Shown here: piece after piece, positions 1 through 64,000 of the stretch
How the letters are laid out: each line of letters starts with the position of its first letter
Position numbering within the stretch: position 1 is the stretch's first letter
Source of the DNA: Ornithinibacillus caprae
GTDB lineage: Bacteria; Bacillota; Bacilli; Bacillales; Amphibacillaceae
Direction: 5' to 3'
Length of the DNA: 64,000 nucleotides
Assembly (NCBI RefSeq): GCF_009728145.1
Contig: NZ_WOCA01000011.1
Location: 62,001-126,000, forward strand
The notes under the pieces: generated by a model
Databases searched by the model: none
Seen by the model: the letters and a program-made list of their open reading frames with translations, nothing else
What the model was told of the DNA's origin: nothing
Position numbers and translations under genes: made by a program

Positions 1-12
1 GGAGGTTTAAAG

Positions 13-753
13 ATGAAAGTAAAAGAGGTAGCAGATTTGGTTGGGATTAGTGTGCGCACACTTCATCATTATGATGAAATAGGATTATTATCCCCTGATC
101 AGACAACTGAGTCCGGATACCGAATTTATTCTCAAGCCAATTTGGAAACGTTACAACAGATTTTGTTTTTTAAAGAATTAGGCTTCCCTTTGAAAAAAAT
201 AAAGGAAATTATCACCAGTCCATCGTTTGATCGAAATGAAGCATTAGAACTACATCGGAAAATGCTTTTAGAAAAACGAAAGCGGCTAGATCAAATGATA
301 CGAACGATTGATAAAACGATGCGACACACGAAAGGAGAAATTGAAATGAGTAATGAAGAGAAGTTTGAAGGCTTTGACTTTAGTCATAACCCTTATGAGC
401 AAGAAGCTCGTGAACGTTGGGGAGATACAGCAGTTGATGAATCTAATGCCAAGATTGGTAAGATGTCTAAAGAGCAACAAAAAGCCTTAGAAGAAGAATT
501 TGATTTGCTTTATAAAGAATTGGCATCGATCCGACATGAACCAGCAGATTCTGATGTAGCACAGGAAGGGATTAAACGCTGGTATAATTACTTGAACAGA
601 ATAGGTAACTACTCATTGGATGCGTTCAAAGGACTTGGTCAAATGTATGTAGATGATGTACGTTTTACCAAAAACATTGATAAATATGGAGAAGGATTAG
701 CTGTATTTATGAGAGATGCAATGGCAGTTTATGCGGATAAAAATAAAGACTAA
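13..753 (+). CDS. MerR-family regulator, TipA type
   Basis: Transcriptional activator of 246 residues. Residues 1-70 form a MerR winged-helix DNA-binding domain (starts MKVKEVADLVGIS, with the HYDEIGLL turn). Residues 75-110 form the dimerisation coiled coil. From about residue 112 to the end is a TipAS antibiotic-recognition domain (FDFSHNPYEQEARERWGD region). In Streptomyces the TipAS domain covalently captures thiopeptides and activates drug-resistance genes; here the ligand is unknown. A GGAGG ribosome site lies at the first bases of the window, 7 nt before the ATG. A strong terminator follows, so the gene is probably monocistronic. Family assignment is firm; target genes are not known, though an ABC exporter lies next door. 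Confidence 0.9.
   Translation: MKVKEVADLVGISVRTLHHYDEIGLLSPDQTTESGYRIYSQANLETLQQILFFKELGFPLKKIKEIITSPSFDRNEALELHRKMLLEKRKRLDQMIRTIDKTMRHTKGEIEMSNEEKFEGFDFSHNPYEQEARERWGDTAVDESNAKIGKMSKEQQKALEEEFDLLYKELASIRHEPADSDVAQEGIKRWYNYLNRIGNYSLDAFKGLGQMYVDDVRFTKNIDKYGEGLAVFMRDAMAVYADKNKD
346..753 (+). CDS. Possible internal product: free TipAS-like ligand-binding domain
   Basis: Inside the MerR gene an in-frame ATG (codon 112) sits exactly at the start of the TipAS domain. It is preceded by AAAGGAG at 331-337 with an 8-nt spacer, a near-perfect ribosome site. Translation from here would give a 135-residue free ligand-binding domain. Streptomyces tipA is known to make both TipAL and a separately translated TipAS, which sequesters drug. 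The ribosome site is seen; actual use of the internal start is inference. Confidence 0.45.
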   Translation: MSNEEKFEGFDFSHNPYEQEARERWGDTAVDESNAKIGKMSKEQQKALEEEFDLLYKELASIRHEPADSDVAQEGIKRWYNYLNRIGNYSLDAFKGLGQMYVDDVRFTKNIDKYGEGLAVFMRDAMAVYADKNKD

Positions 754-760
754 AGAATGA

Positions 761-790
761 AGAAGGCAGTCTGAGACTGTCTTCTTTTTT
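761..790 (+). terminator. Rho-independent terminator
   Basis: Stem AGAAGGCAGTC / GACTGTCTTCT with a 3-base loop, followed by a run of T. It ends the MerR/TipA-type gene. Confidence 0.85.
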
Positions 791-803
791 AAATCTTATT
801 ATA

Positions 804-864
804 AGTGATTACTCACTTTACAAGTAAAACGCACACGTGTATATTGAAAGTGAGTAATCACTCA
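804..864 (+). promoter_or_regulatory. Promoter flanked by two TetR-type operators
   Basis: Two palindromes of the same type, AGTGA-TTAC-TCACT (804-817) and TGAGT-AATC-ACTCA (851-864), flank a sigma-A promoter with TTTACA at 817-822, a 17-bp spacer and TATATT at 840-845. The operator centres are about 47 bp apart. The downstream ABC exporter genes and the TetR gene at 2750 suggest that this TetR protein represses here. The palindromes and hexamers are seen; the regulator pairing is inferred. Confidence 0.65.
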
Positions 865-915
865 TTTTGACGTGGTGACTTGGTATGAATAACAAAAATA
901 GAAGGGATGAAGAGG

Positions 916-1653
916 ATGTCTAATCTAACTCCATGTGTTTCTGTTCAAAATGTATCCAAATATTTTGGGAAGCAGCAAGTGTTAAAAGAGATTAATCTTG
1001 AAATCTTGCGGGGAGAAATTTTTGGTTTGTTAGGACCATCAGGTGCTGGTAAGACAACATTAGTAAAAGAGCTTTCGGGACTGGATCAACCAACTTCAGG
1101 TGAAAATTACCTATTTAATGAGAAAATGCCATCGCTTGAATTAATAAATCGAATTGGGTATATGGCTCAATCGGATGCATTATATTTAGAGCTGTCAGCA
1201 AAAGAGAACATAGAGTTCTTTGCAAGTTTATATGGATTAAAAAGAAATAAGCAAAAACAAAGGATACAAGAAGTGATGGAAATGGTTAATCTAGCTGAAC
1301 ACCTTGATAAATTGGTAGGAGATTATTCGGGTGGAATGAAAAGAAGACTATCTCTAGCAATTGCATTGCTTCATGATCCAGAAATTCTAATTCTTGATGA
1401 ACCAACAGTTGGGATTGATCCGTTGTTACGTAAAAGCATATGGGATTCATTTTATGAATTGAATAAAAAAGGTACGACAATTATTATTACAACCCATGTA
1501 ATGGATGAAGCAGAAAAATGTGATCGCCTTGGACTTATGCGTGATGGTTCACTTATTGCAGTTGGTACACCTAATGAATTAAAAGAAAAAACTAATTCTG
1601 ACACAATTGAAAAAGCATTTCTAGTATATGGGGGTGTTTCTGATGAGAATTAA
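916..1653 (+). CDS. ABC transporter ATP-binding protein (ABC-2 exporter type)
   Basis: Cytoplasmic ATPase of about 245 residues that powers the adjoining permease. Walker A GPSGAGKTT (near residue 40), signature YSGGMKRRLS, Walker B ILILDEPT and switch His TTHVMDEAE are all intact. I prefer the ATG at 916 because GAAGGG at 901-906 is then 9 nt upstream; an in-frame ATG at 907 touches that ribosome site. The gene overlaps the permease by 11 nt. With permease and TetR it resembles the B. subtilis yfiLMN-yfiR drug-efflux layout, though with one permease rather than two. Substrate not predictable. Confidence 0.9.
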   Translation: MSNLTPCVSVQNVSKYFGKQQVLKEINLEILRGEIFGLLGPSGAGKTTLVKELSGLDQPTSGENYLFNEKMPSLELINRIGYMAQSDALYLELSAKENIEFFASLYGLKRNKQKQRIQEVMEMVNLAEHLDKLVGDYSGGMKRRLSLAIALLHDPEILILDEPTVGIDPLLRKSIWDSFYELNKKGTTIIITTHVMDEAEKCDRLGLMRDGSLIAVGTPNELKEKTNSDTIEKAFLVYGGVSDEN

Positions 1654-2671
1654 GGCATTAACTATTCGTATATTAAGGCAGATAATTCGTGATAAACGAA
1701 CAGTTGCGATGTTAATATTTGCTCCTATGCTCGTGCTTACGATGCTTCACTTCGTTTTTAATGGAGACGATTATGTTCCAAAAGTAGGGCTTGTCGATGT
1801 TCCACAACCAGTTCTATCTGAATTAGACTTATCAAGTGCAGAAATCTCTGAATATGAATCAGAAGATACTGCAAAGGAAGCTTTATCCAAACAAGAGTTA
1901 GATGGATACATTCTATTTAAGAATCAGGAGCCGTTTATTTATCTTGAGGGAAGTGATCCAACGGTGAATGGGGAAACAATGCGTTGGTTACAATCTGTAT
2001 TTAAACCACTACAAAATACAGGAGTAAATATAGATTTAGAGGTTACGTATCTACATGGATCTAGTGAGATGGGGCAGTTTGATTATTTTGGGCCAGTTTT
2101 ACTTGGTTTTTTCGTTTTCTTTTTTGTTTTTATTATAGCTGGTGTATCCTTTATACGAGAACGAACAACTGGAACACTAGAAAGGCTACTATCTACTCCA
2201 CTACGTAAGTGGGAAATTGTATTGGGATATGTTCTTGGTTTTGGAATATTTGCGATGATTCAATCAACATTGGTTGCTACATTTTCTATTTATGTTCTTG
2301 ATATGATGATGGAGGGAGCGTTTTTCTATTTATTAATCATTATTCTAGCACTTGCTTTTACTGCACTTACTCTAGGTATTTTAATTTCAACTTTTGCAAA
2401 CAACGAATTACAAATGATTCAATTTATCCCAGTTATTATTGTACCTCAAGTTTTCTTCTCTGGTTTATTTAACTTGGAGACTATTTCAGATTGGTTAAGC
2501 TGGGTTGGACCAATTACGCCATTATACTATGCTGCACAAGCCCTACGAGATGTAATGGTTAGAGGATATGGCTGGGGAGATATATACATAGAAATTATTG
2601 TTCTTTTTGGATTCTCGCTGTTGTTTATATTTTTAAATGTGATTGCACTTCGGAAGTACAGAAAAATATAA
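1643..2671 (+). CDS. ABC-2 family exporter permease
   Basis: Integral membrane partner of the preceding ATPase, 342 residues. It has one N-terminal membrane segment (about residues 20-35), a large extracytoplasmic domain (about 40-150), and five hydrophobic segments in the C-terminal half including the conserved RERTTGTLERLLSTPL loop of the ABC-2/YhgE-like family. ATG at 1643 is favoured over 1628 because GGGGGTG at 1630-1636 is a well-placed ribosome site. The start overlaps the ATPase gene, implying translational coupling. Function as a drug or lipid exporter is inferred from family and the TetR neighbour. Confidence 0.88.
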   Translation: MRIKALTIRILRQIIRDKRTVAMLIFAPMLVLTMLHFVFNGDDYVPKVGLVDVPQPVLSELDLSSAEISEYESEDTAKEALSKQELDGYILFKNQEPFIYLEGSDPTVNGETMRWLQSVFKPLQNTGVNIDLEVTYLHGSSEMGQFDYFGPVLLGFFVFFFVFIIAGVSFIRERTTGTLERLLSTPLRKWEIVLGYVLGFGIFAMIQSTLVATFSIYVLDMMMEGAFFYLLIIILALAFTALTLGILISTFANNELQMIQFIPVIIVPQVFFSGLFNLETISDWLSWVGPITPLYYAAQALRDVMVRGYGWGDIYIEIIVLFGFSLLFIFLNVIALRKYRKI

Positions 2672-2749
2672 TGATTCGTCTGTTGCATCTTTTGTCTGAA
2701 ATGCATTATTATAAAATATATGTCTAATTAGGATTCGAGGAGAAGAAAG

Positions 2750-3367
2750 TTGTTTACTGATGATCAAAAACTAACCGAAAAACAAAAAGGAATTCTCGCT
2801 GCAGCAACAGAGTTATTTGCTGAAAAAGGTTATGCTGCTACTTCTACAAGTGAAATTGCTAAAAAAGCTGGCGTAGCTGAAGGAACGATTTTTAGACATT
2901 ATAAAACGAAAAAGGAATTACTTCTTTCCGTAGTTTCCCCAGTTATGGTAAAAGTACTTGCTCCAATTATAAAAAGGGATCTAAATAAGGTGCTTGATCA
3001 AGAATTTGAAACGTACCAAGAATTTATTCGAGCGATGATTGAAAATAGAATTGAATTTGTACAAAGTAACCTACCACTAATTCGTATCCTTATTCAAGAA
3101 CTTCCTTTTCATTCGGATTTAAAGGAGCAATTCATTGAACATATAGGAAAAGAGGTCTTAGGACGTTTTAGGCAAATAGTTAAGCATTACCAAGCAAAAG
3201 GGCAGATCATAGATATGCATCCAGATACAATTATACGTATGACAGGAGCTTCTATTTTATCGTATATTGTTCCTAGGTATGTGTTAATACCTGAAGCGAA
3301 CTGGAATGATGAGGAAGAAATTGACAGGATTATACATATTTTATCAACTGGAATAGCTACGGGGTAG
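2750..3367 (+). CDS. TetR-family transcriptional regulator
   Basis: A 205-residue repressor. The N-terminal helix-turn-helix is clear at residues 13-60 (TSEIAKKAGVAEGTIFRHY then KTKKELL); the C-terminal helical ligand pocket is divergent. It uses a TTG start with GAGGAG 7 nt upstream. It is co-directional with the ABC exporter genes, 78 nt after them, and probably represses the exporter promoter through the paired palindromes near 804-864. The B. subtilis counterpart by position would be YfiR. Ligand unknown. Confidence 0.9.
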   Translation: MFTDDQKLTEKQKGILAAATELFAEKGYAATSTSEIAKKAGVAEGTIFRHYKTKKELLLSVVSPVMVKVLAPIIKRDLNKVLDQEFETYQEFIRAMIENRIEFVQSNLPLIRILIQELPFHSDLKEQFIEHIGKEVLGRFRQIVKHYQAKGQIIDMHPDTIIRMTGASILSYIVPRYVLIPEANWNDEEEIDRIIHILSTGIATG

Positions 3368-3393
3368 CAGGTGTTTTTTATTTGTAAAACATG

Positions 3394-3430
3394 GAAAAAG
3401 TGGCATGAGTGTACAATGCCACTTTTTTTA
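3394..3430. terminator. Bidirectional terminator
   Basis: Stem AAAAAGTGGCAT / ATGCCACTTTTT with T-rich flanks on both strands. It lies between the convergent TetR gene and the thiamine operon and can serve both. Confidence 0.8.
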
Positions 3431-3502
3431 CTTTTTCTTAAGATTTTGTTGTGGAATAAGGATCCTTCAGTATCCAAGGGACTAAAATACCTAGTGAGCA
3501 GG

Positions 3503-4126
3503 TTACAGTTGTTCTACAGCACCTTGAATATTTTGTGCATTTGTAATTGCAGATATGACAGCTACTCCATCAGCCCCTGCCTCAATTACGCTATGTGCAT
3601 TTTCGGTATTAATGCCACCAATACCTACGAGTGGCATGTTAGGAAACTGAGCTCGTAATGATTGAATCCAATCTACACCTACAGGTTGTTTAGCATCCTG
3701 CTTCGTAGTAGTACCGAATATTGGCCCAGCACCAAGATAATCTACTAATTGTATTGGGCTTTGATCAACCTCACGGACGTTGGAGACAGAAAGACCAATC
3801 ATTTTATTAGGAAATAGTTCACGAATCTTTTGGACGGATATATCGTCTTGACCTACATGAATTCCATCTGCATCTAAGGGTTCTACTAAGTCGATATCAT
3901 CATTAACGATAAAAAGTATGTCATGCTCTTTACAGATCTTCCGTAGCTCTTTACCTAACTCGAGTTTCTCTTTTCCAATAAGTGCCCCTTTTTCTTTTTC
4001 TCTATATTGAAAGGAAGTGATTCCTGCTTTTGCAGCTAACTCTAAGGTTGCTACAGGATCTGTTTGACAGTTTTGCGATCCCATAACGAAGTATTTTCGT
4101 AATGATTTTCTAAGTGATTGATGCAT
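3503..4126 (-). CDS. thiE: Thiamine-phosphate synthase ThiE
   Basis: Joins hydroxymethylpyrimidine diphosphate and thiazole phosphate to make thiamine phosphate in the cytoplasm. 207 residues, normal for ThiE. Typical motifs: YFVMGSQN near the start, QYREKE, VNDDIDL, DGIHVGQDD, GPIFGTTTK (pyrophosphate loop) and VGIGGI...GADGVAVISAI at the end. The start ATG has AAAGGAG upstream, overlapping the end of thiM. Last gene of the operon thiW-tenA-thiD-thiM-thiE, read from the TPP riboswitch. Confidence 0.96.
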   Translation of the reverse strand: MHQSLRKSLRKYFVMGSQNCQTDPVATLELAAKAGITSFQYREKEKGALIGKEKLELGKELRKICKEHDILFIVNDDIDLVEPLDADGIHVGQDDISVQKIRELFPNKMIGLSVSNVREVDQSPIQLVDYLGAGPIFGTTTKQDAKQPVGVDWIQSLRAQFPNMPLVGIGGINTENAHSVIEAGADGVAVISAITNAQNIQGAVEQL

Positions 4127-4129
4127 GGA

Positions 4130-4900
4130 TTATCTCCTTTCAAACTCTTCTATATTCATTGATAGTGCGTCAATGAAATGGGGAATAAAGGTTCCGGGCC
4201 CCTTTACCTCTGGCTTAGAGGCGGCATAATCGGCAGCTAAACCGTAAAATGAAACAGCTGCTAATGCTTGTTGGTCAATCGAATGCTTCGTTGTTAAGCA
4301 TGCGGTTAAAATGGAACCTAATAAGCATCCAGCACCAGTAATCTTTGTTAGAAGCTCGTTACCCAATTGATTGTGAATAAGCTTTGAACTAGTGCAAATG
4401 ATATCGGTTTTTCCTGTTAGTACTGCCGTAGTTTTATAGGTTTTAGCTATTTTAATTGCCACTTCCTCTGCATCTCCATCTCCAATAGATTCCACACCTT
4501 TTGATTTCCATGGAATGTCTACTAAATGAGCAAGCTCACTAGCATTTCCCTTGATTGCCGTTGGCTGAACTTCGTTTAGTATCTTTTTCATCATAGAAGA
4601 TCGAAAAGGAGTCGCCACAACACCTACAGGGTCAAGAACTACTGGTATGTTTCTATCATTCGCCGTTTTGCCTGCTAGAATCATAGCTGAAACTTCTGAT
4701 AGGTTTAAGGTTCCAATGTTAATTAATACGCCATCTGCTACTGTTGCCATATCTTTCGCTTCTTCTTCTGCTTTAGCCATTATCGGTGCTCCGCCAAAAG
4801 CAAGGAGGCCATTCGCAGTAAAGTTCATAACTACTTGATTGGTTAAATGATGGATTAGTGGCTGTTTTTTCCCTACATCTTTTATGATGGAATAATTCAT
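4130..4900 (-). CDS. thiM: Hydroxyethylthiazole kinase ThiM
   Basis: Phosphorylates 4-methyl-5-(2-hydroxyethyl)thiazole for thiamine salvage. 256 residues. Family signatures: PLIHHLTNQVVMNFTANG near the N-terminus, GGAPIMAKAEEE, VLDPVGVVATPFR, IKGNASE, and the catalytic anion-hole region TGAGCLLGS near residue 190. The ATG overlaps the thiD stop in an ATGA junction, so the two are translationally coupled. Confidence 0.96.
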   Translation of the reverse strand: MNYSIIKDVGKKQPLIHHLTNQVVMNFTANGLLAFGGAPIMAKAEEEAKDMATVADGVLINIGTLNLSEVSAMILAGKTANDRNIPVVLDPVGVVATPFRSSMMKKILNEVQPTAIKGNASELAHLVDIPWKSKGVESIGDGDAEEVAIKIAKTYKTTAVLTGKTDIICTSSKLIHNQLGNELLTKITGAGCLLGSILTACLTTKHSIDQQALAAVSFYGLAADYAASKPEVKGPGTFIPHFIDALSMNIEEFERR

Positions 4901-5703
4901 TGCTCCACCTCATTCATCCTTATAGCAAAGTGATTAGTTGGTCCATTTCCACTTCCAAGAGCAAAAGATCGTTCTATTGCCTTCGTCACAAAATACTTTG
5001 CTTTTTCTACGGCTTTAGGTAGTGGTGTTCCTTGACTTAAATAAGCGGTTATGGCAGCCGAATACGTACATCCGGTACCATGAGTGTTTTTGGTATCAAT
5101 TCGTTTTGCTGTGAATGTATGCATTGTTTCGCCGTCATAGAGAAAATCTATTGCCTCTCCAGACAAGTGACCACCTTTAACTAGAGCAGCGCCTGCACCA
5201 TAGTTATGGACGATCTCATTTGCTGCATCTTGCATATCAGTAATCGTATGGATAGGCTTGCCAGTAATGAATTCAGCCTCTGGAATATTAGGAGTAACGA
5301 TGGATGTTAAAGGTAATAGATGTTCTCGTAAGTAACTCCGAGCTTCTACATCGATCAATGCATCCCCGCTCGTTGCTACCATGACAGGATCCATTACATA
5401 TGGTGCGCTTATAGTTTCTATTTTTTGTTTTATTACCTGCATCATTTCAATATTTGCAATCATACCTGTTTTAAATGCATGAACAGGTATATCTGACAGT
5501 ACAGAGTCTAATTGCTGACTAATCATTTCCTTTGGTAGGTGATGTACTGCTTGAACTCCAGTAGTATTTTGGGCAACAACGGAGGTGATAATAGACATAC
5601 CATAGCATTTTAATTCCTGAAATGTTTTAAGGTCCGCATGAATTCCTGCTCCACCACTAGGATCAGTTCCAGCTATTGTTAGTGCGCATGAAACATTTGT
5701 CAT
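4897..5703 (-). CDS. thiD: Hydroxymethylpyrimidine/phosphomethylpyrimidine kinase ThiD
   Basis: Performs two successive phosphorylations of the pyrimidine moiety of thiamine. About 268 residues from the ATG at 5703. This start gives the canonical N-terminus (ALTIAGTDPSGGAGIHADLK) and has GAAGGTGA upstream; the open frame extends 19 codons further into tenA but that is not needed. Further motifs: MDPVMVATSGD, VTPNIPEAE, LVKGGH, and the catalytic NTHGTGCTYSAAI. Four-base ATGA overlap with tenA upstream and with thiM downstream shows a tightly coupled operon. Confidence 0.95.
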   Translation of the reverse strand: MTNVSCALTIAGTDPSGGAGIHADLKTFQELKCYGMSIITSVVAQNTTGVQAVHHLPKEMISQQLDSVLSDIPVHAFKTGMIANIEMMQVIKQKIETISAPYVMDPVMVATSGDALIDVEARSYLREHLLPLTSIVTPNIPEAEFITGKPIHTITDMQDAANEIVHNYGAGAALVKGGHLSGEAIDFLYDGETMHTFTAKRIDTKNTHGTGCTYSAAITAYLSQGTPLPKAVEKAKYFVTKAIERSFALGSGNGPTNHFAIRMNEVEQ

Positions 5704-6389
5704 GTGAAGTTCACCTTCTCTTGTGATGGCCATTCTTCGAGTGTATAGGCCATTTCCCAAAATTTCAGTTCCAATTGACAGCTTTTTCGAAATGCATCTT
5801 TGATACGTAATTTTTCCTCCGGTGATATATGTGTTGCATATTGATCTAAAAGATTACGCATGTCGTTTGTTGTTTTTTCAACCCTAGAATCCGCATAAAA
5901 GCTGATCCAAGGATAAAAAGGATGTTCTTCTGTTGGGCGATATGTTTGGATTAGCTCTTTACCAATTTCCAAATAAGTCCAAGGACAAGGAAGTAAGGCC
6001 CCTACTATTTCCCCTAATGATCCTAGCTGTGCATGATACATCATGTGTTTTATATAGTGATCAGCTGTTGGGGGAAGAGGGTGGCCCTGAAGTTCCTCGT
6101 ATCCTACCCCTATATAATCACAAAAATTATGATGTGGGTGAATTTCATCGTTGAGGATGAAGTTGATTTTATCGTGAAAATAAGCAATATCCGTACGGTT
6201 CGTAGATTTTGCTAGAGCGATTCCATAGATTTTCATAAATGCATTTAAGTATTCGAAGTCAGCCTTAATATAATGTTCTATTGCCTTTTTATCTATATCT
6301 CCTCTTCCAATACCTTCTACAAATGGATGATTAAATATCATTTGAAAAATATCATCATTCTCTTTTCTTAATTGATCGGTAAAAGTCAT
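5700..6389 (-). CDS. tenA: Thiaminase II / aminopyrimidine aminohydrolase TenA
   Basis: Salvages thiamine breakdown products by hydrolysing aminomethylpyrimidine to hydroxymethylpyrimidine, which ThiD then uses. 229 residues of the all-helical TenA fold. The catalytic Cys lies in ALLPCPWTYLEIG; active-site acidic and aromatic residues are kept in KADFEYLNAFMK and NDEIHPHH; the C-terminal ELKFWEMAY helix is typical. ATG at 6389 has GGGAGGA upstream. Second gene of the riboswitch-controlled operon. Confidence 0.95.
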   Translation of the reverse strand: MTFTDQLRKENDDIFQMIFNHPFVEGIGRGDIDKKAIEHYIKADFEYLNAFMKIYGIALAKSTNRTDIAYFHDKINFILNDEIHPHHNFCDYIGVGYEELQGHPLPPTADHYIKHMMYHAQLGSLGEIVGALLPCPWTYLEIGKELIQTYRPTEEHPFYPWISFYADSRVEKTTNDMRNLLDQYATHISPEEKLRIKDAFRKSCQLELKFWEMAYTLEEWPSQEKVNFT

Positions 6390-6431
6390 CAAAATTCCTC
6401 CCTATAAAATTTAGATTCTAAGAAACTCACA

Positions 6432-6920
6432 TTATGTGTTTTGAACTAGGCTATCTTGATTTACTCGTGACAAGATAAACCAGCCCATAAGTGCACCAGT
6501 CATACTACTTACGAGAAATGATGGTAGAAAAGCAAATGCCCCAACGGAGCTTCCCATGAGCAGCATAGCGAATGGGACTGCAAAAAGTGACCCAATAATT
6601 CCAGTTCCTACTGCTTCTCCAATTACAGCTAAGATATTTTTTCTAAACTTTTGATAGAGATAGCCTGCAAGGAATGCTCCAATCATTCCGCCTGGAAATG
6701 CGAGCAATGTACCTAAACCAAGTAAGTTACGCAGTAAACCAATCATAAATGCAATAATTACTGCAGGTCCTGGTCCTAGTGTAACTGCTGCCATTACATT
6801 AACGGCGTGTTGGACAGGATATGCTTTTGCAATTCCTGCTGGAAACCAAAGTAACTGTGCCCCTAATGTTCCAATAGCTATAAAGATAGCCATTGTTGTT
6901 AATAATCGGGTTCGATTCAT
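6432..6920 (-). CDS. thiW: Thiamine-precursor transporter ThiW (ECF S component)
   Basis: Small integral membrane protein of 162 residues with about five to six hydrophobic segments. It fits the ThiW family of ECF-type substrate-binding subunits for the thiazole precursor, which needs a shared energising ECF module not seen in this window. Family-like features: PVQHAVNVMAAVTLGPG and GLLRNLLGLGTLLAFPGGM. First gene after the TPP riboswitch and attenuator, with AGGAGGG 7 nt before the ATG. Context of four thiamine salvage genes makes the call strong. Confidence 0.92.
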   Translation of the reverse strand: MNRTRLLTTMAIFIAIGTLGAQLLWFPAGIAKAYPVQHAVNVMAAVTLGPGPAVIIAFMIGLLRNLLGLGTLLAFPGGMIGAFLAGYLYQKFRKNILAVIGEAVGTGIIGSLFAVPFAMLLMGSSVGAFAFLPSFLVSSMTGALMGWFILSRVNQDSLVQNT

Positions 6921-6948
6921 TTTTTCCCTCCTGTCTTATAGGGAGACC

Positions 6949-6979
6949 AAAAAAAACCAGATCCACAAGAGGGACCTGG
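6949..6979 (-). terminator. Riboswitch-controlled attenuator terminator
   Basis: On the minus strand, CCAGGTCC / GGATCTGG hairpin with a 7-base loop followed by eight T. It lies between the TPP aptamer and the thiW ribosome site, the usual place for a transcription-terminating expression platform. Confidence 0.8.
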
Positions 6980-7017
6980 CTTTCATAAGCTGAAATAGAA
7001 TAGACATATATCGTCAG

Positions 7018-7118
7018 ACTACTTCCCTCCGCTGGTATTAACCAGATCAGGTCCATAAGAGTCGGAAAGCTTTCGTGCTTTCCTCTCAGCCCACGAATTT
7101 TTGGGCACCCCTAGTAGT
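7018..7118 (-). ncRNA. TPP riboswitch (THI element)
   Basis: Minus strand shows all conserved parts of the TPP aptamer: closing P1 stem ACTACT/AGTAGT, GGGGTGCCC, the CTGAGA segment, a variable GAAAGC/GCTTTC P3 extension, and ACCTGATCTGGTTAATACC followed by AGCGGAGGGA. Binding of thiamine pyrophosphate should favour the downstream attenuator and shut off the thiW-tenA-thiD-thiM-thiE operon. Confidence 0.97.
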
Positions 7119-7234
7119 AATGTATTAGTATTCAATTGTTCAAATTTACCATAACAAAAATAATTCAAATTGTCACTCAAAAAAAGCGAAAAGCGAAAAA
7201 AGACCTAGTAATTTGAAAAAATAATAAGTTTTAT

Positions 7235-7274
7235 TTCGTTAAAAATGCTAAAATATAGTATCGGTTTAACGGAA
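7235..7274. promoter_or_regulatory. Inverted repeat before the LytTR-fusion gene
   Basis: TTCGTTAAA (7235-7243) and TTTAACGGAA (7265-7274) form an interrupted inverted repeat just upstream of the LytTR gene. It encloses TAAAAT, a possible -10 box. It could be a LytTR autoregulatory site; no protein-binding evidence exists in the sequence itself. Confidence 0.35.
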
Positions 7275-7296
7275 TTTATGAAGAAAGGTGATATGA

Positions 7297-8334
7297 TTGG
7301 CAGTATTATCTATCCAAAATGTTGAAAAGCACACCAAAGATATGATTCTATTTCCACCATTTAATTTAACAATTGATAAAGGACAAGTTGTTGCAGTTCA
7401 TTCTAATTTAAATGTAAGGTTGGCTTTAATGGACATGTTTCTAAGAAAAACAGTGATTCCTAATGGGGACATTCTTATTAACGGGAGTAGTATTTCAGAG
7501 AATAAACAAATTTATTTAAAACAAGTGTGTATTTCCTTTTATGAAGAAGGGTTGTATGAACGATTATCCATACTAGATCATTTTAAATTATATAAGCAAT
7601 TATATGGATTTAATCAACCGTTTGATAACATTCTACATATTACTCAGTTAGACGAAATAAAACATAACAAGATAAAAAATCTAACTCATTCTCAAAAGAG
7701 GAGAGTTCAATTTGCTCGTGTTTTATTCCAAAATCCATCCTTTTATTTATTTGAGGAACCGGACCTAAACGTGGATATAGAAACAAGAAGTATTTTTATA
7801 AATATTACTAAAAAACTTCTAGAAGCAGGAAAAAGTATCCTAGTGTTAACTGGGAATATAGAGAGTGCACTCATTATTTCAGATCGTGTCTACCGTTTAC
7901 ATGAAGCTGGGTTACAACCATATGTAGTAGAAAAAGATGCTGAGGAACTGAATTCGGATCCAAGTGAAACAGAAAATGATCGAGAAGAAGTGTTCCAATT
8001 TAACAAGATACCCACAAAAATTAACGAGAAGATTGTACTTTTTGATCCTCCAGAAATCGATTATATTGAGAGTAATGAAGGACAATCCAATGTTTATATA
8101 AAAGGAGAAGCTTTTCCGAGTGTATTTACGTTAAATGATTTAGAGGAGCGTTTAAAGCCGTATGGTTTCTTCAGATGTCATCGATCGTATATTGTTAACT
8201 TACAAAAGGTCCGAGAAGTAATTACTTGGACAAGAAATAGTTATAGTCTCGTATTAGATGACCAACCAAAGTCATCTATTCCACTGTCTAAGACAAAAAT
8301 GGCTCAATTAAAGGAAATGTTGGGACTTAAATAG
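7297..8334 (+). CDS. Degenerate ABC ATPase fused to a LytTR DNA-binding domain
   Basis: 345 residues in two parts. Residues 1-210 follow the ABC ATPase fold, but the Walker A loop is lost (VHSNLNVRLALM in place of GxxGxGKS), the signature is LTHSQKRRVQFAR and Walker B reads FYLFEEPD, so ATP hydrolysis is unlikely. Residues 230-345 are a LytTR domain (IDYIES, GFFRCHRSYIVNL, SIPLSKTKM). It starts at TTG with AAGGTGAT upstream. The following two genes form a complete ABC exporter, so this protein probably regulates it by sensing the transporter or its nucleotide state. Fusions of this kind occur in Firmicutes but are little studied. Confidence 0.88.
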   Translation: MAVLSIQNVEKHTKDMILFPPFNLTIDKGQVVAVHSNLNVRLALMDMFLRKTVIPNGDILINGSSISENKQIYLKQVCISFYEEGLYERLSILDHFKLYKQLYGFNQPFDNILHITQLDEIKHNKIKNLTHSQKRRVQFARVLFQNPSFYLFEEPDLNVDIETRSIFINITKKLLEAGKSILVLTGNIESALIISDRVYRLHEAGLQPYVVEKDAEELNSDPSETENDREEVFQFNKIPTKINEKIVLFDPPEIDYIESNEGQSNVYIKGEAFPSVFTLNDLEERLKPYGFFRCHRSYIVNLQKVREVITWTRNSYSLVLDDQPKSSIPLSKTKMAQLKEMLGLK

Positions 8335-8442
8335 GATCCATTCAACCTTAATTTTACTCTTTTCATGGTAAAAATACTGTTTTTGTCTGTTTCTTTATCT
8401 ATTCTATAGGTAACACACCAAACTAACAGGAGGAGATAATCA

Positions 8443-9291
8443 GTGGAAAATGTAATAGAAGTAAATTCGTTAGCCAAAATATTTGGTAATCAAACTGCAT
8501 TGGAAAATGTAAGTTTTAATGTAAAAAAAGGAGAAACTTTAGGATTTCTTGGACCAAGTGGATCAGGTAAAACGACTACAATAAAAATTCTAACCGGACA
8601 ATTACGTCCTACATCGGGCGAGGCGCATGTATTTGGTCTATCAACCTCCTCTTTAAAGAACAAGGATTTCCGAAAGCGTATTGGTGTCCTTACAGATAAT
8701 AGTGGATTATATAACCGGCTTTCAATTTACGACAATCTTAAATTATATTGCGATTTATACAATGTACCGACAGCTAAAATTGATGAAGTGCTTCGTCTGG
8801 TGAATTTAACTGACGATCAGAAGAAGGTTGTTTCTAAGTTATCAAAAGGTATGCTTCAGCGTGTATTATTAGCGCGTACCTTACTACACGACCCAGAGCT
8901 GTTATTTTTGGATGAGCCGACTTCTGCATTAGACCCAGCAAATTCAAAGCATATTCATGAAGGATTACGTCGTTTAAATGACCAAGGAACAACCATTTTC
9001 TTAACTACACATGATATGTCTGAAGCGGAAACATTGTGTGATCGTGTTGCCTTTTTGCATAAAGGAAAGGTACAACTACTAGACGAACCAAAAAAATTAC
9101 GCAGGCAGTATTCAGATTCAACTATTACTGTTGAATTAAAAGATGGAAGAGAAATTGTGTTACCTGGTGGTTCTGAAGGAGCTGACACAATCTATAACTA
9201 TCTATCTACTGATCAAGTAGTCTCCGTACATTCCAATGAACCTACTTTAGGGGATATTTTTGTGGATATAACAGGGAGGGAACTCGTATGA
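8443..9291 (+). CDS. ABC transporter ATP-binding protein
   Basis: 282-residue cytoplasmic ATPase. Walker A GPSGSGKTTT, Walker B LLFLDEPTSALDP and switch His TTHDMSEAE are intact; the signature is LSKGMLQRV, where the usual second Gly is absent as in many ABC-2 ATPases. GTG start with AGGAGGAG 6 nt upstream. It overlaps the permease by an ATGA junction. The upstream LytTR-fusion gene and this pair form one module, likely exporting a peptide or drug. Substrate unknown. Confidence 0.9.
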   Translation: MENVIEVNSLAKIFGNQTALENVSFNVKKGETLGFLGPSGSGKTTTIKILTGQLRPTSGEAHVFGLSTSSLKNKDFRKRIGVLTDNSGLYNRLSIYDNLKLYCDLYNVPTAKIDEVLRLVNLTDDQKKVVSKLSKGMLQRVLLARTLLHDPELLFLDEPTSALDPANSKHIHEGLRRLNDQGTTIFLTTHDMSEAETLCDRVAFLHKGKVQLLDEPKKLRRQYSDSTITVELKDGREIVLPGGSEGADTIYNYLSTDQVVSVHSNEPTLGDIFVDITGRELV

Positions 9292-9995
9292 CTGTATCAA
9301 TGAAACGTATATATGCCATCTTTCAAAAGGATTTAAAAGATTTATCGAAAAATCTATTCGTTAGTTCAATTGTTATTTTACCAGTACTAATGGCGTTTAT
9401 GTATAGTAGAATGGGGGACATTTTAGATTTACATTATCTTATCATTAATTTGACGTTAGCATCTGTAACTGCGTTTATTCAATGTGCAGTAATTGCAGAG
9501 GAAAAAGAAAAACATACATTGCGTGGATTAATGTTGTCTCCTGCAACACTACCTGAAATATTAACAGGCAAAAGCTTAGTTAGCTTAATATTAACGATTG
9601 TTACATTAGTAGTTTGTATGATGATTACTGGTTATGAACCGGCAAACCTTGTATTAATTTCTTTTGTAATCTTACTTTCATGTTTATTTTATCTTGCTTT
9701 AGGAACGCTTTTAGGTCTTCTAACAAAGACAGTTGTAGAAGCTTCGGTTGTTATATTGCCGTTTATGTTTTTATTTGGTTTTGGTTCTATGCTTAAACCA
9801 CTAGTTGATGATTATGCTATATTAGGTTTTGTTGAATATTTGCCAAACACTCAGCTAGTAGAGCTAGCCTATAAGATTGAAAGTGGTTTAGGATTTGGTT
9901 CTCTTTGGAGTCATTTAGCAATCATTCTTACTTGGGTAATTGTAGCTACTATTTTAACCATCTTTGTATATCGTAAAAGAGAAATGGATGATTAA
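9288..9995 (+). CDS. ABC-2 type permease
   Basis: 235 residues with six predicted membrane segments, no large extracytoplasmic loop. The EEKEKHTLRGLMLSPAT segment (about residues 68-85) is the coupling-helix region conserved in ABC-2 permeases such as drug and bacteriocin exporters. It is translationally coupled to the ATPase gene (ATGA). It is followed by a strong terminator. Function as exporter is inferred from family; the cargo is not predictable. Confidence 0.88.
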   Translation: MTVSMKRIYAIFQKDLKDLSKNLFVSSIVILPVLMAFMYSRMGDILDLHYLIINLTLASVTAFIQCAVIAEEKEKHTLRGLMLSPATLPEILTGKSLVSLILTIVTLVVCMMITGYEPANLVLISFVILLSCLFYLALGTLLGLLTKTVVEASVVILPFMFLFGFGSMLKPLVDDYAILGFVEYLPNTQLVELAYKIESGLGFGSLWSHLAIILTWVIVATILTIFVYRKREMDD

Positions 9996-10058
9996 AAAGG
10001 TGAAGTCTTGTTAGCAGATAGAAAGTATAACTTTCTAACGCACAAGGCTTCACCTTTT
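9994..10058. terminator. Terminator hairpin between convergent genes
   Basis: Long stem AAAAGGTGAAGTCTTGT / ACAAGGCTTCACCTTTT enclosing a smaller AGAAAGT/ACTTTCT hairpin. It lies between the ABC permease (+) and the lipoprotein gene (-) and likely ends both. Confidence 0.75.
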
Positions 10059-10064
10059 AAAAAC

Positions 10065-10487
10065 CTATTTTTGGAACAAGTTTCTTAATTCATTCGTATC
10101 TTTTGGTGTGGTAATGTACGTTGTTTTATCGTCATCAACCATATACATGAGAGTGCTAGATTCATCTTCCTCCCCTAGCCATAAATGGATTGCATGAACA
10201 GGAAAATCTTCTCCATAATTGACCATTATATCGAAGTCAGGATGACTAAGCTCTACATTACTATCTTGTTGTGAAGCTGTTGTTATGACATGTTTGAAGA
10301 AAAGAACCTGATCCTGCTGATTAAACTGATACAGGATATCCTCATTGATGTCACCATACCCATTGGATTCAGAAATGGAAATGAATGAGATTTCTTCATC
10401 TAACAAAACCATTGTTGCTCCCTGTCCTTGACATCCTGCTAAGACGATTAAAAGCAATCCTATTAATAGGAAATATTTTTGTTTCAT
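10065..10487 (-). CDS. YhfM-like lipoprotein
   Basis: 140-residue protein anchored outside the membrane. It has a lipoprotein signal peptide (MKQKYFLLIGLLLIVLAGC) with lipobox LAGC and Cys at residue 19. The mature part contains an ISISESNGYGDINED segment that resembles the YhfM-like domain of Bacillus lipoproteins; that likeness is from memory and moderate. The ATG at 10487 is preferred to the longer frame because a signal peptide then begins properly and GGGG lies just upstream. Function unknown. A prolyl oligopeptidase gene lies upstream on the same strand. Confidence 0.75.
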   Translation of the reverse strand: MKQKYFLLIGLLLIVLAGCQGQGATMVLLDEEISFISISESNGYGDINEDILYQFNQQDQVLFFKHVITTASQQDSNVELSHPDFDIMVNYGEDFPVHAIHLWLGEEDESSTLMYMVDDDKTTYITTPKDTNELRNLFQK

Positions 10488-10552
10488 TTTGCATCCCCAC
10501 TTCGTAAAAGATAGCACATCAAATAGTAGTTTGATGGGCTACCATATATCTA

Positions 10553-12565
10553 TTAGTTTAGTTCTTTATCCAAAAATGCATAGAAGTCTACCCATTCATC
10601 GATGATTTTTGAAGTAGGCTTTCCTAATCCATGTCCAGCTTTCGACTCTAGTCTGAGGATAATAGTAGATTCTTTGTCTGCTTTTTCTAGCAATGTCGCA
10701 GCAAACTTTTTAGCGTGTGCTGGTACAACACGGTCATCACTTTCTGCAGTTGCTATAAGCACAGGCGGATACTTTTGACCTTCTTTAATATTATGCAATG
10801 GAGAATAGGCATAAAGATAAGGGAACTGTTCGGGATTATCCGCACTTCCATATTCAGGTATCCAATAGCGTCCAATGGTGAATTTATGATAACGTAGCAT
10901 GTCGATAACTGGAACCCTACAGATTACTGCGCCGAATAGATCTGGCCGTTGTACCATACAGGCTGCCACCAATAAGCCACCGTTAGATCCACCCATGATG
11001 GAAAGTTTTTCTTTCTTTGTATAGTTATTGTCGATGAGCCATTCACCAGCCGAAATAAAATCATCAAATACATTCTGTTTATTTTCTAGCATTCCAGATT
11101 TATGCCAGTCCTCGCCATATTCTGTTCCACCACGAAGGTTTGCTACGGCATAAACTCCGCCTTTTTCCAGCCAACGAAGAATAGCCGGGTTAAAAGAAGG
11201 AGTCATACTAATGTTGAATCCACCGTACCCGTAAAGAATAACTGGATTTTCACCATCAAGCTGTACTTCCTTATGGTGAGTAATATACATTGGTACCTTT
11301 GTTCCATCTTTTGACGTATAGAATACTTGTTTTGTTTCAAATGCAGAAGTCTCTATAGGTAGTTGTGATTCTGCAAACACCGATAGATTTTGGTCACCTA
11401 ACTGATATTGATACACGATTGTTGGATGTAAAAATGATGTAATGCCAAAATAAATTTCATTATCTTCTTTACTCCGTGTCATGTTCGTAAGGGATCCTAG
11501 AACAGGTAGATTTATTTGATGTAAGTACTCCCCATTAATCGAATAAACATGTAATTGGTGATGGGCATCGTGTAAGAAGGCAATGACTAGCTTGTCATTA
11601 ATATATTGAACGTGGTCGATTACATCGGTTTGTTCTGGTACAATGTCACGCCAATTTTCACGTGCTGGGTTATCTAAATCAATTGCAATGATTTTTCCGT
11701 TAGGTGCATCTAGGTCTGTTTTAAAATAGAATATATTATCTTTGTTCGTAACATAAATATACTCCGCATCTTGATCATCTAACAAATGGATCATCTCACC
11801 ATTTGAATCTAGCTTCTTTAGGTAAAATCTATTTTCCGTAGCAGTACCAAGCATGACGTATAAGCAAAGGTATTTTTCGTCTTCACTTATTGTTGGCGAG
11901 AACATTAATTCTTTTTCCTCAGGTTGTTCATGAATAAGTATATCCTCTTCTTGGTTCGTCCCTAATTTGTGGAAGTAAACTTTGTTAAAGTTACTCTCAT
12001 CCTCTTTAGCTACACTTCCAGGCTCAGGGAACTTACTATAATAAAACCCTGAGTTATCAGGCGACCAAGCAATATTAGTAAATTTCACATGCTGTATTTG
12101 ATCGTCCAAATCCTCCCCACGATCAACCTTACGTATCCGAATCTCTTGCCAGTCGCTACCGTGAGTAGAGGTGGCATAAGCTACAAACTGACCATCGTTG
12201 CTAAAGGCAAAATTAGTCATAGCTACGGTACCGTCATCACTTAATTGGTTTGGGTCGATGAGAACTTGGTCATCCTCATTATAAAGAATCGCTTGGTTTT
12301 GTAGCCCGTCGTTCTTCTGAAAGTATAGCTTACTTTTTACCTTTTTCGGAACAAAATATTTGGGGAAGTTCCAAAGTTCCTCTAACCTATTTTTATCAAC
12401 TTCTCTTGATGTTGTTTTAGAAAAATATGTATCGCATTCTTCCTTCATCAAATTACTCCATTCAATGGATTCTTTAGAAGCGGGATTTTCTAACCAGCGA
12501 TATGGGTCAGCCACTTTGGTTCCGTGGAAATCTTCTATAATATTATCTTTTTTAAATGTAATCAA
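10553..12565 (-). CDS. Prolyl oligopeptidase (S9A family)
   Basis: 670-residue serine peptidase cleaving after proline in short peptides. No signal peptide, so cytoplasmic. Residues 5-70 carry the family N-terminus (DFHGTKVADPYRWLENP), a seven-bladed propeller spans about 70-400, and the alpha/beta-hydrolase domain follows. The catalytic Ser is about residue 527 in MGGSNGGLLVA; the Asp lies in ATAESDDRVVP and the His in KAGHGLGKPT, giving a complete triad. Length is typical for the family. The strong start has AGGAGGAATTATC upstream. No obvious operon partner except the small lipoprotein gene that follows. Confidence 0.95.
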   Translation of the reverse strand: MITFKKDNIIEDFHGTKVADPYRWLENPASKESIEWSNLMKEECDTYFSKTTSREVDKNRLEELWNFPKYFVPKKVKSKLYFQKNDGLQNQAILYNEDDQVLIDPNQLSDDGTVAMTNFAFSNDGQFVAYATSTHGSDWQEIRIRKVDRGEDLDDQIQHVKFTNIAWSPDNSGFYYSKFPEPGSVAKEDESNFNKVYFHKLGTNQEEDILIHEQPEEKELMFSPTISEDEKYLCLYVMLGTATENRFYLKKLDSNGEMIHLLDDQDAEYIYVTNKDNIFYFKTDLDAPNGKIIAIDLDNPARENWRDIVPEQTDVIDHVQYINDKLVIAFLHDAHHQLHVYSINGEYLHQINLPVLGSLTNMTRSKEDNEIYFGITSFLHPTIVYQYQLGDQNLSVFAESQLPIETSAFETKQVFYTSKDGTKVPMYITHHKEVQLDGENPVILYGYGGFNISMTPSFNPAILRWLEKGGVYAVANLRGGTEYGEDWHKSGMLENKQNVFDDFISAGEWLIDNNYTKKEKLSIMGGSNGGLLVAACMVQRPDLFGAVICRVPVIDMLRYHKFTIGRYWIPEYGSADNPEQFPYLYAYSPLHNIKEGQKYPPVLIATAESDDRVVPAHAKKFAATLLEKADKESTIILRLESKAGHGLGKPTSKIIDEWVDFYAFLDKELN

Positions 12566-12700
12566 GATAATTCCTCCTTTTATTCTGTATATTAGATTTC
12601 GACATTTATTGATGGTTTTCCTTTATATCCGCTTAAAACAATGAAAAAAATGATAGTTGGTAGATAACTATAGGAAACAAATGGTATTTTAGGTTCTAGA

Positions 12701-12729
12701 TTGACTTTTTTTGTTTTTCGATTTATACT
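12701..12729 (+). promoter_or_regulatory. Sigma-A promoter of the sulfo-sugar locus
   Basis: TTGACT at 12701-12706, a 17-bp spacer and TATACT at 12724-12729, close to consensus. Transcription would start near 12736, about 135 nt before the first GH65 gene, so the operators lie downstream of the start and could act as roadblocks. The 306-bp gap between the peptidase and GH65 genes contains this promoter and the operators and no gene. Confidence 0.65.
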
Positions 12730-12775
12730 TCGAATATAAACTTTTTAAACTTTTATATTTTTTTCAATTAAAACT

Positions 12776-12850
12776 AAAGCGTTTTCATTTTTTTTAGCGA
12801 AAAACTAAAACGTTTTAGTTTTTAAAAGCCTTTTTACGAAAACGTTTTCG
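12776..12850 (+). promoter_or_regulatory. Three helically phased LacI/CcpA-type operators
   Basis: Three CG-centred palindromes: AAAGCGTTTTC (centre 12780/12781), a perfect 24-bp palindrome with core CTAAAACGTTTTAG (12800-12823), and CGAAAACGTTTTCG (12837-12850). Centres are 31 and 32 bp apart, that is three helical turns. CG-centred palindromes are the hallmark of LacI-family sites; the local LacI gene at 19311 is the likely partner. Site 1 read on the minus strand (TGAAAACGCTTTAG) is also close to the cre consensus for CcpA. Confidence 0.75.
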
Positions 12851-12871
12851 AATTTTGCAGGGGGCATTCAG

Positions 12872-15250
12872 ATGATAGAGTATTCTTTGGGGAAAGATGA
12901 ATTCAAGGACTGGCTTGTATCAGAAGTTGAGTTTTCTCCAGATTCTTTAGGGAAATGTGAATCTATTATGTATCTTGGAAACGGATACATGGGACTTAGG
13001 TCTGTAACGGAAGAACCATATCTCAAAGAAACTAGGAATTTATTGGTTAGTGGAACGTTCAATAAAGCAGCAAAAAATGAAGTAACGGAATTACCGAATC
13101 TTGCTGATATTACCAGATTAGATATACGTGTAGACGGAGAGCGGTTTAGTTTAGAATTAGGTCAAACCAGTAGTTACCTTCGTCAATTGAACCTAAAGAC
13201 TGCTGAACTGACAAGGGAAGTAGAATGGGTCTCTCCGAAAGGGAAAGAACTTCGATTTTATTTTAGAAGATTCGTTTCTTTAGACAATTTGCACCTCATT
13301 GGTATGAAAATGGAAGTTGAAGCATTAAACGATCCGGTTCAATTATCATTTGATTCTGGAGTAAATGCACAAATGAGTAATTCGGGAGCACAGCATTTTC
13401 TAGAGGGTGAAAGAAGGATTTATAATCGACGTTTTATTGAATTAATTCAAACCACAAATCAATCTAATGTTGATATCGCCATCAATACAACACATAAACT
13501 AATGCTAAATGACAAAGAACTAAGCCTAGATCCTGATATGGATATGGGGCGACGCAAAGTATGGCTTACATTCAATGTGTCATTAGAGCCGGGGGACGTT
13601 TTTACTTCTGAAAAAATAACAACAATTCATACCAGTCGAGATAAGGAATTCGATAAGCCGGGCTATGAGATAGGTAAACTAAGAGATTTTGCTCATAACG
13701 AATTAAAAGAAAGCGCTTTAAAAGGGTATGATAAACTCTTTGATTCACATGTGCGGGTATGGCAAGAAAAGGTCTGGGAAGCATATGATTTTGAAGTTGA
13801 TAGTAAACATACATTTGATCAGTTAGCAATTAGATTTGCATTATATCATTTGACGATAATGACGCCAGCACATGATGACAGAATGGGAATTGGTGCTAAA
13901 GCATTAAGCGGACAGGGATATAAAGGCCATTCATTTTGGGATACAGAAATATTTATTTTACCATTCTTTACGTACTCTAATCCGCAAATTGCCAGGTCCC
14001 TATTAACTTATCGATATCGCGGTTTAGCAGGTGCTCGAAAAAAAGCTATAGAAAACGGATATAAAGGTGCAATGTATCCTTGGGAAGCTGCTTGGCCAAC
14101 TGATGGAGAAGTTACTCCAGCGTGGGGGGATGTCGACATCGTCACTGGAGAACAGACAAAAATCTGGTCAGGACTGATTGAGCAACATATTACATCAGAT
14201 ATTGCGTTTGCGATTTATCAATATTACGTCGTTACGAATGACCAAGATTTTATGGATGATTACGGATATGAAATGATCTTTGATACAGCGAACTTTTGGG
14301 CTAGTCGCTTAGAATGGAACGATGATAATCAAGAATATCATATCAATGATGTTATAGGTCCAGATGAATATAAGGAGCATGTGAACAACAATGCTTATAC
14401 GAATCACATGACCTATTTTAATTTGCGTTTAGCTATTCAATTTTATGAATTATTACAAACTGAAAATCCAGCGAGGTTTAAGCAATTAAATGAATTGTTG
14501 AGATTAGATCCAAACTATAGGGATTGGAAATTAAAAGCAGAAAACCTATATTTGCCGTCTCCTAGAAAAGAAGATTTAATTATTCCACAGGATGATACGT
14601 ACTTGAGCTTAAAACAAATTGATTTATCAAGATACAAGAATCAAAAACAGGTTAGAGGTATTTATAAGGATTATAATCCAGAGCAGATTAACCAATTACA
14701 AGTAACAAAGCAAGCAGATGTTTTAGTTTTACTCTATCTCTTAGAGCAAACATTTTTAAATGAAGATCAACGTTTCTCATATGAAGTAAAGGAAAGTAAT
14801 TTTAATTTCTATGAACCGAAAACATTGCATGATTCTTCATTAAGCTTAGCAACACATGCAATCCTAGCTAATGATATTGAAAAAGGTGAATTAGCGTATT
14901 CTTTATTTAAAGAAGCTAGTGAAATTGATCTTGGCCCATCGATGCAAACATCGGATGATGGAGTACATGCAGCATCTATTGGGGGGATTTGGTCTGCAGC
15001 TGTATTTGGTTTTGCTGGAGTGAGAATTAGCTGCAATGGAAGGCTCAAGTTGAATCCATGTATTCCTAAGCATTGGAACAAAATGAAATTCACAATTTAT
15101 TGGCATGGTCAGCCGTTGTTCATAACGATTACGCAAGAAACATTATCTGTGGTAGCTGTAAACAAGGAGTTAGTTGAGTTAGAGGTATTTGGAAAAGTAT
15201 ATACTTGTGAGGATCACATGGAGATACCAATTAGCAGTGCTAATGAATGA
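12872..15250 (+). CDS. Glycoside hydrolase family 65 phosphorylase, first copy
   Basis: 792-residue cytoplasmic disaccharide phosphorylase. GH65 enzymes split alpha-glucosides (maltose, trehalose, kojibiose, nigerose, glucosylglycerol and others) with phosphate to beta-glucose-1-phosphate. N-terminal beta-sandwich to about residue 270, linker, (alpha/alpha)6 barrel about 320-700, small C-terminal sheet. GHSFWDTEIF lines the active site and the catalytic Glu is E499 in DVIGPDEYKEHVNNN; the phosphate-site HDSSLS segment is present. The linkage specificity cannot be read from sequence. It opens the locus directly after the operators and differs clearly from the second GH65 gene at 23594. Confidence 0.92.
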   Translation: MIEYSLGKDEFKDWLVSEVEFSPDSLGKCESIMYLGNGYMGLRSVTEEPYLKETRNLLVSGTFNKAAKNEVTELPNLADITRLDIRVDGERFSLELGQTSSYLRQLNLKTAELTREVEWVSPKGKELRFYFRRFVSLDNLHLIGMKMEVEALNDPVQLSFDSGVNAQMSNSGAQHFLEGERRIYNRRFIELIQTTNQSNVDIAINTTHKLMLNDKELSLDPDMDMGRRKVWLTFNVSLEPGDVFTSEKITTIHTSRDKEFDKPGYEIGKLRDFAHNELKESALKGYDKLFDSHVRVWQEKVWEAYDFEVDSKHTFDQLAIRFALYHLTIMTPAHDDRMGIGAKALSGQGYKGHSFWDTEIFILPFFTYSNPQIARSLLTYRYRGLAGARKKAIENGYKGAMYPWEAAWPTDGEVTPAWGDVDIVTGEQTKIWSGLIEQHITSDIAFAIYQYYVVTNDQDFMDDYGYEMIFDTANFWASRLEWNDDNQEYHINDVIGPDEYKEHVNNNAYTNHMTYFNLRLAIQFYELLQTENPARFKQLNELLRLDPNYRDWKLKAENLYLPSPRKEDLIIPQDDTYLSLKQIDLSRYKNQKQVRGIYKDYNPEQINQLQVTKQADVLVLLYLLEQTFLNEDQRFSYEVKESNFNFYEPKTLHDSSLSLATHAILANDIEKGELAYSLFKEASEIDLGPSMQTSDDGVHAASIGGIWSAAVFGFAGVRISCNGRLKLNPCIPKHWNKMKFTIYWHGQPLFITITQETLSVVAVNKELVELEVFGKVYTCEDHMEIPISSANE

Positions 15251-15258
15251 TATTAACT

Positions 15259-15275
15259 GGGTGATTCACTCACCC
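15259..15275 (+). other. Small intercistronic hairpin
   Basis: GGGTGA / TCACCC hairpin in the 64-nt gap between the first GH65 gene and the binding-protein gene, without a T run. It may stabilise or process mRNA; weak. Confidence 0.35.
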
Positions 15276-15314
15276 TTAATATAAAAACATATAACATTTC
15301 AAGGAGGAATACAC

Positions 15315-16568
15315 ATGAAATTCCGTAAAAGTATTTTGGTATTAATAGCAATTTCATTCGTTTTATTCTTAGCTGCATGTGGTGGCAATGATGGAGAAAA
15401 TGAAGAAGGTACTCAAGGGAATAACGAATCATCAGGTCAAAAGATAACTATTTTCCAAAGTAAAGTAGAAATTTCAGAGCAGTTAGAAGCTTTAGCTAAG
15501 GAATATGAAGAAGAAACAGGTGTCGAGGTAGAAGTTTGGGGAACAACTGGTGATGATTACTTTCAGCAATTACAAATTCGCCTAAACAGTAATCAAGGTC
15601 CATCTATATTCAGTGTTCGTCATATTACAGAAGCTGAGAAACTTGCATCTTATTTATATGATATGAGTGATGAGCCATTTGTTGAGCATATTGCTCCTAA
15701 TATGGCTTTAGAGCATGATGGAAAAGTTGTCGGTGTACCATATGGTGTTGAAGGTTTTGGTTTAGTATATAACAAAGATTTAGTAAGTCCAGAAGATATT
15801 GCAGACTACGATTCTTTTATAAATACGTTAGAGAAATTTAATGGAGAAGATGTTGCTGGACTTAGTCTTGCACAAGAAGCATACTTCTTAATTGGACACT
15901 TAAGTAACTACCCATTCTCACTACAAGAAGATAATTATGAATTTATTCAGCGAATGAATGCTGGAGAAGTAACGATGGCAGAAACAGAAGAATTCCAAGC
16001 ATTTGGTCAAATGATGGAAGATTTAAGAGCAAATATTCCTAATCCACTTGATATAACATATGATGAGCAAATTGGTGATTTTGCAACAGGTAAAACTGCT
16101 ATGATCCACCAAGGTAACTGGGCGTATGGTATGTTTGAGGATTATGAGTTAGATTTTGAAATCGGTATGGCTCCACTACCTTTATTAGATAACGATAAAT
16201 TAGAAGTTGGTGTAGGTAGTAACTGGGGGATCAACGGAACTAAAGATGAAGAAGAAGTTCAAGCAGCAGCAGACTTTTTAGATTGGATGCACACTAGTGA
16301 AACAGGAATGAGATATTTAGTAGAGGAATTTGGATTTGTACCAGCATTTACGAATATTGAAACAAATGACTTGGATCCATTATCTCAAGCTGTTCTAGAT
16401 GCTACAAATAGTGGGGAAACAATTCCTTGGTCACATAATTATTTCCCAGCTAACGTTATTGTAAATGACTTTGTACCTGCAACACAAAACTTCTTCTTAT
16501 CAGAGGATGTAACAGGTGAAGAGCTTATTGACAGTCTAGATTCAGCATGGCAAAACGCTACTAAATAA
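15315..16568 (+). CDS. ABC sugar importer, substrate-binding lipoprotein
   Basis: 417-residue extracytoplasmic solute-binding protein of the carbohydrate family (MalE/MsmE-like, CUT1). Lipoprotein signal peptide with lipobox LAAC, Cys at residue 23, followed by a Gly/Asn/Glu-rich linker. Mature features: FQSKVEISEQLEALAKEYEE, VPYGVEGFGLVYNKD, and the GKTAMIHQGNWA region characteristic of family-1 sugar-binding proteins. Strong AAGGAGGA ribosome site. Followed by a perfect hairpin and then two cognate permeases. No ATPase gene is in the locus, so a shared MsmX-type ATPase is expected elsewhere. Ligand is probably the (sulfated) oligosaccharide processed by the locus. Confidence 0.93.
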   Translation: MKFRKSILVLIAISFVLFLAACGGNDGENEEGTQGNNESSGQKITIFQSKVEISEQLEALAKEYEEETGVEVEVWGTTGDDYFQQLQIRLNSNQGPSIFSVRHITEAEKLASYLYDMSDEPFVEHIAPNMALEHDGKVVGVPYGVEGFGLVYNKDLVSPEDIADYDSFINTLEKFNGEDVAGLSLAQEAYFLIGHLSNYPFSLQEDNYEFIQRMNAGEVTMAETEEFQAFGQMMEDLRANIPNPLDITYDEQIGDFATGKTAMIHQGNWAYGMFEDYELDFEIGMAPLPLLDNDKLEVGVGSNWGINGTKDEEEVQAAADFLDWMHTSETGMRYLVEEFGFVPAFTNIETNDLDPLSQAVLDATNSGETIPWSHNYFPANVIVNDFVPATQNFFLSEDVTGEELIDSLDSAWQNATK

Positions 16569-16590
16569 TCATAAGACTATTTAATTTTTG

Positions 16591-16639
16591 GATAGGGAGA
16601 TAATATAGAGTATTACTCTACAATGATTATCTCCCTATC
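16591..16639 (+). promoter_or_regulatory. Perfect 14-bp intercistronic stem-loop
   Basis: GATAGGGAGATAAT and its exact complement ATTATCTCCCTATC enclose a 21-nt loop 22 nt after the binding-protein stop. No T run follows. Such hairpins after binding-protein genes commonly protect the upstream mRNA, giving more binding protein than permease. Partial termination is the alternative. Confidence 0.6.
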
Positions 16640-16788
16640 AATTTCTTATTTACCATACAATAGTTAGTATGAACTCCACTGATTCAAGATTTACTTGATC
16701 TACTTTAAGTATTATTTATCATCTTTGAAACATTGATCGTTATGGTATGTTTTGAAACATTATTCATGTAAGGAAAGAAGGGATTAAC

Positions 16789-17664
16789 GTGGCAAATAAA
16801 ATGACCAAGGGTTGGTTCGCTTTATTTACTGTCCCGCTATTAGTAATTTTTGTTACGGTAGTCATCATTCCATTCTTAATGGGTATCTATTATTCATTCT
16901 TTGATTGGGATGGAATTGGAGCAAATCCGATGGTTTTTGTTGGCCTTGAAAATTACACTCAATTATTTAGTGATCAACGCTTTTTGGATTCTGCATGGCT
17001 AACAGTAAAATTTACTATTTTAGCGCTTATATCTGTAAATATTTTAGGAATCACTTTCGCACTACTTGTGACTTCTGCGTTAAGAACTGTAAACGCAGCA
17101 CGAGCAATGTTATTTATGCCTAATTTAATTGGTGGTCTTATTTTAGGTTATATTTGGCAGTTTATTTTTACAGACGCATTTAAAATTATAGGAGAATCTA
17201 CAGGTTTTGGTGGGGTCTTCTTTAATTGGCTTTTAGATCCTGATTATGCTTTATATGCTCTTGTATTCGTTTTTACATGGCAAATGGCAGGGTATATGAT
17301 GATTATTTATATCGCTGGTATCCAAGGTATTTCAAATGAAATAATCGAAGCGGCGAAAATTGATGGTGCAAGCTACTGGCAAAAGCTTAGAAAAATCACG
17401 CTTCCTTTATTAATGCCTTCTATTACCATCAGCATGTTCTTAACGCTTTCTTTTGCATTTAAAATTTATGATGTGAACTTATCCTTAACTGGTGGAGGTC
17501 CAATTAACTCTACGGAGTTATTCGCATTGCATATATATAATGAAATTTTTGGATATGGAAATTATGGGTTCGGTCAAGCGAAGGCTGTAATCTTCTTTAT
17601 TGTTGTAGCTGTGGTAACATTAACACAAGTTTATATTACGAAGAAGAGGGAGGTAGAAATGTAA
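16789..17664 (+). CDS. Sugar ABC transporter permease (MalF/UgpA type)
   Basis: 291-residue CUT1 permease with six membrane segments. The EAA loop that docks the ATPase is at about residues 184-205 (EIIEAAKIDGASYWQKL). The GGGPINSTELFALHIYNE segment near the end is typical of this subfamily. GTG start with AAGGAAAGAAGGG upstream. One-base overlap (TAATG) with the next permease gene; together they form the heterodimeric channel for the binding protein at 15315. The 220-nt upstream gap holds the intercistronic hairpin and a TTTGAAACATT direct repeat (16724 and 16751). Confidence 0.93.
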   Translation: MANKMTKGWFALFTVPLLVIFVTVVIIPFLMGIYYSFFDWDGIGANPMVFVGLENYTQLFSDQRFLDSAWLTVKFTILALISVNILGITFALLVTSALRTVNAARAMLFMPNLIGGLILGYIWQFIFTDAFKIIGESTGFGGVFFNWLLDPDYALYALVFVFTWQMAGYMMIIYIAGIQGISNEIIEAAKIDGASYWQKLRKITLPLLMPSITISMFLTLSFAFKIYDVNLSLTGGGPINSTELFALHIYNEIFGYGNYGFGQAKAVIFFIVVAVVTLTQVYITKKREVEM

Positions 17665-18500
17665 TGAATATAAGCAAAATTATTAAAGAATTGTTACTCT
17701 TATTATTTTCATTAGTATTCCTATCTCCTGTATATATAATGGTTGTCAATTCATTTAAGAATAGACAGGAATTATATGAAAATGTAATGGCACTACCAGA
17801 ACAGTTTAGTCTTCAATATTATATTGATGCAATGGATAAAATGAATTTCCTAACAGCACTAGGAAACTCATTGTTTATCACCATTACATCAGTGATCTTT
17901 ATTGTAGCATTATCTTCAATGACAGCATGGATGCTTGCAAGAACGGATAACAAGCTAAGTAAATTTATTTTTATGACCTTTATTGCGACAATGCTTATTC
18001 CGTTTCAAACATTAATGATGCCGTTAATGCAATTCATGGATACCATTTCTAGTACGCTAAATATTCAAATGCTAAACACACGTGGCGGATTAATTTATAT
18101 GCATATAGGGTTTAATGCAGGAATGGCTGTATTTCTATATCATGGTTTTGTTCGATCCACTGTACCTATATCACTTGAAGAAGCAGCAACAATTGATGGA
18201 TGTTCCAAACTTGGCCTATTTTGGAAAATAGTATTTCCAATCTTAAAACCAATTACTGTAACAGTAATAATCTTAAATGTAATAGCCATATGGAATGACT
18301 TCCTATTACCATCTCTAACATTAACAGACACGGCATTACGTACGATCCCTCTATCCACATTCTACTTCTTTGGTGAATTTACCATCCAGTGGAATATGGC
18401 AATGGCTGGATTAACTCTAACTGTAATACCTGTCGTGATATTCTATGTGTTCGCACAAAAACACATCATAAAAGGAATCGGCGAAGGAGCAGTTAAATAG
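17664..18500 (+). CDS. Sugar ABC transporter permease (MalG/UgpE type)
   Basis: 278-residue second permease subunit of the CUT1 importer, six membrane segments. EAA loop SLEEAATIDGCSKLGLFWKI at about residues 169-190; the C-terminal QWNMAMAGLTL...QKHIIKGIGEGAVK tail is classic. Translationally coupled to the preceding permease. Imports the substrate of the locus using a general carbohydrate ATPase encoded elsewhere. Confidence 0.94.
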   Translation: MNISKIIKELLLLLFSLVFLSPVYIMVVNSFKNRQELYENVMALPEQFSLQYYIDAMDKMNFLTALGNSLFITITSVIFIVALSSMTAWMLARTDNKLSKFIFMTFIATMLIPFQTLMMPLMQFMDTISSTLNIQMLNTRGGLIYMHIGFNAGMAVFLYHGFVRSTVPISLEEAATIDGCSKLGLFWKIVFPILKPITVTVIILNVIAIWNDFLLPSLTLTDTALRTIPLSTFYFFGEFTIQWNMAMAGLTLTVIPVVIFYVFAQKHIIKGIGEGAVK

Positions 18501-18562
18501 GTGCCTGTCACTTGTCGGAATTTGTCGATGAATCTCCGCGTTTTTAACAGGAGGAATGTAGT

Positions 18563-19261
18563 ATGAATTACTCTGGTTTTATGGGAGGATTGTTTGCTCT
18601 TGCAGAATGGATCATGCGTTTTTCGGTGATCAATATGCTTTGGATCGTGACCAATCTTCCTATATTACTAATCGTCTTTATGATGATTTTAACTCCATCT
18701 AATTTAGCTATAGTTGTTCAAGCGGTACCGCTTGCGATTCTGTTACCTATATTATTTTTTCCGAGCCTAACCGCTGTTTTCGCAACAGTTAGAGATTGGA
18801 TACTTGATAAAGAACAGCCATCTTTAGTAAAAGCATATTGGAAACATTTAACGAGAAACTACAAGAATAGCTTTTTTTCTGGTGCAATATTGACTTTAGC
18901 TATCATTATTTGGGTCATTGACTTCAACTATTTTAAAGAACTAGATTTCTTACTAGGGCTATTGATGTTTATAGTGGGTGTAGCACTATACGTTTACATC
19001 ATGAATTACGTATCACTAAGTGTCCATTATGTAATGTCAAAAAAAGAGTTGTTTAAAAACGCGCTTCTAATTACGATAGGAAATCCATTATTATTTTTTT
19101 CCGTTTTACTAGGTAACTCATTGCTGTATTATCTGAGTTTTAGAATTTGGTTTCTGTTTTTGTTTTTCACAATATCTGTAAGCGCATTTTTAACATTCTT
19201 TGCATTTTTCCGTTTCACCCTTAGGGTAGAGGGAAAGGCAGCAAAGCTAAAAAGCCGCTAA
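18563..19261 (+). CDS. yesL: YesL family (DUF624) membrane protein
   Basis: 232-residue integral membrane protein with about five to six hydrophobic segments. N-terminus MNYSGFMGGLFALAEWIMRF and the NMLWIVTNLP stretch are characteristic of DUF624/YesL. YesL proteins nearly always accompany sugar ABC importers of glycan loci in Bacilli (for example the rhamnogalacturonan cluster), but their role is not established; an accessory role in transport is inferred. Ribosome site ACAGGAGGA. The upstream 60 nt contain a GGTGCCTGTCACTTGTC motif discussed separately. Confidence 0.9.
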   Translation: MNYSGFMGGLFALAEWIMRFSVINMLWIVTNLPILLIVFMMILTPSNLAIVVQAVPLAILLPILFFPSLTAVFATVRDWILDKEQPSLVKAYWKHLTRNYKNSFFSGAILTLAIIIWVIDFNYFKELDFLLGLLMFIVGVALYVYIMNYVSLSVHYVMSKKELFKNALLITIGNPLLFFSVLLGNSLLYYLSFRIWFLFLFFTISVSAFLTFFAFFRFTLRVEGKAAKLKSR

Positions 19262-19310
19262 ATTGTGATAAAATCAGCTTAATTTATATCTGTAAGAGGG
19301 TGACTTATGT

Positions 19311-20390
19311 ATGGCAACAATTAAAGATGTTGCGAAAAGAGCAGGTGTATCCAATAGTGTTGTATCCAGAGCATTTAATAACTATCCGGATATAAGTGAA
19401 AAAACGAGGCAAAAGATTTTTGATGTTGCCAAAGAATTAAATTATACTCCCAATATTGTGGCTAAAAATCTATCTTCTAAAAAGCAAAAAACAATCGGAT
19501 TAATAGCGTCTGGGATATTCACAGAAAATACAAAAGATACCATATCATTTGAGGTATTGAAAGGTGTTTATACTGGTGCACAAGAAAAGGAATATGAATT
19601 ATCCATATTTCTAATCGATTCTTTAAAACAAGAACAAAAGAGTTATACGCAGTTTTGTAGAGATCGGAAAATAGGTGGAATTATTCTACAAGGGATACGT
19701 ACGGATGATCGTTACTTTAAGGAACTAATGAATACGGATATTCCCTGCGTCATGGTTGATGTCGTATCAGACATAGAGAATCGATTAATTGGTAGTGTAA
19801 CTAGTGATAACTATGGAGCTAGTAAAAAGGTTGCCAAACACTTGCTTGAACATAATCACCGAAAAATTGCAGTAGTTGCCGGAACAAGGGAAACGTATGT
19901 TAACTCAGAACGATTCAAAGGGACGAAGAAAGCATTTGAAGAGTTTGGTCTAGAGCTTTCTGATGAGGATGTTATGTACGGTGAATTCGCTGAGGAAAAA
20001 GCATATTATTTAACCAAAACGTATTTAGAATATAAACAACCTACTGCCTTTATATGTTATAGCGATTTAATGGCCTATGGCGTAATGAGAGCAGTAAAAG
20101 AAAAAGGATTACGAATACCTGAGGATGTTTCTATTACAGGATTTGATGATTTATTAATAAGCAATTTTACCCAACCACGGCTTACAACTGTTAGACAGGA
20201 CTTTTTTGAAATGGGTAAGCAATCTGCGCTATTACTTCAACAGATGATGGAAAGCAAAGAGGGAAAAAAGTTAGTTTATGTAGAAAATGAATTTATGGAA
20301 CGAGATAGTGTTAGGTATTGTAACGAGAAGCAGAGAAAGGATGAATACAGCAATGGACAAACCGAATATTCTAATGATTATATCACATGA
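19311..20390 (+). CDS. LacI-family transcriptional regulator of the locus
   Basis: 359-residue repressor. Residues 2-50 are the LacI headpiece (IKDVAKRAGVSNSVVSRAF, hinge helix NIVAKNLSSKK). Residues 60-335 form the periplasmic-binding-like effector domain (TIGLIASGIF, GFDDLLISNFTQPRLTTVRQD). The last ~13 codons overlap the sulfatase start by 38 nt, linking it to the sulfatase-FGE-pgmB-GH65 segment. Its likely sites are the three CG-centred palindromes at 12776-12850. Effector is probably a sugar or sugar phosphate made by the pathway. Confidence 0.93.
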   Translation: MATIKDVAKRAGVSNSVVSRAFNNYPDISEKTRQKIFDVAKELNYTPNIVAKNLSSKKQKTIGLIASGIFTENTKDTISFEVLKGVYTGAQEKEYELSIFLIDSLKQEQKSYTQFCRDRKIGGIILQGIRTDDRYFKELMNTDIPCVMVDVVSDIENRLIGSVTSDNYGASKKVAKHLLEHNHRKIAVVAGTRETYVNSERFKGTKKAFEEFGLELSDEDVMYGEFAEEKAYYLTKTYLEYKQPTAFICYSDLMAYGVMRAVKEKGLRIPEDVSITGFDDLLISNFTQPRLTTVRQDFFEMGKQSALLLQQMMESKEGKKLVYVENEFMERDSVRYCNEKQRKDEYSNGQTEYSNDYIT

Positions 20391-21672
20391 TACGGGTAGA
20401 TATTTAGGAGCTTATGATCATAATGTTGAAACACCTGAGTTAAATGAACTAGCGGAAAATGGTGTGCGATTTGATAATTATTTTTGCTCACAGCCACAAT
20501 GTAGTCCTAGTAGAGGAAGTATTTTAACCGGGATGTATGGACATAACCACGGCATGCTAGGTTTAGCCCACATGGGACACTCTATGAATAAGGACGTCGA
20601 TACCATTCCATCTGAAATGAATAAGGCTGGATATGATACGTATTTGTTTGGATTTTTCCATGAATCGATTGATGGGCAATTGGACGGAGAAAAACTTGGG
20701 TATCAGCATGTAGTAGAAGTGCCAGGAAATGCAGCAAAGAATGTAACAGATAAAGTGGAGGCATTTTTAGAAGAACGATCAAAATCATCTAATCACTCTC
20801 CGTTTTATGCCTCGGTTGGATTTGAAGAAACTCATCGACCATTTGATGACTTTGAGCCAGTCCCCCTAGAATCTGTAGAAGTTCCTCCTTATTTACCTGA
20901 TACAAAAAAGGTTCGAGAGGATTTAGCATATTTCTATGGCTCGATAAAAGAACTTGATAGGAATGTGGGAAGAATAAAAAAATCGCTTGAAGAAAATGGG
21001 TTAGCGGACAATACTCTCTTAATCTATACAACCGATCATGGTATTGCGTTCCCTAGAGCAAAAGGTACCTTATTTGATGCGGGATTAGAGACAGCTTTAA
21101 TCATGAGGCTACCAAAGGGAATGAATAATGGTGGAAGAGTTCATGATGAGCTGCTGTGTAATATTGATTTACTGCCAACACTAGTCGAAATTGCAGGTGG
21201 TAATATTCCTGAAGGTATTGATGGAGCAAGCTTCTTACCATTATTGAAGGAAGATTCCTTCGATGGTCGAGAGAGCTTCTTCTGTGAGTTATCTTGGCAT
21301 GATCGTTATCACCCAATGCGAGGAATACGTACGACTAAGTATAAATATATACGAAATTTTGAAGATGGACCAAAGGTGTATCTTCCATTTGATATTCATG
21401 AAAGTTTATCAGGACAAGATGTTCGAGAAGGATATTATGTTTCGAATTCTGAAGAAGAGTTATACGACCTTGAAAAAGATCCTTTAGAAGAACATAATCT
21501 TGCGGATGATGAAAATTATAAGCAAGTTCTTCTTGATTTACGCTCAAAGGTTGAAAAGTGGATGAAGGATTCGAATGATCCATTACTAGAAGGGCCAATC
21601 CCTGGTGTAGAGGCTACGGAGTGGAAAGAAGAGATTGAATTAGGAAATGTTTATAAAGGTTCAAAAGAATAG
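20353..21672 (+). CDS. Cys-type sulfatase (S1 family), cytoplasmic
   Basis: 439-residue sulfate-ester (or sulfamate) hydrolase. The active-site signature CSPSRGSILTG starts at Cys50, matching CxPSRxxxLTG; this Cys must become formylglycine. Metal-site residues are visible in ISHDTGRYLGAYD near the N-terminus and in TTDHGIAF with KGTLFDAG around 225-245. The HDTGRYLG start and the overall length recall the heparan N-sulfatase-like S1 group (S1_8 of SulfAtlas, from memory). No signal peptide or membrane anchor, so it acts in the cytoplasm. ATG at 20353 has AAAGGATG 9 nt upstream; an ATG four codons earlier is possible. Overlaps lacI by 38 nt. Confidence 0.92.
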   Translation: MDKPNILMIISHDTGRYLGAYDHNVETPELNELAENGVRFDNYFCSQPQCSPSRGSILTGMYGHNHGMLGLAHMGHSMNKDVDTIPSEMNKAGYDTYLFGFFHESIDGQLDGEKLGYQHVVEVPGNAAKNVTDKVEAFLEERSKSSNHSPFYASVGFEETHRPFDDFEPVPLESVEVPPYLPDTKKVREDLAYFYGSIKELDRNVGRIKKSLEENGLADNTLLIYTTDHGIAFPRAKGTLFDAGLETALIMRLPKGMNNGGRVHDELLCNIDLLPTLVEIAGGNIPEGIDGASFLPLLKEDSFDGRESFFCELSWHDRYHPMRGIRTTKYKYIRNFEDGPKVYLPFDIHESLSGQDVREGYYVSNSEEELYDLEKDPLEEHNLADDENYKQVLLDLRSKVEKWMKDSNDPLLEGPIPGVEATEWKEEIELGNVYKGSKE

Positions 21673-21879
21673 ACGTTTTAAGTGATAATACGATCGACGG
21701 GAAATCGGACTAATCTCAACAACTTATGGGACCAATGCTAGGGCTGGTGACTCTAATATTGAAACCAGTCCTGTTTCTTATATTGGGTTACCACAAAGGT
21801 AAAAATTTTTATTGATCTATTCAACGTAGAACAGAATGGAATAGGCGAACATTTACTAAGCTCTAATGGAGATGACAAA

Positions 21880-22854
21880 ATGAAAGAAAATAAATCAAGT
21901 TGCTGTGGACCTAGTCGTATATTGAAAGAAGTAAATACAACACCTCCAAATGAACTTTTGAATAATTCATCTGTGTCCTCTGCAAAGATTTTTAATCAGG
22001 ATGAAATGGTGCATATTCCTGGAGGAAGGTTCTTAATGGGGACTAATTTAGAGGAAGGTTTTCCAGCTGATGGTGAGGGACCAGTAAGAGAAGTGGTAGT
22101 AGACCCCTTTTATATAGATTCTCAAACAGTAACAAATGGTGATTTTAAAGAATTTGTTGATGATACAGGATATATAACCGAAGCTGAACAATTTGGTTGG
22201 TCATTTGTATTTTATCAATTTATAAGTTCTCACACGGCAAAGAAAGTTCGTCAACGCGTACAACAAACTCCATGGTGGTTGGTAGTTGAAGGAGCAACGT
22301 GGAATCATCCAGAGGGACCCGATTCTACAATAGCTAACCGTTTAGACCATCCCGTGATTCATGTTTCCTGGAATGATGCCCAAGCTTATTGCAAATGGGC
22401 TGGAAAAAGACTACCTACAGAGGCAGAGTGGGAATTTGCTGCCCGAGGGGGATTGGAACAGAGATTATATCCATGGGGAGACGAGCTTTATCCAGACGGA
22501 AATCATTATTGTAATATATGGCAAGGGGATTTTCCGCGTCAGAATACGAAAGATGATGGTTATGTAGGTACAGCACCAGCAAAATCATTTCCTCCTAATG
22601 GTTATGGTCTCTATAATATTTCAGGAAATGTGTGGGAATGGTGTTCCGATTGGTTTACTAGCGATGTTCAGAGCCTAAAAGACAATCAAAATCCAACAGG
22701 ACCGAGAACCGGAGTGTCACGTGTCATGCGTGGAGGTTCTTACCTATGTCACCATTCTTATTGCAATAGATATCGAGTAGCAGCAAGGACATCAAACACT
22801 CCTGATAGTTCTACTGGAAATATTGGTTTTAGATGCGTAGTAACAAAAACATAA
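21880..22854 (+). CDS. Formylglycine-generating enzyme (SUMF1/FGE, O2-dependent)
   Basis: 324-residue sulfatase-activating oxidase: it oxidises the active-site Cys of the sulfatase to formylglycine using copper and O2. FGE-sulfatase fold from about residue 45 ([13 protein letters not shown]) to the end. The two catalytic copper-binding cysteines are C290 and C295 in [15 protein letters not shown], the exact pattern of human C336/C341, so this is a genuine FGE and not just a homologue. Other motifs: [34 protein letters not shown]. Oddity: the N-terminal tail carries CCGPSR (residues 8-13), itself a CxPSR motif. It sits 207 nt after the sulfatase gene. Confidence 0.95.
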
Positions 22855-22887
22855 CAACGAGCAATTACTGATGAGAAAGGGATTAGC

Positions 22888-23562
22888 ATGAAACATTTAC
22901 CGAAATTATTTATTTTTGATTTGGATGGAGTTATTACCGACACGGCAGAATTTCACTATTTAGCTTGGAAAAAGCTAGGTGAAAAACTAGGAGTTTCTAT
23001 AGATAGAAATTTTAATGAACAATTAAAGGGTATTAGTAGAATGGAATCGTTAGAACGTATACTTGCTTTAGATCCATCTCTATCTTTATCCGAAGAAGAA
23101 AAAGAAATATTAGCAACGGATAAAAATGAATATTATAAGCAATTAATCGAGACCGTTAACGAGGAACAAACGTTACCTGGGGTTGAGGTGTTACTTCAAA
23201 CCATCAAAGAAAACAATATTAAAATAGCACTAGGCTCAGCGAGTAAAAATGCGTCCATGGTACTGGAAAAGTTGGGATTAACAAATTATTTTGATTACAT
23301 TGTAGATGCTGCAAAGGTGAAAAAAGGAAAACCAGATCCAGAAACATTTACAACTGCAGCAGATGCATTGTCTATAGCTTATCCAGACTGTGTAGGAATT
23401 GAGGATGCAGCAGCTGGTGTTCATGCTATTAATGATGCCAATATGTTTTCAGTTGGTGTTGGTTCAATGGATCATTTAGCAAAAGCGAATTTTGTTGTGC
23501 ATGACACATCTAAATTGGATTTTGAAGAAATTGTACAGCACTTTTCGAACTGGAAAAAATAA
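22888..23562 (+). CDS. pgmB: Beta-phosphoglucomutase
   Basis: 224-residue HAD-superfamily enzyme converting beta-glucose-1-phosphate to glucose-6-phosphate. Nucleophile Asp and acid/base Asp in FDLDGVITDTAEFH (D8 and D10 by usual alignment); substrate loop LKGISRMESLERIL; motif II LGSASKN; motif III KKGKPDPETF; motif IV GIEDAAAGVHAI. The product of GH65 phosphorolysis is its substrate, and the gene lies immediately before the second GH65 gene, an arrangement classic for maltose, trehalose and kojibiose use. Confidence 0.96.
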   Translation: MKHLPKLFIFDLDGVITDTAEFHYLAWKKLGEKLGVSIDRNFNEQLKGISRMESLERILALDPSLSLSEEEKEILATDKNEYYKQLIETVNEEQTLPGVEVLLQTIKENNIKIALGSASKNASMVLEKLGLTNYFDYIVDAAKVKKGKPDPETFTTAADALSIAYPDCVGIEDAAAGVHAINDANMFSVGVGSMDHLAKANFVVHDTSKLDFEEIVQHFSNWKK

Positions 23563-23593
23563 GTGACAAAAGACAAGCAGGAGTGTTCTTAAA

Positions 23594-25867
23594 ATGACAT
23601 GGAAACTAACAAAGTCGGAATTAGATAATCAAAACCTGTTAGTGAATGAAAGTCTACTTTCACTGGGGAATGGTTATCTAGGTGTTAGAGGGAATTTTGA
23701 AGAAGGATATCCAAAAGAGTTTAAATCGATTCGTGGTACATATATTAATGCTTTCCACGACGAAACAGAAATAACATATGGCGAGAAGTTGTACGCCTTT
23801 CCAGAAAAGCAGCAAAAGCTAGTTAATATAATGGATGCACAAGGTATTACTATTTATATTGATGATGAGATTTTTTCCTTATTTGATGGTGAAGTTATCG
23901 ATTTTGAACGAAATTTACATGTGGATCATGGTTTTGCTGAGCGTATGATCCACTGGAGATCTCCTAATGGAAAAGAGGTTAAGCTTCACTTTAGAAGAGT
24001 GGTTTCTTTTCATACAAAAGAGCTATTTGCAGTTGATATTAAAATAGAACCAATTCAACATATTAATCAAGTGAAAATAGTATCTACTGTTGAAGGAGAT
24101 GTAACAAATTTTGTTGATAAGAGCGATCCAAGAGTAGCATCAGGACATGCGAAACGTCTCCAAGTTTCTGATGTCAGAAAACAGGATGCGTATAGTATTG
24201 TTAAGGATACAACATATGTTACCAATTTAGAAGTTGCATGCGTAACGTCAACAATAATCACATCTAAAACTTCATACGAGAGCAATATTACGGATACTGG
24301 CGTAAAAGAGGTTTATGTTTGTGAGGGTAATATGCCAATACACTTTACCAAATTTAATGTATATACAGATACACTCAGGCATGGTAATGAGGTCGTAGAG
24401 AAAGCATTGGCAATTCAAAGAGACCTTGCAGACAAAACATTTGAAGATCTTATACTATTACAAAAGGAATATTTAGATAATTTCTGGAGCATATCAGATA
24501 TAGAAATTGACGGAGATGATGAATTACAAGAAGGAATTCGTTTTAATCTATATCATCTCTTACAATCTGCCGGAAAAGATTCTGTAAGTAATATTGCGGC
24601 AAAAGGGTTATCGGGAGAAGGGTATGAGGGACATTATTTCTGGGATACTGAGATTTATATGTTCCCAGTATTCTTAATGACAAATCCAGGAATTGCAAAA
24701 AAATTATTGCTACATCGTTATTCGGTTTTAGATAGCGCTCGAGAACGGGCGAAAGAAATGGGACATAAGCAGGGTGCTTTATTCCCTTGGCGTACAATAA
24801 CTGGTGGGGAAAGCTCTGCGTTTTTCCCAGCAGGAACAGCTCAGTATCATATTAGTGCAGACATAGCATATAGCTACATCCAATACTATTTAGTAACGAA
24901 GGATGAAGTGTTTTTAGAAGAGTATATGGCAGAAGTTTTGTTTGAAACAGCTCGACTTTGGATTGATACAGGACACATGTTAGATGGAAAATTTAGAATT
25001 GATGATGTTACAGGACCAGATGAGTATACATGTATAGTAAATAATAATTACTATACCAACGCTATGGCGAAGCATAATTTATTATGGGCTGCTAAGGTCT
25101 ATCATCAATTAGAAAAAAGTAATTCGTTATCTGAACTGGCAAATAAGCTACAGCTAACTGAACAAGAAGCTAAAGAATGGCAAGTTGCTGGAGAAAATAT
25201 GTATCTTCCGTATGACGAAACTCTGAAAATCAATGCACAAGATGATAGCTTTTTGAGGAAAGGTCGCTGGGATATAGAAAATACACCAAAAGAGAAGTTC
25301 CCACTGTTACTTAACTATCATCCATTAACTTTATATCGTTATCAAGTATGTAAGCAAGCTGACACCGTACTTGCTCATTTTCTACTAGAGGATGAACAGG
25401 ATGAGGAAACAATCCGAAACTCATATAACTATTATGAGAAAATAACTACACATGATTCTTCACTTTCTTATTGTGTATTTAGTATTATGGCCTCTAAGCT
25501 AGGATATGATGAGAAGGCATATGAGTATTTTAACGAGACAGCACGTTTAGACTTGGATAATACCCACGGGAATACAAAAGACGGTCTCCATATGGCTAAT
25601 ATGGGTGGAACTTGGTTAGCAATTGTATTCGGATTTGCTGGATTACGTATAAAAGAAAGCGGGATTTCCTTGCAGCCAACGTTACCGAAAAAGTGGAAAT
25701 CACTTCAGTTTCATTTGCAATATCAAGGTAGATTAATACAGGTTCGGATGGAGACAGAGACAATAACATATACCATAACAGAAGGTGAAGATCTGTCGAT
25801 TACTCATCATGGGAAGTCTGTAACGTTAGAACAAGGAAAAGCTGTCGAATTACCAATTCAAGCTTAA
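23594..25867 (+). CDS. Glycoside hydrolase family 65 phosphorylase, second copy
   Basis: 757-residue inverting alpha-glucoside phosphorylase. N-terminal sandwich with SLLSLGNGYLGVRGNFEEG, barrel motif GEGYEGHYFWDTEIY, catalytic Glu E477 in DVTGPDEYTCIVNNNYYTN, phosphate-site residues in THDSSLS. The TGPDEYT/IVNNNYYTN form is that of maltose/kojibiose-phosphorylase-like GH65 members, whereas the first copy has IGPDEYKEHVNNN, so the two enzymes likely have different specificities. It forms the end of the operon, 31 nt after pgmB; a weak terminator follows. Confidence 0.93.
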   Translation: MTWKLTKSELDNQNLLVNESLLSLGNGYLGVRGNFEEGYPKEFKSIRGTYINAFHDETEITYGEKLYAFPEKQQKLVNIMDAQGITIYIDDEIFSLFDGEVIDFERNLHVDHGFAERMIHWRSPNGKEVKLHFRRVVSFHTKELFAVDIKIEPIQHINQVKIVSTVEGDVTNFVDKSDPRVASGHAKRLQVSDVRKQDAYSIVKDTTYVTNLEVACVTSTIITSKTSYESNITDTGVKEVYVCEGNMPIHFTKFNVYTDTLRHGNEVVEKALAIQRDLADKTFEDLILLQKEYLDNFWSISDIEIDGDDELQEGIRFNLYHLLQSAGKDSVSNIAAKGLSGEGYEGHYFWDTEIYMFPVFLMTNPGIAKKLLLHRYSVLDSARERAKEMGHKQGALFPWRTITGGESSAFFPAGTAQYHISADIAYSYIQYYLVTKDEVFLEEYMAEVLFETARLWIDTGHMLDGKFRIDDVTGPDEYTCIVNNNYYTNAMAKHNLLWAAKVYHQLEKSNSLSELANKLQLTEQEAKEWQVAGENMYLPYDETLKINAQDDSFLRKGRWDIENTPKEKFPLLLNYHPLTLYRYQVCKQADTVLAHFLLEDEQDEETIRNSYNYYEKITTHDSSLSYCVFSIMASKLGYDEKAYEYFNETARLDLDNTHGNTKDGLHMANMGGTWLAIVFGFAGLRIKESGISLQPTLPKKWKSLQFHLQYQGRLIQVRMETETITYTITEGEDLSITHHGKSVTLEQGKAVELPIQA

Positions 25868-25872
25868 TTTAA

Positions 25873-25900
25873 AGGGAAGTAGCTGTTACTTCCTTTCTAT
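25873..25900 (+). terminator. Weak terminator after the second GH65 gene
   Basis: GGAAGTA / TACTTCC hairpin with a short loop followed by TTTCTATTT. Modest stem and interrupted T run. Confidence 0.45.
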
Positions 25901-25990
25901 TTATATATTTGTGAATGTTATCACAGAATGCACGGGCGACTTAATTGTATAATGATACAGATACAAACGTCATGTAGAGGAGTTCGTTAG

Positions 25991-26799
25991 ATGCAACGTG
26001 TAATGAATCAAGATATCGCGGGAGTTATGTGGAAAACTGTTTCCGAAGCATGCAACCTTGCTTGTGACTATTGCTATTATAGTCGTTGTAATGGTAGACC
26101 AGAAAAAATTGAAAAAATAGACGAAGAAATTTTGGAGAAATTTATGAAAGAGTACATGGCATTTAAACATGGAGTTGTTCCATTTTCGTGGCAGGGTGGT
26201 GAACTACTATTAGCAGGTTTAGACTTTTTCAAAAAAGTAGTTGCTCTTTAGGCAACTTATGCTCCTAGAAATACCATTATTAGTAATTCCATTCAAACAA
26301 ATGGGATACAGTACGGAGATTTTTTATACGAAGTATTTGATGCTTGGTACAATGATGGAAATCCAATTATTTCGGTTCGCTTTTTTGATAACGTATTGTC
26401 AAGCTATTTAAATTATCAGGCTGAATTATGTATTCATCAAGAAGTATGTCCAAAGACTTTGATTTTAGGAACAATATGGTGATGCGTACCCATGTGACTT
26501 TTATATTCATGAGGATTATCGTTTAGGCATCATTCGGGTAGATTCATTAGAACAAATTATCCAATCTGAGAAATGGGAAAATTTTTTAGCAGTGAAACCT
26601 AACCTACCTGAACAGTGTAAATCTTGTGAGTTTCTAAAGATTTGTCATGGAGGATGTCCAAGAAACCGAGTTCAGAATTTTTAATGATACTACTGTTGAG
26701 TATTTTTGTGAAAGTTATAAGCAGTTTTTTATCTATGCTGATAACCGGATGTAAGAGCTTGCAGATAGAGTAAAACAGTATCATATGAGAAGGTATTAA
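25991..26799 (+). pseudogene. Decayed anaerobic sulfatase-maturating enzyme (radical SAM, anSME)
   Basis: The first 86 codons read as an anSME N-terminus with the radical-SAM cluster CNLACDYC and FSWQGGE. Codon 87 is TAG where a Gln (CAG) is expected. The same frame continues past it to NSIQTNG, then jumps to YGDFLYEVFDAW, so most of the SAM barrel is deleted. A frameshift near 26460 precedes the SPASM segment (YPCDFYIHEDYRLG, CKSCEFLKICHGGCPRN), and further stops follow before YFCESYKQFFIYA and the end near 26799. Intact homologues are about 370-400 residues. It converted sulfatase Cys or Ser to formylglycine without oxygen; here it is dead. Confidence 0.9.
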
Positions 26800-26805
26800 T
26801 TTAAT

Positions 26806-26845
26806 GAAAAAAATCAGCTCCATTTTCAGATAGAAAATGGAGCTG
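26806..26845 (-). terminator. Terminator of tRNA-Ala
   Basis: Perfect 13-bp stem CAGCTCCATTTTC / GAAAATGGAGCTG; on the minus strand it is followed by a run of T. Lies just downstream of the tRNA. Confidence 0.85.
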
Positions 26846-26856
26846 AACGTGTTTAA

Positions 26857-26929
26857 TGGAGCATAGCGGGATCGAACCGCTGACCTTTTGTCTGCCAGAC
26901 AAACGCTCTCCCAGCTGAGCTAATGCCCC
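26857..26929 (-). tRNA. tRNA-Ala (GGC anticodon)
   Basis: A full 73-nt cloverleaf: acceptor GGGGCAT/ATGCTCC, D arm GCTC...GAGC, anticodon arm TTTGT-CTGGCAG-ACAAA giving anticodon GGC, variable AGGTC, T arm AGCGG-TTCGATC-CCGCT, discriminator A. The 3' CCA is not encoded. Its 3' end faces the sulfatase locus. Confidence 0.96.
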
Positions 26930-27169
26930 GTCGGTCACTTTTATTATATTCTTATCATTTATTTTTTGCAATTGCTTATTATAGTTATATTTACTCAGTT
27001 GAAAGTAATAGGATAATATAACTGTTTTGCTATAAAGGCTAGTTATATAGTATGAAATTTAAGAGATTTTACAAATAGTTAATGGTATCTGTCCAAATTA
27101 TATGCCATATTAATAGTGTGTTAGATTCGAGGGAATGTAACATAATAATATGTCAAATGGAGGGTACTA

Positions 27170-30100
27170 ATGAAACACTCAACTGTTCGTAAGGTTTTTA
27201 ATCTAGTTCTAATTTTCGCTATTGTTTTCATGAATTATTCATCAGTTTTTGCTATGAAAGCATCTGCGGAAAGTAACGAAGAACTGGCAGAGGATTTATT
27301 CATTTCAGAGTATATTGAAGGAAGTTCGTTTAATAAAGCAATTGAAATATTTAATGGAACTGGGGAAACAGTTGATTTATCAGATTACCAAGTTGAACTG
27401 TACAGCAATGGGGCAGAGTCACCAAGTCAAACACTAACCTTAGATGGTGTGTTGGAGCATGGTGATGTATTTGTAATGGCACATAGTAGTGCAGATCCAG
27501 CAATTCTTGAAGTTGCTGATCTTACAAATGGTAGTATCATTAATTTTAACGGGGATGACGCATTTACCTTAGTAAAAAATGATAACTTAATAGATGTAAT
27601 AGGTGTGATTGGTGAAAGGACTAATTTTGCAGCGGACGTAACACTCGTTAGAAATGCTTCAATTGCAGCACCTAGTACAACATATAATGAAACAGAATGG
27701 ACAGATTATCCAAGTAATACCTTTGCATATCTTGGCAGCCATACAATGGATGGTATAGATCCAGAAGAGCCAGGTGATCCTGGTGACCCGGAAGAACCCG
27801 GTGATGAATACGCTATCGGAGATGCTCGTAATTTAAGTGATGGTACAGTCGTAACAGTTGAGGGGATTGTAACAGCAGATAATGCTGCTATTAGCAATGG
27901 GTCTCAATTTACAACTTACATACAAGATGAAACGGGTGGAATTAATTTATTTGCTTATCAACAAGGACAATTACCGGACCTTGTTAAAGGAGATAGAGTT
28001 CAAGTAACAGGTGAACTAGACTCCTATAATGGGTTAAAAGAAATTATTCCACAATCGATAGAAATTTTAGAGCAAGATCAAGCATTACCAGAAGCACAAA
28101 CGATAACTCTTGAAGACCTTCAAGATCCAGCAATTGCAGAATCATTTGAAGGGGAGCTCGTACAAGTAAATGGGTTTATTAATAATATTCCAAGTAGTCC
28201 TGCTGGTGGTGGATATAATGTATCATTAATTGATGCAGATTTTAACGGAACAACGCTACGAGTAATGGAAAATGCACTAGATCTATCATTAGTTGAATCT
28301 AATATGTGGTACGATATCACAGCTATTGTGAGCCAATATAATGATTATCAGTTAATTCCAACGGAGCAAGCAGATATCCAGGTAGCAGAGGAGCAACCAG
28401 AACCTCCTTCTGCAGAAGGACTCTATGAAACTACGGTTGAGAGAGTGACAGATGGGGATACCATCCGTGTTGCTGATCCAGTTTTTGGAGAAACAAGAGT
28501 GCGTTTTCTAAATATGGATACACCGGAAACGTATGCGGCGCATAATAAGGATCCACAAAGAGCAGAGATAAATGAAAATCAAAAATACTATGGTGACCTA
28601 GCAACAGATTATATTAGTGAGCTAATTCAACCAGGTGATGAAATTTATTTAAAGGTAGGCTCAGAACCTACGGATGATTATGGTCGAATTTTAGCGGAAG
28701 TAATTCGTAAGGAAGATGGTCTAAATATTAACTTAGAAATGGTAGCTCAAGGGTATGCATCTACATATTTCTTAGCACCTATTGATGAAGAAGCGTATCC
28801 TGTTTATCAAGAAGCAGTGAAGGAAGCAAAAGATGCCGGATTAGGGATTTGGAATCCAGAAGATCCATTATTGGAGTTACCATTTGTATTCCGTGCATTT
28901 GATGATCAAAAAGGATTGCAGCGATATGTTGGTAATTCTGACACAATGGAGTATGTAGATCCTGTTGATTGGTCAGATGTTCCAGTTGAAAAACGTGTCT
29001 TCTTCTCTAGTGCAGAAGAAGCGGAATCCTATGGATATACTCCAGTTGATGGAGGTGGCGAAGCAGATCCGAATATCCTTGAATTACAATTGATAAGTAT
29101 GAATGATCTGCATGGGAAAATTGATCAGGAATATAGTCTTGACCCTGATGGGGATGGTACTTTTGATATGTATGGTCGTATGGATTATACGGCGGCAGCG
29201 ATAAAAGAACGTGAACAAGAAAATCCAAATACATTAATCGTTCATGCAGGTGATATGATTGGTGGAAGTTCTCCAGTATCTGGTCTCTTACAGGATGAAC
29301 CTACTGTTGAAATTATGGAGGAAATTGGCTTTGATGTAGGAACGGTAGGTAACCATGAGTTTGATGAAGGACTTGATGAATTACTACGCATGGTGAATGG
29401 TGGAGATCATCCTGAGGGTAAAGGTACGGAAGATTATGATGGAATGAATTTCCCGGTTTTATGTGCAAATTGTGTATATGAGGATACTGGGGAGTTATTC
29501 TTACCTCCATATCATGTAGAAGAGGTGGATGGTGTTGAAATTGGATTCGTTGGTGTCAACACAACGGAAACAGTAAATATGGTTATGCCTTCTTCTTTAG
29601 AAAATGTAGCATTTACTGATGAAGTAGATGCAGTGAATGATGCTGTAGAAGATTTAACTTCTCAAGGTATTGAAGCAATTATTGTATTAGCACATATGCC
29701 TGCATATCAATCTGGTGATAGCGCAACAGGTGATGCAGCTGAATTGGCTCATGGTGTTGATGATGCAGTGGATGTCATTTTCGCAGCACATAACCATCAA
29801 GTCAATAACGTAATTGTTGATAACAAATTAATAGTTCAAGCATCAGAATATGGTAAAGCATTCGCTGATGTAGATCTTGAAATTGATCGCACTACAGGAG
29901 ATATTGTTCATAAAGAAGCGGAAATTGTTTTTGTAAAACAAAATGATTACACGCCAGATGAAACAGTAGCAACAACACTATCTTACTATGAAGAAGCAAT
30001 TGCTCCTATTGTCAATGAGGTAGTAGGATATAATGGGCAAGAGCTAACAGGTAGTTATACTAATGACAGTGACCATGGGCTTGGAAACTTAATTGCTGAT

Positions 30101-30868
30101 GGTATGAACGTTGCGATGGATAGCGATTTTGCGATGATGAATGGTGGAGGAATACGCGATGTTTTACTTGAAGGTCCAATTACTTGGGGCGAATTATACA
30201 ATATTCAACCATTCGGAAATACATTAATGACAGTTGAAATTACAGGAGCTGATCTGTATCCTATTCTAAACGAACAGCTTTCAGGTTATGGATCAGATTA
30301 TAGTATTGCAGGATTCCATTATACGTTTAATCCGGATTTACAAGAGGTCGTAGATATCACATTCCCAGATGGTACACCAATTGATGAGAACGCTGTATAT
30401 ACATTAACAGTGAATAACTATATGGGAACTTCAGATGGACCGATTAAGGATTTAGGTCAAAATCCTGTTATGGGACCTGAAGACATTGATGCAACCGTTG
30501 AATTTGTTCGTAGTTTGAATAGCTCGGAATCTAATCCAATCATGTACGGACCAGAAGGACGAATTGCAGTAACAGATGAGGTACCTGGAGAAGGGGAAGA
30601 GCAACCAGTTGTGGAAGTATCTCCTAAGCAAAACAATGGCACAGCAACTGTTCATACAAAAGACTTGGAGGATCTTGAACAAGGTGTTCAAGTTGTTATT
30701 AACATTTACAATGAGAAAAAACCTAGAAGTCTTTTGTTAAATAAACAGCAAGTTGATTTACTGAAAGAAAAAGAAGCTACATTAGTGGTAACAAATGGCA
30801 TTGTGTCAAGAACGATTGAAATGGTTAATGTAACAGAGAAAGTATTGAAGGTTAGTTTAGAAGATTAA
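27170..30868 (+). CDS. yhcR: YhcR-like secreted nuclease / 5'-nucleotidase
   Basis: 1232-residue extracellular multidomain protein. Signal peptide about residues 1-34; lamin-tail domain about 40-190 (LFISEYIEGSSFNKAIEIFN); acidic Pro/Gly linker; OB-fold domain about 215-410; staphylococcal-nuclease domain about 420-570 (RVTDGDTIRV, RVRFLNMDTPE, DDYGRILAEV); calcineurin-like 5'-nucleotidase about 640-900 (MNDLHGK, HAGDMIGG, GNHEFDEG, AAHNHQVN) and its C-terminal domain (MMNGGGIRD, GELYNIQPFGNTL). It should degrade extracellular DNA/RNA to nucleosides and phosphate. Unlike B. subtilis YhcR no LPxTG sorting signal is present at the C-terminus, and no sortase gene is nearby, so it is probably released or held otherwise. 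Confidence 0.92.
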   Translation: MKHSTVRKVFNLVLIFAIVFMNYSSVFAMKASAESNEELAEDLFISEYIEGSSFNKAIEIFNGTGETVDLSDYQVELYSNGAESPSQTLTLDGVLEHGDVFVMAHSSADPAILEVADLTNGSIINFNGDDAFTLVKNDNLIDVIGVIGERTNFAADVTLVRNASIAAPSTTYNETEWTDYPSNTFAYLGSHTMDGIDPEEPGDPGDPEEPGDEYAIGDARNLSDGTVVTVEGIVTADNAAISNGSQFTTYIQDETGGINLFAYQQGQLPDLVKGDRVQVTGELDSYNGLKEIIPQSIEILEQDQALPEAQTITLEDLQDPAIAESFEGELVQVNGFINNIPSSPAGGGYNVSLIDADFNGTTLRVMENALDLSLVESNMWYDITAIVSQYNDYQLIPTEQADIQVAEEQPEPPSAEGLYETTVERVTDGDTIRVADPVFGETRVRFLNMDTPETYAAHNKDPQRAEINENQKYYGDLATDYISELIQPGDEIYLKVGSEPTDDYGRILAEVIRKEDGLNINLEMVAQGYASTYFLAPIDEEAYPVYQEAVKEAKDAGLGIWNPEDPLLELPFVFRAFDDQKGLQRYVGNSDTMEYVDPVDWSDVPVEKRVFFSSAEEAESYGYTPVDGGGEADPNILELQLISMNDLHGKIDQEYSLDPDGDGTFDMYGRMDYTAAAIKEREQENPNTLIVHAGDMIGGSSPVSGLLQDEPTVEIMEEIGFDVGTVGNHEFDEGLDELLRMVNGGDHPEGKGTEDYDGMNFPVLCANCVYEDTGELFLPPYHVEEVDGVEIGFVGVNTTETVNMVMPSSLENVAFTDEVDAVNDAVEDLTSQGIEAIIVLAHMPAYQSGDSATGDAAELAHGVDDAVDVIFAAHNHQVNNVIVDNKLIVQASEYGKAFADVDLEIDRTTGDIVHKEAEIVFVKQNDYTPDETVATTLSYYEEAIAPIVNEVVGYNGQELTGSYTNDSDHGLGNLIADGMNVAMDSDFAMMNGGGIRDVLLEGPITWGELYNIQPFGNTLMTVEITGADLYPILNEQLSGYGSDYSIAGFHYTFNPDLQEVVDITFPDGTPIDENAVYTLTVNNYMGTSDGPIKDLGQNPVMGPEDIDATVEFVRSLNSSESNPIMYGPEGRIAVTDEVPGEGEEQPVVEVSPKQNNGTATVHTKDLEDLEQGVQVVINIYNEKKPRSLLLNKQQVDLLKEKEATLVVTNGIVSRTIEMVNVTEKVLKVSLED

Positions 30869-30872
30869 CATT

Positions 30873-30907
30873 TTAGGGTATCCTCCTGTGAGGATGCCCT
30901 AATTTTT
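30873..30907 (+). terminator. Rho-independent terminator
   Basis: TTAGGGTATCCTC / GAGGATGCCCTAA stem, 4-base loop, then TTTTT. Ends the yhcR-like gene. Confidence 0.9.
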
Positions 30908-30913
30908 ATGAAA

Positions 30914-30994
30914 GCTGATAAAATGGAGCCGAGGGCCGATAATTCAGAATGAAAGCCGATATTTCCAAACGAAGGCCGGTAATCGAAACAAATA
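30914..30994. repeat. Intergenic 20/21-bp repeat array, 4 units
   Basis: Units begin GCTGAT at 30914 and GCCGAT/GCCGGT at 30935, 30955 and 30975 (spacing 21, 20, 20 bp). Only the first ~9 bases of each unit (GCCGATAAT) are conserved. It lies between the terminators of two convergent genes. Read on the minus strand the core is ATATCGGC, partly shared with the array at 49606. Confidence 0.7.
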
Positions 30995-31008
30995 TCCAAT
31001 TTCTCACC

Positions 31009-31051
31009 AAAAAAACCATATTCCGCATTTAACCAAAACGCAGAATATGGT
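31009..31051 (-). terminator. Terminator of the anti-sigma gene
   Basis: On the minus strand, ACCATATTCTGC / GCGGAATATGGT stem followed by TTTTTTT. Lies just downstream of the 31066 stop. Confidence 0.8.
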
Positions 31052-31065
31052 TCAATATTTTATTT

Positions 31066-33147
31066 TTAAGGTGTCCATTCATCATGCATAATTGCAACTA
31101 GCTTCCAGTTACCTTCGTATTTCTCAAAAACAAGCGCAAGTCCGCTCCAATCAAGGGTGTCTATATCTTCTGTGTCATGAAAGAATTCTACGAGCTGCGA
31201 CTCTGGGAATCTTTCTCCAACATAATTTAAATAGTCATCTCGTATGTTTAGCTCATTAACAAATATTCCATCTGGTTCCACGTAATTTGTCGGTTTCACA
31301 TACGAATCATAAAATTCTTGAGCTGTCATTTCTATTGGTAAACCACTTGCTGCATGATATCCCCAATTAAGCATTTCTTGGTTATCTAAAAGAGTTGGAA
31401 TTTCTGCTGCTGTAAATTGTATAGGTTCATGGTCATCAACTACTGGCGAGTGATCCACCTGTAAAAATGGTCCAAATACCAATCCTTTTTCAGGGTGAAC
31501 GGCATCCGCTAATGCGTCCATATCCTCAGCAATAAGCATTTCTAGTACATCATTAGCATGTTCAACAATACCTGGTTGCTTATAGATTAGTTCTAGTGAG
31601 GTAATTGGACTGTCCTCGTAATAGGATGTAATCTCACCTTCTGAATTAGCTTCTACTTCTCCTTCCATTACAAACTGTATCTGATAGTAAGTTAGATCAT
31701 AGAGTAAATTAGTTTGGCTACCTATTGTTTGATTCACTGTTGAAATGCTAGATGGCTCTCCGATTGCCTGAAAAAGCTCCCTTACGGTAACGTGATCATC
31801 AGGATTTAATTCAAATCGATAAGAAGTGAATAAATCCTCTTCGTTGTGCTTAAAGAATATGTGATCCCCATATACGTGAGCCATTCCGTCGCCTGCTGGA
31901 TATGTTTCAAATGGTTGCCCAAATCTTTTAGGGAATGTCCTTGAATCAGCAGGGATTTGTATGGCACTCTGGCCAGGTAACCTACCAATAGCTGCATGTT
32001 CAAGTAGTTCTGTATTTAACATTTCTGAGAGCGATGGAATTTGTGAAGTCATCCAGGAATTAATAAATTCTTCATCATCCTCTGCACCATTCTCTGCACC
32101 GTACTCAAGAAGCATGTCAATCGTTTGTTGGTCCTCGAAAAATTGTGCTAATTGTAATACGGTCATTTCGCTATCTGGCAATACAGTATTCGGATTAGCT
32201 CCAGTATCAAGTAATCGTTCTACGATTTGGCTTTGATGTCTGTAGATTGCAAGTATGAGTGGTGTGTGTCCCAAATGATTCGTGGCAGAATGATCAGCCC
32301 CATGTTCTAATAGTATTTCTACGGTATCAATGCTAGTAGTTAGCATTAATGGTGTATTTGAATCATCCCCAGTAGCATCAACACTTGCATTTAGATTTAA
32401 CAGCTCAATAACAGCAGTGCTCTGGTTATCCTTAGCTGCCGCTAGAAGTGCAATGTTAGGATCTGCTCCATTTTGAACAGCTTCTAGTATTATATCCCAA
32501 TCTCGTTCTCCTGGTGCTTTGGTTAGTTCTTCTTCAAACACTTTTTCATCATCTGTTGATTCTACCTCATCAGTATCTTCAACTATATATTGATCCGTAA
32601 AAAAGATGGAAGTGAATTGTTCGAGATTATCGTCACTCATTTTATAATTCATACCGTTAATCGTTACGATACTTTTTCCAGTAAAGGTAAGCGTCTCGAT
32701 TTTTTTCATTTCATAATCATATAGTTCAATAGTAGTTGTTTCATCGGAAGAGCTGTTTTCTTTTGTTTCTGTAAATTCCATAGAACCTATAGAGTCTTGA
32801 AATACTTGGATGACTTCCTCATTGCTAGAAGAATATATAACATCTTGATTGGTAGCTTCATATCCTGTGATTTTTCCGATTTCTTCATCAATTAGTTCAT
32901 TAAAAGCCACTTGGGTATGTGACTGTTCTTCCGTGACATCAAGATTTGTAATGAGTAAAACGGAAAAGATAAACAATGCAAATACAGTCCCAAGGGTAAC
33001 CGTTAACTTTTGAAATGATCGAAATCGAGTGGGCTTTGTGTTCCTAATCGCTTGTTTAATTTCCAGTTTTGTATGTTGGTTTAATTCAGGTTTTGGCATG
33101 GACTTTAGCTTTTCATCTAACTGCTCGAGATGATTGTGCCCCTTCAT
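31066..33147 (-). CDS. Membrane anti-sigma protein with extracytoplasmic ankyrin repeats
   Basis: 693 residues with an unusual layout. About 43 cytoplasmic residues (LDEKLKSMPKPELNQHTKLEIKQAI type) probably hold the ECF sigma factor; one membrane segment at about 48-69; then an extracytoplasmic region. Residues ~75-200 form a small domain; about 210-345 are four to five ankyrin repeats (NGADPNIALLAAAKDN, EILLEHGADHSATNHLGHTPL, RLLDTGANPN, MLLEYGAENG). About 380-510 resembles DUF4309-type domains of Bacillus sporulation/anti-sigma proteins, and the C-terminal ~150 residues are unrecognised. It overlaps the sigma gene by 35 nt and has an AAGGAGGTG ribosome site. Anti-sigma function is inferred from position and topology. 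Confidence 0.8.
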   Translation of the reverse strand: MKGHNHLEQLDEKLKSMPKPELNQHTKLEIKQAIRNTKPTRFRSFQKLTVTLGTVFALFIFSVLLITNLDVTEEQSHTQVAFNELIDEEIGKITGYEATNQDVIYSSSNEEVIQVFQDSIGSMEFTETKENSSSDETTTIELYDYEMKKIETLTFTGKSIVTINGMNYKMSDDNLEQFTSIFFTDQYIVEDTDEVESTDDEKVFEEELTKAPGERDWDIILEAVQNGADPNIALLAAAKDNQSTAVIELLNLNASVDATGDDSNTPLMLTTSIDTVEILLEHGADHSATNHLGHTPLILAIYRHQSQIVERLLDTGANPNTVLPDSEMTVLQLAQFFEDQQTIDMLLEYGAENGAEDDEEFINSWMTSQIPSLSEMLNTELLEHAAIGRLPGQSAIQIPADSRTFPKRFGQPFETYPAGDGMAHVYGDHIFFKHNEEDLFTSYRFELNPDDHVTVRELFQAIGEPSSISTVNQTIGSQTNLLYDLTYYQIQFVMEGEVEANSEGEITSYYEDSPITSLELIYKQPGIVEHANDVLEMLIAEDMDALADAVHPEKGLVFGPFLQVDHSPVVDDHEPIQFTAAEIPTLLDNQEMLNWGYHAASGLPIEMTAQEFYDSYVKPTNYVEPDGIFVNELNIRDDYLNYVGERFPESQLVEFFHDTEDIDTLDWSGLALVFEKYEGNWKLVAIMHDEWTP

Positions 33148-33652
33148 AAGAACACCTCCTTAATTCCTCATTTAAAGCAATTTTTGCTCGATAATGTGTC
33201 GTTTTAACTTTATTCTCACTCCACTTCAATATTTTGGCAGATTCTCGAACAGATAATTCTTTAATGCCGCGCAATATTAAAACGTCCTGATAATTTGCTT
33301 TTAAACGCTGAATACATTGGTAAATAATTTTAGTTTCTTCATTTAAATCCATAATTGTTTCAGGAGATATATCTGTTTTGGGTTCATTTGCTTTTTCAAG
33401 AGGAATCGTGTTTCCCCATTTACGGGACTTTCGCTTTCGTGATTCATCGATTGCAACGTTACGAGCAATACTTAAAAGCCATGTTTTCGGGCTAGAATTT
33501 TGTTTGAAGCTCTTATAACCCTTCAGTGCTTTAATAAACACTTCTTGTAACAAATCTTCTGCATCGGATGGACCAATTCTATAAATCAAAAAATGGTATA
33601 TATCATTTCCATATTCTTCAAACCAATCCGATATAATATCGTTATGCGACAC
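33113..33652 (-). CDS. ECF-type RNA polymerase sigma factor
   Basis: 179-residue sigma-70 family member with only regions 2 and 4. Region 2: DIYHFLIYRIGPSDAEDLLQEVFIKALKGY followed by the -10 recognising part SPKTWLLSIARNVAIDE; region 4: YQDVLILRGIKELSVRESAKILKWSENKVKTTHYRAK. Starts at GTG with GGAGGTG 8-13 nt upstream. Overlaps the membrane anti-sigma gene. Closest in style to the SigX/SigV/YlaC group of Bacillus. It likely reads its own promoter (33683-33708). Confidence 0.93.
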   Translation of the reverse strand: MSHNDIISDWFEEYGNDIYHFLIYRIGPSDAEDLLQEVFIKALKGYKSFKQNSSPKTWLLSIARNVAIDESRKRKSRKWGNTIPLEKANEPKTDISPETIMDLNEETKIIYQCIQRLKANYQDVLILRGIKELSVRESAKILKWSENKVKTTHYRAKIALNEELRRCSYEGAQSSRAVR

Positions 33653-33682
33653 AATTGACCACCTCCCTGATTCACTAAATTA

Positions 33683-33708
33683 GACGGAGCAAATAAAAAA
33701 ACATTACA
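33683..33708 (-). promoter_or_regulatory. ECF-type autoregulatory promoter
   Basis: On the minus strand TGTAAT, 16 bp, CGTC, resembling Bacillus SigX/SigW-type promoters (TGTAAC or TGAAAC then CGWC). Located about 30 nt before the sigma gene start, fitting autoregulation. Confidence 0.6.
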
Positions 33709-33947
33709 TTAATTTTAATCTTTTTAAAATATGTTTTGAATAATTTAGATTATTGCTACAATAAGTGCCGAGAAGGATAACTTATAGAATTTAATTATTT
33801 CTTTTGTCATATCTTTACTATATATTATATAAGTAGATTTTTTTAATAGGAGAAAGAATAAAGTATTCCTTTCCTGTATAAATGGGCAAGAAAGTTTTGC
33901 TAAAAAGAATTACAAAAGCCAAGTTTTCTAAACGAGGGGGTCTTTAC

Positions 33948-34223
33948 ATGCAAGATGATTACCGGTTTAAAATTGCAAATCGGGAAGCACTGATTGGTGT
34001 TGGATTGGTTATTTTTAATTTTATATGGTGGTTTGCTTTTGCATATGGTATGGGGAGCAAAGATCCTGAAGAATATTCATATATATTTGGACTACCAGAT
34101 TGGTTCTTTTATAGTTGTGTATTAGGATTTATCGTGATGGCTGTTCTGGTGGCATTTATTGTGAAAAAGTTCTTTGTTGAGGTTCCCTTTGAAGAAGAAG
34201 TAGAAGGGACTGAAAAGGAATGA
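33948..34223 (+). CDS. yhdT: YhdT-like small membrane protein (DUF997)
   Basis: About 91 residues with two membrane segments (NREALIGVGLVIFNFIWWFA and FYSCVLGFIVMAVLVAF). The family accompanies the sodium/pantothenate symporter PanF in many bacteria, as here, where the next gene overlaps by 4 nt (ATGA). ATG at 33948 is chosen since GAGGGGG lies 7 nt upstream and the conserved MQDDYRFKIANREA start follows; the open frame begins 22 codons earlier. Probably a helper or small subunit of the symporter. Confidence 0.85.
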   Translation: MQDDYRFKIANREALIGVGLVIFNFIWWFAFAYGMGSKDPEEYSYIFGLPDWFFYSCVLGFIVMAVLVAFIVKKFFVEVPFEEEVEGTEKE

Positions 34224-35665
34224 ATTGGGAAGCGATTATTCCCTTAATTGGGTTTCTAATCATCATTTTTGGAATTGGGATGTATGCAGGAAAATTTGTT
34301 AGGTCTTCCAATAATTTCTTAGATGAATATTTTTTAGGTGGGCGAAGCTTAGGTGGCTTTGTGCTAGCGATGACAATGACTGCTACATACGGAAGTGCTA
34401 GTAGTTTTATTGGAGGTCCTGGTACAGCGTATACCCAAGGATTAGGATGGGTTTTGCTTGCCATGTCACAGGTTGCAACTGGATATTTTGTGTTAATGGT
34501 ATTAGGAAAAAAATTTGCTATCGTAACGAGGAAATATAAAGCTGTAACATTGGTTGATTTTTTACGTAAACGTTACCAGTCGAAATGGGTTGTTCTTTTT
34601 TCTGCGATTAGCATTATTATTTTTTTATTTTCTGCAATGGCTGCTCAGTGGATTGGTGGGGCTAGATTAATAGAATCCCTTACAGGGTTATCCTATACAA
34701 CCGCACTATTCATTTTTGCCTTATCTGTTTTGATTTATGTTACAATTGGCGGATTTCGTGCAGTAGCTCTGACAGATGCTATTCAGGGTACTGTTATGTT
34801 TGTCGGAACACTCGTTTTACTTATTGCTGTAATTATTGCTGGAGGAGGAATATCCTCGATCATGGCGGATCTTATGGCAGAAAACCCCAATTTGGTAACA
34901 CCGTTTGGTAAAGATGGTAGTTTATCACCTGCATATGTATCTTCCTTTTGGATTCTTGTAGGTGTTGGGGTGGTGGCTTTACCACAAATTGCAACTCGTG
35001 CTATGTCATATAAAAATGCTCGTTCCATGCATCGTGCCTTGATTATTGGGACAATTGTTGTTGGATTTATTATGTTGAATATGCACTTAATTGGAGTCTT
35101 TGCTAGACCAATACTACCCGGAATCGATGTACCAGATACAGTGATGCCTTTAATTGCGCTTGAAGTAATGCCAGCTTGGTTGGCGGGTATTGTCCTAGCG
35201 GCACCAATGGCGGCAATCATGTCTACCGTAGATTCATTGTTATTATTGGTTAGTTCATCAATTGTAAAAGATGTATATCTAAACTATATACAACCAAAGG
35301 CTTCTCCTAATCGAGTTAAAGCCTTGAGTATTGGAATTACAGCTGTTTTAGGTGTTATTGTGTTTTTAATGTCATTAAATCCACCAGAATTAATTATTTG
35401 GTTAAACTTGTTTGCATTTGGCGGGCTAGAAGCTGCATTTATTTGGCCAGTAGTAATGGGATTATATTGGAAAAAAGGGAATAAATATGGAGCTTTAGCT
35501 TCCATGCTAGTAGGTGTAGGCTTATACATCCTTTCTGATTTTAATCTGTTCACACAACCATTTGGTATGCATGCAGTTGTATTACCTGTCGTGGTAGCCT
35601 TTTTTGCCTATGTATTAGTTAGCTTAGCAACGCAAAGTAAGGGAACAAATGAGATGAAAATATAA
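34220..35665 (+). CDS. panF: Sodium/pantothenate symporter PanF
   Basis: 481-residue sodium:solute symporter with about 12-13 membrane helices. Family motifs: FVRSSNNFLDEYFLGGRSLG after helix 1, TYGSASSFIGGPG in helix 2, GGFRAVALTDAIQG in helix 5-6, and AAIMSTVDSLLLLVSSSI in helix 8. The length and the partner YhdT gene favour pantothenate as substrate over proline or other solutes. Imports the CoA precursor with sodium. Terminated by a strong hairpin. Confidence 0.9.
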   Translation: MNWEAIIPLIGFLIIIFGIGMYAGKFVRSSNNFLDEYFLGGRSLGGFVLAMTMTATYGSASSFIGGPGTAYTQGLGWVLLAMSQVATGYFVLMVLGKKFAIVTRKYKAVTLVDFLRKRYQSKWVVLFSAISIIIFLFSAMAAQWIGGARLIESLTGLSYTTALFIFALSVLIYVTIGGFRAVALTDAIQGTVMFVGTLVLLIAVIIAGGGISSIMADLMAENPNLVTPFGKDGSLSPAYVSSFWILVGVGVVALPQIATRAMSYKNARSMHRALIIGTIVVGFIMLNMHLIGVFARPILPGIDVPDTVMPLIALEVMPAWLAGIVLAAPMAAIMSTVDSLLLLVSSSIVKDVYLNYIQPKASPNRVKALSIGITAVLGVIVFLMSLNPPELIIWLNLFAFGGLEAAFIWPVVMGLYWKKGNKYGALASMLVGVGLYILSDFNLFTQPFGMHAVVLPVVVAFFAYVLVSLATQSKGTNEMKI

Positions 35666-35675
35666 CTAAACGAAG

Positions 35676-35709
35676 AAAGTGTTCCATTAAAAGTGGAACA
35701 CTTTTTTTA
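35676..35709 (+). terminator. Rho-independent terminator
   Basis: AAGTGTTCCA / TGGAACACTT type stem (with a short AT loop) followed by seven T. Ends yhdT-panF. Confidence 0.88.
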
Positions 35710-35713
35710 TACT

Positions 35714-35754
35714 GGATAGGAAAGTGTAAACTTTCCTATCCTGCATGAGTGCAA
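35714..35754. repeat. Dispersed hairpin element, left end (copy A)
   Basis: Perfect 12-bp stem GGATAGGAAAGT / ACTTTCCTATCC with a 4-base loop, followed by TGCATGAGTGCAA. A near-identical hairpin plus TGCATAAGTGCAA occurs at 55511-55550. The matching right end of copy A lies at 36034-36051, beyond the tandem array. Confidence 0.65.
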
Positions 35755-35792
35755 ATCGGTATTATATGAAATTCGGATTGATTGCCAAGGTG

Positions 35793-35989
35793 TGCTGAAT
35801 TAATCTTGAAAATGCTGAATAATCACTTGAAATACTGAATTATTCTCGAAAATGCTGAAATAATCGCTTGAAATGCTGAATTATTCTCGAAAATGCTGAA
35901 TCAATCGCTTGAAATACTGAATTAATCTAGAAAATGCTGAAATAATCACTTGAAATGCTGAATTATTCTCGAAAATGCTGAATCTCAAG
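35793..35989. repeat. Intergenic 20/21-bp tandem array, 10 units
   Basis: Units start at TGCTGAA or TACTGAA at 35793, 35813, 35833, 35853, 35874, 35894, 35915, 35935, 35956 and 35976 (the last one partial). Two forms alternate: one with TTATTCTCGAAAA (20 bp) and one with AATAATCGCTTGAAA (20-21 bp), giving a ~41-bp dimer. The array separates the two ends of the dispersed hairpin element. There is no coding potential or spacer structure. Confidence 0.85.
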
Positions 35990-36033
35990 AGAAAGACTAT
36001 TAAGCGCAGGTCTAGTCCTTACTTTCTGCCATG

Positions 36034-36051
36034 GGCGAATGCCAGGTTTTC
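36034..36051. repeat. Dispersed hairpin element, right end (copy A)
   Basis: GGCGAATGCCAGGTTTTC matches GGCGAATACCAAGTTTTC at 55574-55591 in 16 of 18 positions, and occurs in the same orientation relative to the shared left hairpin. Confidence 0.6.
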
Positions 36052-36102
36052 AAAAAACGTGTTATTCATGCTATAGTGTCATTAAGAGGGGGGATGTATA
36101 AA

Positions 36103-36492
36103 ATGAATGGTATCATCCTATTTGATGGTGAGTGTAATTTTTGTGATCGTAGTGTTCAATTTATCCTAAAAAAAGAGTCCGAACCGTACTATCACTTTTC
36201 TTCCTTACAAAGTGATGCTGGAAAAGAGCTAATAAAAGAGTTTGGAATTCCCAAGAATTTAGATAGTATGATATTAATTGAAGGCGATACGTATTTTACC
36301 AAATCGTCTGCTGCTCTACGTGTTTGTAAAAAACTTAGTGGCTATTGGAAGTTGTTATACGGGTTGTTAATTGTTCCTAAACCTATCAGGGATCTATTCT
36401 ATAATATTTTAGCTAAAAATCGATATAAATGGTTTGGAAAGAAAGATAGCTGTATGCTTCCTTCTGCAGAAGTACGGAACAGGTTCTTATGA
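36103..36492 (+). CDS. DCC-family thiol-disulfide oxidoreductase-like protein (DUF393, YuxK type)
   Basis: About 129 residues. The N-terminal ILFDGECNFCDRSVQFI carries the DxxCxxC motif of the DCC family, a thioredoxin-like group; the second conserved part is TKSSAALRVCKKL and the family tail IRDLFYNILAKNRYKWFG. Enzymatic role unproven. ATG at 36103 is preferred, with GAGGGGGG about 10 nt upstream; the longer open frame from 36031 runs into the dispersed repeat element and is discounted. Stands alone between terminators. Confidence 0.88.
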   Translation: MNGIILFDGECNFCDRSVQFILKKESEPYYHFSSLQSDAGKELIKEFGIPKNLDSMILIEGDTYFTKSSAALRVCKKLSGYWKLLYGLLIVPKPIRDLFYNILAKNRYKWFGKKDSCMLPSAEVRNRFL

Positions 36493-36607
36493 GTTTGTTA
36501 TTGCGTGATTCACAGGTTGAACAAACGTTTATTTACTAAATGAAACCCTGCTTTATAACCATGTATGATGGCTAAAGGCTTGGTAGCAATGATATACGCT
36601 ATATAAA

Positions 36608-36636
36608 ACGGTGTCTCGTTTCCATGAGACACCGTT
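36608..36636. terminator. Bidirectional terminator
   Basis: AACGGTGTCTC / GAGACACCGTT stem. The minus strand continues with TTTTATAT, so it ends the acetoacetyl-CoA synthetase gene. Confidence 0.75.
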
Positions 36637-36640
36637 CAAA

Positions 36641-38623
36641 CTAATTTATTAAGCTTTTTGTAAATTCAACGAAGTACTCCAAAGATCCTTCATTACTCAA
36701 GGATCCTTTATTTACCACTTGATTTAATGGCTTGCCCATTAAGATTTTTTTAACAGGAATTTCTAATTTTTTCCCATTCAATGTTCTTGGAAGATCAGGA
36801 GCTTCATAGATTCCAGTCGGAACATGCCTAGGAGAGCATTGTGTTTTAATTTGATGCCTAATAGCTTGTTTAATATCTTCTGTTAATTCATTGCCATCCT
36901 TCATGATCACAAATAACGGAACAAAGGAATCCCCATTTTTCCTTGGGATATCAACAATTAAACTATCGGACACTTCCTTTACTTGATCCACTGCACGATA
37001 AATTTCACTTGTACCGATTCGTATGCCCCCTCGGTTAATGGTTGCATCAGAACGACCATATATAACACATGTTCCTCGTTTTGTTATTTTTAAGTAATCC
37101 CCATGTCTCCATATTCCAGGGAACATATCAAAATAGCTATCATGTAATCTAGATCCGTCTCTATCATTCCAAAAATAAATAGGCATGGAAGGAAATGGTT
37201 CTGTAAGTACAAGCTCACCGACTTCTTCCATACGAGGCTGGCCATGATCATTAAAGCTTTCAATTTTCGCACCTAGTCCGCGACATTGTAGTTCACCAGC
37301 ATAAACAGGTAAAGTCGGTACCCCTAAAATAAATGCGGTACATACATCAGTTCCACCACTGGCTGATGCAATCCATAAATCATCTTTTACATGGTCGTAG
37401 CACCATTTAAACCCTTCAGGTGGGAGAGGTGAACCAGTTGAACTAATATTTTTCAGATGGGTTAAATTAAATGCATTTTTAGGTGAAAAGTCATCTTTCA
37501 TACAAGCAGTTATAAAGCTTGCACTTGTTCCAAATACAGTCATTTTAGTATTTTCCGCAAGCTTCCACAGCATTTTCTTATCGGGGTAGGCTGGATTGCC
37601 GTCATATAAGATAATGGTACTACCGGTTAATAATCCACCTACTAAGAAGTTCCACATCATCCATCCGGTTGTTGTAAACCAGAAAAAGCGATCATCTTCA
37701 TCTAGGTCTACATGGAAGGTAAGTGCTTTTAAATGTTCTAGCAAGATTCCACCTTGGCTTTGGACGATTGGTTTTGGTTTTCCAGTCGTTCCCGATGAAA
37801 ACAATACCCATAATGGATCATTGAAAGAAACATATTCATAGGTTAATTCTACATTTTCAGTAGACCGAATCGCATCGTTCCATAAGGTTACATTTTTCAG
37901 ATTTGTAAAATCTTCTTGTTCATTTAAATAAGGAATTCCAATAGTAGCTTCTAATGTTGGAAGTTGGGACTGGATATTTTCTATAATGGTTGTCCGATCA
38001 AATTCTTTTCCACCATAGCTATAGCCATCCACAGTAATCATTACTTTGGGTTCAATCTGTTTAAAACGATCTATTACACTTTGCGTCCCAAAATCAGGAG
38101 AGGCACTTGACCAAATGGCTCCAAGGCTAGCGGTTGCTAAAAATGCAACCGTAGATTCATAGATGTTAGCTGTATAAGCAACTACTCGATCCCCTTTTTG
38201 TACACCTAAATTTCTTAAGGTTTGCTGTAATGCAGCCGTATCCTGGTACAGCTTTTCCCATGTAACTTCAGCTGTTTGACGCAGCTCGGAGGTGTGTATA
38301 ATTGCGGTCTTATTTTGATTGCGATTACGAAAGATGTGCTCGGTGTAGTTAATTGTTGCCTCTTTAAACCATTTAGCACCAGGCATTTGCTTACCTGTTA
38401 AAATGGTTTGATAGGGTTGGTTTGATTGAATATTAAAGTACTCCCATATCGATTCCCAAAAGCTTTCCAACTCATTGACAGACCATTTCCATAGTGAATG
38501 ATAATCCGAAAAGGTAAGTCCCTTATGGTTTTTTAACCAGTTCATATATTTATAGATATTGGATCTAGTTTTACGGTCTTCATTTGGTTCCCATAGTAGT
38601 GTACCTTCTTCGATTCGTTCCAC
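36641..38623 (-). CDS. Acetoacetyl-CoA synthetase (acetoacetate-CoA ligase)
   Basis: 660-residue adenylate-forming enzyme activating acetoacetate with ATP and CoA. N-terminal LLWEPNEDRKTRSNIYKYMNWL and DYHSLWKWSVNELESFWESIWEYF are typical of this subgroup rather than acetyl-CoA synthetase. P-loop LFSSGTTGKPKPIVQSQGG, adenylate motif ASASGGTDVCTAF, hinge YGRSDATINRGGIRIGTSEIY, and the C-terminal catalytic Lys near NGKKLEIPVKKIL. Length matches the family. A cre site lies upstream, so CcpA should repress it when glucose is available; it would serve ketone-body or butyrate-derived carbon use. Confidence 0.93.
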   Translation of the reverse strand: MERIEEGTLLWEPNEDRKTRSNIYKYMNWLKNHKGLTFSDYHSLWKWSVNELESFWESIWEYFNIQSNQPYQTILTGKQMPGAKWFKEATINYTEHIFRNRNQNKTAIIHTSELRQTAEVTWEKLYQDTAALQQTLRNLGVQKGDRVVAYTANIYESTVAFLATASLGAIWSSASPDFGTQSVIDRFKQIEPKVMITVDGYSYGGKEFDRTTIIENIQSQLPTLEATIGIPYLNEQEDFTNLKNVTLWNDAIRSTENVELTYEYVSFNDPLWVLFSSGTTGKPKPIVQSQGGILLEHLKALTFHVDLDEDDRFFWFTTTGWMMWNFLVGGLLTGSTIILYDGNPAYPDKKMLWKLAENTKMTVFGTSASFITACMKDDFSPKNAFNLTHLKNISSTGSPLPPEGFKWCYDHVKDDLWIASASGGTDVCTAFILGVPTLPVYAGELQCRGLGAKIESFNDHGQPRMEEVGELVLTEPFPSMPIYFWNDRDGSRLHDSYFDMFPGIWRHGDYLKITKRGTCVIYGRSDATINRGGIRIGTSEIYRAVDQVKEVSDSLIVDIPRKNGDSFVPLFVIMKDGNELTEDIKQAIRHQIKTQCSPRHVPTGIYEAPDLPRTLNGKKLEIPVKKILMGKPLNQVVNKGSLSNEGSLEYFVEFTKSLIN

Positions 38624-38664
38624 GTAATCACTCCCTGAATTATAGCAATAATTAATTTTATTAT

Positions 38665-38679
38665 ATGGAAACGCTTTCT
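38665..38679. promoter_or_regulatory. cre site (CcpA operator)
   Basis: ATGGAAACGCTTTCT fits the consensus WTGNAANCGNWNNCW without mismatch. It lies 42 nt upstream of the acetoacetyl-CoA synthetase start, consistent with catabolite repression. Confidence 0.8.
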
Positions 38680-38717
38680 ATGTGTAAAGGATCTATGATT
38701 CAATTATTTTATTATAT

Positions 38718-38753
38718 CAAAAAAGCTAGGTGTCAGGAAAGAAGCACCTAGCT
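38718..38753 (-). terminator. Terminator of the DJ-1 family gene
   Basis: AGCTAGGTG / CACCTAGCT stem; on the minus strand followed by TTTTTTGATA. Confidence 0.85.
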
Positions 38754-38769
38754 GATTAAAAAATAAAGA

Positions 38770-39294
38770 TTAATTTTTAGCTAATTCATCGGCAAAAACT
38801 TTTACATATTCCGGTAGATCCGGTGGTCTACGACTAGAAATAATATGACCATCAACGGTTACAGCTTCATCTACCCATGTTGCACCAGCATTGGTCATAT
38901 CGTCCTTAATGCCAGGAGTACTAGTTACTGTTCTTCCTTGTAAAATATTCGCAGAAATTAGAACCCATCCAGCATGACAGATTTGACCTATTGGCTTTTT
39001 CGCTTGATCCATTTCTTTAATAAATGCCAAGACTTCTGGAAAGCGTCGTAATTTATCTGGTGCCCACCCACCTGGGACTAGTATAGCATCGTAGTCATCA
39101 GAATTGATATCACTAAAAGCATACTTCGATTCAGCAGGTACACCATATTTACCAATATATTTCTGATTTGCCTCTTTACCTATGAGGTCAACTTGGGCAC
39201 CTTCTTCTTGTAAACGCAATACTGGGTACCAAAGTTCAAGATCTTCAAAATCTTCATCAACTAAAGCAATAACTTTTTTATCTTTTAATCGCAT
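38770..39294 (-). CDS. DJ-1/PfpI family protein (YfkM-like general stress protein)
   Basis: About 174 residues. The nucleophile Cys106 lies in the elbow GQICHAGWVL, with Glu17 in DEDFEDLELWYP and His107 completing the PfpI-type site; LVPGGWAPDKLRR is the conserved loop. Members act as stress-protective deglycases, chaperones or intracellular peptidases; the exact activity is debated. ATG at 39294 has GGAGGG 6 nt upstream and gives the canonical start; the frame extends ten codons further but without support. Monocistronic. Confidence 0.92.
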   Translation of the reverse strand: MRLKDKKVIALVDEDFEDLELWYPVLRLQEEGAQVDLIGKEANQKYIGKYGVPAESKYAFSDINSDDYDAILVPGGWAPDKLRRFPEVLAFIKEMDQAKKPIGQICHAGWVLISANILQGRTVTSTPGIKDDMTNAGATWVDEAVTVDGHIISSRRPPDLPEYVKVFADELAKN

Positions 39295-39375
39295 ATAAAC
39301 CCTCCATTTTTTTAAGTGTATCAAAAGATAGAAATAAATTCGAATGTATCCATATTTTTCGATAAGAGTTATCTT

Positions 39376-39786
39376 TTAATTCCTACCTTCCAAATCTTTA
39401 TTAAGTGTAGCCTCAATCTTCTTAAAATAAATATAGTAACCAGTCCAAAATATTGCATATATGAGAATGAATAGGAAAAAACTGAAGATGATGGCTTTCA
39501 TATTCATAGGTACCCATCCAACGGAAAGGGCAACAATAAAATAAAATCCAATAGAAAGAGTAAAATGTATGATGGTTTTTTTCAAAGGGCTCCAAGTTTC
39601 GTTTTCATAAATAAATGAGCTTAATCCAAAATAGATACCCATCAGAAAACTTGCCAGCATATGCATCCAAATTTCTTTCACGGATGATTCTATATCAAAA
39701 ATGATTAAGATGGTAAGGGCAATAAAGGTGAGGATACCGCCAACAGCAATTCCGCTTATACTTCGTTTGATTACGTCATTTAACAT
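39376..39786 (-). CDS. DUF3021 membrane protein, partner of LytTR regulator
   Basis: 136 residues, four membrane helices. The N-terminal MLNDVIKRSISGIAVGGILTF and the ESSVKEIWMHMLASFLMGIYFGLSSFIYE segment are typical of DUF3021. ATG at 39786 has GGGAGGG 7 nt upstream and overlaps the LytTR stop by 11 nt, showing coupling. In streptococcal LytTR regulatory systems (BrsRM, HdrRM) a small membrane protein restrains its LytTR regulator; this pair looks equivalent, an inference from layout. Confidence 0.85.
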   Translation of the reverse strand: MLNDVIKRSISGIAVGGILTFIALTILIIFDIESSVKEIWMHMLASFLMGIYFGLSSFIYENETWSPLKKTIIHFTLSIGFYFIVALSVGWVPMNMKAIIFSFFLFILIYAIFWTGYYIYFKKIEATLNKDLEGRN

Positions 39787-40237
39787 CTGATTGCCCTCCC
39801 ATAGCCAGTCTTTCTTTAATTGCAGCAACATAATTTCGTGTAATATATTCTTTATTACCAGAATGAAAATAAACACAAAGGTTCCCATTAAACGATAATT
39901 CAAATCGCTGTATTTGATTGATGTTCCCAATTACTGATTTTGAAAACCGCATAAAATCATGAGGGATTAATATTTTTTCGATTTCATATAGCTTCATTCT
40001 TATTTCAAAGCTACGGTTTTTTTGAGCAGCAAATATTTTTCTTTTTTCAGCGTATATATAATCGATCGTTTTTGGATCAAGAATAATTGTTTGTTCTTCC
40101 TCAACACCAAATAAGCGTTGGGGCTTTCTTCTTTTTATAACATTAACAATTTCCTCGAGTTCCTCTGACCATTCATTTGTTTGAATCGTTACCTGTGTTT
40201 CTGTGTACATTTCGTCAATGTCTATGTTTACTTTCAT
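39776..40237 (-). CDS. LytTR-family DNA-binding regulator
   Basis: 153 residues without a receiver domain. Residues 1-45 form a short N-terminal segment; 50-145 are a LytTR domain (TIILDPKTIDYIYAEKRKIFA, IPHDFMRFSKSVIGNINQIQRFE, NGNLCVYFHSGNKEYITRNY). GGGGGT precedes the ATG. It lies in an operon with ABC ATPase and permease genes upstream and its DUF3021 partner downstream. It probably autoregulates the exporter operon. Confidence 0.9.
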   Translation of the reverse strand: MKVNIDIDEMYTETQVTIQTNEWSEELEEIVNVIKRRKPQRLFGVEEEQTIILDPKTIDYIYAEKRKIFAAQKNRSFEIRMKLYEIEKILIPHDFMRFSKSVIGNINQIQRFELSFNGNLCVYFHSGNKEYITRNYVAAIKERLAMGGQSDVK

Positions 40238-40269
40238 CTAGGGACCCCCATATAAACATGTCTTTACTC

Positions 40270-41016
40270 TTAGGTTACAGAACGCTTTAAAAATACAGGA
40301 TACCGGAAGATTGCAAGCACAAATCCGGCGACACCAATGCAAAACAGTATAAGCAGCGTTTGAAAAAGATCGGAATAGTTTATGTTACCAGCCATTGCAT
40401 CTTGGAATGCTTGATGAGCCCAGAATTGTGGTAAGAAGTAACTAATTGTCTGCATAAAGTCAGGCATCATATCATGTGGAATCCATAGGCCACTTAACAT
40501 GGCCCCACCTAAAGCAATAATCTGAGTTATAGCTAATCCCATATTTTCTGTTTTTACCATGACAGCAGTAGCTAAGCCAATAGCTGTAACAGTAAAGGTT
40601 AAAAAGATAGAAAGGATGAGAAGTACCATAGGTTGCTCTAATGGAACATTATAAACTATCTTCCCAAATAAAAGTAACACAAAAATCTGAATAAAAACAA
40701 TAAACATATATGGGAGCCATTTTCCTAACATATAGAAATAAGGACGTAAAGGAGTACTAGCAAATCTAGCAGTCATCCCTTTATCTCTGTCTTTATTAAA
40801 AGTAGAAACCATCGAGATGATGATAAAAAATACAAACATGACAACATATCCGGGTATGATGGATACAATTACCTGCTTGCGAGTTGTTTCATCTGTATTT
40901 CCTGTGAAGATTGCAATAAATAATACGGTAAATAGGATTGGTAAAATGACCATCCAGAATAATAGACCTTTATCCTGTAAATTTTTCTTTAATTCCGTAA
41001 TCATTATGGCACGCAT
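40270..41016 (-). CDS. ABC-2 type exporter permease
   Basis: 248 residues with six membrane segments. The cytoplasmic NKDRDKGMTARFASTPLRPYFYMLGKW loop and the GAMLSGLWIPHDMMPDFMQTISYFLPQFWAHQAF stretch before the last helix are typical of ABC-2 (bacitracin/daunorubicin-type) permeases. 24 nt after the ATPase gene and 32 nt before lytTR. Cargo unknown. Confidence 0.88.
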   Translation of the reverse strand: MRAIMITELKKNLQDKGLLFWMVILPILFTVLFIAIFTGNTDETTRKQVIVSIIPGYVVMFVFFIIISMVSTFNKDRDKGMTARFASTPLRPYFYMLGKWLPYMFIVFIQIFVLLLFGKIVYNVPLEQPMVLLILSIFLTFTVTAIGLATAVMVKTENMGLAITQIIALGGAMLSGLWIPHDMMPDFMQTISYFLPQFWAHQAFQDAMAGNINYSDLFQTLLILFCIGVAGFVLAIFRYPVFLKRSVT

Positions 41017-41040
41017 GTGTTTTCCTCCAATTATAAGAAT

Positions 41041-41940
41041 TTATTCTCTAAGTTCACTACCAGTTAATGAAAAAAATATATCCTCTAGTCGGGGTTGGAC
41101 AAGCTCTAATTGTTCTAGTTCAATCACGTGCTCACGGCAATAGGCAATCATATTTTCCATTACTTGTAATGGTTCATTCGTTGATAGTATATATCCACCT
41201 TTTTTAGAGACAACGTCACCATATTGTTTCATCTTATCGAGATTTATAGGAGTTCCTTTAATGAAAATAGAGGGGGTGGCATATTGTTTTAACAAATCAT
41301 TAACAGCCCCCTTTTCTACAACAACTCCACTATCTATAAATACAACCTCATCACAAAGTAGTTCTACTTCTTCGATATAATGGCTAGCGTATATAATCGT
41401 ACGCCCATCATTTTTGATTCTATTAATCATTTGAAAAATGTAATTCCGTGATTGTGGATCAATACCTACAGTGGCTTCATCCATAATGAGGATATCCGGG
41501 TTATGCATTAGGGAACAGCCAATATTTAAACGTCGTTTCATTCCTCCAGAAAATGTAGAAACTTTATCATTCGCTCGCTTTTCTAAGTTAATCTGCTTTA
41601 ATACCTCTATTGCTCGAAGTTTTAATTTCTTTCCAGTAAGGCCGTATAGTTTTCCAAATAAGGATAGATTCCCGATTGCTGAAAGTCCTTCTTCCAAACA
41701 AATATCTTGTGGGACATATCCGATTTTTTCTTTCTGTTCTGGAGTAAGTATTTTGTTATCAATGAATACATCTCCTGTGTAATCATGAATAATGGAAGCA
41801 AGAATTTTCATTAATGTTGACTTGCCAGCTCCGTTTGGGCCAACTAATCCAAAACAACTACCTTTTGAAATATGAAAGGAAACGTCATCTAATGCCTTTG
41901 TTTTTTCATAATGCTTTGATACATTTGATATATTTAACAA
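41041..41940 (-). CDS. ABC transporter ATP-binding protein
   Basis: About 299-residue ATPase of the ABC-2 exporter. Walker A LVGPNGAGKSTLM, signature FSGGMKRRLNIG, Walker B ILIMDEAT (A in place of the usual P) and switch His YASHYIEE. A C-terminal ~80-residue regulatory extension follows. Start uncertain: TTG at 41940 has AAGGAAGGTG 6 nt upstream and gives a normal N-terminus; GTG at 41949 is in frame but overlaps that ribosome site. First gene of the ABC-LytTR-DUF3021 operon. Confidence 0.88.
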   Translation of the reverse strand: MLNISNVSKHYEKTKALDDVSFHISKGSCFGLVGPNGAGKSTLMKILASIIHDYTGDVFIDNKILTPEQKEKIGYVPQDICLEEGLSAIGNLSLFGKLYGLTGKKLKLRAIEVLKQINLEKRANDKVSTFSGGMKRRLNIGCSLMHNPDILIMDEATVGIDPQSRNYIFQMINRIKNDGRTIIYASHYIEEVELLCDEVVFIDSGVVVEKGAVNDLLKQYATPSIFIKGTPINLDKMKQYGDVVSKKGGYILSTNEPLQVMENMIAYCREHVIELEQLELVQPRLEDIFFSLTGSELRE

Positions 41941-42052
41941 CGAATACACCTTCCTTTTTTTCTTTAGTATGACAACAACTATCCGCCTATTTCGCAAAGA
42001 ATGAATAACATATCATATTTGATGTTTGAAATAACATAAATCATGGATGTAA

Positions 42053-42084
42053 ACAAAAAAACATCACTTATGGTAAGTGATGTT
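42053..42084 (-). terminator. Terminator of the zinc-ribbon gene
   Basis: AACATCACTTA / TAAGTGATGTT stem; followed on the minus strand by TTTTTTTGTTT. Confidence 0.85.
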
Positions 42085-42109
42085 TAGGAAAATGATGCTG
42101 AAGTAGAAG

Positions 42110-42364
42110 CTATATTTTGTTCTGATAGTGTTCGGCAAATTTTGCAAATGCGTTTTCGTCTTCAACTAGACCGCATGAACCACATTGGATTCTGTATTCA
42201 GGTCCTTTGTATGTTACATGGTAAACCTCAACAGAATCGTTTGTATAATCGTTAAGTACCTCACCGGTTTTTGAATCTATTTTTACGGGCTTTGCTACTT
42301 GTTCAATAAGATTAAATCGTGAACTGTTTGTTTTACAATTAGGACATCGATATGGTCGAGTCAT
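42110..42364 (-). CDS. Small zinc-ribbon-like protein, function unknown
   Basis: 84 residues starting [15 protein letters not shown]. Two CxxC pairs (CPNC near the N-terminus, CGSC near residue 65) fit a treble-clef or ribbon zinc site. The rest is hydrophilic with no recognised domain. ATG at 42364 with GGAGGTG 7 nt upstream. On the same strand follows the YueI gene upstream, 37 nt apart, so they may be co-transcribed. I do not recognise a named family. Confidence 0.75.
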
Positions 42365-42418
42365 TTCAAACACCTCCACCATTATTATTGGTTAGAATAG
42401 GATGGATTATAACTCATT

Positions 42419-42871
42419 TTAGGAAGGGTCGAACCATTGTTTTATTTTTGATAGAAAAGATGTAGGTGCTTCGTTTGCTTCCTCCTCACTATCTAATTCC
42501 TCTTCCTCATCGAGAAAAATATCCTCTTTGTCAATCGCGTAGTCATAGGTTAGTACTGCACCAATATCGGTATCCGTTTCTTCATTTGTTACAACAGTGT
42601 AGGGGATGTTGTATTGATCAGCCAATTCTTTTTCAGCTTTTAAAAATTTACTAGCTACATGACCATTAAAAATAAGCTTTGCATCCTTATGTTTTTGCAT
42701 CTCTTCTTCTAACTTTCCTAATCCCTTGTTTGTCATAATTTGCCCAATCTTTAGAGCTAATACGATCCGTTCTCGAAGGGTTCCTAGAAAATAATCGCGT
42801 TCTCCTTGTTTGGGTAGGCGAGTACCATGAATGCCCTCTGTAAGGTAGTCCTCGACGTTTTTATTAGCCAT
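42419..42871 (-). CDS. yueI: YueI family protein (DUF1694)
   Basis: 150 residues. The N-terminal NVEDYLTEGIHGTRLPKQGERDYFLGTLRERIVLAL stretch and the FNGHVASKFLKAEKELADQYNIPYTVV segment are diagnostic for YueI/DUF1694, whose cytoplasmic function is unknown. A Glu-rich segment and a FLSKIKQWF tail end the protein. The family has a ribosomal L7Ae-like fold, from memory. Confidence 0.9.
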   Translation of the reverse strand: MANKNVEDYLTEGIHGTRLPKQGERDYFLGTLRERIVLALKIGQIMTNKGLGKLEEEMQKHKDAKLIFNGHVASKFLKAEKELADQYNIPYTVVTNEETDTDIGAVLTYDYAIDKEDIFLDEEEELDSEEEANEAPTSFLSKIKQWFDPS

Positions 42872-42985
42872 ATGTATTCCTCACTTTATAATGATATACC
42901 TTCATTGTATGTAGGAAAGGGAATTGGTGCAATTGTAACGTTACTTTTAAGGGCGATTCTTATAAGAACCGCCACCTTGAGATCA

Positions 42986-43162
42986 TTATTTTCTTTTTGC
43001 ACGTTGGTCTGCTGCACGACTCCTAGCTTGTGCCTCTTTATCATTATGGTCAGCCAACTCTTCAGAAAACTCGATATCTCTACCATCAGATTTTTGATTC
43101 TTAGGAGTTTGTGCAAGATAATTATGGCCTTTTGATTTGTTATGATCATCTCTTCCACCCAA
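42986..43162 (-). CDS. YfhD-like small protein
   Basis: 58 hydrophilic residues: MGGRDDHNKSKGHN, then LAQTPKNQKSDGRDIEFSEE and LADHNDKEAQARSRAADQRA. The LPQTP...DGRDVEFSxELAD...EAQxRAxAAD pattern is that of the Bacillus YfhD family. Probable TTG start at 43162 with AGAGGTG 6 nt upstream. Role unknown; the family is found in spore-formers. Confidence 0.75.
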   Translation of the reverse strand: MGGRDDHNKSKGHNYLAQTPKNQKSDGRDIEFSEELADHNDKEAQARSRAADQRAKRK

Positions 43163-43223
43163 TGTAAGCACCTCTTTTCATGATTTTTCTTCATTAGTAT
43201 GTACCCAATTAGCATGAAAGATG

Positions 43224-43265
43224 TAAAAAAGAAGTAATCAATGGAATCACTCCACTGATTACTTC
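43224..43265 (-). terminator. Terminator of ltaS
   Basis: GAAGTAATCAATGGA / TCCACTGATTACTTC stem, followed on the minus strand by TTTTTT. Lies just after the ltaS stop. Confidence 0.85.
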
Positions 43266-43269
43266 AACT

Positions 43270-45285
43270 TTAATTTTCGTTTGTTTCTTCTTTTTCTTTA
43301 TTATAATCTTCATACTCGATAACATCATCAAATGGTTCTTCATATTCAGATTCGAATGGATCATAAGCTTCTTTTCCATATTTATAAATGGAAGGATCAA
43401 CAGGTTCCCATGCCTCCGTTGGTTGGTAGAAGCGTAATAAATCTCCATTTAATAATTTATCGGAAAGCTCTAGCTCATGTTGTGCGGTATTTTTTATTTC
43501 TTCCATTTCCTCAGTAGGTTCAAGTTCTTCACCAGTTGTTGTATCGTAATAGGTTCCTGAAACATAGCTGAATTCAGGAGTAACAACATCTCCATTACGG
43601 AATGGAACTACTTGATTATGCTCATCAGAGAATAGATCCGTACCAAATTGAATATAGTCTTGACCATTAATTCCTATTAAGTGCATTAGAGTTGGCATTA
43701 CATCAATTAGTCCACCATAATTGTGGTTTGTGCCTTGGCCATCTACTCCAGGGATTTTTATGAAGAGTGGTACTCGTTGTAATTGAGCATTTTTAAATGC
43801 TGTAATTTCTTCTCCAAGTAACTCTTTCATTGCACGGTTATGGTTTTGAGATATTCCATAATGGTCCCCATAAAGGATAATAACGGAATCATCATACATA
43901 CCTGCTTCTTTTAAGTCCGTAAAGAACTGTTCTAACGCTTCATCCAAATAACGAGCTGTTTGGAAATATCGGTCAACAGAAGCATCTCCAGTTTCAGCGG
44001 GAGCGATTGTTGCATCCTCTTCACTAATTAAGTAAGGATGATGATGTGTTAATGTTTGTAAATGTGCGTAAAATGGTTGATCAATTGATTCTAATAATGG
44101 CATGGATTCTTCAAAGAAAGGTTTATCCTTCAATCCATAGTTAATAACATTTTCTTCGATCATATTGTAATAGCTTGCATCAAAATACGTGTCGATACCA
44201 AATTGCTTATAGATTTCATCGCGGTTCCAGAATGATTTATAATCACCGTGGAATACTGCTGACGTATAGTCTAATTCTTGATTTAGAATTGCTGGAAAAG
44301 CTTGGTACGTATTATTTCCACGAGTTACAAATGCTGCACCTTGTGGTAACCCATAAATAGAGTTAGCTAATAAGAACTCTGCATCTGCTGTTTTACCTTG
44401 TTCTGTTTGATGGAAGATATTATCAAAATACGTAAAGTCTTCCTCTTGGTCATGAACTAATGAATTTAAGAATGGTGTTACTTCCTCACCATGAAGTTCA
44501 TAATCAATTAGAAATGTTTGAAAGGACTCTAAATGGATTTTAATAATGTTTTTTCCAGCCGCTGTGCCGAATAATTCATCATTCGGTTCAGCAAATTTAT
44601 TTTTCGTATAGTTTTCTACTTCTGTAATATCATCACTATCCGCAAGGACACGTTGTGATGAAGTTTTTACGTTTTGAATTGCATCGTATACTGCAAAATT
44701 GTATATTCCAAGATATTTGACGATATAGTTTCGGTCAAATGTTCTTTTTAATAATTGAGGTCGATCTGCTTCTGCCATACTTAAGTTAACAGAAAAAGCA
44801 ATTGCTCCTGCAATTAGTACTAGTAATGGCTTTTTAAAGCTCATTCTACTAGTTGACCAAAAACGTTTGCTCCACATGAATAACGCAATCAGAATAATTA
44901 TATCGACTGCATATAGTATATCCGTCCAAGTAACTAAACTTGCGATACTTCCACCAAGACTACCGAAATTGCTTGTTTGGGTAAGGGTAGGTAGCGTGAT
45001 GTAGTCGTTATTAACTCGATAATATACTACATTGGCATATAAGAGAATAGTCATAATCGTATCGATTACAATGATCCATATACCAGCTCGCTTTCCCTTA
45101 GCAAATAATGCTAGTCCGAGAAAGATTAATGCGGAACTTAATGGATTAAAGAATAATAGAAATTCTTGTATCCCACCTTTTATATCTAGTCTAAATTCAA
45201 TTGAATATATAAAATACGATTTTATCCAAAGTAAAATAACTGCCACGAAAAAGAAACTCATTTTTGTTGTAAAGATCTTTTTCAT
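43270..45285 (-). CDS. ltaS: Lipoteichoic acid synthase LtaS
   Basis: 671-residue membrane enzyme polymerising glycerol phosphate from phosphatidylglycerol into lipoteichoic acid. Five N-terminal membrane helices (to about residue 185) and an extracellular sulfatase-fold domain. Conserved HLESFQTFL (Mn-binding Glu), catalytic Thr in EQGKTADAEF, and the metal-site ILYGDHYGIS. ATG at 45285 with GGGGTG 7 nt upstream preferred over GTG at 45294. A very acidic tail (EEPFDDVIEYEDYNKEKEE) follows. It is not related in function to the sulfatase at 20353, only in fold. Confidence 0.95.
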   Translation of the reverse strand: MKKIFTTKMSFFFVAVILLWIKSYFIYSIEFRLDIKGGIQEFLLFFNPLSSALIFLGLALFAKGKRAGIWIIVIDTIMTILLYANVVYYRVNNDYITLPTLTQTSNFGSLGGSIASLVTWTDILYAVDIIILIALFMWSKRFWSTSRMSFKKPLLVLIAGAIAFSVNLSMAEADRPQLLKRTFDRNYIVKYLGIYNFAVYDAIQNVKTSSQRVLADSDDITEVENYTKNKFAEPNDELFGTAAGKNIIKIHLESFQTFLIDYELHGEEVTPFLNSLVHDQEEDFTYFDNIFHQTEQGKTADAEFLLANSIYGLPQGAAFVTRGNNTYQAFPAILNQELDYTSAVFHGDYKSFWNRDEIYKQFGIDTYFDASYYNMIEENVINYGLKDKPFFEESMPLLESIDQPFYAHLQTLTHHHPYLISEEDATIAPAETGDASVDRYFQTARYLDEALEQFFTDLKEAGMYDDSVIILYGDHYGISQNHNRAMKELLGEEITAFKNAQLQRVPLFIKIPGVDGQGTNHNYGGLIDVMPTLMHLIGINGQDYIQFGTDLFSDEHNQVVPFRNGDVVTPEFSYVSGTYYDTTTGEELEPTEEMEEIKNTAQHELELSDKLLNGDLLRFYQPTEAWEPVDPSIYKYGKEAYDPFESEYEEPFDDVIEYEDYNKEKEETNEN

Positions 45286-45494
45286 CGTATTCACCCCATA
45301 ATTTTGCTTGTAATATTAAATTATCAAGTTATCATTTTAACCTATTTTTACCCCTAACGCAAGTGTTTTTACATTATTTACCATTGGTGATTATGAATCT
45401 AGTTTATCTTTCTAAATAAAAAGACCTAAAACGTTATTTCCTATGTTAAAATATAATTTGTGTGTATTTTTTATGTGAAAGGAATTTTTACATC

Positions 45495-46367
45495 ATGGGA
45501 AAATTAATGCATAGGTTAAACAAAACAACCAAAGAGTATATGTATATTCTAATTGGAGCTACTTTAGTAGCGTTATCTTATAATATATTTTTATTACCTT
45601 CTAAGCTAGCCGCGGGAGGGATTTCAGGGATAAGTACAATATTATTTGAACTGTACGAAATGAGTCCTGCTTTTACACAATTTATGATAAATGTACCAAT
45701 TTTTATAATTGGTTGGATTGCGATGGGAAAAGATTTTAGTGGGAAAACATTAGTTGGTACATTTTGGGTTCCTTTTGTTATTGGATTAACTGCAAATATC
45801 CCATATACGATAACCAATCCCATTCTAGGTGCAATCTATGGTGGGATTGTTCTTGGAGTTGGTCTTGGAATTGTCTATAAAGGTAACGGTTCAACTGGTG
45901 GTACAGCAGCGATTGCTCAAATAGTTAAGAGATTTACTGGTATATCCAGTGGATATTCTCAGCTAATCGTCGATGGAATCGTTGTAATTGGTTCAATTAT
46001 TGTTTTTAATCTCGAGTTAACGTTATTTGCACTTATGACTATTTATATTAGTAGTAAAGCAATTGATGTTGTTCAATTACGTACATCTTCTTCAAAATTA
46101 ATACTAATCATTACAGAGAATGAAGAAAAAATTCAAACGCTTATTCGTGACGGAATTGATCGTGGTTTAACCAAAATACGTTCTGTTGGTGGCTATTCCA
46201 ATAAAGATAAGACGATGATTTTATGCGTCGCAGAACAACAAGAAGCAGTACACCTAAAAAAAATACTCCAACAAGAGGAACCAGATTCATTTGTTGTATT
46301 TATTAATGCATCTGAAATTCTAGGAAGAGGATTTTCATTGGATAAATACTATGGTCAAAAACTTTAA
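45495..46367 (+). CDS. YitT family membrane protein (DUF161/DUF2179)
   Basis: About 290 residues. Residues 15-205 form five to six membrane helices with LLPSKLAAGGISGIS and GNGSTGGTAAIAQIV, the family motifs; residues 210-290 are the cytoplasmic DUF2179 domain (KSVGGYSNKDKTMILCVAEQQE type, FVVFINASEILGRGF). The function is not settled. ATG at 45495 is chosen; AAAGGA lies 12 nt upstream, a somewhat long spacing. Single gene followed by a terminator. Confidence 0.88.
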   Translation: MGKLMHRLNKTTKEYMYILIGATLVALSYNIFLLPSKLAAGGISGISTILFELYEMSPAFTQFMINVPIFIIGWIAMGKDFSGKTLVGTFWVPFVIGLTANIPYTITNPILGAIYGGIVLGVGLGIVYKGNGSTGGTAAIAQIVKRFTGISSGYSQLIVDGIVVIGSIIVFNLELTLFALMTIYISSKAIDVVQLRTSSSKLILIITENEEKIQTLIRDGIDRGLTKIRSVGGYSNKDKTMILCVAEQQEAVHLKKILQQEEPDSFVVFINASEILGRGFSLDKYYGQKL

Positions 46368-46371
46368 AGAT

Positions 46372-46401
46372 AAATCGCACCTAAGTGGGTGCGATTTTTT
46401 T
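46372..46401. terminator. Terminator between convergent genes
   Basis: AAATCGCACC / GGGTGCGATTT stem and a run of T on the plus strand; ends the YitT-type gene and may also serve the convergent AIM24 gene. Confidence 0.85.
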
Positions 46402-46410
46402 ATTTGGTAG

Positions 46411-47205
46411 TTAACGTCGATCGCCACCTAACAGATCGAATAAACCGCCAGCGACACTACCCTCTCCTTTAGAAACATCTTTTTCAGGTGCAGCTGCAAA
46501 TACTCTGCTGGCCAGTCTACTGAAAGGTAAAGATTGAATCCATACGCTACCTGGTCCACGTAGCGTAGCAAAAAATAGACCCTCACCGCCAAATAGAGCT
46601 GTTTTAACACCACCAACATACTCAATGTTGTAGTCAATATCACCCGTCATGGCTACTAGACAGCCTGTGTCAACTCGTATGGTTTCACCAACACCAAGCT
46701 CTCGTTTATGAATTGTGCCTCCAGCATGTACAAAAGACATTCCATCTCCTTCAAGCTTTTGCATAATAAATCCTTCTCCACCAAAAAAACCAGTACCAAT
46801 TTTTCGCTGAAATTCAATTCCAACAGAAACTCCTTTTGCTGCAGCTAAAAACGCATCTTTTTGGCAGATCAATTTACCGTTAATTTCGCTTAAGTCCATT
46901 GGAATTATTTTTCCTGGATAGGGAGAAGCAAACGATACGTGCTTTTTGCCTGAACCTTCATTGGTAAAAGCGGTCATAAATAGACTTTCCCCAGTAAGTA
47001 CACGTTTTCCTGCCCCAAGTAGTTTTCCCATAAGTCCTCCGCTTTGGTTAGAACCATCTCCAAAAATGGTTTCCATACGAATATGTTCATCCATCATCAT
47101 AAGGCTCCCTGCTTCAGCTATAACTGTTTCCTCAGGGTCAAGCTCTACTTCTACAAATTGCATGTCGTCACCATAAAGTTTGTAGTCAATCTCATGATTA
47201 TTCAA
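46411..47205 (-). CDS. AIM24 / TIGR00266 family protein
   Basis: About 264 residues starting [38 protein letters not shown], the hallmark of the TIGR00266/AIM24 family. Repeated Gly-rich beta strands ([32 protein letters not shown]) give a beta-sandwich of tryptophan-RNA-binding attenuator-like fold. No assigned enzyme activity. TTG at 47205 with AGAGG upstream gives the usual N-terminus; earlier in-frame codons lack a ribosome site. Alone on this strand, divergent from aconitase. Confidence 0.87.
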
Positions 47206-47354
47206 TTTTCTCAATCCTCTCACTCGTTTTCTAATAGTACGAATAAGGTTTCCGAAAAGATTCATGTTAATTATATATAGTTCCAAATAATTATTCGCTT
47301 TTCTCCATAGAATAATAAGGAGAATAAATATGTTCTTATAAAGGAGGAAATTTG

Positions 47355-49307
47355 ATGGCGTTAAATATTACCCAAAAACTGATCAAGGATCACCTTGTCT
47401 CAGGGGAGATGACACCTGGTCGAGAAATTGGGTTGAAAATTGACCAGACGTTGACCCAGGATGCAACCGGTACGTTGGTGATGCTTGAGTTAGAAGCTAT
47501 GGAATTGGATAGAGCGAGAACAGAAGCATCAGCCCAATATGTGGACCATAATCTCATTCAGGAGGATAGTAAAAATCCTGATGATCACTTATTCCTACAT
47601 AGTGCTACAAGGAGGTTTGGTCTATACCATAGCCGCCCCGGTAATGGTGTAAGTCATCCTGTGCATATGCAACGATTGGCTAAGCCGGGTAAAACGCTAC
47701 TTGGATCAGATAGCCATACTTGTGCAAATGGCTGTATGGGTATGTTAGCAATGGGGGCTGGCGGAATTGATGTGGCAATGGCTATCGCTGGTGAACCATT
47801 CTATGTAAAGATGCCTAAGGTTTGGGGAATTAAGTTAACTGGAGAGCTTCCTGATTGGGTAAGTGCAAAGGATGTTATCTTAGAACTTCTACGTCGCCAT
47901 GATGTAAAAGGTGGCGTTGGAAAAGTTATTGAATATTATGGGCCAGGGTTAGAATCCTTAAGTGCAATGGATCGTCATGTAATTGCAAATATGGGAGCAG
48001 AGCTTGGTGCGACTGGAACTGTTTTTCCTTCCGATAAGGAGATTAAACGTTTCTTGAAAGAGCAAGGACGTGAAGATGACTGGATAGAGCTGGTTCCAGA
48101 TGACGGTGCTACGTATGACATTAATGAGGAGTTAAATTTATCAGAGATTGAACCAATGATAGCTAAACCTTCTAGTCCAGGTAATGTTGTTCCTGTTAGT
48201 GAAGTAGCGGGTACCCCTATCTATCAATCCTATGTTGGTTCTTCTGCTAATCCAGGATACCGTGATTTTGCAATCGCAGCTGAAATTGTAAAAGGAAAGC
48301 ATATTGCACATGGAGTTTCATTTGATATTAATCCGACTTCTAGGCAAATGCTAACCGATCTTGTTAAGGAGAGTCATATTGCTAGCTTGCTTTCAGCTGG
48401 AGCACGGTTACATCAAGCTGGGTGTAATGGATGTATTGGAATGGGGCAAGCGCCAGCATCAGGTAGAAATAGTTTACGGACAACGCCACGAAATTTCCCA
48501 GGAAGATCTGGTACGAGAGAAGATAGTGTTTTTCTATGTAGTCCAGAAACAGCTGCAGCATCTGCTTTAACTGGGAAAATAACAGATCCTAGAACATTAG
48601 ATATGAAATATCCAAAAGTAAACGATCCGAAGAATCCTACTATTGATGTTAATTTGTTAGATGAGCCATTACCATATGAGGAAGCAAAAAATGTAAAACT
48701 GGAAAAAGGACCAAATATTGCATCGATTCCTGAAATGGATGAAATGCCAGATCATATTGAAATACCTATTCTTCTTAAAATGGGTGACAATATATCTACC
48801 GATGAAATACTAGCAGGTGGGGCACGTGTGCTTCCTTATCGTAGTAATCTACCTGAAATTAGTAAGTTTACCTTCGAAATTATTGATGAAACGTATTATC
48901 AAAGAGGAAAAGATACGGTAGATAAAGGTGGGCATGCGGTTGTAGCTGGTTTCAACTATGGTCAGGGGTCAAGTAGAGAGCATGCAGCACTTGCACCTCG
49001 ATATCTTGGTTTACGAGTAGCTTTGGTAAAGGATTTTGCCCGAATCCATTGGCAAAACCTAGTAAATTTTGGAGTATTACCTTTAACATTTGTAAATGAA
49101 GAAGACTTTGACTTACTGGAACAAGGAGATGTGCTCGAAGCTACTGGTCTTAGGGAAAAAATAAAACAGGGAACAGAATTTAATATGAGTGTGAAGGGTA
49201 AAAATCAAGAAATTAAAGTAAGACACGCATTATCCGAACGCCAAATTGACATTATGTTAAAAGGCGGAATCATTAATTGGGTGAAAGACAGAAGAGTTAA
49301 ATCTTAA
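47355..49307 (+). CDS. Compact aconitate hydratase (putative aconitase subfamily)
   Basis: 650-residue [4Fe-4S] hydro-lyase interconverting citrate and isocitrate, or a related acid. Cluster cysteines: [13 protein letters not shown] near residue 120 and the pair in [12 protein letters not shown] near 355. Swivel domain motifs: [15 protein letters not shown] and [19 protein letters not shown]. At about 650 residues it belongs to the short bacterial aconitase subfamily rather than the ~900-residue AcnA/CitB type normally used in the TCA cycle of Bacilli, so a second aconitase is probably elsewhere. AAAGGAGG precedes the ATG. Probably co-transcribed with the zinc microprotein downstream. Confidence 0.92.
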
Positions 49308-49326
49308 TCGTAAGGAGGATTAATTC

Positions 49327-49503
49327 ATGGTTGATGGAAAACAAAGGTGTAAGGCTTGTGATGGTAGTGGTATTTTAGCTGACCAAGAAGGATGGCAATA
49401 TCGATGCAGTGTTTGTAACGGAGATGGAATATATAACCAAAGTGACGCTGCAACCACTTCACGTGTAATGGATGTAGATGAAAACAATCGATTGTTAGAC
49501 TGA
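49327..49503 (+). CDS. DnaJ-type zinc-finger microprotein
   Basis: 58 residues: two CxxCxGxG-type repeats, CKACDGSGI at residues 8-16 and CSVCNGDGI around 27-35, forming one zinc centre of the kind seen in the DnaJ cysteine-rich domain. A short hydrophilic tail follows. AAGGAGGA lies 7 nt before the ATG, and the gene is 20 nt after the aconitase stop, so it belongs to that operon. A role in cluster insertion or folding of the aconitase is a guess. Confidence 0.8.
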   Translation: MVDGKQRCKACDGSGILADQEGWQYRCSVCNGDGIYNQSDAATTSRVMDVDENNRLLD

Positions 49504-49513
49504 CTTATAAATG

Positions 49514-49546
49514 GGTGTTCCTATAGGGACACCTTTTGTTTTTTAT
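49514..49546 (+). terminator. Rho-independent terminator
   Basis: GGTGTTCC / GGGACACC stem with TATA loop, then TTTTGTTTTTT. Ends the aconitase operon. Confidence 0.85.
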
Positions 49547-49605
49547 GTAGGTTTTAGGGTAGCGAGGGCATCGGCTGCAAGATCGGGAGGGAGGCGCGGT
49601 AGAAT

Positions 49606-49926
49606 ATCGGACACAGGAGCGTGAATATCGGACACAGGGGGGTGAACATCGGACACTTGCGGTAGAACATCGGACACAGAAGCGTGAACATCGGACACGG
49701 GAGCGGAAACATCGGACACAGAAGCGTGAACATCGGACACGAGAGCGTGAACATCGGACACGGGAGCGGAAACATCGGACACGAGAGCGTGGACATCGGA
49801 CACGAGAGTGTGGACATCGGACACGAGTGCGTGAACATCGGACACGAGAGCGGAAACATCGGACACGGGAGCGGAACATCGGACACAGGAGCGGAACATC
49901 GGACACAGGAGCGGAACATCGGACAC
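49606..49926. repeat. Intergenic 21-bp tandem array, 16 units (ATCGGACAC core)
   Basis: ATCGGACAC recurs at 49606, 49627, 49648, 49669, 49690, 49711, 49732, 49753, 49774, 49795, 49816, 49837, 49858 (exact 21-bp steps), then 49878, 49898 and 49918 (20-bp steps). Between cores is a variable GC-rich part such as GAGAGCGTGA or GGGAGCGGAA. The array is far richer in G+C than its surroundings and is boxed in by two terminators of convergent operons. Confidence 0.93.
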
Positions 49927-49950
49927 AGAAGCAGGAGCTTCAAAAAAATA

Positions 49951-49988
49951 AAAGTAAAGGATGCCCATAATAAGGGCACCCTTTACTA
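49951..49988 (-). terminator. Terminator of the coat-protein gene
   Basis: AGTAAAGGATGCCC / GGGCACCCTTTACT type stem; on the minus strand followed by TTTTATTTTTTTG. Confidence 0.8.
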
Positions 49989-49989
49989 A

Positions 49990-50598
49990 TTAGTGTGGCA
50001 TGTTACCTTGGAGTGGTGCAAAGCTGTTCATATAATTTTGCATATCCTGTTGTTTTAATTGAGGAACCTGATAATATTGGTTTTTATTTTGATACAAGAA
50101 TACTTCATAAGCCATCTCGATTAAGTTTGGAATACTATCCTGAAATACTCTTCGCATAACTGGGTTTGTTGACTCGAGAGCAGCCATTGTAAATGATGAT
50201 GCAGCAGATTTTAAGCAACCCATCATAAAGCTAGAAATACATTGATCATTTAACTCGTTTACGGTTTGTGCAGGAGTTTTTGGTTGTGATGGTTGCATGC
50301 CATACACCACATCATTGCTTTGTGTCATGTTATAAGTTTGAGTTGGAACAGTTGGTTCCTGACCGGTTTTTAATGTTTCCACTAATGTATTATAAAGCTG
50401 ATTCAAAAATGTTTTATGCTGTTGAAGCATCGTTTTTAATTCTGGATCCTGTACATGTTGATCGTATAACAGGTACTGTTCCATTCCACCTACTAATCCA
50501 CTAATTGCTTCATGCGCATCAAATAGCTCATGACCACCATGACTTTGCTGTGCAGGCATTTGAGAAGAATCCTGCATATTTTGTTGTTGATTATTCAC
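49990..50598 (-). CDS. CotF-like spore coat protein
   Basis: 202 residues, rich in Gln, Asn and Met. N-terminal Gln-rich tail, then ELFDAHEAISGLVGGMEQYLLYDQHVQDPELKTMLQQHKTFL, a helical pair like that of CotF-family coat proteins. The C-terminal half is also helical (DQCISSFMMGCLKSAASSFTMAALESTNPVMRRVFQ) and ends YYQVPQLKQQDMQNY. GTG start with AGGAGG 7-12 nt upstream. Expected in the spore coat; expression presumably in the mother cell. Confidence 0.8.
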   Translation of the reverse strand: MNNQQQNMQDSSQMPAQQSHGGHELFDAHEAISGLVGGMEQYLLYDQHVQDPELKTMLQQHKTFLNQLYNTLVETLKTGQEPTVPTQTYNMTQSNDVVYGMQPSQPKTPAQTVNELNDQCISSFMMGCLKSAASSFTMAALESTNPVMRRVFQDSIPNLIEMAYEVFLYQNKNQYYQVPQLKQQDMQNYMNSFAPLQGNMPH

Positions 50599-50780
50599 TT
50601 GATTACCTCCTAGTTAATGTTAGTCATAAATATTTTTATCCTAAGTACATAAATTATGCATCAGGAACATCCTAAAACTTTCCATTACTTTGTAATTTAT
50701 TTCACAAAATTCTTTAGTAATATTATGTGTCATTGTATAATTATAAGCAGTTAATTACATAAGGTTAAAGGGAGAGGGCT

Positions 50781-51041
50781 ATGTCTGGTAAAGAGATTAA
50801 TAAAAGTCATGTGAAAGATGATGAAAATATAGAGGTTTGGGAAGATCTAGTTCATATTAAAGATTTAGTTTTAAGTCTTATCATATGTAGTATTACTACT
50901 TTAGGAGCTTACTTGATTGCTCCAAATGAACCACCGAAACCACTTATATATGGTTTGGTAGGAGCTGTGATTGGTTTTGTGATTAGTAGTATTGCCATTA
51001 AACCGAAACGAACATTTCAATACGTGGAAGAGGAGGAATAA
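50781..51041 (+). CDS. Small membrane protein, partner of TctA-like permease
   Basis: 86 residues: hydrophilic, acidic first 30 residues (VKDDENIEVWEDLVHIKD), then two membrane helices (LVLSLIICSITTLGAYLIA and LIYGLVGAVIGFVISSIA) separated by NEPPKP. Good GGGAGAGGG ribosome site and only 3 nt to the next gene. TctA permeases normally pair with a four-helix TctB; this two-helix protein may replace it. No family name recognised. Confidence 0.75.
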   Translation: MSGKEINKSHVKDDENIEVWEDLVHIKDLVLSLIICSITTLGAYLIAPNEPPKPLIYGLVGAVIGFVISSIAIKPKRTFQYVEEEE

Positions 51042-51044
51042 ACC

Positions 51045-52403
51045 ATGGAATTAGATTTATTATTAATTCTTCAAATGGTATTAGCCTCCTTAGTGGGAAC
51101 CGTGTTATACACAATTATTGGTATTGCACCAGGTACGGATGAGACTGCTGTATTAGCTCCTGTTACGATGGTTTTGGTATTAACTGGGTTTGAACCAATT
51201 GTCATTTTAACATTTTTTATATCTGCTATTATTGCAAAAAAGTTAACAGACTCGATACCGGTTGCCATAGCTGGTATTCCTGGAGGAGTTATGTCAGCTC
51301 CGATGGTAGAGCATGCCATGATATTGAAAAAGCATGGTATGCCAGAAGTAAGTATACGGAAAATGGCATCCGGTTCTGTAATAGGTACTATTATTGCAGT
51401 ACCGCTAAGTTTACTGTTAGCTAACTTTCTTCTCCCGTTTGGTGACACGTTATCACAATATGCAAATCAAGTATTCCTAGGTGGAGCAATTTTTCTAGCT
51501 TTAATGACTAAAAATCGTTGGTTTGCCCTTTTATCGATAATTCCCTTTGCATTTCTAATACAAGGATTACGGCAATTATACTGGGAGATTGGAGTTGTTC
51601 CTGAGGGTACAACTGTATTTACATCATTTTTCTTAGGTATTACGTTAGGACCGGTTATTTTAAAATTAGTAGAATTACTAAGTAGAAAAGTAAGGGAACG
51701 ACTACCTAAATATGGTATTAAGGAAATTAAACTAATAAAAAGAAAAGCAGAAAAAGGGTTCCCGAATCCTTTTAAAATATTAGATAAAAAAGAAGTTGGA
51801 ACTTCTTCACTAGCATCATTTTTAGGTGTGTTAACCTTTTTTATGAGTCCGGTTGGTATGACAATTTTCCTTGGGGAAACATTAACAAGTAAAATAAAGG
51901 ATCCTGTGAAACGGGCTGCAAGAGCTGTTTCTAGTATGGATGGTTTAACAAATGCCGGTTATATTGCTGGAACACTCATTCCACTAATTGCGATTGGACT
52001 ACCTTTATCGCCAACAGCAATTGGGCCAGGTGGAGCACTTTTCAATGCACCTCCAGTATTTACACCGGATCATAATATCCATCATTTGCTGTCAATGGGA
52101 GAGTTTGTTTTAGCAACCATCATTGGTGCAGTTGTGGCAATTAGTATTACGTTTTATATTACGATTAAATATGCGCAACAAATATGTGCTTTTGTATTTA
52201 AATATGTCCCACACGAAGCAATGCTTGGCCTGTTCATTGGTCTAGTGTTAATGCTTTCATATATGGATGCAGGAGTTATTAATATACTTGGTGTCCTTCT
52301 TGTTGGGTTGGTAGCAGGATTTTTACATCGAAAAGGAGTTAACTACGGGGTGCAGTTTATGACACTATATGCAGCACCTTGGCTTGTATCGCTATTCTTT
52401 TAG
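51045..52403 (+). CDS. TctA-like permease (DUF112, tripartite tricarboxylate transporter family)
   Basis: 452 residues with about ten to twelve membrane helices. The IGIAPGTDETAVLAPVTMVL and IAGIPGGVMSAPMVEHA stretches resemble the two Gly/Pro-rich TctA signature regions, and the second half repeats the pattern (GLPLSPTAIGPGGALFNAPP). TctA works with TctB and a periplasmic binding protein TctC on citrate and other acids; no TctC gene is here. Substrate unknown. AGAGGAGGA upstream; terminated by a strong hairpin. Confidence 0.85.
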   Translation: MELDLLLILQMVLASLVGTVLYTIIGIAPGTDETAVLAPVTMVLVLTGFEPIVILTFFISAIIAKKLTDSIPVAIAGIPGGVMSAPMVEHAMILKKHGMPEVSIRKMASGSVIGTIIAVPLSLLLANFLLPFGDTLSQYANQVFLGGAIFLALMTKNRWFALLSIIPFAFLIQGLRQLYWEIGVVPEGTTVFTSFFLGITLGPVILKLVELLSRKVRERLPKYGIKEIKLIKRKAEKGFPNPFKILDKKEVGTSSLASFLGVLTFFMSPVGMTIFLGETLTSKIKDPVKRAARAVSSMDGLTNAGYIAGTLIPLIAIGLPLSPTAIGPGGALFNAPPVFTPDHNIHHLLSMGEFVLATIIGAVVAISITFYITIKYAQQICAFVFKYVPHEAMLGLFIGLVLMLSYMDAGVINILGVLLVGLVAGFLHRKGVNYGVQFMTLYAAPWLVSLFF

Positions 52404-52423
52404 AAAATGAATATCTATCTAAA

Positions 52424-52459
52424 CACATGACAGTTCATCGTTACTTGTCATGTGTTTTT
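52424..52459 (+). terminator. Rho-independent terminator
   Basis: CACATGACA / TGTCATGTG stem followed by TTTTTA. Ends the TctA-like pair. Confidence 0.85.
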
Positions 52460-52539
52460 AAATCGGAGTACAATTTAGTTAATGGATCTTTATATCTCGC
52501 ATAAATATAGTAGTAAATACGAAGAAACGGAGAGATGAT

Positions 52540-53217
52540 ATGGCAGCCGAATGGGAAAAAATTGGGGACTCACTTTCAAAAATTACTATCTATTCCAATC
52601 CCAATAACGAACCTGTAACAATAAGTGGTGATACAGATGGACTGCATTGTATTGGAATAGGTACAGATGCAGCTGTGTTCCAATCACCATCTGCTCCAGC
52701 TTATGCATTCAAACTTTTTGCAGAAGACAAATTATACAAGATTAAAATTGAACAAAAGATTTATAAGATGATCGGAGATTCTCCATTTTTTCCTACATGC
52801 TTTTCTGCAAAGGATAAATACCTTGTTTTAAGCTATGAAGATGGCGTAACTCTCTTTGATTGCCTATTACAAGGTATTCATATACCAAAACAGGTGATAC
52901 AAGATGTGGAGGATGCTAGAAAATATGTACGTCAAAAAGGGTTGAATCCCCGTGATATGCATTTGAAAAATATTTTACTTCAAGACAATCGAGCGAAAAT
53001 AATTGATGTTACGGAGTATATACAACCAGGGAATGATTTTCGGTGGGAACATTTAAAAGAAGCATATGAAGAGTATTACCATATCATTGCTGGGAAGTCA
53101 GTTCCATTTTGGTTATTAGATACAATTCGAAAATGGTATAACAAGAGGGATGCTTATTTTTCTTCCTATGATGATTTTGTAAATTTTGTTTTGAGATTTA
53201 TTCCATTCAAAAAATGA
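52540..53217 (+). CDS. Protein-kinase-like protein (YrzF type)
   Basis: 225 residues with a reduced eukaryotic-like kinase fold. A Gly loop IGIGTDAAVF, the Lys in AFKLF, then the catalytic loop LNPRDMHLKNILL (Asp and Asn present; His of HRD replaced by Pro) and a metal-site IIDVTEY (DVT rather than DFG). The C-lobe is short. Similar truncated kinases exist in Bacillus (YrzF). Activity is possible but uncertain because of the changed motifs. GGAGAGATGAT precedes the ATG. Single gene. Confidence 0.8.
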   Translation: MAAEWEKIGDSLSKITIYSNPNNEPVTISGDTDGLHCIGIGTDAAVFQSPSAPAYAFKLFAEDKLYKIKIEQKIYKMIGDSPFFPTCFSAKDKYLVLSYEDGVTLFDCLLQGIHIPKQVIQDVEDARKYVRQKGLNPRDMHLKNILLQDNRAKIIDVTEYIQPGNDFRWEHLKEAYEEYYHIIAGKSVPFWLLDTIRKWYNKRDAYFSSYDDFVNFVLRFIPFKK

Positions 53218-53296
53218 GGTTCTATTACGGAGTATAGGATTAATAGTTAGTATGCTATCATGGAAATAGTTACTTTAGTACAAAGGAGGAATTCAT

Positions 53297-54244
53297 ATGC
53301 AATCCAAAGAACCAATACAACTAGATGATCGGATTTATTTAATAGATGGTTTTGATCTAGGGGTAGCAGACCGAACTGGCTCTTATATCATAATGGAAGA
53401 GGAACTCACTATCATTGAAACGGGACCAAGTCCTTCAGTAAAACATATTAAAAATGGATTAGATGCTTTAGGGCTCTCCTTAGATCAAGTAAAGTATATT
53501 ATCGTAACACATATTCATTTGGATCACGCTGGGGGTACGGGGTTGTTATTGCAGCAATGTCCAAATGCTAAAGTGGTTGTTCACCCTAAAGGAGAGCGTC
53601 ATTTAATAAATCCGAGAAAACTAGCAGCAGGAGCTAGAGCAATTTATGGGGATAGTTTTTCCGAACTATTCGAACCGATTATTCCAGTCCCAGAAGATAG
53701 GTTATTGGTAAAAGGAGAAGGTGACACACTCCGGGTAGGCTCTACTTGTACATTAGAATTTTTAGATACACCAGGACATGCTAGACATCATTTTAGTATT
53801 TATGATCCGATTAGTAATGGAATGTTTACTGGAGATACAGTAGGTGTTCGATATGAACATTTAATACGTGAAGGTATTGATTTATTTTTACCATCAACCT
53901 CCCCGAATCATTTCGATCCAAATGCCATGCATGATTCGATTAAAAGAATGCTAGATAAACATTTAGATAGAATTTACTATGGGCATTTTGGGATGACGAA
54001 AAAAACAACCAAGGCATTAATACAGGTGGCTGAATGGTTAGATATCTTTGTCGAAGAAGGAGAACAAGTAGTTGCAGAAGGAAAGGGGTATGATGAGCTT
54101 TCTACAAGACTGTTAAATCGTGTGAAGGCATATTTACATGATTTCGGTGTTAGTGATGATCACGATGTATATATATTAATTAATCTAGATATGCAAGTAT
54201 GTGCCTTAGGCATTATTGATTACTTTCAAAAGATAAAACAGTAA
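53297..54244 (+). CDS. MBL-fold metallo-hydrolase
   Basis: 315 residues. Beta-lactamase-fold core to about residue 215 with the dinuclear metal motif THIHLDHAGG (HxHxDH), further ligands His in TPGHARHH and Asp in TGDTVG, and the last His in YGHFG. A helical C-terminal part (about 220-315) follows. Resembles glyoxalase II-like and YobT-like hydrolases; the substrate is not identifiable. AAAGGAGGA ribosome site; single gene with terminator. Confidence 0.88.
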   Translation: MQSKEPIQLDDRIYLIDGFDLGVADRTGSYIIMEEELTIIETGPSPSVKHIKNGLDALGLSLDQVKYIIVTHIHLDHAGGTGLLLQQCPNAKVVVHPKGERHLINPRKLAAGARAIYGDSFSELFEPIIPVPEDRLLVKGEGDTLRVGSTCTLEFLDTPGHARHHFSIYDPISNGMFTGDTVGVRYEHLIREGIDLFLPSTSPNHFDPNAMHDSIKRMLDKHLDRIYYGHFGMTKKTTKALIQVAEWLDIFVEEGEQVVAEGKGYDELSTRLLNRVKAYLHDFGVSDDHDVYILINLDMQVCALGIIDYFQKIKQ

Positions 54245-54248
54245 CGAG

Positions 54249-54288
54249 GAAAAGTGCTTATATTAACATAAATATAGGCACTTTTTAT
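54249..54288 (+). terminator. Rho-independent terminator
   Basis: AAAAGTGC...GGCACTTTTT hairpin with an AT-rich upper stem and a T tail. Ends the MBL hydrolase gene. Confidence 0.75.
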
Positions 54289-54312
54289 CACCTTGTTTCC
54301 TTATATCAAACT

Positions 54313-54705
54313 TTAAATATCTTCTTCTGTCCTCATGAACGTCAACAAAACAAATAGTACAAAGCTGAAAAGTAAAATAGTTCCTCCGACAATAAAGAAA
54401 ACGGTAGTAAAGGAATTAGGAAATTGAAATGGATTTAAAAAGTAAAACCACATACCAGTTGTTAATCCAACCGTACCGATTATAGCGGTCCAAACATGAA
54501 ATGCTGCAAGAATTTTGTTGGAGGGAGTAAATATTTTGTAATATACTGCCCATGCAAATAGTGTTAACCAGCCGACAACGAGAATATGCGCATGAACGGA
54601 TTTAAATGCATAACCACCAGCACCAGCCATATGTGACCCTAAAAACACTCCGATTAACGCAAAGATGGCAGAAAATCGTAATAATATTTTGCTATAGGAA
54701 TTCAC
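54313..54705 (-). CDS. Small four-helix membrane protein with oxidase-like histidines
   Basis: 130 residues, four membrane helices. SVHAHILVVGWLTLFAW recalls helix II of heme-copper oxidases of the cbb3/NorB type (HAHxxxxGW), and AAFHVWTAIIGTVGLTTGMW follows in the next helix. Short proteins of this sort in Bacilli are often labelled cytochrome-c-oxidase-like but have too few helices to be a full subunit I. GTG start with AAAGGAGGT upstream. 16 nt downstream of exoA on the same strand. Function unknown. Confidence 0.75.
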   Translation of the reverse strand: MNSYSKILLRFSAIFALIGVFLGSHMAGAGGYAFKSVHAHILVVGWLTLFAWAVYYKIFTPSNKILAAFHVWTAIIGTVGLTTGMWFYFLNPFQFPNSFTTVFFIVGGTILLFSFVLFVLLTFMRTEEDI

Positions 54706-54720
54706 GTATATTACCTCCTT

Positions 54721-55485
54721 TTAATGTTTTGGTTCTTCTAAACTTAACATAATTGGACAATGGTCGCTTCCTAATACGTCTGCATGTACCTGTGAGTCTT
54801 TTAAATAGTTTTCTAGTCGATTAGATACTATAAAATAATCAATCCGCCAGCCTATATTTCTCTCTCGAACTGTTTTCATGTAAGACCACCACGTATATAT
54901 TCCTTCTGTTTTGGGATGAAAATAACGTAATGTATCTATGAATCCAGTTTCTAGCAATCTAGTCATTTTTCCACGTTCTTCTTTTGTAAAACCAGAGTTA
55001 CCGTGGTTCGTTTTATAATTTTTTAAATCTATTTCCTGGTGAGCAACATTTAAATCTCCACATAAGACAACTGGTTTCTTAGCATCTAAAGCTTTGATGT
55101 GATCAAGGAACATGTCTTCCCAATTTAATCTAATATCAAGACGTGCTAAATCTCGTTGTGAGTTTGGGGTGTATACATTTACTAAATAGAAGCCTTCATA
55201 TTCTAAAGTTAGAATTCGACCTTCTGGTTGGCTAGTATCATTTCCTAAACCATAGCTCACAGATAATGGTTTTTTCTTTGTAAAAACAGCAGTACCGGAG
55301 TATCCTTTTCGCTCTGCATAATTCCAGTATTGATGATAGCCTTCTAATTCTAGTTGGATTTGACCTTCTTGTAATTTTGTTTCCTGTACACAGAAAATAT
55401 CTGCATTTATTCGATGAAAATATTCTAAAAAACCTTTTCGCACACAAGCGCGAAGTCCGTTTACATTCCAAGACACGAGTTTCAT
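54721..55485 (-). CDS. exoA: Exodeoxyribonuclease III / AP endonuclease ExoA
   Basis: 254-residue base-excision-repair nuclease. Family motifs in order: KLVSWNVNGLRA, the metal Glu in FCVQETKLQ, Tyr in YTPNS, CGDLNVAH, and the catalytic WRIDYFIVS and GSDHCPI at the C-terminus. ATG at 55485 follows AAGGGGAAT; the open frame runs 19 codons further upstream, but that part is the dispersed repeat element and encodes no ExoA sequence. Constitutive DNA repair. Confidence 0.96.
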   Translation of the reverse strand: MKLVSWNVNGLRACVRKGFLEYFHRINADIFCVQETKLQEGQIQLELEGYHQYWNYAERKGYSGTAVFTKKKPLSVSYGLGNDTSQPEGRILTLEYEGFYLVNVYTPNSQRDLARLDIRLNWEDMFLDHIKALDAKKPVVLCGDLNVAHQEIDLKNYKTNHGNSGFTKEERGKMTRLLETGFIDTLRYFHPKTEGIYTWWSYMKTVRERNIGWRIDYFIVSNRLENYLKDSQVHADVLGSDHCPIMLSLEEPKH

Positions 55486-55510
55486 AGGTGTTAATTCCCC
55501 TTCATTGGTA

Positions 55511-55591
55511 GATTGGAAAGGATAAACTTTCCTATCTTGCATAAGTGCAACTTGGCATTCACCATAAAGGCTTGGCGAATACCAAGTTTTC
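55511..55591. repeat. Dispersed double-hairpin element (copy B)
   Basis: About 81 bp with two stem-loops: GATTGGAAAG / CTTTCCTATC (55511-55536) and CTTGGCATTCACC / GGCGAATACCAAG (55551-55586). Between them is TTGCATAAGTGCAA. Both ends recur at 35714-35754 and 36034-36051, where a tandem array lies between them. It lies just upstream of exoA. Confidence 0.65.
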
Positions 55592-55639
55592 TAATATAGC
55601 TATTTGTCCAATATATTTTAACATAATATTTTTTTCTTG

Positions 55640-55740
55640 TTGACACTCATAGTGTATTAAGTCTATAATACACCATAGATAGTGTATTAACTGGTTAGTA
55701 CATATTTTTTTGCGTTTGCTGTATTAATCGATTAATACAG
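55640..55740 (+). promoter_or_regulatory. Promoter and GntR operators of the Ytr-type operon
   Basis: Perfect hexamers TTGACA (55640-55645) and TATAAT (55664-55669), spacer 18 bp. The inverted repeat GTGTATTA / TAATACAC (55652-55673) overlaps the -10 box, and a second, perfect 22-bp palindrome with arms CTGTATTAATC lies at 55719-55740. A third partial site, GTGTATTAACTGG, is near 55682. Binding of the GntR repressor at 55782 should shut the promoter. Confidence 0.8.
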
Positions 55741-55781
55741 TTGTAGTTTGAAATACACCATGAAATATAGGAGTTGTGGGT

Positions 55782-56156
55782 ATGAATGTGAATTTTAATA
55801 ATCGTGATCCTGTTTATATACAGGTTATACGCCATTTTAAAGAACAAATTGCCACAGGTAGTCTAGAACCGGGAGAAGAAATATCGTCACGTCGAGAGTT
55901 AGCAAATAAATTAAAGATTAATCCGAATACAGCGCAACGTGCGTATAAGGAAATGGAGGAACAACGCTTGATTTATACCGAAAGAAATTTACCAAGTCGG
56001 ATAACAAAAGATGAACAGGTTTTGAAGGCTGTTAGAGAAGAATTGATATTACAAGCAGTAGATTCATTTATTACTTCCGTTCGTTCCATCAATGTTCCAT
56101 TAGAAGAAGTGTTAGATTTAGTAAAAGAAAATTATGAAAAGCATTGTGATGAATAG
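55782..56156 (+). CDS. ytrA: GntR-family repressor, YtrA type
   Basis: 124 residues, N-terminal winged helix only with a short C-terminal dimerisation helix, as in the YtrA subfamily. DNA-binding part: NRDPVYIQVIRHFKEQIATG, SSRRELANKLKINPNTAQRAYKEME. ATG at 55782 with AGGAG 8 nt upstream (a GTG two codons earlier is less well placed). First gene of a six-gene operon. In B. subtilis YtrA represses an ABC operon induced by cell-wall antibiotics; the same is expected here. Confidence 0.92.
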   Translation: MNVNFNNRDPVYIQVIRHFKEQIATGSLEPGEEISSRRELANKLKINPNTAQRAYKEMEEQRLIYTERNLPSRITKDEQVLKAVREELILQAVDSFITSVRSINVPLEEVLDLVKENYEKHCDE

Positions 56157-56167
56157 GGGGGACTTTC

Positions 56168-56857
56168 ATGATAGAGGTAAAAGGTGTTACGAAAAAATTT
56201 GGTCGTAAACAAGTACTAAAAGGGATTTCCTTTACAGCTGAAAAAGGTGAGATAACTTGTTTAATAGGTATAAATGGTGTTGGTAAAACAACGATCATGA
56301 ATGCCATTATGGCACTTACACCAATTAATAATGGGCAAATATTAATCAATGGAGAAGAAATACACAAAGGTAGCTATGAAAAAATTACATTTATACCTGA
56401 TGCGATTACCATGCTTCCACAAATGAAAATTTCGGATGCAATGCAGTTTATGGATGATTTTTATGACTGTTGGAATCAAAAACGTGCTGATGAAATGCTT
56501 GGCTTTTTTAAATTGGATAAAAATGAACGGATTTCTAGTCTTTCCAAAGGTAATACGGCAAAAGTAAATCTTTTATTAGGATTAGCAATGGATGTGGATT
56601 ATGTACTGATGGATGAGCCATTTTCAGGGATTGATATCTTTAGCCGAGAGCAAATTGCTGAGGTATTTACTAGTCACTTAATTGAAGATCGTGGCGTTAT
56701 TATTACAACACATGAAATTAATGATATTGAGCATCTAATTGATAAAGCAATTTTATTAAATGAAGGTGTTGTGTTAAAAGAATTTAATACGGAAGAAATT
56801 CGTGAAAATGAAGGTAAGTCAGTTATTGATGTGATGAGAGAGGTGTATCAGTCATGA
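56168..56857 (+). CDS. ABC transporter ATP-binding protein, YtrB-like
   Basis: 229-residue ATPase. Walker A LIGINGVGKTTIM, signature LSKGNTAKVNLL (degenerate), Walker B YVLMDEPFSGIDI, switch His TTHEINDIE. GGGGGGACTTTC just before the ATG. 4-nt overlap with the following permease. Shorter than B. subtilis YtrB (which is nearer 290 residues), but the order GntR-ATPase-permease matches. Confidence 0.9.
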   Translation: MIEVKGVTKKFGRKQVLKGISFTAEKGEITCLIGINGVGKTTIMNAIMALTPINNGQILINGEEIHKGSYEKITFIPDAITMLPQMKISDAMQFMDDFYDCWNQKRADEMLGFFKLDKNERISSLSKGNTAKVNLLLGLAMDVDYVLMDEPFSGIDIFSREQIAEVFTSHLIEDRGVIITTHEINDIEHLIDKAILLNEGVVLKEFNTEEIRENEGKSVIDVMREVYQS

Positions 56858-57687
56858 GCAGATATTTAAAATTAGTTGATTTTGAAATCAAACGATTTCT
56901 TAAGATATATCTTGTTTTAGTTGGAGTTACAATTGTTTCTCAACTACTGGGTGTCATCTTTACATCGAAAAATTATTTAAATTTAGCCAATGAAATGATG
57001 TATAAAGAAATGCTCTCTAAGGAGACATTTTTACAACAATATGGTTCATTTTCTTTTCTTCAAGTGACGCAAACCACTTGGTTTGTGGGACCAATTGCTT
57101 TATGTATTGTTACACTATTGATTTATGTGTTCTTCATCTGGTACCGTGATTGGTTTGGCAAGAATACCTTTATTTATCGATTATTAATGTTACCTACTGC
57201 CAGGTTAAATGTGTATCTTGCAAAAGCAACAACCATCTTTTTATTCGTGCTAGGTTTGGTTTCTATTCAGCTAATATTACTCCCAATAGAGAATAATATT
57301 TTACAGTTGATAATACCTACAGATTTAAGAACGGATTTAGCAACTGCGGAGATTATTAATTCATTTTATTATTTAGCCATACTTTTTCCATATTCGTTTA
57401 CTGAATTCTTGATTTATTATGGATTGGGATTTATGGCAGTATTTGTTGTCTTTACATCGATTCTATTTGAACGGAGTTTTCGATTGAAAGGTGTCGTTTT
57501 AGGGGTATTATACGGAGGTTTTTCATTACTAATATTATTTTCCCCAGTACTAATTGATGGATTAATATTGGTGAATTTCTTCTATCCATTAGAAATATTT
57601 TTACTTAGCTGCTTAATGGCTGTGATTGTAACTGCCATGTCAATTTGGCTTAGTAATTATCTATTAAAGAATAAGATAAGGGTGTGA
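56854..57687 (+). CDS. ABC permease, YtrC/YtrD-like
   Basis: 277 residues with six membrane segments and a short extracytoplasmic loop between helices 1 and 2 (residues ~40-75). No conserved motif is recognised beyond topology; the assignment rests on hydrophobicity and on its ATGA overlap with the ATPase gene. Probably the membrane half of the first exporter module in this operon. Confidence 0.82.
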   Translation: MSRYLKLVDFEIKRFLKIYLVLVGVTIVSQLLGVIFTSKNYLNLANEMMYKEMLSKETFLQQYGSFSFLQVTQTTWFVGPIALCIVTLLIYVFFIWYRDWFGKNTFIYRLLMLPTARLNVYLAKATTIFLFVLGLVSIQLILLPIENNILQLIIPTDLRTDLATAEIINSFYYLAILFPYSFTEFLIYYGLGFMAVFVVFTSILFERSFRLKGVVLGVLYGGFSLLILFSPVLIDGLILVNFFYPLEIFLLSCLMAVIVTAMSIWLSNYLLKNKIRV

Positions 57688-57693
57688 TTGGAG

Positions 57694-58986
57694 ATGAATA
57701 TAAAACGATATTGGCAGTCGATTCTAATTATTATTGTTATTTTAGTTACAATTAGCACCTACTATTTACAATCTAGCTTTGCAAGTGACTATCTCCCTCA
57801 ATTTACATTTACTAAAATTAGCGGAGATGAGAGTCATATAGATGGAATTACGATTACTGCTGATTATACAGAACAATCCTTAGCAGGGATGTACGATCGT
57901 ATTGTAATAGAGAAGGATCATGCATCATTTACTAGTGATTTATCCTTTATTGAAAGATTGGATCATTACGATGATCGGATTAAAAATTACCGAAAAGAGT
58001 ATCGAAGTTTTATGCGAGGAAAACTGGGGATCTATTCTTTCTATGAGGATGAGAAATCATTAGCTTATGCAGACGTTAAATGGGTCTATGGTGATTATGT
58101 GCAACCAGATAATGGATCGTTTGTTATAGACGTATTAGATAAGGAGACAGAGCAAGTAATAACCTCTTTTCAATATGATGTACCAAACGTAGAGGATTTT
58201 CACTGGGTTTCAGTAGAGGACGTTCAGTTAGTAGATCGAAAGCTTAACATTACTACGAGAAACCATCCAAAAAATTACGAAGAAGAGATGGAAATACATG
58301 TGTATACATTCGATTTAGATAATCAAGAATTGATATCCGATCAGGAACTTCTATCCATTCCAAGCACAAATGAAGGTCAAGGTTGGACAGACGTGGTCAA
58401 TTTAAATGAAACGGATAATGTAGAACCAAACAACTATCTTGTTTTAAAAAAGATGGTAATGGAAGAAGTAAGAGTACCAGAGGAAGAGTATGGAGAATAT
58501 AATGAAAGATCTTTTTATGAAGCGGATGAGGTTCCATATGGTATGGAGGTAAAAGAAAATCAATTATTCGCTTATAACTATGAAACGAATGAGATAGAAG
58601 AAATATCACTCCCTGAAGAACTTCAAGTTTTAATGGATGCCGCTACCATTAGACCGTATAATGATGAGATTTACTTTATAACTTCTTCAGAAGATGGTTT
58701 AGAAGTAACTTCCTATCATATTGGAAGTCAAGAAATAGGGACTAAACAAACGTTTGATCTAGCTATTACACCCGAGTTAAATCCTTTTATAAAGATTAAC
58801 AATGGAAAAATGTATGTTGTTGCTACCAATCAAGGAGATAATCTGCAGCAGAAAGAAACAAATATCTTAGTTACCGATATTCATTCAGGTGAAACCTTAT
58901 ATGAAGGGAAACTAGAAATAAAGGATCCAAATTCAAACCAATCGGACTATGAGCTATATATATATGAAATAAATATGAAAGACTAA
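57694..58986 (+). CDS. Membrane-anchored extracytoplasmic protein, unknown
   Basis: About 430 residues: one N-terminal membrane helix (residues ~8-25, WQSILIIIVILVTISTYYL) then a soluble acidic domain outside the cell, rich in beta strands (ITADYTEQSLAGMYDRIVIEKDH, YGDYVQPDNGSFVIDVLDKETEQ). It may form a beta-propeller, judging from the recurring strand pattern; not recognised as a known family. Sits between the permease and the second ABC module, where B. subtilis has a second permease. Likely an accessory sensor or periplasmic-side subunit. ATG at 57694 preferred; a TTG two codons earlier is possible. Confidence 0.75.
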   Translation: MNIKRYWQSILIIIVILVTISTYYLQSSFASDYLPQFTFTKISGDESHIDGITITADYTEQSLAGMYDRIVIEKDHASFTSDLSFIERLDHYDDRIKNYRKEYRSFMRGKLGIYSFYEDEKSLAYADVKWVYGDYVQPDNGSFVIDVLDKETEQVITSFQYDVPNVEDFHWVSVEDVQLVDRKLNITTRNHPKNYEEEMEIHVYTFDLDNQELISDQELLSIPSTNEGQGWTDVVNLNETDNVEPNNYLVLKKMVMEEVRVPEEEYGEYNERSFYEADEVPYGMEVKENQLFAYNYETNEIEEISLPEELQVLMDAATIRPYNDEIYFITSSEDGLEVTSYHIGSQEIGTKQTFDLAITPELNPFIKINNGKMYVVATNQGDNLQQKETNILVTDIHSGETLYEGKLEIKDPNSNQSDYELYIYEINMKD

Positions 58987-58999
58987 TGGGGGATACGTT

Positions 59000-59692
59000 T
59001 TGATAAAGGTTAAACAACTAAGTCATCATTTTGAACTAGGAAAGAAAGAGAATAAAACGACTCTACCTGTTTTAAAAGATATATCTTTGCAGGTAGAAGC
59101 GGGAGAGATTGTATCAATAGTTGGAAAGAGTGGGTCGGGGAAGTCTACTTTATTAAACTTGATTAGTGGTTTTATTAAACCTACTGAAGGCGATATTTGG
59201 ATAAAAGATCAGAAAGTAACAGATTTCTCAGAAGCTAAATTTGCTGATTTTCGTTTGAATCAAATGGGATTTATTTTTCAAAGTTTTCAATTGATCCCTA
59301 GTATGACGGCTTACCAAAATATTGAGCTTCCTTTAATTTTAAAGGGGGAAAGTGAGATAGATAGAAAACAGAAAACAATAGCTATGCTAGAAAAGGTAGG
59401 TTTAGAAGAGTTTAAGGATCATTACCCTAGCGAATTGTCTGGTGGACAACAGCAACGTGTTAGTATCGGTAGAGCATTAGTTTTAGAGCCACCATTAATC
59501 CTTGCTGATGAGCCAACTGGTAGTCTCGATAGTGAGACAGAAGCAGATCTCTTAACGTTTATTCAGAAGTTAAATAAAGAATTAGGTGTTACATTTTTAA
59601 TTATTACTCATGATGAAGAGGTTGCACATATTGGCCATCGTTCGATCACAATTAGTGATGGCCAACTCATAGAGGGGAGTGACTCTCTATGA
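59000..59692 (+). CDS. ytrE: ABC ATPase of MacB/LolD type, YtrE-like
   Basis: 230 residues. Walker [14 protein letters not shown], signature [16 protein letters not shown], Walker [15 protein letters not shown], switch His IITHDEEVA: fully active type. TTG start with GGGGGA 9 nt upstream. Overlaps the FtsX-type permease by 4 nt. Same size and place as B. subtilis YtrE. Confidence 0.92.
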
Positions 59693-61029
59693 AAATAAAA
59701 GATCAGTTTCGATTTATTAGACAAAACATTAAAAAGAATAGAGTAAGAACATCTATGACCATATTAGCGACTGCAATGGGATGTGCTTTTCTAATCGTTC
59801 TTGCATCGGTTGGATATGGGTTACAGGAGACGGTGGTAAAGGATACATTAGAGGAACAGGTAGTAACGAAAATTGATGTTTATGGTCATGAAAGTGAAGG
59901 CAATTACCGTCCGTTATCCATGGAAGATGTAGAATACTTAGAATCGGTTGAAGGAGTTAAAGCTGTCACTAGACGAAATCAACTACGCCAAATTCCAACG
60001 TATTCAATCGATGAATATGACGCAGAAGCGATGGCCTATTCGACTCATTTCCCTTCCGAGGTTGAGTCGGGATTAGAGCTTAGTGGAGGGCGATTACCTG
60101 AAAATATAAATGAAGTTGTGGTCGGGTATCACTTTGTAAAACATTTAGTCAAAGATATGGACAATGCAGATATTTATGACGAAGAAAGTGGAGAAATTAA
60201 AAGTGAATATTTGTACCAGGATGATTTAATTGGGAAAACAATGGACATGAAGGTAAGAAAAGATGTAGAAGGTGAAGAAATTTACGAAACAATGTCCTTA
60301 ACAATTGTAGGTGTCTTAGAAAAACCTACAAGAGAGTGGATGCAAGATAGTAATGTTTACATTTCTCAGGAGATTTATGCCAAAGTGGAAGAGTTTACAG
60401 GTACACCAGGTGGAGAATTAGGAATTGACCCTGAGAACATAAATGAAGTAGATACCTCTAACACCTTTGATGATGTAAAAGTTTATGCAACAAATTTAGA
60501 AGCGGTTCAAGGGGTTTCAGATGAATTGGAAGAAAAAAATTATGCAATCTATTCCGTTGTTAGTGAAATGAAACAGATTAACATGTTGTTTACGATTGCT
60601 AAAGCTGGTTTGATATTAGTTGGTACCATTGCAATAATTATCGCATCAATTGGTATATATAACACGATGACGATGGCGGTGACTGAACGTGCACCAGATA
60701 TTGGGATCATGAAGGCAATTGGAGCAAATCCAAAAACGATTAAACAAATTTTTCTTTTAGAAAGTAGTTATATTGGAATAATTGGAGCTATTGTTGGTAC
60801 GATTGTTGCCTATTTAATTAGTCTTCTGGTGAATTTAGGACTCCCAATAATTATTGAGATGGCATTTCAGGATGAACTGCCAGAGGGATTACAGTTTTCT
60901 GCAATACCGTTAACGCTTGTTCTGATTGCTGTTGGAATATGTTTATTCGTTACTATACTATCAGGGATGCGTCCAGCTAAACGGGCTACTCAAATTGATG
61001 TATTAAAAGCGATGCGACGAGAAATATAA
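59689..61029 (+). CDS. ytrF: FtsX/MacB-type permease, YtrF-like
   Basis: 446 residues: helix 1 at about 20-45, a large extracytoplasmic MacB periplasmic-core-like domain at 50-290, and three C-terminal helices ending in the MRPAKRATQIDVLKAMR tail, a hallmark of FtsX permeases. The family transmits force rather than transporting across the membrane. It pairs with the ATPase at 59000. Last gene of the operon, followed by a terminator. Confidence 0.92.
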   Translation: MKIKDQFRFIRQNIKKNRVRTSMTILATAMGCAFLIVLASVGYGLQETVVKDTLEEQVVTKIDVYGHESEGNYRPLSMEDVEYLESVEGVKAVTRRNQLRQIPTYSIDEYDAEAMAYSTHFPSEVESGLELSGGRLPENINEVVVGYHFVKHLVKDMDNADIYDEESGEIKSEYLYQDDLIGKTMDMKVRKDVEGEEIYETMSLTIVGVLEKPTREWMQDSNVYISQEIYAKVEEFTGTPGGELGIDPENINEVDTSNTFDDVKVYATNLEAVQGVSDELEEKNYAIYSVVSEMKQINMLFTIAKAGLILVGTIAIIIASIGIYNTMTMAVTERAPDIGIMKAIGANPKTIKQIFLLESSYIGIIGAIVGTIVAYLISLLVNLGLPIIIEMAFQDELPEGLQFSAIPLTLVLIAVGICLFVTILSGMRPAKRATQIDVLKAMRREI

Positions 61030-61075
61030 ATTTAAAAAAAATATGTGATTCTCTCTTAATTATCAACGATCTCAT

Positions 61076-61114
61076 AATAAAACCCGAAACTACTATAGTT
61101 TTGGGTTTTATTAA
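61076..61114. terminator. Bidirectional terminator
   Basis: AATAAAACCC / GGGTTTTATT stem with a 17-base interior. Lies between the Ytr operon (+) and the coat gene (-). Confidence 0.8.
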
Positions 61115-61116
61115 AT

Positions 61117-61613
61117 TTAAGCTGCTGATAGAGGTGTTGTTGGAGATAGACATTGAATTGTGCAGAAACAGTGTAAATCAACTGTAATACAGATGCCTGT
61201 TTCAACTAAGTTACCTGTATTAGGTGGAACAATTACATCACATGCATCCTTCTTTATAGGGAGATGTGGTAATTTTCAGTTGCTTCTTCAAATTCTAGGA
61301 GCTCTAGTACAGCACAGCAATCTTTATCAATTTTCTTTGCACGGAAGACAGCAGTTTCTACGCATTCAAACAAATTGTTATCTCTTATCCCGGTTGCCAC
61401 AAAGAGGTCACAGTCTCCTTTGCAATAAAGTAAAAATGGAATCGTTGTATCTACTGGGCCGTTTACGGGGGAAAGTAACTGGTCGATAGATTGTTTACAC
61501 CCTGTAGTACAGCAATTATCGTTAGTGACAACAGCTACTTCATCTTGTGCTTTTACAATTTTCCGAACTACATCACATACGCAGTCTCCTTGTCTACTAC
61601 GTGAACAACTCAT
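61117..61613 (-). pseudogene. CotY/CotZ-type spore coat protein, frameshifted
   Basis: The first 119 codons encode a Cys-rich CotY/CotZ/ExsY-like protein: MSCSRSRQGDCVCDVV, DTTIPFLLYCKGD, KDCCAVLELL. They end in a stop at 61254. The missing C-terminal part is found in the -1 frame directly after: KKDACDVIVPPNTGN, then GICITVDLHCFCTIQCLSP to a stop at 61117. The break is near 61245-61255. A full-length product would be about 164 residues, normal for the family. Either a real frameshift or a sequencing error. AGAGAGG upstream of the ATG. Confidence 0.85.
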
Positions 61614-61654
61614 AGAAAAAACCTCTCTTTCTTTATATATTTATTAATACATTA

Positions 61655-61682
61655 TAATCTATGTAGGAATTCTCACTATGGT
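61655..61682 (-). promoter_or_regulatory. Sigma-K-like promoter of the coat gene
   Basis: On the minus strand, ACC then 16 bp then CATAGATTA, fitting sigma-K (-35 AC, -10 CATANNNTA). About 42 nt before the coat gene start. Supports mother-cell expression. Confidence 0.6.
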
Positions 61683-62000
61683 TGTTTAGTAGTCAATATT
61701 CTAGTAAAAATGAGCAAGTTGTCCATGCTCAAATAAAATTTATGTGAATACGCTGATAACGTGCCAACACTGTTTAGACAGCTATTCATAAAGATACAGT
61801 AGATCTACATTATTAGTAGATTTAATTCCACAACTCATGAAATCTTGAACTAGTTTTACTAGCTCCTTTTACATAAAAAGTGAGTACATAAAAGGACTAA
61901 TAGTTTATAATATTAATAAGATAGTCACGTTGTTTGTTGTATTCTTTCTATATAGATCATCTGTCATCTAAAAGCACAGATGGTCAGGATAAAGGAGAAG
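61683..62000. other. Intergenic stretch without a recognised gene
   Basis: About 320 bp of AT-rich DNA between the divergent coat-protein and AraC genes. I see a small AGATCTAC/GTAGATTT stem near 61800-61825 and no open frame with a ribosome site, apart from the short leader starting at 62001. Confidence 0.5.
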
Positions 62001-62066
62001 ATGAATGCTAAAGTAAGTTTTAGGAAGGGGATATTTTGTGGAAGGTCTTCAGCGATTAATCGATAG
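62001..62066 (+). CDS. Possible 21-codon leader peptide overlapping the AraC gene
   Basis: AAAGGAG at 61991-61997 is followed 3 nt later by ATG and a 21-codon frame that ends with TAG at 62064, overlapping the GTG start (62038) of the AraC-family gene in another frame. The ribosome site is strong but close. It could couple translation of the regulator gene or be fortuitous. Confidence 0.3.
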   Translation: MNAKVSFRKGIFCGRSSAINR

Positions 62067-62898
62067 TATCGATTATATTGAAAAGAATTTGACATCAGAT
62101 ATAGAAATTGAACATATAGCAAAAGTTGCGTGTATGTCTAAATTTCATTATCAACGCACGTTCCATATTCTTACCGGTGTTACTGTAGCAGAGTATATTC
62201 GAAAACGAAGACTTACATTTGCTGCACAAGAATTAAATCAAACCAATCAAAGAGTAATCGATATCGCTTTAAAGTATGGCTACGAGACTCCAGAGTCTTT
62301 TTCAAAAGCCTTTAGAAAAGTACACGGTTTAAGTCCGTCTGCAGCAAAAAATCGAGGACAACCACTGAAGGCATTCTCGAGACTTTCCTTTCAAATTCAA
62401 ATAAAGGGTGATGTGGAGATGGATTATAAGATTATAGAAAAGGATGCATTTCGGATCGTGGGTAAGGGGATACGGGTCACTACTAGAGAAGGGGAAAATT
62501 TGCGTAAAATCCCTGAATTTTGGGAGGAAACAAAAAGAAGTAAGTTTGGTATGGATTTGGCAAACTTAAGTGGTTCGATGGGAGTGCTTGGGGTATGCCT
62601 AGATTTTGATCAGCAACAGGAAGAATTCACTTATTTTGTCGCTATTGAAGAAACAGAGCAGGCTCCTGAAGAATGGGAGGCCAAAGAGATTACTGCTTCA
62701 ACATGGGCAGTATTTGAAGCGGTTGGGGCTCTTCCTCATTCTATTCAAAATGTTTGGCAACGAATATTCTCTGAGTGGTTCCCGTCAACAGGATACGAAC
62801 ATTCCGATGCTCCAGAAATAGAGGTATATCCAATAGAAGGAAATGTGAATGATGAGGATCATCGCTGTGAGGTTTGGATTCCAATTATGAACAAGTAG
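62038..62898 (+). CDS. AraC-family regulator with GyrI-like effector domain
   Basis: 286 residues. Residues 1-105 hold two helix-turn-helix motifs of the AraC family (IEHIAKVACMSKFHYQRTF; VIDIALKYGYETPESFSKAFRKVHGLSP). Residues 125-286 are an effector-binding (GyrI-like/Rob C-terminal) domain, which binds small drug-like ligands (YKIIEKDAFRIVGKGIRV, CEVWIPI at the end). GTG start with AGGAAGGGG 7 nt upstream. Rob/SoxS-like regulators of multidrug response; targets unknown. Confidence 0.92.
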   Translation: MEGLQRLIDSIDYIEKNLTSDIEIEHIAKVACMSKFHYQRTFHILTGVTVAEYIRKRRLTFAAQELNQTNQRVIDIALKYGYETPESFSKAFRKVHGLSPSAAKNRGQPLKAFSRLSFQIQIKGDVEMDYKIIEKDAFRIVGKGIRVTTREGENLRKIPEFWEETKRSKFGMDLANLSGSMGVLGVCLDFDQQQEEFTYFVAIEETEQAPEEWEAKEITASTWAVFEAVGALPHSIQNVWQRIFSEWFPSTGYEHSDAPEIEVYPIEGNVNDEDHRCEVWIPIMNK

Positions 62899-62909
62899 GT
62901 ACGGTTATA

Positions 62910-62942
62910 AAGGAGTGATTACAACCACTGTAATCACTCCTT
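62910..62942. terminator. Hairpin terminator between convergent genes
   Basis: AAGGAGTGATTAC / GTAATCACTCCTT stem with a 7-base loop. It reaches the last codon of the minus-strand gene. Confidence 0.7.
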
Positions 62943-63480
62943 ATGCTGTTACAGGACCTAAGTATTTTAAACCGATAAATATAATTGTAATAATAAAAAG
63001 TAATAAGTATTTATGTTTTAAAATAGAAAACGGTGATAGCATGGAATGTTTTTTTTCAGTAGATTCTTCTATTGTGTAGATTACTAGTAAAAAAATCATC
63101 GTAATAAAAAAGGATAGAAGTTTAATGGTTGCCTCAGAGCTAGTCATCATAATCATTTCACCTAGCATGGCACCCATCATTCCTCCCATTAAGCCAGCTA
63201 AACTACCATCAATTACTGCACTTATATGGAATGGTATACCAGCAATAAATCCAATGGATAGTCCAATTAAGATGGAATAAATCGTAGAAACATATAAGTT
63301 ACCATGTAACATGGCGCCTAAAATAGTTCCAATTAATAAACCCACGCCCATTCCCAATGCCATTGCTAGTACCATTCCATGCATCCTTGAAATGGAATGA
63401 TGATTTCGAAATATTAACCAAAGAATAGCTATTACCTCTATACTACATAGTCCTAAAATGACAAGTAGAGAAATTGTCAT
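62941..63480 (-). CDS. Multi-helix membrane protein, unknown
   Basis: 179 residues with about six hydrophobic helices. A repeated Gly/Met-rich pattern (MALGMGVGLLIGTILGAML; AGLMGGMMGAMLGEMI) looks like helix packing motifs. I do not recognise a family, no catalytic residues stand out. A GGAGCTGAAGCC ribosome site is moderate. Divergent from ddl. Confidence 0.7.
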   Translation of the reverse strand: MTISLLVILGLCSIEVIAILWLIFRNHHSISRMHGMVLAMALGMGVGLLIGTILGAMLHGNLYVSTIYSILIGLSIGFIAGIPFHISAVIDGSLAGLMGGMMGAMLGEMIMMTSSEATIKLLSFFITMIFLLVIYTIEESTEKKHSMLSPFSILKHKYLLLFIITIIFIGLKYLGPVTA

Positions 63481-63694
63481 GGCTTCAGCTCCAACATATA
63501 ATTATTCATTATCCACTATAAATGTATTCCATCTTACGAAAGAATATGAACAAGCTATATCGAATATTTTTCTTAGTTGCTACTATTAAAAACAAGCTAA
63601 TTTATGCTATTTTAAATGTATGGTTATATTTATCGTTTCAAACAATCAATGAGTAGAAGAGTAACGGAAGTTTCACTAAGAAAGGAAGTTTATA

Positions 63695-64000
63695 ATGAAG
63701 AAAAAAGTTGGCATTATCTTCGGTGGGAAATCTGCCGAACATGAGGTTTCTCTTCAGTCAGCAAAAAATATTGTGGATGCAATTGATAAAGAGAAATATG
63801 AAGTAGTCCTTATTGGTATAGATAAAGAGGGAAAATGGCACTTAAATGACCAATCTTCCTATTTATTAAATGCAGAAAATCCAAAGTTAATTCAATTAAA
63901 TAAATCAAATGATAATATCGCTATTGTACCAGGTTCAACCGATAACCAATTGATCCATGCCGGAAATGCTGTGAATTTAGATCAGCTAGATGTAGTTTTT
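63695..64000 (+). CDS. ddl: D-alanine--D-alanine ligase, 5' part
   Basis: First 102 codons only; the gene continues beyond the window. N-terminal [22 protein letters not shown] is diagnostic for Ddl, which makes D-Ala-D-Ala for peptidoglycan; [16 protein letters not shown] follows as usual. AAAGGAAG lies about 7-14 nt upstream of the ATG. In Bacilli ddl is often followed by murF; not visible here. Confidence 0.95.

Follow-up and report, generated by a model that had tools for sequence, protein, structure and literature searches.

Which sugar is handled by an operon that combines two phosphorylases of family GH65 with a sulfatase that appears to remain inside the cell? This question is raised by positions 12872-25867 of the window, a stretch of 64,000 nucleotides from Ornithinibacillus caprae, where ten genes, called and assigned to families with Pfam and NCBIfam, follow one another on the + strand. 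We propose that the operon serves the uptake and use of a sulfated trehalose, most likely 2-sulfotrehalose (probability roughly 0.6). The features of the region are as follows.

12701..12729, +, promoter-like site TTGACT-17-TATACT upstream of the operon (consensus match only)
12773..12851, no strand, three LacI-type operators at 12773-12788, 12804-12819 and 12836-12851 (palindrome scan)
12872..15250, +, GH65A, putative kojibiose-phosphorylase-type (alpha-1,2) GH65 enzyme (Pfam GH65 N, m and C domains)
15315..16568, +, lipoprotein-like extracellular sugar-binding protein of an ABC importer (SBP_bac_8, SBP_bac_1)
16789..17664, +, sugar ABC permease 1, MalF type (BPD_transp_1; UgpA/MalF-like)
17664..18500, +, sugar ABC permease 2, MalG type (BPD_transp_1; GlcU/MalG-like)
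18563..19261, +, YesL family (DUF624) membrane protein (PF04854)
19311..20390, +, LacI-family regulator (PF00356, Peripla_BP_3)
20353..21672, +, apparently cytosolic Cys-type S1 sulfatase, proposed sulfotrehalose sulfatase (PF00884, SGSH_C)
21880..22854, +, formylglycine-generating enzyme (FGE), the sulfatase maturase (PF03781, E 1.7e-90; N-terminal CCGPSR motif)
22888..23562, +, beta-phosphoglucomutase, PgmB (TIGR01990, 260.5 bits vs. cut-off 189.4)
23594..25867, +, GH65B, putative trehalose-phosphorylase-type GH65 enzyme (Pfam GH65 domains; loop PWRTITGGESSAFFPAGTAQYHISADI)
25872..25896, +, terminator-like stem-loop 3' of GH65B (consensus match only)
25991..26684, +, decayed gene for an anaerobic sulfatase maturase (anSME, radical SAM) in three pieces (TIGR03942)

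All of the genes named in the initial annotation (two GH65 enzymes, binding protein, two permeases, YesL, LacI, Cys-type sulfatase, FGE and PgmB) are thus present on the + strand and in the order it gave; none of the ten operon genes encodes a transporter ATPase. The closest solved structure to the binding protein is 9xor, a 'maltose-binding protein' (E 1.8e-57). Just downstream of the operon, the initial annotation had not recorded the anSME remnant, the pieces of which (25991-26251, 26252-26482 and 26469-26684) correspond to positions 2-78, 208-260 and 261-331 of the 363 positions of TIGR03942; it contains internal stops and scores far below the TIGR03942 cut-off.

Across the 64 kb, LacI-type palindromes are confined to the stretch preceding the first gene, the middle one (12804-12819) being the perfect palindrome ACTAAAACGTTTTAGT. 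The scan yielded 5 strand-matches at 3 sites vs. 0.06 expected, and at least 5 matches were obtained in none of 100 shuffles. Similar palindromes precede GH65A in all 7 of the other clusters inspected (L013, L014, L028, L015, L017, L019 and L022). The consensus matches for promoters and terminators are to be read against their backgrounds: promoter-like sites in the whole scan were fewer than in shuffles (52 vs. a mean of 62.7), and 9 terminator-like sites were found in the region vs. 6.5 in shuffles.

The sulfatase probably starts at 20353 rather than at 20287 because its homologues begin at the equivalent methionine. Its first predicted strand spans residues 5-11, leaving no room for a signal peptide, so that the prediction agrees with the initial annotation, which had described the sulfatase as lacking one; both the sulfatase and the FGE look cytosolic. 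The protein has the characteristics of an S1 formylglycine sulfatase, namely the maturation motif C-S-P-S-R (its cysteine is Cys50, and all 23 relatives in the alignment share the motif), the PF00884 domain and a predicted alkaline-phosphatase-like fold. The closest solved structure by sequence is 9bb9, an S1_8 sulfatase (E 1.8e-46), and a fold search with the structure model places the predicted fold closest to the sulfamidase 4mhx (TM 0.81); the substrate of sulfamidase is 2-N-sulfated alpha-glucosamine. The lysine of the GKWH motif, a common feature of S1 sulfatases that we did not use as a defining trait, is replaced by phenylalanine (F101) in the window sulfatase, and the aligned relatives have a hydrophobic residue there. 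The FGE carries PF03781 across the whole protein and lies alongside a CxPSR sulfatase; on its N-terminal CCGPSR motif, nothing was found in the open-access literature searched.

The initial annotation had called for a search for co-occurrence of the sulfatase and GH65 genes elsewhere, and this search was successful: counting that of the window, 14 clusters in Bacillales hold this set of ten genes, arranged in four orders; the position of the sulfatase-FGE pair varies, and the FGE is present in all 14. Thus, the link between the sulfatase and the GH65 genes is real. The phosphorylases are also found in separate units, without a sulfatase in view, in 21 regions for GH65B and 8 regions for GH65A; conversely, a sulfatase of the same clade occurs in L020 with no GH65 in view. 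The closest relative of the importer outside the sulfatase clusters (65-76%) belongs to L133, a GH65B cluster without a sulfatase, so nothing visible ties the importer to sulfated sugars in particular.

The specificity of GH65 enzymes can be gauged from six positions (64, 392, 394, 402, 416 and 585 in CsKP numbering), which read TRIGPP in trehalose phosphorylases and EEAPxx in kojibiose phosphorylases (PMC8537180). In GH65B, the residues are K, R, I, A, P and P, so that four of the six (R, I, P, P) are those of TRIGPP, which suggests a trehalose-phosphorylase-like specificity. At position 64, it has the lysine of maltose phosphorylases where trehalose phosphorylase has threonine, and at position 402 it has alanine where the motif has glycine (SAF where the T. 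brockii trehalose phosphorylase has SAY); positions 402 and 416 were read through the alignment with maltose phosphorylase because the CsKP alignment is gapped there. Otherwise, GH65B has the GH65 fold domains, its HDSSLS and GPDEY motifs align with kojibiose and maltose phosphorylases, and the Ser-Ser pair, to which phosphate binding is attributed (PMC8626586), and the general acid Glu are present. Its loop PWRTITGGESSAFFPAGTAQYHISADI is kept in 14 of 14 clusters, and only two filtered positions differ between GH65B and 21 relatives outside the sulfatase clusters. No characterised trehalose phosphorylase was found among the solved structures, and the plasmid matches carried no name more specific than 'glycosyl hydrolase family 65'.

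GH65A has E, E, A, P, W and N at the same six positions. The EEAPxx motif is kept, as are W391 and E392 of the +1 site, with T417 replaced by serine, and the closest solved structure is the kojibiose phosphorylase 3wiq (E 4.5e-133); by motif and nearest structure, this is a kojibiose-phosphorylase-type (alpha-1,2) enzyme. Such a specificity is neither needed for nor explained by plain sulfotrehalose. Its relatives outside the sulfatase clusters reside in LacI/ABC units of their own without GH65B or a sulfatase (8 of 8 regions), and 7 of these 8 clusters contain a LacI-family homologue (39-58% identity). When linked (n = 12) and stand-alone (n = 8) GH65A proteins were compared, six filtered positions differed, including D420 in loop 3 (A or G in the stand-alone proteins) and, within the loop containing specificity position 585, R595 (G) and Y598 (F); these are exactly the loops (398-439 and 593-606) modelled with pLDDT < 50. 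Two alternatives advanced in the initial annotation, glucosylglycerol and nigerose, are not favoured because GH65A fits the kojibiose motif; the six-position motifs lend them no support, and glucosylglycerol phosphorylase is the more distant match (E 1.1e-95 vs. 4.5e-133 for kojibiose phosphorylase).

Further indications of the substrate come from relatives of the sulfatase. In the sister clade (8 rows in the tree, SH-aLRT 98), a trehalose-type PTS adjoins the sulfatase in 3 of 8 (L024, L027 and L070). The PTS of L024 scores 619.8 bits against TIGR01992 (cut-off 591.95); that of L027 falls below the TIGR01992 cut-off and scores 409.1 against NF008236 (cut-off 409), and that of L070 is 83% identical to it. 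TreR also adjoins the L027 sulfatase (TIGR02404, 242.8 vs. cut-off 211.95). The remaining members are accompanied by a glucose-type PTS (2 of 8; L067 and L026), a GPH symporter (2 of 8; L029 and L030, one of these loci also carrying GH2 and GH43) or an ABC importer (1 of 8). All four PTS-linked genomes tested encode a phosphotrehalase above cut-off and a separate PTS-phosphotrehalase locus; therefore, the PTS next to the sulfatase is the second of its kind there. The genome of the window likewise has a phosphotrehalase and such a locus, which accounts for the need for a phosphorylase if free trehalose is made in the cytosol. An Enterobacter sulfatase gene had no match in E. coli.

Stf0 is the trehalose 2-sulfotransferase of mycobacteria. 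A single sulfatase relative (37% identity), in Tsukamurella (L037), has Stf0 nearby, together with FGE, CysC and CysD; this Stf0 matches the 1tex structure (E 9.5e-94) and lies 4.5 kb from the sulfatase relative on the opposite strand. In Archaea, TreT, a trehalose synthase assigned by fold family, occurs 2-10 kb from the sulfatase relative in 4 of 13 regions, among them that of Natrialba magadii, and was not seen in the other 9; the four regions fall within one subclade and probably reflect one inherited arrangement. Sulfotrehalose has been reported from N. magadii (PMC3403918). Other archaeal relatives adjoin heparinase II/III, GH78 or further sulfatases, and an archaeal sulfotransferase was not located in the plasmid records searched. 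Given the relatives with glucose-type PTS, GPH symporters, GH2/GH43 and GH78, the wider family is not uniform. Stf0 was absent from all 16 bacterial genomes tested, so the bearers of the cluster look like consumers of sulfotrehalose; synthesis of their own, as judged by this search for the Stf0 family, is not favoured.

Taken together, gene neighbourhoods and sequence motifs make sulfotrehalose the likely and best-supported candidate substrate, and the sulfatase is, on genomic context, proposed to be a sulfotrehalose sulfatase. The initial annotation had named sulfotrehalose as a candidate; the residues of GH65B and the trehalose PTS/TreR, Stf0 and TreT neighbourhoods add support to this, and sulfotrehalose alone does not account for the kojibiose motif of GH65A. 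In the proposed pathway, the binding protein and two permeases, with an ATPase encoded elsewhere, would bring in the intact sulfated sugar, and LacI would repress the operon through the three operators. The cytosolic FGE would convert Cys50 of the sulfatase to formylglycine, and the sulfatase would strip the sulfate inside the cell, a step that we infer to precede phosphorolysis. GH65B would then use phosphate to split free trehalose into glucose and beta-glucose 1-phosphate, which PgmB would convert to glucose 6-phosphate. GH65A may take an alpha-1,2-linked glucose off a glucosylated derivative of the sulfated trehalose, or do the same to a second substrate.

The first of these roles for GH65A leads to a possible, if doubtful, reading in which the substrate is a sulfated trisaccharide, alpha-Glc-(1->2)-alpha-Glc-(1<->1)-alpha-Glc (selaginose type), from which GH65A would remove the alpha-1,2 glucose and the sulfatase the sulfate before GH65B splits the trehalose. 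Retention of both a kojibiose-motif GH65A and a trehalose-like GH65B in 14 of 14 clusters is consistent with it, as are the LacI/ABC units in which GH65A relatives otherwise reside and the six differences between linked and stand-alone GH65A, which might reflect an altered acceptor site; however, GH65A and GH65B could each have a substrate of its own, and the low-confidence modelling of the loops concerned tells against leaning on those differences. We know of no such sulfated trisaccharide, and the open-access literature searched contained only an unrelated mention of 'selaginose'. Also tentative is a broader extension, whereby an intracellular sulfatase family in Bacillota, Enterobacteriaceae, Actinomycetota and haloarchaea would recycle sulfotrehalose by four entry routes (ABC importer with trehalose phosphorylase, trehalose PTS with phosphotrehalase, symporter, and own pool), with the window operon using an undescribed sulfated alpha-1,2-glucosyl-trehalose via GH65A.

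The sister sulfatases that adjoin glucose-type PTS or GPH symporters without GH65 would fit an enzyme that acts on sulfated glucose units of any kind, be it glucose 2-sulfate or the unit within sulfated kojibiose or some other alpha-glucoside, with trehalose as one carrier and phosphorolysis perhaps coming first and releasing glucose sulfate. We consider this unlikely, as GH65 would presumably need unsulfated glucose in its -1 site and the links with trehalose PTS, TreR, TreT and Stf0 are trehalose-specific. The varied neighbours of the wider relatives could even suggest a general sulfate scavenger, or a sulfatase whose substrate has nothing to do with those of the GH65 enzymes, either of them placed in a sugar operon by accident; yet the ten genes are kept in 14 clusters although the sulfatase-FGE pair moves, and the LacI operators and the dedicated FGE likewise render this highly improbable.

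Sulfotrehalose use, as proposed here, resembles several known systems in part. GH65 trehalose or kojibiose phosphorylase operons with an ABC importer and PgmB share the import of an intact alpha-glucoside, cytosolic phosphorolysis and PgmB, but have no sulfatase in view, whereas the window operon has both GH65 types, a sulfatase and FGE. The treP-treA-treR trehalose PTS operon of Bacillus and Enterobacteriaceae likewise serves trehalose use, and sister sulfatases adjoin a second PTS of this type; it differs in having no sulfatase and in that the sugar enters phosphorylated, not free. S1_8 sulfatases and human sulfamidase (SGSH) are the nearest to the window sulfatase by sequence and fold, respectively, and differ from it in sequence (~25% identity), in its apparent lack of a signal peptide and in its F101. 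The mycobacterial Stf0 pathway involves the same metabolite in the opposite direction, that of synthesis. Sulfatases of polysaccharide utilisation loci in Bacteroidetes are exported; those loci also couple desulfation to sugar use, whereas the window operon would import a small sugar first.

Mycobacterial sulfolipids contain trehalose 2-sulfate as a building block (PMC1224877), and in certain haloalkaliphilic archaea sulfotrehalose is a major solute. Neither a pathway for its use nor its return to the carbon and sulfur cycles was found in the open-access literature searched. The operon puts a name to every enzyme that such recycling would need, so that the question can now be tested with purified proteins. 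If the proposal is correct, it would bring to light a sulfatase that works in the cytosol together with glycoside phosphorylases, and it may provide a new tool to recognise trehalose 2-sulfate.

The run comprises the genes of a kojibiose-phosphorylase-type enzyme (GH65A), a binding protein, two ABC permeases, YesL, LacI, a Cys-type S1 sulfatase, its formylglycine-generating enzyme (FGE), PgmB and a trehalose-phosphorylase-like enzyme (GH65B); family searches of the ten proteins bore out the family assignments of the initial annotation. The operon and its immediate flanks are laid out as follows.

12701-12729: promoter-like site, a consensus match (the promoter scan overall was not above chance)
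12872-25867 (+): ten genes in a single run
25872-25896: terminator-like stem, a consensus match
25991-26684 (+): decayed anaerobic sulfatase maturase gene (TIGR03942), directly after the operon

The window's only LacI-type palindromes lie at 12773, 12804 and 12836 (the level of a shorter pattern was equalled by 1 of 100 shuffles), and similar palindromes precede GH65A in all seven other clusters inspected. Three PF00884 proteins are encoded in the genome, two of them outside the operon. Downstream, a tRNA-Ala (GGC) gene (26857-26929, −) lies between the dead maturase gene and a gene (27170-30868, +) for a 1232-aa protein combining lamin-tail, OB-fold, staphylococcal-nuclease, metallophosphatase and 5'-nucleotidase domains, followed by a 693-aa ankyrin-repeat protein (31069-33147, −); in Oceanobacillus limi (locus L013), the cluster is likewise trailed by a protein comparable in size to the 1232-aa one.

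A search of named genomes with the sulfatase yielded 31 pattern matches, 19 relatives and 18 loci. All ten genes are present in 11 of these loci, i.e. those of O. limi, Salirhabdus euzebyi (L028), Evansella tamaricis (L014), Piscibacillus halophilus (L023) and Planococcus/Planomicrobium (L015-L019, L021, L022), and no GH65 gene is in view in the other seven (L020, L024-L027, L029, L030). L005 and L006, apparently from the same genomes as L028 and L023, were counted once. Together with the window, L065 and L066, there are 14 clusters; genes at locus edges are cut (GH65B in L015-L019, L021 and L022, GH65A in L023, L065 and L066). The gene order is window-like in three clusters, with FGE last in one, FGE-sulfatase first in seven and sulfatase-FGE last in three. 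The operon is real, and the sulfatase subfamily is rare: within the order, 9 of 397 genomes have it at E 1e-40, and within the phylum 9 of 398 at 1e-90 (the window's genome being included each time), while in the Enterobacter family it occurs in 2 of 246.

Outside the clusters, GH65B relatives are common (matches at 1e-90 in 89 of 299 genomes, about 40 of these at 46% identity or more). GH65A relatives were found at 1e-120 in 15 of 199 genomes. No sulfatase relative was in view in 21 regions around cluster-free GH65B relatives, and neither a sulfatase nor GH65B in eight regions around cluster-free GH65A relatives of about 48-66% identity (copies near 40% were left out); the latter regions contain two ABC permeases (8/8), a LacI-family gene (7/8) and PgmB (6/8). 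Because relatives of both phosphorylases occur separately without the sulfatase, the operon looks like kojibiose-type and trehalose-type units fused around a sulfatase. In the sulfatase-free GH65B clusters L133 (6260-8320), L120 and L121, a GDE/GH63-like glycosidase (GDE_N_bis, MGH1-like) takes the place of the sulfatase; L133 also holds the closest importer relative found (65-76%).

Every one of the 14 clusters includes an FGE gene. In the decayed maturase gene of the window, a stop ends the first piece, about 130 model codons are lost between pieces one and two, and the last piece is in a different frame. At L069, L084 and L085 the gene directly following the sulfatase relative encodes an intact anaerobic maturase, which at L069 shares 75% identity with the first piece; others are in view at L080, L081, L083 and L086; 4 of 16 genomes (G397, G398, G400, G406) have one above the cut-off. 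Given the dead gene after the operon, the intact ones beside relatives and the FGE in the clusters, the window lineage therefore seems to have switched sulfatase maturation from an oxygen-independent to an oxygen-dependent route. C-x-P-S-R is the motif by which FGE recognises sulfatases. The cluster FGEs themselves carry an N-terminal CC-x-x-x-R motif (19 of 24 FGEs compared in the strict form, 22 in a looser one, two haloarchaea included), which in the window is CCGPSR (21880-21930) and so includes C-x-P-S-R; it is possibly a pseudo-substrate or metal-loading motif.

By sequence, the first match of the sulfatase is S1_8A. A model built from 23 rows (mean pLDDT 82) retrieved sulfamidase chains as the best eight PDB matches, followed by S1_8 lambda-carrageenan sulfatases; the Lys of the GKWH motif is replaced (F101). 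Sulfamidase acts on terminal alpha-glucosamine, removing sulfate from the C2 nitrogen, a specificity that would fit an alpha-glucoside sulfated at position 2.

A 52-row tree, built by a quick method with SH-aLRT support, places the sulfatases of the GH65 operons in one clade of 15 rows (14 GH65-linked rows and L020; support 99). Its eight-row sister clade (98) contains a five-row group (100) linked to PTS genes, trehalose-type at L024, L027 (where the trehalose regulator TreR is also present) and L070, and glucose-type at L067 and L026; the rest have GPH symporters (L029, L030) or an ABC importer (L025). Phosphotrehalase matches were found in 12 of 16 genomes or records, eight above the cut-off, including the window's genome and all four PTS-linked genomes tested (that of L070 lies outside this set). 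At seven of these eight loci, a trehalose-type PTS adjoins the phosphotrehalase gene, and the sulfatase-linked PTS is therefore a second copy. At L027 and L070, from two Enterobacter-family genomes, the sulfatase gene is divergent from this second trehalose-type PTS; no such sulfatase was found in the E. coli collection.

Among 64 records of a plasmid search with the sulfatase, the best after Bacillales are haloarchaeal (36-46% identity), Natronococcus, Natrialba magadii, Natronosalvus, Halopiger and Natrinema among them. Trehalose synthase (TreT) lies 2-10 kb from the sulfatase relative in 4 of 13 archaeal regions (L031, with family membership confirmed, L034, L038, L058), all in one subclade together with L062, where no TreT is in view; the remaining regions have heparinase II/III (L032), additional sulfatases (L032, L059, L060), GH78 (L060) or no informative neighbour. 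Tsukamurella (L037) combines the trehalose 2-sulfotransferase Stf0, CysC, CysD and FGE with a sulfatase relative, and Streptomyces (L035) and Deinococcus (L036) have FGE, a ROK regulator and an ABC importer. Sulfotrehalose has been detected by NMR in N. magadii, according to PMC3403918.

According to PMC8537180, six positions distinguish GH65 specificities, with motifs EEAPxx for kojibiose, TRIGPP for trehalose in T. bispora and KV[MF]NES for maltose. GH65A has E, E, A, P, W and N at these positions, and GH65B has K, R, I, A, P and P, two of them read via maltose phosphorylase as the loop is gapped relative to the kojibiose phosphorylase CsKP. GH65B has SAF at the site of SAY in T. brockii trehalose phosphorylase, a loop that reads SAY, SAF, SSY, SPY and similar in cluster-free relatives. 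Cluster-encoded and other copies differ at six filtered positions in GH65A (181, 420, 595, 598, 606, 627) and two in GH65B (204, 407). A sulfated alpha-1,2-glucosyl-trehalose of the selaginose type, a trisaccharide, is an unlikely though credible substrate, and this alternative partially overlaps with that of sulfated trehalose. Judged from the gene content and its relatives, sulfotrehalose is the best candidate substrate of the operon: with a probability of roughly 0.6, sulfated trehalose would be imported, desulfated in the cytosol and split by GH65B.
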